A stretch of DNA of 22,703 nucleotides, from positions 1-22,703 of the forward strand of contig JAAYZQ010000439.1 in assembly GCA_012514775.1 (NCBI GenBank). The letters run 5' to 3'. The notes below the pieces were generated by a model. The model searched no databases. It was not told the origin of the DNA and saw only the letters and a program-made list of their open reading frames with translations. Below, piece after piece: positions 1 through 22,703 of this stretch. This DNA is from Anaerolineaceae bacterium (GTDB lineage: Bacteria > Chloroflexota > Anaerolineae > JAAYZQ01). Position 1 is the first letter of the stretch, and each line of letters opens with the position of its first letter. Made by a program: the position numbers and the translations under genes.

Positions 1-1553
1 AGCAGCAAGACAGCCCCCGGCCGGGCCAGTTCCTGGGCCACGGCGCTGTGGGCCAGGAGCGCCAGATTTGGTGCCTCCTGCCATTCATCTTGCTCCGGCT
101 CCAGGCCAATGGGTTTCAGGTGGGTTTCAGTTTCGTCCAGCACCAGCAACCAGGCGTGCTCCACGGCCAGTTGCGACGGTACGTCCCGCAATAGGAGGTC
201 CGCAAGGTCGGCAAAGCGCAGGCTGGTGCTGAGGGCCACGCTCCACCGTCCGAGAGCCTGCTGATAATCGAGCTGGCGCCGGTAGAAGGTGCTGTCGATC
301 GCGTCCTGGATCCTGCTGCGCAAAGGGTTGACGAGGAGGCCGATGATCAGCGCCGACACAAAGAGAACGATGGTGTAGCGACGACTGCCGGTGGCGGCGT
401 CCATGGCATTGGCCAGGGCGCTGACGAGGAGCAGGTAAAAGGCAGCCAACAGGGCCGTCACCAGGCCATAGACGACGCTCCGCTGGACCACCAGGTCGAT
501 GTCCCACATCCGGTAACGAAGGAGGGCAAAGGAGAACGACACGGGCACCGGCAGGATGGCCAGGAGAAGCAAAGCATTCAGCTCCGACGTCTGGCTGCGG
601 GTGCTCGTCAGGACGATGTCGGCGATGCCGGCTGCCATGGCGCAGCCAACGCCCCACATGATCCACTGCACCTGGCGCCTCTGCACCGGCTGGAGCTTGC
701 GGTACGAGAGGGCCATGCTCGCCAGGCCAAAGGCTAGACTCAGGACCAACACGCCAAAGCTGAGCTGATCGCTGACGAACTGGTAGGGCCACACCTCGAA
801 CCGGCCGATGCCTGCTTGCACCGCCCGGTGATAGACGGTCAGGTTCAGCGCCATCAGGAGCAGGGCACCCAGGTAGAGGCCAATCCAACCCTTTTTCCCT
901 CCTGCCAGCCGGTCTCGGGGAAAGACCAGGAAAAAGTGCGCCACCAGCGCGGGTGCCAGGCTAAGGGCCATCAGTTGAACAGCGACCAGGCTGTCCAGGT
1001 CGGTCACCAACAAGGAGAAATAGAGCCCAAGGGCCAGCCCGGCAAGAAAAAACAGCCTGGCTGCCCGGTTGTTGGGCCTGGCATACGCTGTGCAGGCAGT
1101 TCCTACGATGAACACCAACCCCAGGAAGTTGCGGACAAAGAACCGCAGGTCCAGGCCCTTGTTGCGGATGCCCATGGGCGGCAGATCGAGCACCGTACCA
1201 TCGCGGTCTATCGTGAGGGTCACGTAACTGCCCGCCGGATAACGATTGAGGACGTTGCGATAATCCAGGATCGACGATATCGGCGTGCCGTCGAGGGCCA
1301 GGAAGCGATCGCCGACCTCCAGGCCTGTGTCCCGCGCCCCCAGAGGAACGGCCTCCAGGATCAGCGCTGGCAAATCAAAGCGCATGCCATTGACAGGGCC
1401 CAGGCGGCGCGCGTTGGCGCTGCCCCAGATCGACACACATTGGACGGCAAGGGCTGCAAGCGCGAGCACGACGATCAAGGGCCGGACCAGGGATTGCCCC
1501 GGCCGGACCAGCGTCCAGCTCGAAATCCTGGCGGACAGGATGTTATCCTGCAT
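1..1553 (-). CDS. Membrane sensor kinase, 7TM/PDZ-like type (N-terminal part, runs off window)
   Basis: The frame is open from ATG 1553 to base 1, giving 517 residues with no stop, so the C-terminus lies outside the window. A first hydrophobic segment (about residues 24-43) is followed by a PDZ-like extracytoplasmic stretch (about 65-128) containing GLEVGDRFLALDGTPI, then several more membrane segments (about 138-390). The motif RYRMWDIDLVVQRSVVYG near residue 340 is typical of multi-TM sensor histidine kinases of Chloroflexota. A GAF-like region begins near residue 430 (FADLADLLLRDVPSQLAVEHAW). The kinase core itself is not visible, so the histidine kinase call is inferred from family architecture. 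The start overlaps the stop of the upstream kinase gene by 11 bases (1543-1553), which suggests translational coupling. Its own ribosome-binding site is weak. It is the tenth and last visible gene of the minus-strand operon. Confidence 0.8.
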   Translation of the reverse strand, partial: MQDNILSARISSWTLVRPGQSLVRPLIVVLALAALAVQCVSIWGSANARRLGPVNGMRFDLPALILEAVPLGARDTGLEVGDRFLALDGTPISSILDYRNVLNRYPAGSYVTLTIDRDGTVLDLPPMGIRNKGLDLRFFVRNFLGLVFIVGTACTAYARPNNRAARLFFLAGLALGLYFSLLVTDLDSLVAVQLMALSLAPALVAHFFLVFPRDRLAGGKKGWIGLYLGALLLMALNLTVYHRAVQAGIGRFEVWPYQFVSDQLSFGVLVLSLAFGLASMALSYRKLQPVQRRQVQWIMWGVGCAMAAGIADIVLTSTRSQTSELNALLLLAILPVPVSFSFALLRYRMWDIDLVVQRSVVYGLVTALLAAFYLLLVSALANAMDAATGSRRYTIVLFVSALIIGLLVNPLRSRIQDAIDSTFYRRQLDYQQALGRWSVALSTSLRFADLADLLLRDVPSQLAVEHAWLLVLDETETHLKPIGLEPEQDEWQEAPNLALLAHSAVAQELARPGAVLL

Positions 1554-4500
1554 GCTTGTCCGCAATCGCCTTCTTGATCTCATGGATCAGATTTTCGATG
1601 GACAGGGGCTTGGTCAGGTACTGATCGGCCCCCATACCCAACACCTGTACCTTGTCGCGCTCCTTGTCCACGGGACTGGCGGTAATGACGACGATGGGAA
1701 TGGCGCGCGTGGCATCGGCGGCCTTGAGCCGGCGGATGACCTCATAGCCGTCCACGCCCGGCATCCTGATATCCAGGAGCAAGAGATCGGGAATGGACTC
1801 GGCCACGCGCTCCAGGGCTTCGCGCCCGTTTCGGGCCGTGGTGATCTCGTAGCCGTGAAAGCTGAGGGCCTCTTCCATGAGCGACAGGATGTCGAGGTCG
1901 TCGTCCACAACCAGGATGTGGCGCGACTCGACGGACGGCAGGGGAGAGAGCGCCCGATGCACGGACGACAGGAGTGTCTCCCTGCTAAACGGCTTGACGA
2001 TATAGTCCACTGCGCCGAGGGCATAGCCTTTCTCAGGCTCGGAAACGACCGACGTGATGACCACCGGGATGGGCTGCGTCACCGGATGTTCTTTCAGGCG
2101 CTCCAGGACGACAAAGCCGTCCATATCGGGGAGCATGATATCCAGGGCGATCAACTGCGGCTGCTCCTCGCGGGCCAGCCACAGGGCGTCCTCGCCGCTG
2201 CCCGCCAGGACAACGTGGTAGCCATCCGACTCCAGCTCCTTGCGCAGAAGCAGGGCCAGGTCGCGGTCGTCCTCCACGACCAGGATCTTGGGCCGGCGGG
2301 TGAGGGCGACGGGCGCCTCCGAGACCAGAAGGTCGGGCTCGGGCTCGGGCACCTCGTCCGCTGCCAGGGGCAGGCTAAAGCTGAACGTCGAACCCTTCCC
2401 GACCTCGCTGTCGACCGAGATGTCGCCGCCCAGCATCTCGACAAACATCTTGACGATGGATAGGCCCAACCCCGTGCCGCCCGCATCCTGGACCACGGGA
2501 TCGTCCACGCGGTAAAAGCGGTCAAAGATACGGCCCAGGTTGTCGGGCGCAATGCCAATGCCCGTATCTGCGACGTGAACGTAGACCAGGTCGCCTCGCT
2601 CCTCGGCCACGACCGTAACACGGCCGCCCGCGGGCGTATAGTGCCAGGCATTGGCCAGCAGGTTGCTGAGGATCTGGGTCACCCGGGCGGCATCGCCGCG
2701 AACCAGATTCAGCGGCTCCGGCGGGCTCCATTCCAGGTCCAGTCCCTTTTCGCGGTACTGCTCCCGGAACGAGGCGATTGCCTGGCCGATAAGCTCCAGG
2801 ATGTCCAGCGGCTCGATGGTCAGGCGCAGCCGGCCGGTCTCGATGCGAGAGATGTCCAGAATGTCGTTGACCAGGGCCGTCAAGCGATCGGCATTCGACT
2901 TGATGATCTGCAAGAAGTTGCGCTGTGCGTCGGTCAACCCGCCGGCCATGCCCAGGAAGAGCAGGTCGGTATAGCCCTTGATGGAGGTCATGGGCGTGCG
3001 CAGCTCGTGGGACACGGTCGAGATGAACTCGTTCTTGAGGCGTTCCACCTCCGCCTGGCGGCTGACGTCGCGCAGGGCGGCGACGAGGCCCGGCGTTCCA
3101 CCAATCGCCACCACCAGGGGGGCGATGTTGACCGCCAGCACCCGCTTGCCGGCCTCCAGGCGGATACTGCCCCTCTGCTCCACCTCGGCGGCGCTCTCTG
3201 TCTCCAACCTGGCGCGCAGCTCACCATAGAGCGCCTGGGCCAACTCCCGGTCGTCCGCCGTCTCGCCCAGACCCAGCATGTGGCGAAAGTGCTCCCCTTC
3301 CAGGGCGATGGCTGCGAATCCCAGCAGCTCTTCGGCCGCGGGGTTCACCAGCATAACCCGCCCGTTGTGATCGATCACGAGCACACCGTCGGCGATGGAT
3401 TCCAGGATGGCGCGGTTCTTGGCCGCCTCTTCCTGCTGGGCCTGGAGGGTCGAGCCGAGCTGGTCCGCCTGGTCGGTGATAAAGGCATAGAGGTCCGAGT
3501 TGTTGACGGCGATGGCAATCTGCGACGTGGCGGCGCTGACGAGTTGCAGGTGGTCGCTGTTGAAATAGTCCACCTTTTCGTGCCCCAGGATGAGGACACC
3601 GAGGACGTCGCCGCCGCCCAGGGCCAGCGGCGCCGCCACCACCGAGCGAACGTTCGTCTCCTGGCCGGGTTGCTGTACCCAGCGTTCGTCGGCCGTCACG
3701 TCGGCGATGAGCACCGGCTCGCGGTGCTGCAACACCCAGCCGGCCAGACCCTGTCCCCGCCGCCAGTGAGTGGGCTTGCCCTCGCGCGGCAGCCGCAGAT
3801 CGGGGTCGAGGGTGGCCCGTAGCGTCAACTGATCGGTTTTCTGATCCAGGAGCAGAATGGTGCCGTGCTCCAGGCCGAGGGCGCGGGCAAAGAGCTGCAA
3901 AGCCCGCTGCAGAACGCGATCCAGCTCCAGGGTAGCTCCCAGCTCGCGGGTGATGCTGTACAGGGTCTCAACCCGGTCGCGCTCCACGGTGAGCTCGTCG
4001 AGGGCCTTTTCCAGGTCGCGGGTGCGCGCCTCCACCATGCCCTCCAGCTCGCTGCTAAAGTGAACGATCTGTTGGTAGAGTTGGGCGTTGCGCACCGCCA
4101 TCGCCGACTGCGAGGCGACGGTCAGCAGGTAGTTCAGGTGTTCCTCGTTGTACAGGCTTTCCCGGGTGTAGCTCAGCACGGCAATGACGCCCAGGACCCG
4201 GTCCCCGGCAATCATGGGCACTCCCAGCCAGGAGCGGTAGTCACTGGCGTCAGCCTGGTGGCCGGCCTCGGCTGCGCCGGAGGGCAGGAGCAAGGGCTGC
4301 CCGGCGCGCACGACGTGGCCGGCCAGGCCCTCGCCGCCCTTGCGTGGTCCCCAATCCTCGCGGCCCTCCGGGTCGATAACAAAGGGGAAGGTGATCTCGT
4401 CCTTTTCCTCGTCGTACAGGGCGATGTAAAAGTTTGTGGTGTCCATCAAGCGCCCCGTCTGCTCGTACACCGTGCGCAGCAGGGTCGGCAGATCGAGGGT

Positions 4501-7500
4501 TGAGGTCACTGCCTGGGCCATCTGGTTCAAGGCGTCGAGCTCGCGAATGCGACGCTCGCGCTCCTGGAAGAGCCTTGCGTTCTGAATGGCCACGGCGAGC
4601 TGGTCGGCCGCCATCTCCAGGGCTGCCGCGTCCTCCTCGTGAAAGGCCCCGGACTGTTGCGCCTCGGCGTGGAGCACGCCGATGACCGTGCCACCGAGCT
4701 TGATGGGCACCGACAGGCTGCTGAGGCAATCCCATTCGCCTACCGGGACATAGCGCCCATCGATCCGCCGATCCTGTACCACGATGGTCTCGCCGGTCGC
4801 GGCGGCGATGCCCACCACTCCCTGGCCCGGCTCCTGGAAGTAGCCGTCGGGGATGAGCGCTCGAAACTCGCGGTTGGCGGCGGCGACGACCAGCCGCGGC
4901 GGCTCGTGCTCCAGCAGGAACACGGCCACGCGGGCGTAACCCATGTTCTGGTGCAGATCGTGGGCCGTCGTGTCCAGCATCTCGCCGAACTCGAGCTGGG
5001 CCGCCGCCCGCCGGCCGATCTCGTTCAGAAGCGAGAGGCGCACGGCCGCTTGCTGGGTGCCGGCAAAGAGGCGGGCACTTTCCAGGGCCACGGCCGCCTG
5101 GTCAGCCAGGGTCGCCAGGAGCACCTGGTCGGTCTCGACGAGAGCGCCCCGCTCTGCGCAGCCGGCCATCACCACGCCGAGGCACTGCCGGCCGGCGAGG
5201 AGGGGTGCCAGGAGCAGGGAACCCAGGGGCAAGGGCAGAGCAAGGTCGCCGGCTTCCTGTTCCACGTCCGAGATGAGAAGAGGGTGTTGATCCTCGACGA
5301 CCTGCCTTACCAGCTCACCATCCGCGGCCGTGTTCCAGCGCTGCCCACGGGGCAGCAGGGTGCCCGCGGTGGCGACGGGGCGGAAGCTGCCGTCGCCGGC
5401 CTCAGGTTGGTAGACGACGCTCAACGAGCAGTGAAAGAGCTCGATGACGGCCCGGGCCAGCGTGGCAAGGACCGCGGCCGGGTCCAACACCTGTGACAGG
5501 GCGCGACCCACCTGGTTGAGCTGCGCCAGGCTGTCGGCGCGGCGCTGGACGTCAGCATAGAGGTTCGCGTTCTCCACGGCAATGGCCGCCTGGTTGGCAA
5601 AAATCGCCAGGGCATTCAGCGTCTGGCGCGATGGCCGCTGCCCGTCCCTGGGCTCATCGAGGGAAATCTGGCCCAGGAGCCGCCCGCCGGCGCCGCGGAG
5701 GGGGACGAGGAGCATGTCGCGCGGATGCCACTCTCCTTCCCGCCAGGTTTCAGGATCGGTCTCAGGCCTCGACTCCACGAGGTGCAGACCCGCCGCCCAC
5801 TCGGCTCGCCGCTCGAAGGGGAAAAAGTAGCAAGCGCCAACCTGGTACTCCTCGCGGTAAAGGGCCTCGAGGCGCGCGGCCGGCTGCAGGACCTGCTTGA
5901 TCTCCTCGAGCCGATCGAGGGGCAGGCCGGCAGCCGCCACGCGGCGCATCACGGCCGGTACCCGTTCGCAGATGCTGATGAGGACCATGTCAAAGCCTAT
6001 GGTATCCTGGATGGCGTAGGCAATCTCTTCGAGGGTATCCTCCAGGGGGACGTCGGTGCGCAGCTTGCGGCTGACCTCCAGGAGGCTGCTCATCTGCTCG
6101 GTGCGCGCGCTCAGGCTCTTGTTCAGGCGCAGTTGCTCCTGATAGCGCAGGGCATTCCCGATTGCCAGGGCGGCCTGCTCGGCCAGCGACTGGACGAAAC
6201 TCACGTCCATCTCGTCAAAGGCGTCGGGCTGCATGTGACTCAGGTTGATCACACCGACGACGTTGCCCTCGTAAAAGATGGGCACCGCCAGGGCCGAGCG
6301 TGTCCCCACCTTGACGCAAGGCAGGGATGAGTCGGTAGCAGCGTCGGCCACGACGATGGGCTCGCCTCTCTGGAGCACCCGGCCTGGGGGGTTCTCACCC
6401 TCCTGCTCGAGGAGCAGGCTGCGGATGCGGGCCTCTTCATCCGCCGTGTAGCCCAGGGTCACGCCCACCTCGAACTGGCCGGTGCTCATGTCGCGCAGCA
6501 GCACGTTGCCGTGGGTGGCGCCGGCCGTTTGAATTGCGGTGTCGAGGACGACCTGGAGGATGTGATCCGTGGCCAGGGTGGCGTTCAGCTCGCGGGTGAT
6601 GCGCTGCAGGGCGGCCATTTCGTCCACCCGCATCTGTAGCCGCTCGTCGGTCATCTCGTAGAGACGTGCGTTTTCGATGGCCACCGCCGCCTGGTCGGCA
6701 ACGATCTGCAGGATCTCCAGGTCGGCCTCGTCATAGGCGCCCACCTGGTCGGAGGCCAGCTCCAGGGTGCCGATAAAGTCCTCCCCGATCCTCAGGGGCA
6801 GCCCGACGTAGGAGCGCACCGGCGAATCCTCGGCGTCAATCTTGGGCCGGGGCTCCTGCCGTGCCGATACATCAGGGATGAGGAGCACCTGCTGGTGGCG
6901 GGCAATCCACCCGGTAAAGCCCTCGTCCAGGCGGTAGCTGCCGCCGGTGCTGGCCATGTAGCGCGGGTCGCCGGCGCTGGCCCTGGTGACCATAAGCTGG
7001 TCGCCTTCATTCCACAGGCAGATCTCGGCGATGTAATAGCTCACCAGGTCCTGGATGCGGCTCAGAATGAGGGTCAGGGTGCGCCTCAGGTCCAGGTTGG
7101 CGCGGATCTCGCGGCCGATCTCGCCGATGGCCGACAGCATCTGTACCCGCCGCCGCTCCTGCTGGAACATCCGGGCATTCTCCAGGGCGATGGCCGCATG
7201 GTCGGCCAGGTGTTCCAGGAACCCAACGTCTTCCTCGACAAAGGCCTCCGGCCGGGTGCTTTCCAGGTGCAGCACGCCGAGGACCCGAGCCTCGCGCCGG
7301 ATGGGCACGGCCATCTCCGAGCGCGTACCGGGCAGCGCCGGCCGGTGGCCGGGCTCTGCAGCCGCGTCGGCTATGAGGGCCGGCTCGCCGGACCGCAGAA
7401 CGCGCCCCACGAGGCCGTCGTCCAGGGGCCATGACGCCGACTCAAACACCCGAGAGCCATCGCTGGCGGCCTGCCAGAATCGCATCTCCGGTTGGCCACT

Positions 7501-8703
7501 CCCCTCGGCAAGGATGCCCACCGCCCCGCTGTTGGCCCGGCAGGCTTCCACCGCCCGGCGCAGGACCAGGTCGATGATGTGATCGTAGTCCAGGCTGGAG
7601 CCAAGCTCGTGATCGATCTCTTCGACGGTGGCCAGCTCGTGCAGCCGCCGGGCCAGCGCCTCGTCCGTCCTTTCGTAGAGGCGGGCATTCTCGAGGGCAA
7701 TGGCCGCGTGGGCGGCAAATGTGGACAACAGCTCCAGATCCGGCTCCGCAAAGCGCCGGCCATCCCGGCCATTGGCCACCACCAGGACACCGATGGCCTG
7801 TCCGCGGGTGCACAGGGGCACGCAGACAATAGAGCGCTTAAGTCCGTCCGGGAGGTCAGGGGTCGCCGCCCAGCGGGGATCGGTATCCACGTCCTGCACG
7901 AGGAGCCCTTCACCCGACGCAAATGCCTGGCCGGCCAGGCCCTCTCCGGGCGCCAGGCGCCGGCCCGCGAGTCCGCCGGCCGCCTTCCCCTGGACACCGC
8001 GGACGACCAGGCTGCCCGGCCGGGCAGCGTCCTCGGCCAACAGGAGCAAGCCGGCCTCGGCGCCCAGGATCTCGACCGCCTTGGACGTGACCAACTCCGA
8101 TACCGCCTGCAGATCAAGCGTGGAACTCACCGTGCGTCCGACCTCCAGAATGGTGGTGAGCTGCTGCAGGCGTTGCGCGGCATCGCGCCCCACGCGCAAT
8201 TGGCGCGCTTCCATCGACACGAGGTAGTTGATGGCAAAGGTCAGCGCCACGTACACGAGCAAGTTCCCCACGGCGGGAAAGGGGAAAGAATCGCCCTGAA
8301 TCAGCCAGGCCTGGAAAAAGGGCAGGTCAAAAATGAGATACAGCAACAAGTTCGTGCCCAGGGCTGGCCAGAGCTCCAGGCGGGCGGCCAGGACGCCGGC
8401 CAACAGGAACCCCAGGATGGGGGCCGGACCGGAGGCGTTGCCGGTGAGGTAAAAGACCAGGGTAACGAGCGCCACGTCCAGCAGGGTCAGGGCCCAGCGA
8501 GACCAGGCCACATCACGGAAGCGGGGTGCGGCCAAATAGATCAGCGCGTGGACGGCGAGAGCCACACCCAGGATCACGGCCTCCCGGGTCTCGCCCCGCG
8601 CCAGGGCAGACGCGCCCAGAACCGCTACAACGAAACGGTAGAACCACAGCAGGGCGCGTTCTATTCGACTCTCAATCCACACGGAGGGAGCAGAAGTAAC
8701 CAT
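1543..8703 (-). CDS. Hybrid histidine kinase with nine GAF domains, PAS, HisKA, HATPase and two REC domains
   Basis: A giant sensor of about 2386 residues. About six hydrophobic helices occupy residues 15-165. Nine consecutive GAF domains follow (roughly 191-335, 365-508, 533-677, 708-848, 882-1043, 1070-1205, 1235-1372, 1402-1535 and 1588-1732), most ending in a helix of the form IALENARLY. Then come a PAS domain (about 1766-1880), HisKA with phospho-acceptor His1899 in STVSHELRTP, an HATPase domain (N-box NLLANAW, DTGIGI, GTGLGLSI), and two receiver domains with acceptor Asp2188 (LDIMLPDMDG) and Asp2311 (LDIRMPGVDG). All kinase and receiver key residues are intact, so it should autophosphorylate and relay internally. 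I chose ATG 8703 because GGGGAAG sits five bases upstream; a TTG at 8721 would add six residues. The response-regulator gene ends 54 bp upstream, and the next kinase overlaps its stop. Confidence 0.95.
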   Translation of the reverse strand: MVTSAPSVWIESRIERALLWFYRFVVAVLGASALARGETREAVILGVALAVHALIYLAAPRFRDVAWSRWALTLLDVALVTLVFYLTGNASGPAPILGFLLAGVLAARLELWPALGTNLLLYLIFDLPFFQAWLIQGDSFPFPAVGNLLVYVALTFAINYLVSMEARQLRVGRDAAQRLQQLTTILEVGRTVSSTLDLQAVSELVTSKAVEILGAEAGLLLLAEDAARPGSLVVRGVQGKAAGGLAGRRLAPGEGLAGQAFASGEGLLVQDVDTDPRWAATPDLPDGLKRSIVCVPLCTRGQAIGVLVVANGRDGRRFAEPDLELLSTFAAHAAIALENARLYERTDEALARRLHELATVEEIDHELGSSLDYDHIIDLVLRRAVEACRANSGAVGILAEGSGQPEMRFWQAASDGSRVFESASWPLDDGLVGRVLRSGEPALIADAAAEPGHRPALPGTRSEMAVPIRREARVLGVLHLESTRPEAFVEEDVGFLEHLADHAAIALENARMFQQERRRVQMLSAIGEIGREIRANLDLRRTLTLILSRIQDLVSYYIAEICLWNEGDQLMVTRASAGDPRYMASTGGSYRLDEGFTGWIARHQQVLLIPDVSARQEPRPKIDAEDSPVRSYVGLPLRIGEDFIGTLELASDQVGAYDEADLEILQIVADQAAVAIENARLYEMTDERLQMRVDEMAALQRITRELNATLATDHILQVVLDTAIQTAGATHGNVLLRDMSTGQFEVGVTLGYTADEEARIRSLLLEQEGENPPGRVLQRGEPIVVADAATDSSLPCVKVGTRSALAVPIFYEGNVVGVINLSHMQPDAFDEMDVSFVQSLAEQAALAIGNALRYQEQLRLNKSLSARTEQMSSLLEVSRKLRTDVPLEDTLEEIAYAIQDTIGFDMVLISICERVPAVMRRVAAAGLPLDRLEEIKQVLQPAARLEALYREEYQVGACYFFPFERRAEWAAGLHLVESRPETDPETWREGEWHPRDMLLVPLRGAGGRLLGQISLDEPRDGQRPSRQTLNALAIFANQAAIAVENANLYADVQRRADSLAQLNQVGRALSQVLDPAAVLATLARAVIELFHCSLSVVYQPEAGDGSFRPVATAGTLLPRGQRWNTAADGELVRQVVEDQHPLLISDVEQEAGDLALPLPLGSLLLAPLLAGRQCLGVVMAGCAERGALVETDQVLLATLADQAAVALESARLFAGTQQAAVRLSLLNEIGRRAAAQLEFGEMLDTTAHDLHQNMGYARVAVFLLEHEPPRLVVAAANREFRALIPDGYFQEPGQGVVGIAAATGETIVVQDRRIDGRYVPVGEWDCLSSLSVPIKLGGTVIGVLHAEAQQSGAFHEEDAAALEMAADQLAVAIQNARLFQERERRIRELDALNQMAQAVTSTLDLPTLLRTVYEQTGRLMDTTNFYIALYDEEKDEITFPFVIDPEGREDWGPRKGGEGLAGHVVRAGQPLLLPSGAAEAGHQADASDYRSWLGVPMIAGDRVLGVIAVLSYTRESLYNEEHLNYLLTVASQSAMAVRNAQLYQQIVHFSSELEGMVEARTRDLEKALDELTVERDRVETLYSITRELGATLELDRVLQRALQLFARALGLEHGTILLLDQKTDQLTLRATLDPDLRLPREGKPTHWRRGQGLAGWVLQHREPVLIADVTADERWVQQPGQETNVRSVVAAPLALGGGDVLGVLILGHEKVDYFNSDHLQLVSAATSQIAIAVNNSDLYAFITDQADQLGSTLQAQQEEAAKNRAILESIADGVLVIDHNGRVMLVNPAAEELLGFAAIALEGEHFRHMLGLGETADDRELAQALYGELRARLETESAAEVEQRGSIRLEAGKRVLAVNIAPLVVAIGGTPGLVAALRDVSRQAEVERLKNEFISTVSHELRTPMTSIKGYTDLLFLGMAGGLTDAQRNFLQIIKSNADRLTALVNDILDISRIETGRLRLTIEPLDILELIGQAIASFREQYREKGLDLEWSPPEPLNLVRGDAARVTQILSNLLANAWHYTPAGGRVTVVAEERGDLVYVHVADTGIGIAPDNLGRIFDRFYRVDDPVVQDAGGTGLGLSIVKMFVEMLGGDISVDSEVGKGSTFSFSLPLAADEVPEPEPDLLVSEAPVALTRRPKILVVEDDRDLALLLRKELESDGYHVVLAGSGEDALWLAREEQPQLIALDIMLPDMDGFVVLERLKEHPVTQPIPVVITSVVSEPEKGYALGAVDYIVKPFSRETLLSSVHRALSPLPSVESRHILVVDDDLDILSLMEEALSFHGYEITTARNGREALERVAESIPDLLLLDIRMPGVDGYEVIRRLKAADATRAIPIVVITASPVDKERDKVQVLGMGADQYLTKPLSIENLIHEIKKAIADKHAG

Positions 8704-8757
8704 CACGTCTTCCCCAGTCAAGACCGGGCATCCCGGGCCGCAGGATGCCGTCGAGCC

Positions 8758-9654
8758 TTACCCCCCTGGCTGCCCACGGCGCCGGGCCTCGGCAGCCACC
8801 TCGGTGATCTCGCGAATGTCGGCAAAGGGCGCAGTGTCGTGGTGCACCAGTCCAACAGCCAGGGTCATCAAGGGCACCTTCTGCTTGTCCCCCCGGCCGT
8901 CATCCACGAGAATGTAGCCCAGCTCGCGATCTTTGAAATTGTAGAATGTCTTGACCTCGTCATCAAAGCGCTGTATGAGGCGATCCTTCATCCTGGGCGA
9001 CGCCTCCGGGTTGCTGATGATGATAAACTGGTCGCCGCCAATGTGCCCCACAAAATCACTGCCCGTGCCCACCTCGTCGACTACCTCGATGAGGAGCATG
9101 GACGTGAAGCGCAGGACGTCGTCGCCGGCCACAAAGCCGTAGACGTCGTTGAAGCCGTTGATATGGTTGATGCCGATGTAGAGGATCGACCAATCTTTGC
9201 GCCGCATGATCTCGCGCAGTTGCTCTTCGATGAGCTTGCTACTGGGCAGGCCGGTGACGGGGCTGGTGAGGCTCAGCCAGCCGGCGCGACGCAGGGCACC
9301 CTCCACGCGCAGGAGCAGGAGCTGAAGGTCAAATGGCTTGGTGATATAGTCGTCCGCTCCCAGCTCCAGCCCGGCGATCTGGTCGCTGCGCTCATCCCTT
9401 TGTGTCAGGAAAATGATGGGGATATGGCTGGTGCGCAAGTTGTTCCGCAGGCTGCGGCAGACCTCATAGCCATTGATGTCTGGCAGCATGATGTCCAGGA
9501 TGACCAGGTTGGGCAACTTGCGGCGACAGAGATCGAGGGCTTCTTCGCCCCGTGTGGCAATGATCGTTTCGTAGCCTTGTGAGTCAAAGTAGATGCGCAG
9601 CATGTTCGAGATGTCAAAGTCGTCCTCGACAACCAGCAGGCGCCCTTTGCTCAT
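8758..9654 (-). CDS. Response regulator with degenerate GGDEF output domain
   Basis: 298 residues. The N-terminal receiver domain (about 5-120) has the acidic pair in VVEDDFD, phospho-acceptor Asp54 in LDIMLPDING, and the conserved Lys in YITKPFD. The C-terminal domain (about 130-290) is a GGDEF-type fold, but the signature reads GGDQF (206-210). The usual metal-binding DID of diguanylate cyclases is replaced by GIN in IGINHINGFND, and the Arg of the RxxD inhibitory site is a Thr. The ND and GDDVL elements that contact the guanine are kept. It may therefore bind a nucleotide but probably does not make c-di-GMP. A strong ribosome-binding site (AGGAG, five bases from ATG) fixes the start. It lies just upstream of the nine-GAF kinase, its likely phosphate donor. 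Confidence 0.92.
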   Translation of the reverse strand: MSKGRLLVVEDDFDISNMLRIYFDSQGYETIIATRGEEALDLCRRKLPNLVILDIMLPDINGYEVCRSLRNNLRTSHIPIIFLTQRDERSDQIAGLELGADDYITKPFDLQLLLLRVEGALRRAGWLSLTSPVTGLPSSKLIEEQLREIMRRKDWSILYIGINHINGFNDVYGFVAGDDVLRFTSMLLIEVVDEVGTGSDFVGHIGGDQFIIISNPEASPRMKDRLIQRFDDEVKTFYNFKDRELGYILVDDGRGDKQKVPLMTLAVGLVHHDTAPFADIREITEVAAEARRRGQPGG

Positions 9655-9670
9655 GCTCTCCTACCTCCCC

Positions 9671-9726
9671 CCTTGTTCAGGCACAAGGTTTCTGCAATCG
9701 GCGCCCGCCTGCCTGGCCCCGCGGGC
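9671..9726 (-). promoter_or_regulatory. Two hairpins between reductase and response-regulator genes
   Basis: The 91-bp gap at 9655-9745 holds two inverted repeats. CCTTGT (9671-9676) pairs with ACAAGG (9683-9688) around a six-base loop, immediately 5' of the ribosome-binding site of the response regulator in the transcript. GCCCGC (9703-9708) pairs with GCGGGC (9721-9726) around twelve bases. Neither is followed by a U-tract on the minus strand, so a classical terminator is unlikely. They could be processing or translation-control structures at the boundary between the metabolic and two-component parts of the operon. Function is inferred. Confidence 0.35.
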
Positions 9727-9745
9727 ACCGTCCATTGATTCGTCC

Positions 9746-10843
9746 TTACCGTAGGCTATGCACAGGCCAGAGATGGCAGCGCTGCACGTTTCTCCGCACG
9801 CGCTCGATCTGCTCCTCGGGCACAACCCGCTCAAAGCTGCGAAAGCCCGACAGGCGAAAGCCATGCTTGGCCGCCAGGCCCGCTATCTCGTCAACCCTGT
9901 CCGTAGTGATCTCGCGGCCCAGGGTATAGTCCTCGAAACGCCCTTCCATGGCCAGGACCATGGTCTCGGCCATGCAGGCGTAGGCCTTGCCCGGCGGAAA
10001 GCCAAAATCAAAATGAAAGTCGGCAGGGCCGGGCACGTCGACCACGCCCCCTTCGATGACCAGCACGTCGTCCCGGCGCTCGCTCACGCGGCGGGAGACG
10101 TTGCGCGGGCGGGCCACATCGCAGACAACGGCGCCCTCCTTCAAATGCTCAGGCCCGATGATGGGCTCGAGGCTGCTGGTCACCGCCAGGACGATGTCGG
10201 CCCGGGGCAAAAGGTCCATCCCCTGGCCGAGGTCCACCCTGGGCCCCAGTGCCTGGATCTCCTGCCCAACCTGTTCCAGCCGGTCCCGCTGGCGGCCGAT
10301 GAGGATGAGGTGCGGCACAGAGCGGGCCAACAGCCTGGCACAGGCACGTCCGGTGGAGCCGTAGGCGCCCACCACGGCGGCCACGCAGCGTTCGGGATCC
10401 AGGTCGACGCGCCGCGCTGCCGCCAGCGATGCCTCGACGGCCAGGGCCACCGTGTAGCTATTGCCCGTCGTCACCGGGATGGCAAGCTTCCTGGCCACGG
10501 TGATGCCGGCATCGCCCACCACCGAGGTAAAGGCACCCAGGCCCAGGATGCGGGCCCCAAGGCGCTCGGCCAGCCGCCCCGTCTGCACCATCTTGCGATA
10601 GGCCGCCGGCAAACTGACCTGCAGCAGCCGCCGGGGCGTCATGGGGCAGGCCACCAGCCAGCCATCGATCTCCTTGCCCGTCGCTTCGGAGCGGGCGCCC
10701 GTGATGTGCGACAGGAGCACCGGCGGAAAGTAGCTCGAGAAATAGTCGATGATGCCCGGCGGCAGTTTGCCCAGCAGGGGAAACTTGCGGGACACGTCTT
10801 TCTGGGGGTCGATAGGATGGATCATGAAAGCAAAAGTGTTCAT
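9746..10843 (-). CDS. Long-chain acyl-ACP reductase (AAR)-like protein
   Basis: 365 residues, close to the roughly 340 of cyanobacterial acyl-ACP reductase (EC 1.2.1.80), which reduces acyl-ACP or acyl-CoA to fatty aldehyde with NADPH. Shared landmarks occur in family order: DVSRKFPLLGKLP near the N-terminus, LGAFTSVV, TTGNSYTVAL, a Rossmann motif GAYGSTG at 159-165, IEGGVVDVPG, and KAYACMAETMVLAMEG. In the last, Cys290 aligns with the cysteine that carries the acyl thioester in cyanobacterial enzymes, and the protein ends with the family's EIAGLAAKHGF region. Start ATG 10843 is preceded by GGAGAAGGG and matches the family N-terminus; a longer reading frame to 10900 would overlap the previous gene. 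It begins 14 bp after the beta-helix gene. No aldehyde-deformylating oxygenase gene is visible, so alkane formation is not supported here. A general NAD(P)-dependent dehydrogenase is the weaker alternative. Confidence 0.85.
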   Translation of the reverse strand: MNTFAFMIHPIDPQKDVSRKFPLLGKLPPGIIDYFSSYFPPVLLSHITGARSEATGKEIDGWLVACPMTPRRLLQVSLPAAYRKMVQTGRLAERLGARILGLGAFTSVVGDAGITVARKLAIPVTTGNSYTVALAVEASLAAARRVDLDPERCVAAVVGAYGSTGRACARLLARSVPHLILIGRQRDRLEQVGQEIQALGPRVDLGQGMDLLPRADIVLAVTSSLEPIIGPEHLKEGAVVCDVARPRNVSRRVSERRDDVLVIEGGVVDVPGPADFHFDFGFPPGKAYACMAETMVLAMEGRFEDYTLGREITTDRVDEIAGLAAKHGFRLSGFRSFERVVPEEQIERVRRNVQRCHLWPVHSLR

Positions 10844-10857
10844 TGCCACCCTTCTCC

Positions 10858-12105
10858 CTACCTCGGATACAGCCGTGGATGATACTCTGGATGAGCCCAA
10901 CTGTGGTGATCGCTCTCCTCGTAGGAAATGTTGCGGGCAATCACGGCCCGCTGGTCGGTCCGCGCCAGGACGACGTCCGACTCAATCATCCTGGCCGGGT
11001 AGATCGTCAGGTCCGCGCCGATACGACAGTGATGCCCCACGCAGCCACCCAGGACCGTCATGCCGACGTCCTCCAGGCGGCCCCGATGGAAGGTGCGCAG
11101 CGTCTTGGGCAGCAGGTTAAAGTCGGTGAACGTGGTGCCCGCCCCGATGAACGAGTCGCGGCCCACGACGCAGAATTGCAGGCAAGCGTTCTGGGCGACC
11201 ATGGTGTCTTCCATCAGGGTCGACATGAACAGGGACGAACGGAAGGGCAGGTAACATCGGTCGCCGACGACGCTGATGAGCAGCTCGTTGCCGTGCAGGA
11301 TGCTCACGTTGTTGCCGATCACGCAGTTGGAGATGACCACGCCAGCTCCGATATAGACGTTGTCGCCGATGACGGTGGGCCCCTGAATGATAGCGGTGGG
11401 GTCGATCTGCGTGTTGCGGCCGATCTTGACCAGGTGCGAACAGGAAAGGATCTGCCGCCTTTCCAGCAAGGACCGCCAGAAGATCTTGAGCTGATTGCTC
11501 ACCTTGCTCAGGCTGCGCTCCAAGCGCGCCCCTTCGGCCAGGACGCCAAACAGGCAGTTGGCTACGAAAATGTGCACCCAGTTTTCGATGGACAAAAAAG
11601 CCCGCAGGGGAATCTGGAAGACCAGGTCCCCCTTCTCGTTAGACATGTGGGTCGGCACGTGATAGGAGCCGAACTCGTAGGCACCCGTGTCGATGACCAG
11701 GGGCCGGCACATCTCCTCAAGCCCCCGGGGATAGTACCACATATTGGCCACGTAGACGTCCCCCTCGCGCCGGATGCCGCTCTGCAGGGGGAGGGCGTGA
11801 CGGGTCATGACCAGGTCGTCCAGGGCAAAGGCCACGCGGCACGCCTTGCCCAGAGAGCGCGCCCGCGACAGAAAGGTCTGGATGAATGCCTGGTCGAAAA
11901 AGAGGTTGTCGCGGTAGACCAACGTCTCCTCGTGGTCGCCGTTGGGGATCTGCTCGAAAAAATCGACCTCGATCTCGGACTGGCAGTAGGGCTCCAACGT
12001 GTCCTTCTGGTGAAGCCAGAGCGGCTTGTTCAGCACGCGCAGATCGCGCGCCGGCTCGTTGAAGGGTGGTATTTTTCTCTTGTCGCGAATGATAACCTTT
12101 CTCAT
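10858..12105 (-). CDS. Left-handed beta-helix (hexapeptide) transferase-like protein with unrecognised N-terminal domain
   Basis: 415 residues. The C-terminal half (about 226-375) shows hexapeptide-repeat rungs such as IGDNVYIGAGVVI, NCVIGNNVSI and CRIGADLTIYP, typical of acyl- and nucleotidyl-transferases with a left-handed beta-helix. The N-terminal half (about 1-200) has no GxGTR-type nucleotidyltransferase loop. Its position and the phrase YRDNLFFDQAFIQTFLSRAR resemble the degenerate sugar-nucleotidyltransferase halves of GlmU-like proteins, but this is a weak resemblance. The substrate cannot be told from sequence. The gene sits 8 bp after the V4R gene and 14 bp before the acyl-ACP reductase gene, so an acyl-linked or sugar-linked role in that pathway is an inference. 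The ribosome-binding site is weak (GAAG close to the ATG), suggesting coupling to the gene before. Confidence 0.75.
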   Translation of the reverse strand: MRKVIIRDKRKIPPFNEPARDLRVLNKPLWLHQKDTLEPYCQSEIEVDFFEQIPNGDHEETLVYRDNLFFDQAFIQTFLSRARSLGKACRVAFALDDLVMTRHALPLQSGIRREGDVYVANMWYYPRGLEEMCRPLVIDTGAYEFGSYHVPTHMSNEKGDLVFQIPLRAFLSIENWVHIFVANCLFGVLAEGARLERSLSKVSNQLKIFWRSLLERRQILSCSHLVKIGRNTQIDPTAIIQGPTVIGDNVYIGAGVVISNCVIGNNVSILHGNELLISVVGDRCYLPFRSSLFMSTLMEDTMVAQNACLQFCVVGRDSFIGAGTTFTDFNLLPKTLRTFHRGRLEDVGMTVLGGCVGHHCRIGADLTIYPARMIESDVVLARTDQRAVIARNISYEESDHHSWAHPEYHPRLYPR

Positions 12106-12113
12106 CGCTTCAA

Positions 12114-12752
12114 TCAGTCCAGAGGTCTCTTGTCAATCACGTACGTGCAGCTCGGGTCCCCCTTGGCGATGCACAACGTCTCTTCGACACGAATGTTCTT
12201 GCCACCCGTCACCCAGTGGAGGGCCTCTTGGAGCAGCCCGAGACCGGCATGACAGATGGGAACGTCCGACTTGCGCCCCCAGCAGACGGGGCAGCGATCG
12301 ATGTGGTACAGATAATGGTCAAACTGCTCTTCGACGCGCACCACCTGGTCGCTGGTCTTGTTAAAGGTCTCGGCCATGGCGTTCAGGCCCACCTTCATCT
12401 TCATGCTCAGGGGCAACAGGCGAAAGGCCAGGTCAGCGACGCCCAGGACGGCGCCGAAATCCTTCAAGGCATAATAGAGCCCCGCACGGCCCGCGCGCAT
12501 GGCCAGGCCCTTGCCGCCCCGAGGCCCGTACATGTCATCCAGGGCCTGGTTCAGGGCGGCCATCTCCTCAAAGCTCCAGCCCAGATCCAGGTTGTTGGGG
12601 GGATAGTTGTTGATGAGATGGCGCAGCTTGGAGAGGTTTAGGACGGCGTTGACGCCATTCTTGCCCATCACGTCTTCCAGGGACAGGAGCATCATTCTGC
12701 CCATCTTGTTCGGCCAGTAGTATTGGACCGCCCTGTCATTCGTATCTTCCAT
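12114..12752 (-). CDS. V4R-domain protein, putative small-molecule binding
   Basis: 212 residues from ATG 12752, which has GAGGTG nine bases upstream; a GTG at 12764 is a less likely start. The C-terminal part (about 140-210) matches the V4R (4-vinyl reductase) fold seen in BchJ and in hydrocarbon-sensing regulators such as DmpR and XylR. A cysteine/histidine set, Cys154-x-x-Cys157, Cys167-His168, Cys194 and Cys202, could bind a metal. The N-terminal 130 residues are helical and of unknown role, and no DNA-binding domain is evident. V4R domains are thought to bind small hydrophobic ligands. Lying between a hydrolase and an acyl-ACP reductase homologue, this protein could bind or deliver a lipid-derived molecule, which is an inference. 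Confidence 0.8.
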   Translation of the reverse strand: MEDTNDRAVQYYWPNKMGRMMLLSLEDVMGKNGVNAVLNLSKLRHLINNYPPNNLDLGWSFEEMAALNQALDDMYGPRGGKGLAMRAGRAGLYYALKDFGAVLGVADLAFRLLPLSMKMKVGLNAMAETFNKTSDQVVRVEEQFDHYLYHIDRCPVCWGRKSDVPICHAGLGLLQEALHWVTGGKNIRVEETLCIAKGDPSCTYVIDKRPLD

Positions 12753-12779
12753 AATGAATCCCACCTCGAGACGTGCGGT

Positions 12780-13562
12780 TCAACTTCCCAGGAAACTGAG
12801 CAGGATCGAATAGAATTGGTCCGGTTCGTCGAGCATCGGAAAGTGCCTGGATGACGGTAGAGTCTCTACTCGAGAATTGGCCACGTACCGGAACAGCTCC
12901 GCCTGCCGGGGGTCGACGATCTTGTCGCCGCGGCCATAGACGCCCAGGGCCGGCATGCGCAGGGTTCCCAGGCGAGGGCGGAGATCGGTATAGTGCAGCG
13001 AGTGGATGCTCCAAAGGAATGACTCCAGCGTCATCTTGGACAGATCGTGCATCAGCAGCTCGTACCAGTCGTGCCAGTTTGCAGCGATCCATGGTGCCAG
13101 GAGCTTGATGCCCATGCGTAACAGGGCAGGCGAGTTCCAGACGAGAAAGGCTATGGATGGGTAGCCGGCCAGCTTCAGAAACAGGTTCAGAGAGCGACCG
13201 TCGATGGGAGAGCCGACCACCGTCACCTTTTCCACACGATTCGGCTTGTCCAGGGCCAGGTTCAGGGCAACTGTGCCGCCCATGGAATGACCAACCACCG
13301 GCGCCCTGTTGATGCCCATCCTCTCCATGAACTGATCGACCAACCCCACAAAGTCCGAGATGTTATAACTCTCGCGGCGCTTGTCCGACTCTCCAAAGCC
13401 CCAGAAGTCGAGGGCATAAGCCCGGTAGCCGTTTGCCAGTGCCTCCATGGTGCCGAGCCAACAACCCCAGGAGCCCAGCCAGCCATGGAGCAGGATCACT
13501 GGTCGCCCCCGTCCGTAGACCTCGTAGTGTACCACACCCTGTGCGGTAACGATTGAGCTCAA
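12780..13562 (-). CDS. Alpha/beta-fold hydrolase
   Basis: 260 residues with a complete catalytic triad. Nucleophile Ser93 lies in GHSMGG, acid Asp213 in GRGDKIVDP, and His240 in SRHFPM. The oxyanion loop is LLHGWLGSWG near residue 25. A cap region of about 70 residues (130-195) separates the core halves, as in esterases, epoxide hydrolases and haloalkane dehalogenase relatives. There is no signal peptide, so it is cytoplasmic. The start is TTG 13562 with AGGGA six bases upstream; no in-frame ATG lies further out. The gene ends 27 bp before the V4R gene. The substrate is unknown. With an acyl-ACP reductase homologue two genes on, a fatty ester or thioester is a reasonable guess but not shown. 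Confidence 0.9.
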   Translation of the reverse strand: MSSIVTAQGVVHYEVYGRGRPVILLHGWLGSWGCWLGTMEALANGYRAYALDFWGFGESDKRRESYNISDFVGLVDQFMERMGINRAPVVGHSMGGTVALNLALDKPNRVEKVTVVGSPIDGRSLNLFLKLAGYPSIAFLVWNSPALLRMGIKLLAPWIAANWHDWYELLMHDLSKMTLESFLWSIHSLHYTDLRPRLGTLRMPALGVYGRGDKIVDPRQAELFRYVANSRVETLPSSRHFPMLDEPDQFYSILLSFLGS

Positions 13563-13581
13563 GCTTTATCCCTGCCCTCCA

Positions 13582-13609
13582 CCTGGTAGCGGCCGGCCAT
13601 CGTACCAGG
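13582..13609 (-). repeat. Intercistronic inverted repeat CCTGGTA/TACCAGG
   Basis: A perfect 7-bp inverted repeat (13582-13588 and 13603-13609) encloses 14 bases containing the self-complementary GGCCGGCC. In the transcript it forms a hairpin between the roadblock stop codon and the ribosome-binding site of the hydrolase gene. No U-tract follows. It could mark an RNA-processing or attenuation point between the GTPase module and the metabolic module. Confidence 0.4.
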
Positions 13610-13615
13610 AAACGT

Positions 13616-13987
13616 CTAAATTAACCGGGTAAGATCTTCTGCGGCGCGCCTCATGTCGAGGAAGACCAGGCCCAGCTTGGCGTCCTGGCGCGCCAGGACC
13701 GTCAACACTGCCTCATCGCCCACGGCGCTGAGGATGACATAGCCCTGGGCACCGCGGATGTACACCTGATCCATCACCCCGCGCCCCAGCTCGCCTGCAA
13801 TACGCTCTCCCAGGCTCAACATCGCCGCGCTCATGGCCGAGACGCGGTCCTCTTCCACGTCGGCCGGCAAGGCAGAAGCAATGATCAGGCCATCCACGCT
13901 CACCACGGCAGAAGCCTCAATGTCGGGCGTGGTAACCTGCAAGTTCCTGAGACGAGCCACCATCTGTTCGGTTCGTGACCGTGTCAT
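13616..13987 (-). CDS. Roadblock/LC7-domain protein (MglB-like)
   Basis: 123 residues, one roadblock/LC7 domain spanning almost the whole chain. Features are the beta-strand pair SAVVSVDGLIIASALP, the amphipathic helix SAMSAAMLSLGERIAGEL, and the strands QVYIRGAQGYVILSAVG and AVLTVLARQDAKLGLVFLDM. Roadblock proteins dimerise and act as co-GAPs or scaffolds for MglA-type small GTPases. The GTPase gene ends 43 bp upstream, which fits that partnership. An AGGAGG lies ten bases from ATG 13987; a TTG at 13993 is closer to it and remains possible. It is cytoplasmic, with no signal peptide or membrane segment. Confidence 0.92.
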   Translation of the reverse strand: MTRSRTEQMVARLRNLQVTTPDIEASAVVSVDGLIIASALPADVEEDRVSAMSAAMLSLGERIAGELGRGVMDQVYIRGAQGYVILSAVGDEAVLTVLARQDAKLGLVFLDMRRAAEDLTRLI

Positions 13988-14030
13988 TGACAAAAACCCT
14001 CCTTCGGGTTCAGCATCTCATGCCGGCGCT

Positions 14031-14561
14031 CTACTCGGGCGCCGTCTCCAGGATAGCATAGAGCAACTCGAGGAGCACGCTCTTCACGCTCTCCTTGTCC
14101 TTTGCGACGCAGGGCAAAAGCTTGACCCTCGGATCAACCTTGAGCGCGATGCGCAGGTCATCGGGCGACCAGGCATCCTCCATATCCTGCTTGTTGGCCG
14201 CCACCACGTAGGGAGTGCTGGCATAACTGCGGAAAACGTCGAGAATGCGCCGCGCCTCGCGAAACGTCTCCGGCCGGACGCTGTCGATGAGGACGACAAA
14301 ACCAAGCATGCCCTCGGAGAGGATCTCCCACATGAAGTCGAATCGTTTCTGCCCTGGAGTCCCGAACAGGTAGAGAACCAGGTCATCGTCGACGGTGATC
14401 CGTCCAAAGTCCATGGCCACCGTTGTCTCTCTTTTAATTCGTGACGTGGCATCGCTGATCTTGCGTTCGGTCGAGACAACGTCGATCTCGCTGACAGCGC
14501 TGATAAACTCGGTCTTGCCTGCGTTGAAGGGACCGGTGACGACCATTTTGACTGTGTGCAT
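14031..14561 (-). CDS. Small Ras-like GTPase (MglA/COG2229-type)
   Basis: 176 residues. The P-loop is GPFNAGKT (10-17), the switch I threonines are Thr46-Thr47 in ETTVAMDFG, the G3 region is FGTPGQKRF (Gly67-Gly70), the base-recognition motif is NKQD (123-126), and the G5-like motif is CVAK (151-154). The usual Asp of DxxG in G3 is glycine, a departure shared by bacterial COG2229/MglA-type GTPases that rely on a separate activator. It is adjacent to the roadblock gene (43 bp) and follows the DUF4388 gene (67 bp), a recurring bacterial trio for switch-like control of polarity or envelope processes. The ribosome-binding site is poor. The 67-bp gap upstream contains only a short 5-bp inverted repeat (14601-14615). 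Confidence 0.93.
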   Translation of the reverse strand: MHTVKMVVTGPFNAGKTEFISAVSEIDVVSTERKISDATSRIKRETTVAMDFGRITVDDDLVLYLFGTPGQKRFDFMWEILSEGMLGFVVLIDSVRPETFREARRILDVFRSYASTPYVVAANKQDMEDAWSPDDLRIALKVDPRVKLLPCVAKDKESVKSVLLELLYAILETAPE

Positions 14562-14628
14562 CTTTGCTGTCTATCCTGTTCTTGTTCGGGTCCGCCAGCA
14601 GGCAAGCACATTGCCCGCAGCGCCTGGG

Positions 14629-15456
14629 CTACAGTCTTCGTATTCTATCGATCAGCTTGTGGATCACCGAACGCTTGACGGCCGGTGGGCGGGATATGAC
14701 CGTCTGCATGGCAGCGGAGGCAGGACGTCTGGGTGCCGGCCCCTCCACCCGGATGATCTCCACCAGGCCGGCTTGCAGCAGCCCGTAGATGATCTTGCGA
14801 ATCTGAAAATCGTCCATGCCAATACGTTGCGCAATTTGCCGGATGGAGTTTCGGGGGTTGATGTACGAGATCACCCGCCATTCCTCGACGCTCAGGTTGA
14901 TGTTGCGGAGCTGCGCCTGGGGGCGATCGGTGAACTTGAGCGCCATGTCCAGGTCTGGCAGCTCATCCTGCAGCCGCTCCCACTCCTTGACCCGCCGGCT
15001 GCCCTCCAGGATAATGTTCTCCAGGTCGATGGGTACGGTGATCACGTCGCCGGGGGGCAATTGGTTTGGCTCGAAATGGAACATGCCATCGGACCAGGTA
15101 AAGAGCCCGTACACTGTCTCCAGGGTATCACCGCGGATGCTGTTGACAATGTCCCTCTGCGAGACGTGCCCGGCGCTGATGAGGAGCATTCCTAGTTCTT
15201 TGTCAGCCGTGTTACCCGACTTGGTGCGGATAATCTTGGCCTGTTCCTCGGTCAGCTTGCCGGCCCGGGCCAGAACATTGGCCAGGTGAAAGTCGCGGCC
15301 ACTCGTCGTCGCGTGCACGAGCTTGCCTTCACGGAAAAAGAGTGTGGTGACCCCGGGTGAGACCTGGATCGTCAAAGCGCCAGTCTTTCGTGCGAGGTGG
15401 ATCAAATTCAAGAGCTGGGTTGTGCTAAAGTCCCTCAGGTTGCCTTTCAGCGCCAT
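14629..15456 (-). CDS. DUF4388 (PATAN-like) protein with C-terminal winged-helix-like region
   Basis: 275 residues. The N-terminal DUF4388 domain (about 1-150) shows the hallmark start LKGNLRDFSTTQLLNLIHLA, then KTGALTIQ, FFREGKLVHA, DKELGMLLISAGHVS and a strand TWSDGMFHFEP. A winged-helix-like stretch lies at about 195-245 (SVEEWRVISYI, SIRQIAQRIGM, GLLQAGLVEI). DUF4388 proteins commonly accompany receivers, roadblock proteins and small GTPases, and are thought to be adaptors. Start ATG 15456 is chosen because AGGA lies nine bases upstream and the DUF4388 domain begins right there. An upstream in-frame ATG at 15570 lies inside the predicted promoter. It is the first gene of the ten-gene unit. 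Confidence 0.9.
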   Translation of the reverse strand: MALKGNLRDFSTTQLLNLIHLARKTGALTIQVSPGVTTLFFREGKLVHATTSGRDFHLANVLARAGKLTEEQAKIIRTKSGNTADKELGMLLISAGHVSQRDIVNSIRGDTLETVYGLFTWSDGMFHFEPNQLPPGDVITVPIDLENIILEGSRRVKEWERLQDELPDLDMALKFTDRPQAQLRNINLSVEEWRVISYINPRNSIRQIAQRIGMDDFQIRKIIYGLLQAGLVEIIRVEGPAPRRPASAAMQTVISRPPAVKRSVIHKLIDRIRRL

Positions 15457-15541
15457 CTCGACCCGTCCTTTGGTTCTTTGTCGTCTTGGACACGGTGAAT
15501 CGACCGTTACCAGACCCCCGTACTGGCCGCGGTTCCGGCTC

Positions 15542-15570
15542 ATTAAACCCCGTCTCCATCTATTAGTCAA
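15542..15570 (-). promoter_or_regulatory. Sigma70-type promoter for the minus-strand operon
   Basis: On the minus strand TTGACT (15570-15565) is followed after exactly 17 bases by TTTAAT (15547-15542), a five-of-six match to each consensus hexamer. The predicted start lies near 15535, leaving a leader of about 80 bases before ATG 15456. No comparably good promoter was noticed in the gaps between the ten genes downstream, which supports one long transcript. Confidence 0.7.
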
Positions 15571-15636
15571 CTGGCCTCTTGGTACTTATTGCTAACAAAC
15601 AAACAGGAACCGGTCGCTACAGGAGACAGGAGCGAC

Positions 15637-15664
15637 TTGCAAAGATGGATACCTATGCTATAAT
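15637..15664 (+). promoter_or_regulatory. Extended -10 promoter for the DUF3048 lipoprotein gene
   Basis: TTGCAA (15637-15642), a 16-base spacer and a perfect TATAAT (15659-15664) preceded by TGC (extended -10). The predicted start lies near 15671, giving a leader of about 50 bases before ATG 15720. It diverges from the operon promoter, with about 66 bp between the two -35 boxes. Confidence 0.75.
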
Positions 15665-15719
15665 GACGGTCACGGCGCTACCGGACACCGTAGTCCATCA
15701 GTCCCGACGGAGGTTACAG

Positions 15720-16976
15720 ATGTACGAAGGACAGAAGAGAATCGGGAGCATCCTGGCCGCCTGCCTCGTTCTGTTGATCATTGTAATAGCGGTTGCTGGC
15801 TGCCAGTCAAAGCCTTCCGATGCTTCTGCCGAGCCCAGCAAAACACCTCGCCCGGCCGACGCAAAGCTGCCCGCGCTGCCAACCAACACACACACTCCAG
15901 AACCTTCTCCCACGCCCTCGGCCACGGCTGAGCCCCCGACAAGCACGCCAACCGCGACACCCACGGAGATGCCGACCCTGGCCGTGGGGATCTATCCCAC
16001 GCTGAGCCCCGACCAGTGCCCGCTGACGGGCCTCGAGGTGAGCGACCTCGGCCTCCTCGATCGACGCCCCCTGGCCATCAAGGTCCAGAACGCCGCCATC
16101 TCCCGGCCCCAATACGGGCTTCCGCAGGCAGACATCGTCTACGAGCACCTCTCGGAAGCGGGCATCACCCGCTTTACGGCCATCTACCTGTGCCAGGAAG
16201 TGGACAAGATCGGCTCGACGCGGAGCGCCCGCTTTATCGACCTGGAGCTCCCGGCCATGTACAAGAGCCTGATGGCCTTTTCGGGTACCAGCGCCGGCCT
16301 CTATCCCCTCTTCTTGAACGCCGACTTTTACGACCGGCAGTTCTGCTATGGCTGGGGCCTCCATTCCGAGGGCTTTTATCGGGATCAGGAGCTGCGCAAG
16401 TCGGGCATCCCCATCGAGCACACGCTGTTCGCCGACCCGAACAAGATCTGGGACATTGCCGGCGAGCTGGGGATCAACGAGGCGCAGGACCTGCGAGGGA
16501 TGGACTTTGCCGTCGAACCTCCAGAAGATGGCCAGCCGGCCACACAGATCGAGATACCATATCCTTCGCGGGACATGGTCGTCGAGTATCGCTACGACCC
16601 CGCCAGCGAGTCGTACCTGCGCTGGCAGGCCGGCGTGCCGCACGTCGACGCGACGTCGGGCGAGCAGCTTTCGGCCACCAACGTGGTCGTCGTCTATGCG
16701 ACGCACGTGGACACGGACATCTTTGAGGACGAACCGCGGCGCAACCACCCTTCGGTGCAGATCCAGCTCTGGGGCACCGGGCCGGCTGTCATCTTTCGGG
16801 ATGGGCAGGCCTTCGAAGGGCTGTGGGCACGGCCCAAGCGGGAGAGCATGCTGCTCTTTCGCGACCCTGCGGGCCAGGTCCCGATCCCCCTCAAGCCGGG
16901 CAACACCTGGATCCAGCTCGTTCCGCTGCCCGGCCACCGCTGGAGCCGGGAGGCGACGTGGAACGAGGGCGAGTAG
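15720..16976 (+). CDS. DUF3048 (YerB-like) lipoprotein
   Basis: 418 residues. A lipoprotein signal peptide has Lys/Arg at 6-7, a hydrophobic stretch at 11-26 and lipobox VAGC with Cys28, so the protein should be anchored on the outer face of the cytoplasmic membrane. A Pro/Thr/Ser-rich linker covers about residues 30-85. The DUF3048 N-domain follows (RPLAIKVQNAAISRPQYGL, ADIVYEHLSEAGITRFTAIY, GSTRSARFIDLEL) and the C-domain covers about 280-410 (NVVVVYATH, QLWGTGPAVIFRDGQAFEG, GNTWIQLVP). The family is widespread and its biochemical role is not established. GGAGG lies six bases from ATG 15720; upstream in-frame codons would place the start before the predicted transcript. It is transcribed away from the signalling operon and stands alone. 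Confidence 0.9.
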   Translation: MYEGQKRIGSILAACLVLLIIVIAVAGCQSKPSDASAEPSKTPRPADAKLPALPTNTHTPEPSPTPSATAEPPTSTPTATPTEMPTLAVGIYPTLSPDQCPLTGLEVSDLGLLDRRPLAIKVQNAAISRPQYGLPQADIVYEHLSEAGITRFTAIYLCQEVDKIGSTRSARFIDLELPAMYKSLMAFSGTSAGLYPLFLNADFYDRQFCYGWGLHSEGFYRDQELRKSGIPIEHTLFADPNKIWDIAGELGINEAQDLRGMDFAVEPPEDGQPATQIEIPYPSRDMVVEYRYDPASESYLRWQAGVPHVDATSGEQLSATNVVVVYATHVDTDIFEDEPRRNHPSVQIQLWGTGPAVIFRDGQAFEGLWARPKRESMLLFRDPAGQVPIPLKPGNTWIQLVPLPGHRWSREATWNEGE

Positions 16977-16984
16977 GCACGACC

Positions 16985-16998
16985 TGGCACTTGTGCCA
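16985..16998 (+). terminator. Possible weak terminator hairpin after the lipoprotein gene
   Basis: TGGCAC and GTGCCA form a perfect 6-bp inverted repeat around TT, nine bases after the stop codon. The two-base gap forces opening of the inner pairs in RNA, and no T-run follows, so intrinsic termination would be weak. It could instead be a protein-binding palindrome. Confidence 0.3.
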
Positions 16999-17038
16999 TC
17001 ATTCAGTTGTTAAAGGACGTGTGGCCCCGCGCGATGGG

Positions 17039-17089
17039 CAGCCGATCCGGGAACCGGTCGATCGAAGGCAGAGCGACTGCCTCCGGCTG
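17039..17089. ncRNA. Candidate three-way-junction RNA element
   Basis: CAGCCG (17039-17044) pairs with CGGCTG (17084-17089), enclosing two hairpins: CCGG-GAA-CCGG (17047-17057) and AGGCAG-AGCGA-CTGCCT (17066-17082). The fold is possible from either strand. It lies 3' of the lipoprotein gene and downstream of a minus-strand extended -10 at 17144-17152, so it could be a 3' structure or part of a minus-strand small RNA. This is a base-pairing observation only; no known RNA family is recognised. Confidence 0.25.
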
Positions 17090-17143
17090 TACGATGGGTA
17101 ACCTGTTGTATCCCGCACGGTGCCGGGGCGGGTGACCAAGGAC

Positions 17144-17172
17144 ATTATAGCACGCGGCTTCAGGCCGTACAA
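17144..17172 (-). promoter_or_regulatory. Possible minus-strand extended -10 promoter
   Basis: On the minus strand TGC TATAAT (17152-17144) is a perfect extended -10. The -35 at 17-base spacing is TTGTAC, a poor match. The same ten bases TGCTATAATG form the promoter core of the lipoprotein gene on the other strand. No minus-strand gene lies immediately downstream, so any transcript would be a small or antisense RNA. Confidence 0.3.
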
Positions 17173-17176
17173 TAGG

Positions 17177-17202
17177 CTTTTGGTATTATCTTTTGGTATT
17201 AT
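17177..17202 (+). repeat. Tandem 13-bp direct repeat with extended -10-like cores
   Basis: Two perfect, directly abutting copies of CTTTTGGTATTAT (17177-17189 and 17190-17202). Each contains TGGTATTAT, a TGn extended -10 with five of six bases of TATAAT. No good -35 box is visible. The repeat lies 82 bp before the start of the metallopeptidase-like gene and is the best promoter candidate for the 17284-19032 pair. It could also be a regulator-binding repeat. Confidence 0.5.
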
Positions 17203-17207
17203 ATGGG

Positions 17208-17234
17208 GTACCCTGGGGCACCTCAGGGGTGTAC
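17208..17234 (+). promoter_or_regulatory. Inverted repeat, possible operator or leader hairpin
   Basis: GTAC followed by CCTG, and CAGG followed by GTAC after two extra bases, form an imperfect inverted repeat over 27 bases right after the tandem 13-bp repeat. If the extended -10 at 17197-17202 is used, the start site would fall near 17209, so this could be an operator at the start site or a 5' hairpin. Function is inferred. Confidence 0.3.
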
Positions 17235-17283
17235 ACTGCGAGGGTCTGGGAGCATGGCAAGGGCGAGAACCGGGGAGACGGCG

Positions 17284-17883
17284 ATGACCTGGCTGCGCGC
17301 CCGGGCCCGGCTGCTGCCCGGCGCGCTGGCACAGTCGCCCCTGTGGGTGCGGGATGTTTTCGACCACGCCTGGGCGCCCATGACCGCCCTGGCGCGGCAG
17401 ATGGCCCCATTGCCCACCGGCCTGTGGGGTTACCTCCTGGCATGTGAAGGCGGCTACCTGGCGGTATGCAACGGCCCGTCACGCTACGAGCCCGGCCCGG
17501 CCCAGCTCCGTGGGCGGCAGGTTGCCAACGTCGCCTTTGTGTCGATACAGGACCTGGCCCTGGACAACGAACAACCACTGCACGTCGTCGGCCACCTGGT
17601 CGACCACCACCTGGGCAACGGCGGCGCCGCCGAGGGCGAATGGCTTTCGGAGGGCGGGGGGCAGCGGCCCCGCTGGCGGGAAGCGGGTGCGCGGCTGGCC
17701 CCGCTCTACGCCCTGGGCTATGGGATCGATGCCGTGGCCAGGTCGAGCCCCCGGGACTATTTTGCCCAGTCCCTGGCCCTCTATTGCCGCGAGCGGCAGC
17801 GGCTGAACGTCGCCGACCCACAGATCGACAGGTGGCTGCGGTCCACGCTGTGGGATGACAGCTTTTGGCAAGCCAAGGGCTGA
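17284..17883 (+). CDS. ATLF-like zinc-metallopeptidase homologue lacking the catalytic Glu
   Basis: 199 residues. His100-Val-Val-Gly-His104 followed by LVDHHLG stands where anthrax-lethal-factor-type peptidases have HExGHxLD. DYFAQSLALY (Asp158-Tyr167) stands where that family has EYFAEAFALY, whose first acidic residue is the third zinc ligand. The tail RLNVADPQIDRWL fits the same fold. The catalytic Glu is valine here (codon GTC), so proteolysis by the usual mechanism is unlikely, although His100, His104 and Asp158 could still bind metal. No signal peptide is seen. ATG 17284 has GGGGAG six bases upstream and is preferred to upstream ATGs. The M24 peptidase gene follows after 21 bp and is probably co-transcribed. 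The family assignment rests on motif order, not on a search. Confidence 0.6.
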   Translation: MTWLRARARLLPGALAQSPLWVRDVFDHAWAPMTALARQMAPLPTGLWGYLLACEGGYLAVCNGPSRYEPGPAQLRGRQVANVAFVSIQDLALDNEQPLHVVGHLVDHHLGNGGAAEGEWLSEGGGQRPRWREAGARLAPLYALGYGIDAVARSSPRDYFAQSLALYCRERQRLNVADPQIDRWLRSTLWDDSFWQAKG

Positions 17884-17904
17884 GCCATGGAAGAAAGGAG
17901 AGAC

Positions 17905-19032
17905 ATGGTGGATCAACGAGTATACGCATCGAGGATTCGGGCGCTGCAAGAGCTTCAAAAGGCCCAGGGGCTGGACTGCGTGGCCCTGGTGCCCGGCGCC
18001 AACCTGCACTATTTCACCGGGTTGGCCAAGCACCTGAGCGAGCGCCCGCTGGTTGCCTTTTTCCCTGCCGAAGGGCAGCCGGCCCTGGCCCTGCCTGTGC
18101 TGGAGGTGCCAGGCGCCCGGGCCTTTTTGCCCGACGACGTTCAGCTTCTGTCCTACAGCGACGAGGAAGGGCACGAGCAGGTCTTTCACCAGGTGGCCGG
18201 CGCCCTGGGGTTGGCCCGGGAAGGGGTGTCGCTGGGCGTCGAGTACCTGGCCATGCGCCTGCTGGAGGCGCGCCGCATCGAGCAGGCCATGCCCGGCAGC
18301 AAGCTGCTGGCCACCGAGCCCTGGCTGCCCATCCTTCGCATGCGCAAGGACGAAGAGGAGATCGCCCTGATGCGCCGCGCCGTTGCCATCGCCGAGGCGG
18401 CCATGAACCGCCTGTTGGACGAGGGCGCCATTCGTGAGGGCCGGACGGAGCTGGAAGTGGCCTCTGACCTGCGCGTCGCCATGCTGCGCGAGGGCGGCGA
18501 GGAAGAAGCCTTCCAGCCCATCGTCGTCGCCGGGCCGAACTCGGCCTCGCCCCACGCGGGCCCCTCCGACCGGCCCCTGGCCCGCGGCGACCTGGTGACC
18601 ATCGACTGGGGCACGACCTGCCAGGGCTACCGCTCGGACATCACCCGCACCTACGTCCTGGGCGAGCCCACGCCCGAGATCGAGGGCATCTATGACGCCG
18701 TGCTGGCGGCCAACCAGGCAGGCAGGTTGGCTGCCCGGCCAGGCATGCCCGCCCAGGAGGTGGACCGCGCCGCCCGGCGGGCCATCACCCTCGCCGGTTA
18801 CGGGCCGCACTTCCTGCACCGCACCGGCCACGGCCTGGGGCTGGAAACCCACGAGCCGCCCTACATCGTGGAGGGCGAGCTGGAGATCCTGCAGCCGGGC
18901 ATGACCTTTACCGTCGAGCCGGGCGTTTATGTGCCGGGGCTTGGGGGCGTGCGCATCGAGGACGACGTGCTCGTCACCGAGGACGGGCGGGAGACGCTGA
19001 CAAGCCTGCCCCGGGAGCTGACGCGCCTGTAG
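17905..19032 (+). CDS. M24-family metallopeptidase (Xaa-Pro aminopeptidase/PepQ-like)
   Basis: 375 residues with the two-domain plan of prolidases: an N-terminal creatinase-like domain (about 1-130) and a C-terminal pita-bread domain. All five metal ligands are present: Asp234 (IDWG), Asp245 (SDITRT), His309 (TGHGLG), Glu338 (VEPGVY) and Glu352 (IEDDVLV). Enzymes of this family remove N-terminal residues preceding proline or split X-Pro dipeptides in the cytoplasm. AAAGGAG lies four bases before ATG 17905; ATG 17887 is in frame but less well placed. It is probably transcribed with the small metallopeptidase-like gene, and a terminator-like hairpin follows. Confidence 0.93.
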   Translation: MVDQRVYASRIRALQELQKAQGLDCVALVPGANLHYFTGLAKHLSERPLVAFFPAEGQPALALPVLEVPGARAFLPDDVQLLSYSDEEGHEQVFHQVAGALGLAREGVSLGVEYLAMRLLEARRIEQAMPGSKLLATEPWLPILRMRKDEEEIALMRRAVAIAEAAMNRLLDEGAIREGRTELEVASDLRVAMLREGGEEEAFQPIVVAGPNSASPHAGPSDRPLARGDLVTIDWGTTCQGYRSDITRTYVLGEPTPEIEGIYDAVLAANQAGRLAARPGMPAQEVDRAARRAITLAGYGPHFLHRTGHGLGLETHEPPYIVEGELEILQPGMTFTVEPGVYVPGLGGVRIEDDVLVTEDGRETLTSLPRELTRL

Positions 19033-19091
19033 CGTGCCGGCCGCCCCCCCCGGCAGCCCGCTCGACGAGGGAACGGTTAAAGATGTGAAAG

Positions 19092-19130
19092 CTGAGGCCA
19101 CTGATGGCTCGTGAGCGTCAGTGGCCTCGG
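19092..19130 (+). terminator. Terminator-like hairpin after the M24 peptidase gene
   Basis: GAGGCCACTGA (19094-19104) and TCAGTGGCCTC (19118-19128) form an 11-bp perfect stem, extended by two outer pairs (one wobble), around a 13-base loop that contains a small CTC/GAG pairing. Only TTT follows on the plus strand, so termination may be moderate. It separates the peptidase pair from the glycan genes. Confidence 0.6.
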
Positions 19131-19185
19131 TTTGCTCGGTGGTTCAGCGCGCCAAGCGTCCAGGTAGATATTCCACGCCGCCGTC

Positions 19186-19214
19186 TTGACAGGCGCCCCG
19201 AAGCGTGTTAAAAT
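19186..19214 (+). promoter_or_regulatory. Promoter of the EPS-type regulator and glycan genes
   Basis: A perfect TTGACA (19186-19191), a 17-base spacer and TAAAAT (19209-19214) preceded by TGT, an extended -10. The predicted start is near 19221, giving a leader of about 44 bases before GTG 19265. This is the strongest promoter seen in the window. Confidence 0.8.
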
Positions 19215-19227
19215 TCAGCCTCTGAAT
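19213..19227 (+). promoter_or_regulatory. Palindromic operator candidate at the start site
   Basis: ATTCAG-CCT-CTGAAT is a perfect 6-bp inverted repeat that overlaps the last bases of the -10 box and covers the predicted transcription start. The first gene downstream is a winged-helix repressor-type protein, so autoregulation through this site is a natural inference. Confidence 0.5.
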
Positions 19228-19264
19228 ATTGCTGCTCGTGCCCGTTTCGAAAGGGAGGGATGGG

Positions 19265-19753
19265 GTGTCAAGCGACCTGGATCGCCGTCTCCTGGAGGCA
19301 ATCGAAGAGAACCCGGATACGACCCAGGCGAGCCTGGCGTCCCAGTTGGGTGTCGCCGTGGGGAGCATCAACTGGTATCTGAAGCGCCTGATCCGCAAGG
19401 GCTACGTCAAGGTCACGCACCTGCAGCGCCGCAAGCTCAAGTACTTTGTCACGCCCCAGGGGCTCGCGGTCAAGGCCCGCCTGACGTCGCAGTATATGGA
19501 AGCGTCGCTGCAGGTCTATCGCGAGCTGCGCGAGTCGGCGAGGGACGTACTGATGGGACTCGAACAGGCCGGCTATGACGAGGTACACATCGACGGCGGC
19601 GGCGAAGCGCTCGAGATCCTCCGACTGACCTGTCTTGAGCACCGCGTCAGGGTCAGGTCACGAGCGACGGATGGAGTACCAAGCATTGCTGTTGAAGGAA
19701 CGCGATTTGTGGCGATCTGGCCGTCGCAGGCTCCAGCGGGGGACAGGCCTTGA
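19265..19753 (+). CDS. MarR-type winged-helix regulator of EPS-associated family
   Basis: 162 residues. The N-terminal winged helix (about 3-70) has a helix-turn-helix TQASLASQLGVAVGSINWYL, recognition helix and wing through KYFVTPQGLAVKARLT. The pattern closely resembles the EPS-associated MarR regulators found at the head of polysaccharide gene clusters. The C-terminal part (about 100-160) contains YDEVHIDGGGEALEILRLT, a remnant-like Rossmann segment that may sense a nucleotide or sugar nucleotide. Start GTG 19265 has GGGAGG six bases upstream. It sits directly upstream of three sugar-nucleotide genes, with a palindrome at its own promoter, so it probably controls the glycan operon and itself. 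Confidence 0.85.
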   Translation: MSSDLDRRLLEAIEENPDTTQASLASQLGVAVGSINWYLKRLIRKGYVKVTHLQRRKLKYFVTPQGLAVKARLTSQYMEASLQVYRELRESARDVLMGLEQAGYDEVHIDGGGEALEILRLTCLEHRVRVRSRATDGVPSIAVEGTRFVAIWPSQAPAGDRP

Positions 19754-19786
19754 GAAAGCGACGAGACCAAAGAAGGAGTATCATTC

Positions 19787-19816
19787 ATGCTTAGAGCAAG
19801 GCTGGGGGCGTCGTGA
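19787..19816 (+). CDS. Nine-codon minicistron overlapping the dehydrogenase start
   Basis: ATG 19787 encodes MLRARLGAS and stops at TGA 19814-19816. It has the best ribosome-binding site in the gap, AAGGAG eight bases upstream. Its stop overlaps the GTG start of the next gene as GTGA. Ribosomes ending here could re-start on the dehydrogenase gene, whose own GTG is preceded only by a G-run. Expression of the peptide is inferred. Confidence 0.4.
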   Translation: MLRARLGAS

Positions 19817-20838
19817 TCACCATCGGGCAGGTGGGCCTGGGAAGCTGGGGCCCGAATGTTCTTCGCAATTTTCAGAATCTACCAGGCAGCCGCGTCAAGA
19901 TTTGCTGTGATCTGGACGAGACGGCCCTGGCGCGCGTTCAGAGCCAGTATGCTGACATCGAGACCACCGCCGACTATGGCCGCTTGCTCGACGACGACGA
20001 GCTGGACGCCATCGTCGTCACGGCCTCGGCGCGAGCCCACTATGCCCTGGCCCGCGCTGCCCTGGAGCGAAACAAGCACGTCTTTGTCGAAAAACCGCTG
20101 GCCCTCCGCGTGGCCGAAGCCCGGGAGCTGGTGATGATTGCCCGCCAGCGGGACCGGCGGCTGATGGTTGGCCACCTGCTGCTCTACCATCCCGCTGTGC
20201 AGCATCTCAAGGCGAGCATTCGCGCCGGTGAGTTGGGAGAGCTACGCTACATCTATTCCCAACGCCTGAACCTGGGCCAGGTGCGACGCGACGAAAACGC
20301 CATGTGGAGCCTCGCCCCCCACGACATCTCGGTGGCCCTCTACTTGCTGGAGCAAGAGCCGGTGTCGGCCAGCGCCCAGGGCCGCGACTTTTTGCGAAGC
20401 GGCGTGGACGACCTCGCCTTCTTGACCATTAACTTTGCCGGTGGCCAACTGGCCCACTGCCACGTGAGCTGGCTGGACCCGCACAAGGTGCGGCGTCTTA
20501 CCGTAGTTGGCAGCCAGAAGATGGCCGTGTTCGACGACATGGCCCCCCGCGAAAAGCTCACGGTCTTTGACCAGGGGGTCGATTTTCCCAACGTCGGCTA
20601 TCCCGATCTGCACACCCTGCGCTTTGGCGACATTTACATCCCGCGCATCGACATGCGCGAACCGCTGCAGGTCGAGTGCCAGCATTTTGTCCAGTCGGTC
20701 GAGGACGGCACCACACCGCTGACCGATGGCCGCAACGGGCTGTCGGTGCTGCGCGTCCTGGCCGCAGCCCAGGAATCCCTGGAGCGAGGGGGCGTGCCGG
20801 TGGCGCTGGAAAGAATGGAGGAAGAGAGCACACCATGA
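19813..20838 (+). CDS. Gfo/Idh/MocA-family sugar-nucleotide dehydrogenase (WbpB/WlbA-like)
   Basis: 341 residues. The N-terminal Rossmann domain carries GLGSWGPNVLRNF in place of the usual GxGxxG region, followed by EKP (93-95) with Lys94. His170 lies in APHDISVAL, the usual general-acid position. The family member WbpB/WlbA oxidises C3 of UDP-N-acetylglucosaminuronic acid using NAD+, a step in making UDP-2,3-diacetamido uronic acids. The substrate is inferred from the next two genes, which encode matching acetyltransferase and aminotransferase steps. The GTG start matches the family N-terminus but has a poor ribosome-binding site. The stop overlaps the next start as ATGA. Confidence 0.88.
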   Translation: MITIGQVGLGSWGPNVLRNFQNLPGSRVKICCDLDETALARVQSQYADIETTADYGRLLDDDELDAIVVTASARAHYALARAALERNKHVFVEKPLALRVAEARELVMIARQRDRRLMVGHLLLYHPAVQHLKASIRAGELGELRYIYSQRLNLGQVRRDENAMWSLAPHDISVALYLLEQEPVSASAQGRDFLRSGVDDLAFLTINFAGGQLAHCHVSWLDPHKVRRLTVVGSQKMAVFDDMAPREKLTVFDQGVDFPNVGYPDLHTLRFGDIYIPRIDMREPLQVECQHFVQSVEDGTTPLTDGRNGLSVLRVLAAAQESLERGGVPVALERMEEESTP

Positions 20839-21581
20839 CGGAACCAAGCGTCGACGTCACTGCACAGTTGGGCGCGCGCTGCCAGCTCGGCCAGAACGTT
20901 GTGATTATGGCGGGGGTCCGGCTGGGCCAGGACGTGACCCTGGGACACAACGTCGTCATCCACGCAGGCACAGTCCTGGGCGATGGGGTGACCGTGGGCG
21001 ACAACAGCGTGCTCGGCCGCATGCCCAGGCCGGCCAAAACCAGCACGCTGAAGGCGACGGTTAACTTGCCGCCCCTGGAGGTGGGTCCGGGCACGACCAT
21101 CGGCAGCGGCGCGGTGCTGTACGCCGGCACCTTTCTGGGCGCCGACTGCCTCGTGGCCGACCAGTCCTTCATTCGTGAGAAGTGTACCATCGGCGACGCC
21201 GTGATTGTCGGGCGAGGCGTAACGGTGGAGAACGAGACGAGTATCGGCAGTCACGTCAAAATCCAGTCCCAGTCGTACATTACAGCCTGGACAACCATCG
21301 AGGATTACGTCTTTGTCGCCCCCTGCGTCGTGACCACCAACGATAACTATATGGGGCGCACCGAAGAGCGATTCAAATTTCGCAAGGGGCCGACCATCAG
21401 GCGCGGCGCCCGGGTGGGCGCCAACAGCACGCTGCTGCCCGGAGTGACCATAGGCCGCGAGGCCTTTGTGGCGGCCGGGTCCCTGGTCAGCCGAGACGTG
21501 CCCGACGCAACGCTGATCATGGGCAGCCCCGCGCGGCCGGTGCGGGCCGTGCCCGAGCGCGAATTCGCAGACAATCAATAG
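20835..21581 (+). CDS. Hexapeptide N-acetyltransferase (WbpD/WlbB-like)
   Basis: 248 residues of left-handed beta-helix repeats almost from the start ([20 protein letters not shown]), with the loop and C-terminal motifs of UDP-2-acetamido-3-amino-uronate N-acetyltransferases: [32 protein letters not shown], and [18 protein letters not shown]. Such trimeric enzymes use acetyl-CoA to acetylate the C3 amino group made by the neighbouring aminotransferase. At 248 residues it is longer than the compact members of the family, mainly in the N-terminal repeats. ATG 20835 overlaps the preceding TGA by the four-base ATGA, indicating coupled translation. The exact sugar is inferred from context. Confidence 0.88.
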
Positions 21582-21595
21582 GCAGTGGAGCAGAC

Positions 21596-22699
21596 ATGAA
21601 CATTCCTATCCTGGACCTGAGGGCCCAATACCGGGCCCACAAAGACGAGATCGACGCGGCCATCCTGGGCGTAGTGGAGAGCGGCCACTTTGTCCTGGGA
21701 CCCAACGTCAAGGCCCTGGAGAGCGAGATCGCGGCGTACGTCAGATGTGGCCACGCGGTGGGCGTCGCTTCGGGCACTGACGCGCTGCACTTGGCCCTGG
21801 TCGCGCTGGGCATCGGCCCCGGCGACGAGGTGATCACGACGCCCTTTACCTTTATTGCCACGGCAAGCACGATATCGCACACTGGTGCCACACCGGTGTT
21901 CGTCGACATCGACTCGGGCACCTTTAACCTGGATCCGGCGCTGGTGGAGGCGGCTATTTCGCCCCGGACCCGGGCCATCGTGCCCGTCCACCTGTTTGGG
22001 CAGATGGTCGGGATGCAGCCGATCCTGGAATTGGCCCGGCGGCGCGGCCTGAAGGTGATCGAGGACGCGGCGCAAGCCATCGGCGCCGACGAGAACGGCC
22101 AACGCGCCGGCTCCCTGGGCGACGCGGCGTGCTTCAGCTTTTACCCCACCAAGAACCTGGGTGCCTACGGCGATGGGGGCATGGTAACGACCAACGACCC
22201 AAATCTCGCGGAGCGGATCGACATGCTGCGGCGCCAGGGCAGCAAGAAAAAGTACCACAATGAGGTGCTGGGCTTTAACAGCCGCCTGGACGAGATCCAG
22301 GCCGCCCTGCTGCGGGTCAAGCTGCGCTACCTGGACGAGTGGGCCGCCGGCCGGCAGCGGGTGGCACAGCGCTATGGCGAGCTGCTCGCCGGGCTTCCGG
22401 TGCAGACACCCTACCAGCGGCCGGGCGCGTGCCACGTCTATCACCAATACACTATCCGGGCGCCGCGCCGAGACGAACTGCGAGCGCATCTTAAAGAGCA
22501 GGGGATCGGCACCATGCTGTACTACCCGGTGCCCCTGCACCGGCTGCCGCTGTACGAGGAACTGGGTTACCAAGAAGGCCGCCTGCCGGAGAGCGAACAG
22601 GCGGCGCGTGAGGTCATCTCGCTGCCGATATATCCGGAGCTGACGGTCGAGCAGGTGCAAGAGATCGCTTCCGCCATCCGGGAGTTCTACAACCAGTGA
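21596..22699 (+). CDS. DegT/DnrJ/EryC1-family aminotransferase (WbpE/WlbC-like)
   Basis: 367 residues, PLP-dependent. The Schiff-base lysine is Lys186 in [14 protein letters not shown], and Asp157 in [10 protein letters not shown] contacts the pyridine nitrogen. Other family marks are [18 protein letters not shown] near residue 130 and [14 protein letters not shown]. The protein is full length for the family. It would transfer an amino group from glutamate to the 3-keto sugar nucleotide made by the dehydrogenase two genes upstream. GTGGAG lies five bases before ATG 21596, and the gap to the acetyltransferase gene is 14 bp. The stop codon is four bases from the window edge, so further glycan genes are likely to follow. 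Confidence 0.93.
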
Positions 22700-22703
22700 A
22701 AGC

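What the first reader, a model, noticed from the sequence alone, without database searches (positions are those of the whole stretch)
9746..13562. Four-gene acyl-ACP reductase module outside its usual cyanobacterial setting
An AAR homologue that keeps the thioester cysteine (Cys290), the GAYGSTG nucleotide loop and the family N-terminus sits directly after a beta-helix transferase-like protein, a Cys-rich V4R protein and an alpha/beta hydrolase, with gaps of 8 to 27 bp. In cyanobacteria AAR works with aldehyde-deformylating oxygenase to make alkanes, and none is visible here. The V4R fold is linked to hydrophobic ligands. Together these suggest a fatty-aldehyde-derived metabolite or signal that is made, hydrolysed and sensed by neighbours. 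I know of no described pathway with this gene set.
Basis: partly seen in the sequence, partly recalled or inferred. Interest (0 to 1): 0.75.

Follow-up and report, generated by a model that had tools for sequence, protein, structure and literature searches.

The report
Aldehyde-making reductase in signalling gene cluster
A group of little-studied bacteria carries an enzyme that probably turns fatty-acid chains into fatty aldehydes, nearly always in company with the same partner protein and set inside a cluster of sensing and switching genes, which suggests a regulated lipid pathway for which I found no description.

Summary
At 9746-13562 (minus strand) lie an alpha/beta hydrolase, a V4R protein, a left-handed beta-helix (LbH) protein and an acyl-ACP-reductase-like protein, with gaps of 27, 8 and 14 bp. 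They are the middle of a larger conserved row: DUF4388, MglA-like GTPase, hydrolase, V4R, LbH, reductase, receiver-GGDEF, giant GAF kinase. In 80 related contigs LbH precedes the reductase in 75 of 76 with room, and the receiver gene follows in 76 of 79. The thioester Cys and its Glu are kept in 79 of 79. It is not a cyanobacterial AAR: 119.7 bits against a cut-off of 449.7, another clade, and aldehyde-deformylating oxygenase over cut-off in 0 of 45 genomes. Across Chloroflexota this reductase form (or its type 1 fusion) goes with LbH even where unlinked: 82 of 82 genomes, against 4 of 79 reductase-negative ones. A sister, tailed fusion form goes instead with wax-ester synthase, adjacent in five genomes. 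Most likely: a regulated acyl-thioester-to-aldehyde pathway with LbH as acyl-handling partner; product unknown. A lipid signal sensed by V4R is possible, untested.

The parts
9746..10843 (-). AAR-like NAD(P)H acyl-thioester reductase, 365 aa (ATG 10843)
   Evidence: PF01488 40.8 bits; NF053554 PigE 191 bits, TIGR04058 119.7 bits, both under cut-off; PDB 4ppm and 6jzq by sequence; C290/E293 79 of 79
10858..12105 (-). LbH protein: degenerate nucleotidyltransferase-like domain plus left-handed beta-helix with an invariant His (H358) in GHHCRIG
12114..12752 (-). V4R protein (ATG 12752; GTG 12764 possible)
12780..13562 (-). alpha/beta hydrolase, TTG start
   Evidence: PF00561 110 bits; S93, D213, H240 invariant in 22 of 22
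13616..13987 (-). Roadblock/LC7 protein (ATG 13987 or TTG 13993); not part of the conserved core
   Evidence: PF03259 66.7 bits; found in 1 of 67 loci with room and twice in L154
14031..14561 (-). small Ras-like GTPase, MglA-type G3
   Evidence: PF03029, PF00071; FGTPGQ 61 of 61, NKQD 61 of 61, one short row dropped
14629..15456 (-). DUF4388 protein (that DUF4388 equals PATAN is recalled)
   Evidence: PF14332 99.2 bits; 54 of 61 loci with room
8758..9654 (-). response regulator with GGDEF domain, motif mostly degenerate in relatives
   Evidence: PF00072, PF00990; receiver D54 77 of 77; GGDNF 58 of 77, GGDQF in the window; 76 of 79 loci
1543..8721 (-). 2392-aa hybrid histidine kinase: 9 GAF stretches, PAS, HisKA, HATPase, two receivers

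Best explanation
The locus encodes a regulated acyl-lipid pathway. Step 1 (well supported): the reductase takes a long acyl chain from ACP or CoA onto C290 and releases it as a fatty aldehyde with NAD(P)H, as AAR, PigE and TamH do. Step 2 (inferred): the LbH protein, a degenerate nucleotidyltransferase fused to an acyltransferase-type beta-helix with an invariant His, works in the same pathway, either acylating an acceptor or joining the reduced chain to it; the hydrolase trims an ester or thioester. Step 3 (inferred): V4R binds a hydrophobic ligand, and with the DUF4388/MglA-type GTPase pair and the kinase/receiver pair switches the pathway or reports its state. The product is probably neither an alkane nor an ordinary wax ester.
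For: C290 and E293 invariant, 79 of 79 plus 13 of 13 more distant rows. Nearest characterised relatives reduce thioesters: AAR (PMC7089970), PigE (PMC8341465), TamH (PMC9594044). LbH upstream in 75 of 76 loci. LbH present in 49 of 49 genomes with the single-domain reductase and 33 of 33 with the type 1 fusion, in which the two genes lie on different contigs or at least 27 kb apart (coordinates), against 0 of 47 and 4 of 32 reductase-negative genomes. A sister fusion form is tied to wax-ester synthase: 14 of 17 genomes of the phylum sample and 21 of 23 fused-form genomes of the class sample, adjacent in five, ORFs overlapping by 4 bp in L124, TIGR02946 389 bits: this family feeds acyl-transfer pathways. 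Hydrolase triad and LbH H358 invariant.
Against: No assay, no known product, no acyl carrier protein or alcohol dehydrogenase among the scanned genes of the window's row. The acyl-binding Y247 of AAR is R in 77 of 79 and Q in 2, so the substrate may differ. LbH chemistry is read from fold and one motif; residues about 221-330 of its model have pLDDT 43-50. Co-occurrence follows descent and is not independent genome by genome. Three near-full-length LbH genes occur without a detected reductase (G407, G410, G433), perhaps in incomplete genomes; only the best 5 or 10 candidates per genome were scored for the reductase. One of 50 fused rows lacks the Cys-x-x-Glu motif searched for. In L151 and L152 the signalling genes and LbH stand without the reductase beside them.
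Confidence: 0.58

Rival explanations
1. Lipid signal: the aldehyde or a derivative is itself a messenger, made by the reductase (and LbH), bound by V4R or the GAF domains, removed by the hydrolase, and read out through the GTPase and receiver proteins.
For: The other genes of the row are signalling genes; V4R fold relatives bind phenols or palmitate (PMC10933270); V4R, LbH, receiver, kinase and hydrolase stay together in L151 and L152 without the reductase beside them.
Against: V4R was not found upstream of LbH in 21 of 72 loci, 20 of which keep LbH and all of which keep the reductase; eight loci keep reductase and receiver but lack hydrolase and GTPase, seven of them with LbH; no ligand known.
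Confidence: 0.2
2. Reductive amination: the aldehyde is passed to an aminotransferase elsewhere to make a fatty amine, as in PigE and TamH.
For: Highest-scoring NCBIfam model is PigE (191 bits); L129 in a Chloroflexota genome is a class III aminotransferase fused to this kind of reductase.
Against: No aminotransferase among the scanned genes of the window's row (the DegT-like ORF at 21596-22699 is on the other strand with other genes); L129's genome G151 lacks LbH and its reductase falls outside the Chloroflexota branch.
Confidence: 0.07
3. The reductase is a dehydrogenase of another substrate and the AAR likeness is only fold.
For: Pfam's one match over cut-off is Shikimate_DH; TIGR04058 cut-off missed by a wide margin; Y247 replaced.
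Against: Near full-length similarity to AAR and PigE including the catalytic Cys and Glu; sister form beside wax-ester synthase.
Confidence: 0.1
4. Mere neighbours: reductase and LbH ride beside the signalling genes without a shared task.
For: The class may simply inherit the row; neighbours differ at the edges.
Against: Reductase-LbH co-occurrence persists where the genes are unlinked.
Confidence: 0.05

Closest known systems
Cyanobacterial acyl-ACP reductase (AAR, TIGR04058; PDB 6JZQ/6JZU/6JZY/6JZZ)
   Same: 99 of 310 aligned positions identical, catalytic Cys, Glu, GxxGxxG loop, R189-equivalent
   Different: Far below the family cut-off, another clade, Y247 replaced by R, no ADO over cut-off, different neighbours
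PigE / TamH thioester-reductase domains (prodigiosin, tambjamine; PDB 4PPM)
   Same: Highest-scoring characterised family; thioester reduction evidenced in the passages read
   Different: Not fused to an aminotransferase; different clade
ST0452-type bifunctional sugar-1-phosphate nucleotidylyltransferase/acetyltransferase and GlmU (for LbH)
   Different: Nucleotide-binding signature not found in 75 of 75
V4R / TRAPPC3 / H-NOX / MopR sensor fold
   Same: V4R Pfam over cut-off, fold matches, cysteine-rich metal-site pattern (weak MopR/PoxR sequence matches, E about 0.1)
   Different: Stand-alone, no fused output domain; no invariant His for haem in 36 rows
MglA/MglB and actinobacterial conservon systems
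   Same: Small GTPase with MglA-type G3, Roadblock and kinase close by in the window; PATAN near some mglA genes reported (PMC4316618)
   Different: Roadblock in 1 of 67 loci with room; DUF4388 instead of CvnC; lipid enzymes in the row
Bacterial wax-ester/TAG synthase (WS/DGAT) pathways
   Same: Sister reductase clade sits beside WS/DGAT in five genomes
   Different: WS/DGAT over cut-off in 1 of 44 genomes that hold only the window's form

Membership tests
AAR (TIGR04058) | Score over curated cut-off 449.7 | tested here: not met
   119.7 bits
AAR (TIGR04058) | Catalytic Cys (C294 in SeAAR) | tested here: met
   C290, 79 of 79
AAR (TIGR04058) | GxxGxxG dinucleotide loop | tested here: met
   G159, G162, G165 79 of 79
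AAR (TIGR04058) | Three Arg at the NADPH phosphate (R189, R193, R314) | tested here: inconclusive
   R184 78 of 79; position 188 is R in 10 of 79, K in 33, A in 21; R310 aligned in the window only
AAR (TIGR04058) | Y247 | tested here: not met
   R in 77 of 79, Q in 2
AAR (TIGR04058) | Groups with cyanobacterial AARs | tested here: not met
   Ten cyanobacterial rows form a 100/100 clade without it
AAR (TIGR04058) | ADO partner (PF11266) | tested here: not met
   0 of 45 genomes over cut-off, 1 of 45 below it (G151); S. elongatus control rings. The window's own genome is not held
AAR (TIGR04058) | NADPH-dependent acyl-ACP reduction | not testable with these tools
   needs assay
PigE/TamH | Fused class III aminotransferase | tested here: not met
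   365-aa single domain
V4R | PF02830 over cut-off | tested here: met
   33.6 bits, cut-off 31
H-NOX | Conserved haem-ligating His | tested here: not met
   No invariant or nearly invariant His in 36 rows; the position was not mapped on a structure
MglA GTPase | GKT, G3 without Asp, NKxD | tested here: met
   61 of 62 sequences used
MglA/MglB pair | Roadblock partner encoded nearby | tested here: inconclusive
   met in the window, L055 and L154; 1 of 67 loci with room
Conservon | CvnA kinase, CvnB, CvnC, CvnD set | tested here: not met
   DUF4388 in place of CvnC, GAF hybrid kinase
GlmU/ST0452 nucleotidyltransferase | GxG[TS]R nucleotide motif | tested here: not met
   0 of 75
Hexapeptide acyltransferase | Catalytic-type His in the beta-helix | tested here: inconclusive
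   H358 in 39 of 39 and 6 of 6 further rows; that it equals the LpxA/LpxD His is recalled, not aligned

The most novel reading that the evidence does not exclude
A bacterial lipid-signalling circuit: the reductase and LbH make a fatty-aldehyde-derived messenger that a TRAPPC3-like V4R protein binds next to a Ras-like GTPase and its DUF4388 partner, with the hydrolase ending the signal; that is, a prokaryotic GTPase switch gated by a dedicated acyl-derived ligand.
Probability: 0.15. Interest if true: 0.88.

Novelty: new variant of a known kind. Interest (0 to 1): 0.6.

Why it matters
It shows that thioester reductases of the AAR/PigE kind are common in Chloroflexota: by my reading, 29 of 400 sampled genomes have the window's form and 36 a fused form; 80 of 199 genomes of its class have a match at E up to 1e-40. 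They split into forms with two different partners (LbH or wax-ester synthase). That gives a testable route to the reduced lipids of this poorly cultured phylum and places a lipid enzyme inside a GTPase and two-component row whose output is unknown. The sister form beside wax-ester synthase is a concrete candidate for the aldehyde or alcohol step of wax esters in phototrophic Chloroflexota (Roseiflexus wax esters are named as biomarkers in PMC12542760, passages).

Tried and rejected
Alkane pathway: rejected, ADO over cut-off in 0 of 45 genomes; one match under cut-off, 21.5 bits, in G151. Wax-ester pathway for this locus: rejected, WS/DGAT over cut-off in 0 of 29 (one under it, G198) and 1 of 15 (G417) genomes with only this reductase form. 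Active nucleotidyltransferase in LbH: rejected on the missing motif. Haem sensor: no conserved His. A MopR-like site C171/E195/C198/C206 fits the Anaerolineae V4Rs (weak alignment, E about 0.1; the identity of the MopR ligands is recalled), but in L151 and L152 C171 is G and E195 is Q while C158, C161, C198 and C206 stay, so a four-Cys site as in Thorarchaeal TRAPPC3 is likelier; L071 in turn lacks C158 and C161. Active diguanylate cyclase: unlikely, motif GGDNF in 58 of 77. In-situ replacement of the reductase in L055 (five other proteins 77-84% identical to the window's, reductase 57%): the tree puts L055 in the window's own small clade (98/92) on a long branch, the larger tree puts it at the base of the fusion forms (96/70, long branches), so fast change or replacement is undecided. 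A phytol-kinase-like ORF upstream of LbH in L018, L028, L051 and L060 had no Pfam match in the two copies scanned; the name is a guess from memory. Foldseek and VIA lists for LbH rest on a model with a poor beta-helix. Literature: searches listed no paper whose title or abstract start describes this gene set (two listed none); PMC8756737 lists DUF4388, GTPase, hydrolase and glmU-like neighbours in Anaerolinea thermolimosa in a table of NirS surroundings, without discussion in the passages I saw. PMC4400912 held none of the wax-ester enzyme terms I looked for; the passages of PMC12542760 name no such gene.
Full report
What is there. On the minus strand of an Anaerolineae-type window (the 99% reductase match P0001 is named Anaerolineae) the four ORFs of the finding lie at 12780-13562 (alpha/beta hydrolase), 12114-12752 (V4R), 10858-12105 (LbH) and 9746-10843 (reductase), with 27, 8 and 14 bp between them. 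They continue an operon-like row that starts with DUF4388 (15456), a small GTPase (14561) and a Roadblock protein (13987), and goes on to a receiver-GGDEF protein (9654) and a 2392-aa hybrid kinase with nine GAF stretches (8721). The window's own whole genome is not held.

Conservation of the row. The genome-contig scan gave 294 encoding stretches of which the best 80 are held; most record titles name Anaerolineae, Anaerolineales, Thermoflexales or Chloroflexi. Counting only loci with room on the contig: LbH 75 of 76, receiver-GGDEF 76 of 79, hydrolase 62 of 70, GTPase 59 of 67, DUF4388 54 of 61, V4R 51 of 72, Roadblock 1 of 67 (for Roadblock a phmmer search also found L055 alone among these loci). 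Eight loci (L018, L028, L032, L037, L045, L050, L056, L060) lack hydrolase and GTPase; all but L037 keep LbH. V4R was not found upstream of LbH in 21; in L053, L059 and L080 one lies elsewhere on the stretch. So the four-gene order is real, but the tightest unit is LbH-reductase-receiver.

The reductase. Pfam's one match over cut-off is Shikimate_DH; NCBIfam gives PigE 191 bits and AAR 119.7 bits, both far under their cut-offs. By sequence the nearest solved structures are PigE (4ppm, 4e-36) and AAR (6jzq, 7e-28). Against SeAAR 99 of 310 aligned positions are identical. The thioester Cys (C290), the Glu beside it (E293) and the glycine loop are invariant in 79 of 79 (one truncated row of the 80 dropped), and Cys and Glu in 13 of 13 more distant Chloroflexota rows; of the residues named in PMC7089970 (abstract, passages and one part of the text read), R189 is kept in 78 of 79, R193 varies, Y247 is R (77 of 79) or Q (2). 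PigE (PMC8341465, first of two parts read) and TamH (PMC9594044, passages) show what such domains do: reduce an acyl thioester to an aldehyde. A tree of 49 rows puts the single-domain and fused Chloroflexota forms together with modest support (89/77), apart from ten cyanobacterial AARs (100/100) and from two PigE rows; the aminotransferase fusion L129 and the short L131, also from Chloroflexota, fall outside, and several branches are long. ADO (PF11266) passes cut-off in 0 of 45 reductase-bearing genomes, with one match under it, while the S. elongatus control rings. Verdict: works like an AAR, is not a member of the cyanobacterial AAR family.

Forms and partners. In 400 Chloroflexota genomes I count 29 with the single-domain form and 36 with a longer fused form; four more are odd (G220, G151, G257, G324), and the other matches of the 285 are weak (my reading, where at most 5 candidates per genome were scored). 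In the fused form 300 or more unassigned residues (no Pfam or NCBIfam match in the proteins scanned) precede the reductase. A second tree (64 rows) puts the fused forms, with the unfused L128 protein, in one clade (100/100), in which 26 rows with a C-terminal tail of 49-93 residues form a clade of their own (99/99; type 2); the other 24 fused rows have tails of 8-26 and are called type 1 here without being shown to be a clade; the Cys-x-x-Glu motif was found in 49 of the 50 fused rows. LbH (E at most 1e-30): single-domain genomes 29 of 29 and 20 of 20; genomes with type 1, with or without type 2, 33 of 33 (24 of them placed by tree, the rest by match pattern); genomes with only type 2, 0 of 3 and 2 of 18 in the class sample (eight of these 18 were placed as type 2, the rest go by match pattern; one of the two with LbH, G554, also has a shorter second reductase match); reductase-negative 0 of 47 and 4 of 32 of the same class, three near full length and one partial (16 of these 32 were printed as negative, the other 16 are inferred from its numbering). 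Of the odd four, G220 and G324 have LbH, G151 and G257 do not. In the 33 type 1 genomes reductase and LbH lie on different contigs or at least 27 kb apart (coordinates). WS/DGAT (PF03007 over cut-off): single-domain-only 0 of 29 and 1 of 15; type 1 only 0 of 19, type 2 bearing 14 of 17; in the class 16 of 18 fused-only and 5 of 5 with both single-domain and fused forms; the odd four 0 of 4; reductase-negative 2 of 28 and 0 of 16. The 14 named control genomes did not ring for PF03007, so that search has no positive control of its own. In five genomes (G204, G100, G236, G381, G386) the WS/DGAT match lies directly behind the type 2 reductase (coordinates); in L124 the two ORFs overlap by 4 bp and the second is a WS/DGAT by TIGR02946 (389 bits, cut-off 310). 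Photosynthetic reaction-centre genes occur in 26 of 40 genomes tested, among them 14 of the 17 type 2 bearers, including these five. Thus one family, two partners, each of acyltransferase kind by fold or family. The type 2 rule came and was put to 13 further genomes (noted): present in 5 of 8 expected, absent in 5 of 5 expected. The type 1-LbH rule was my expectation before but was not noted beforehand.

Where LbH stands without the reductase. In L151 and L152 (genomes with both fused types) V4R, LbH, receiver-GGDEF, GAF kinase and a hydrolase stand in a row without reductase; in L153 LbH stands beside receiver-GGDEF; in L154 DUF4388, GTPase, two Roadblock copies, V4R, LbH and hydrolase stand together while the reductase is on another contig. 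So the signalling genes and LbH may be the older or more stable core and the reductase its metabolic companion. Descent within the phylum means these counts are not independent.

How it probably works, and what is shown. Shown: genes, order, catalytic residues, clade, absence of ADO over cut-off, co-occurrence. Inferred: aldehyde formation, a shared pathway with LbH, ligand binding by V4R, control by GTPase and kinase. Not shown: any substrate, product or phenotype.

Known or new. My full-text searches (open-licence papers only) listed no account of this set. A gene table in PMC8756737 (Appendix 2, part 1) lists DUF4388, GTPase, hydrolase and glmU-like neighbours in Anaerolinea thermolimosa. 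PATAN near some MglA-type GTPases has been reported; that DUF4388 is PATAN is recalled. I rate it a new variant of a known kind.

Noticed in passing
L124:7213-9435 and 9432-10802; also G100, G236, G381, G386: Tailed fusion reductase directly followed by a wax-ester/TAG synthase match, ORFs overlapping 4 bp in L124: a candidate wax-ester operon in phototrophic Chloroflexota.
   Followed up: partly
L119:562-1500, L122 and other fused forms: The 300-residue or longer N-terminal part of the fused reductases matches no Pfam or NCBIfam model in the proteins scanned.
   Followed up: no
L129:7018-9567: Class III aminotransferase fused to the reductase in a Chloroflexota genome, with the domain order reported for TamH.
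   Followed up: partly
L055:10001-11065: Reductase only 57% identical to the window's although the five other proteins compared are 77-84% identical; fast change or replacement undecided.
   Followed up: partly
window 8758-9654 and its relatives: GGDEF motif reads GGDNF in 58 of 77: a conserved but probably non-cyclase domain.
   Followed up: yes
L018:4850-5551, L028:3569-4270, L051, L060: A 233-aa membrane-protein-like ORF, lipid-kinase-like by eye only, stands upstream of LbH in four loci that lack hydrolase and GTPase or are cut there.
   Followed up: partly
L139-L143 (G343, G118): The row ends with a small receiver and a second hydrolase, then genes that look like thiamine transport (names by eye).
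   Followed up: no
window 3-1541: Incomplete minus-strand membrane protein with a weak PDZ match (below cut-off), cut by the window edge.
   Followed up: no
window 19813-22699: Plus-strand oxidoreductase, hexapeptide transferase and DegT-like aminotransferase ORFs, like a sugar-modification set (names by eye, not scanned); the first two also lie upstream of the row in L055.
   Followed up: no
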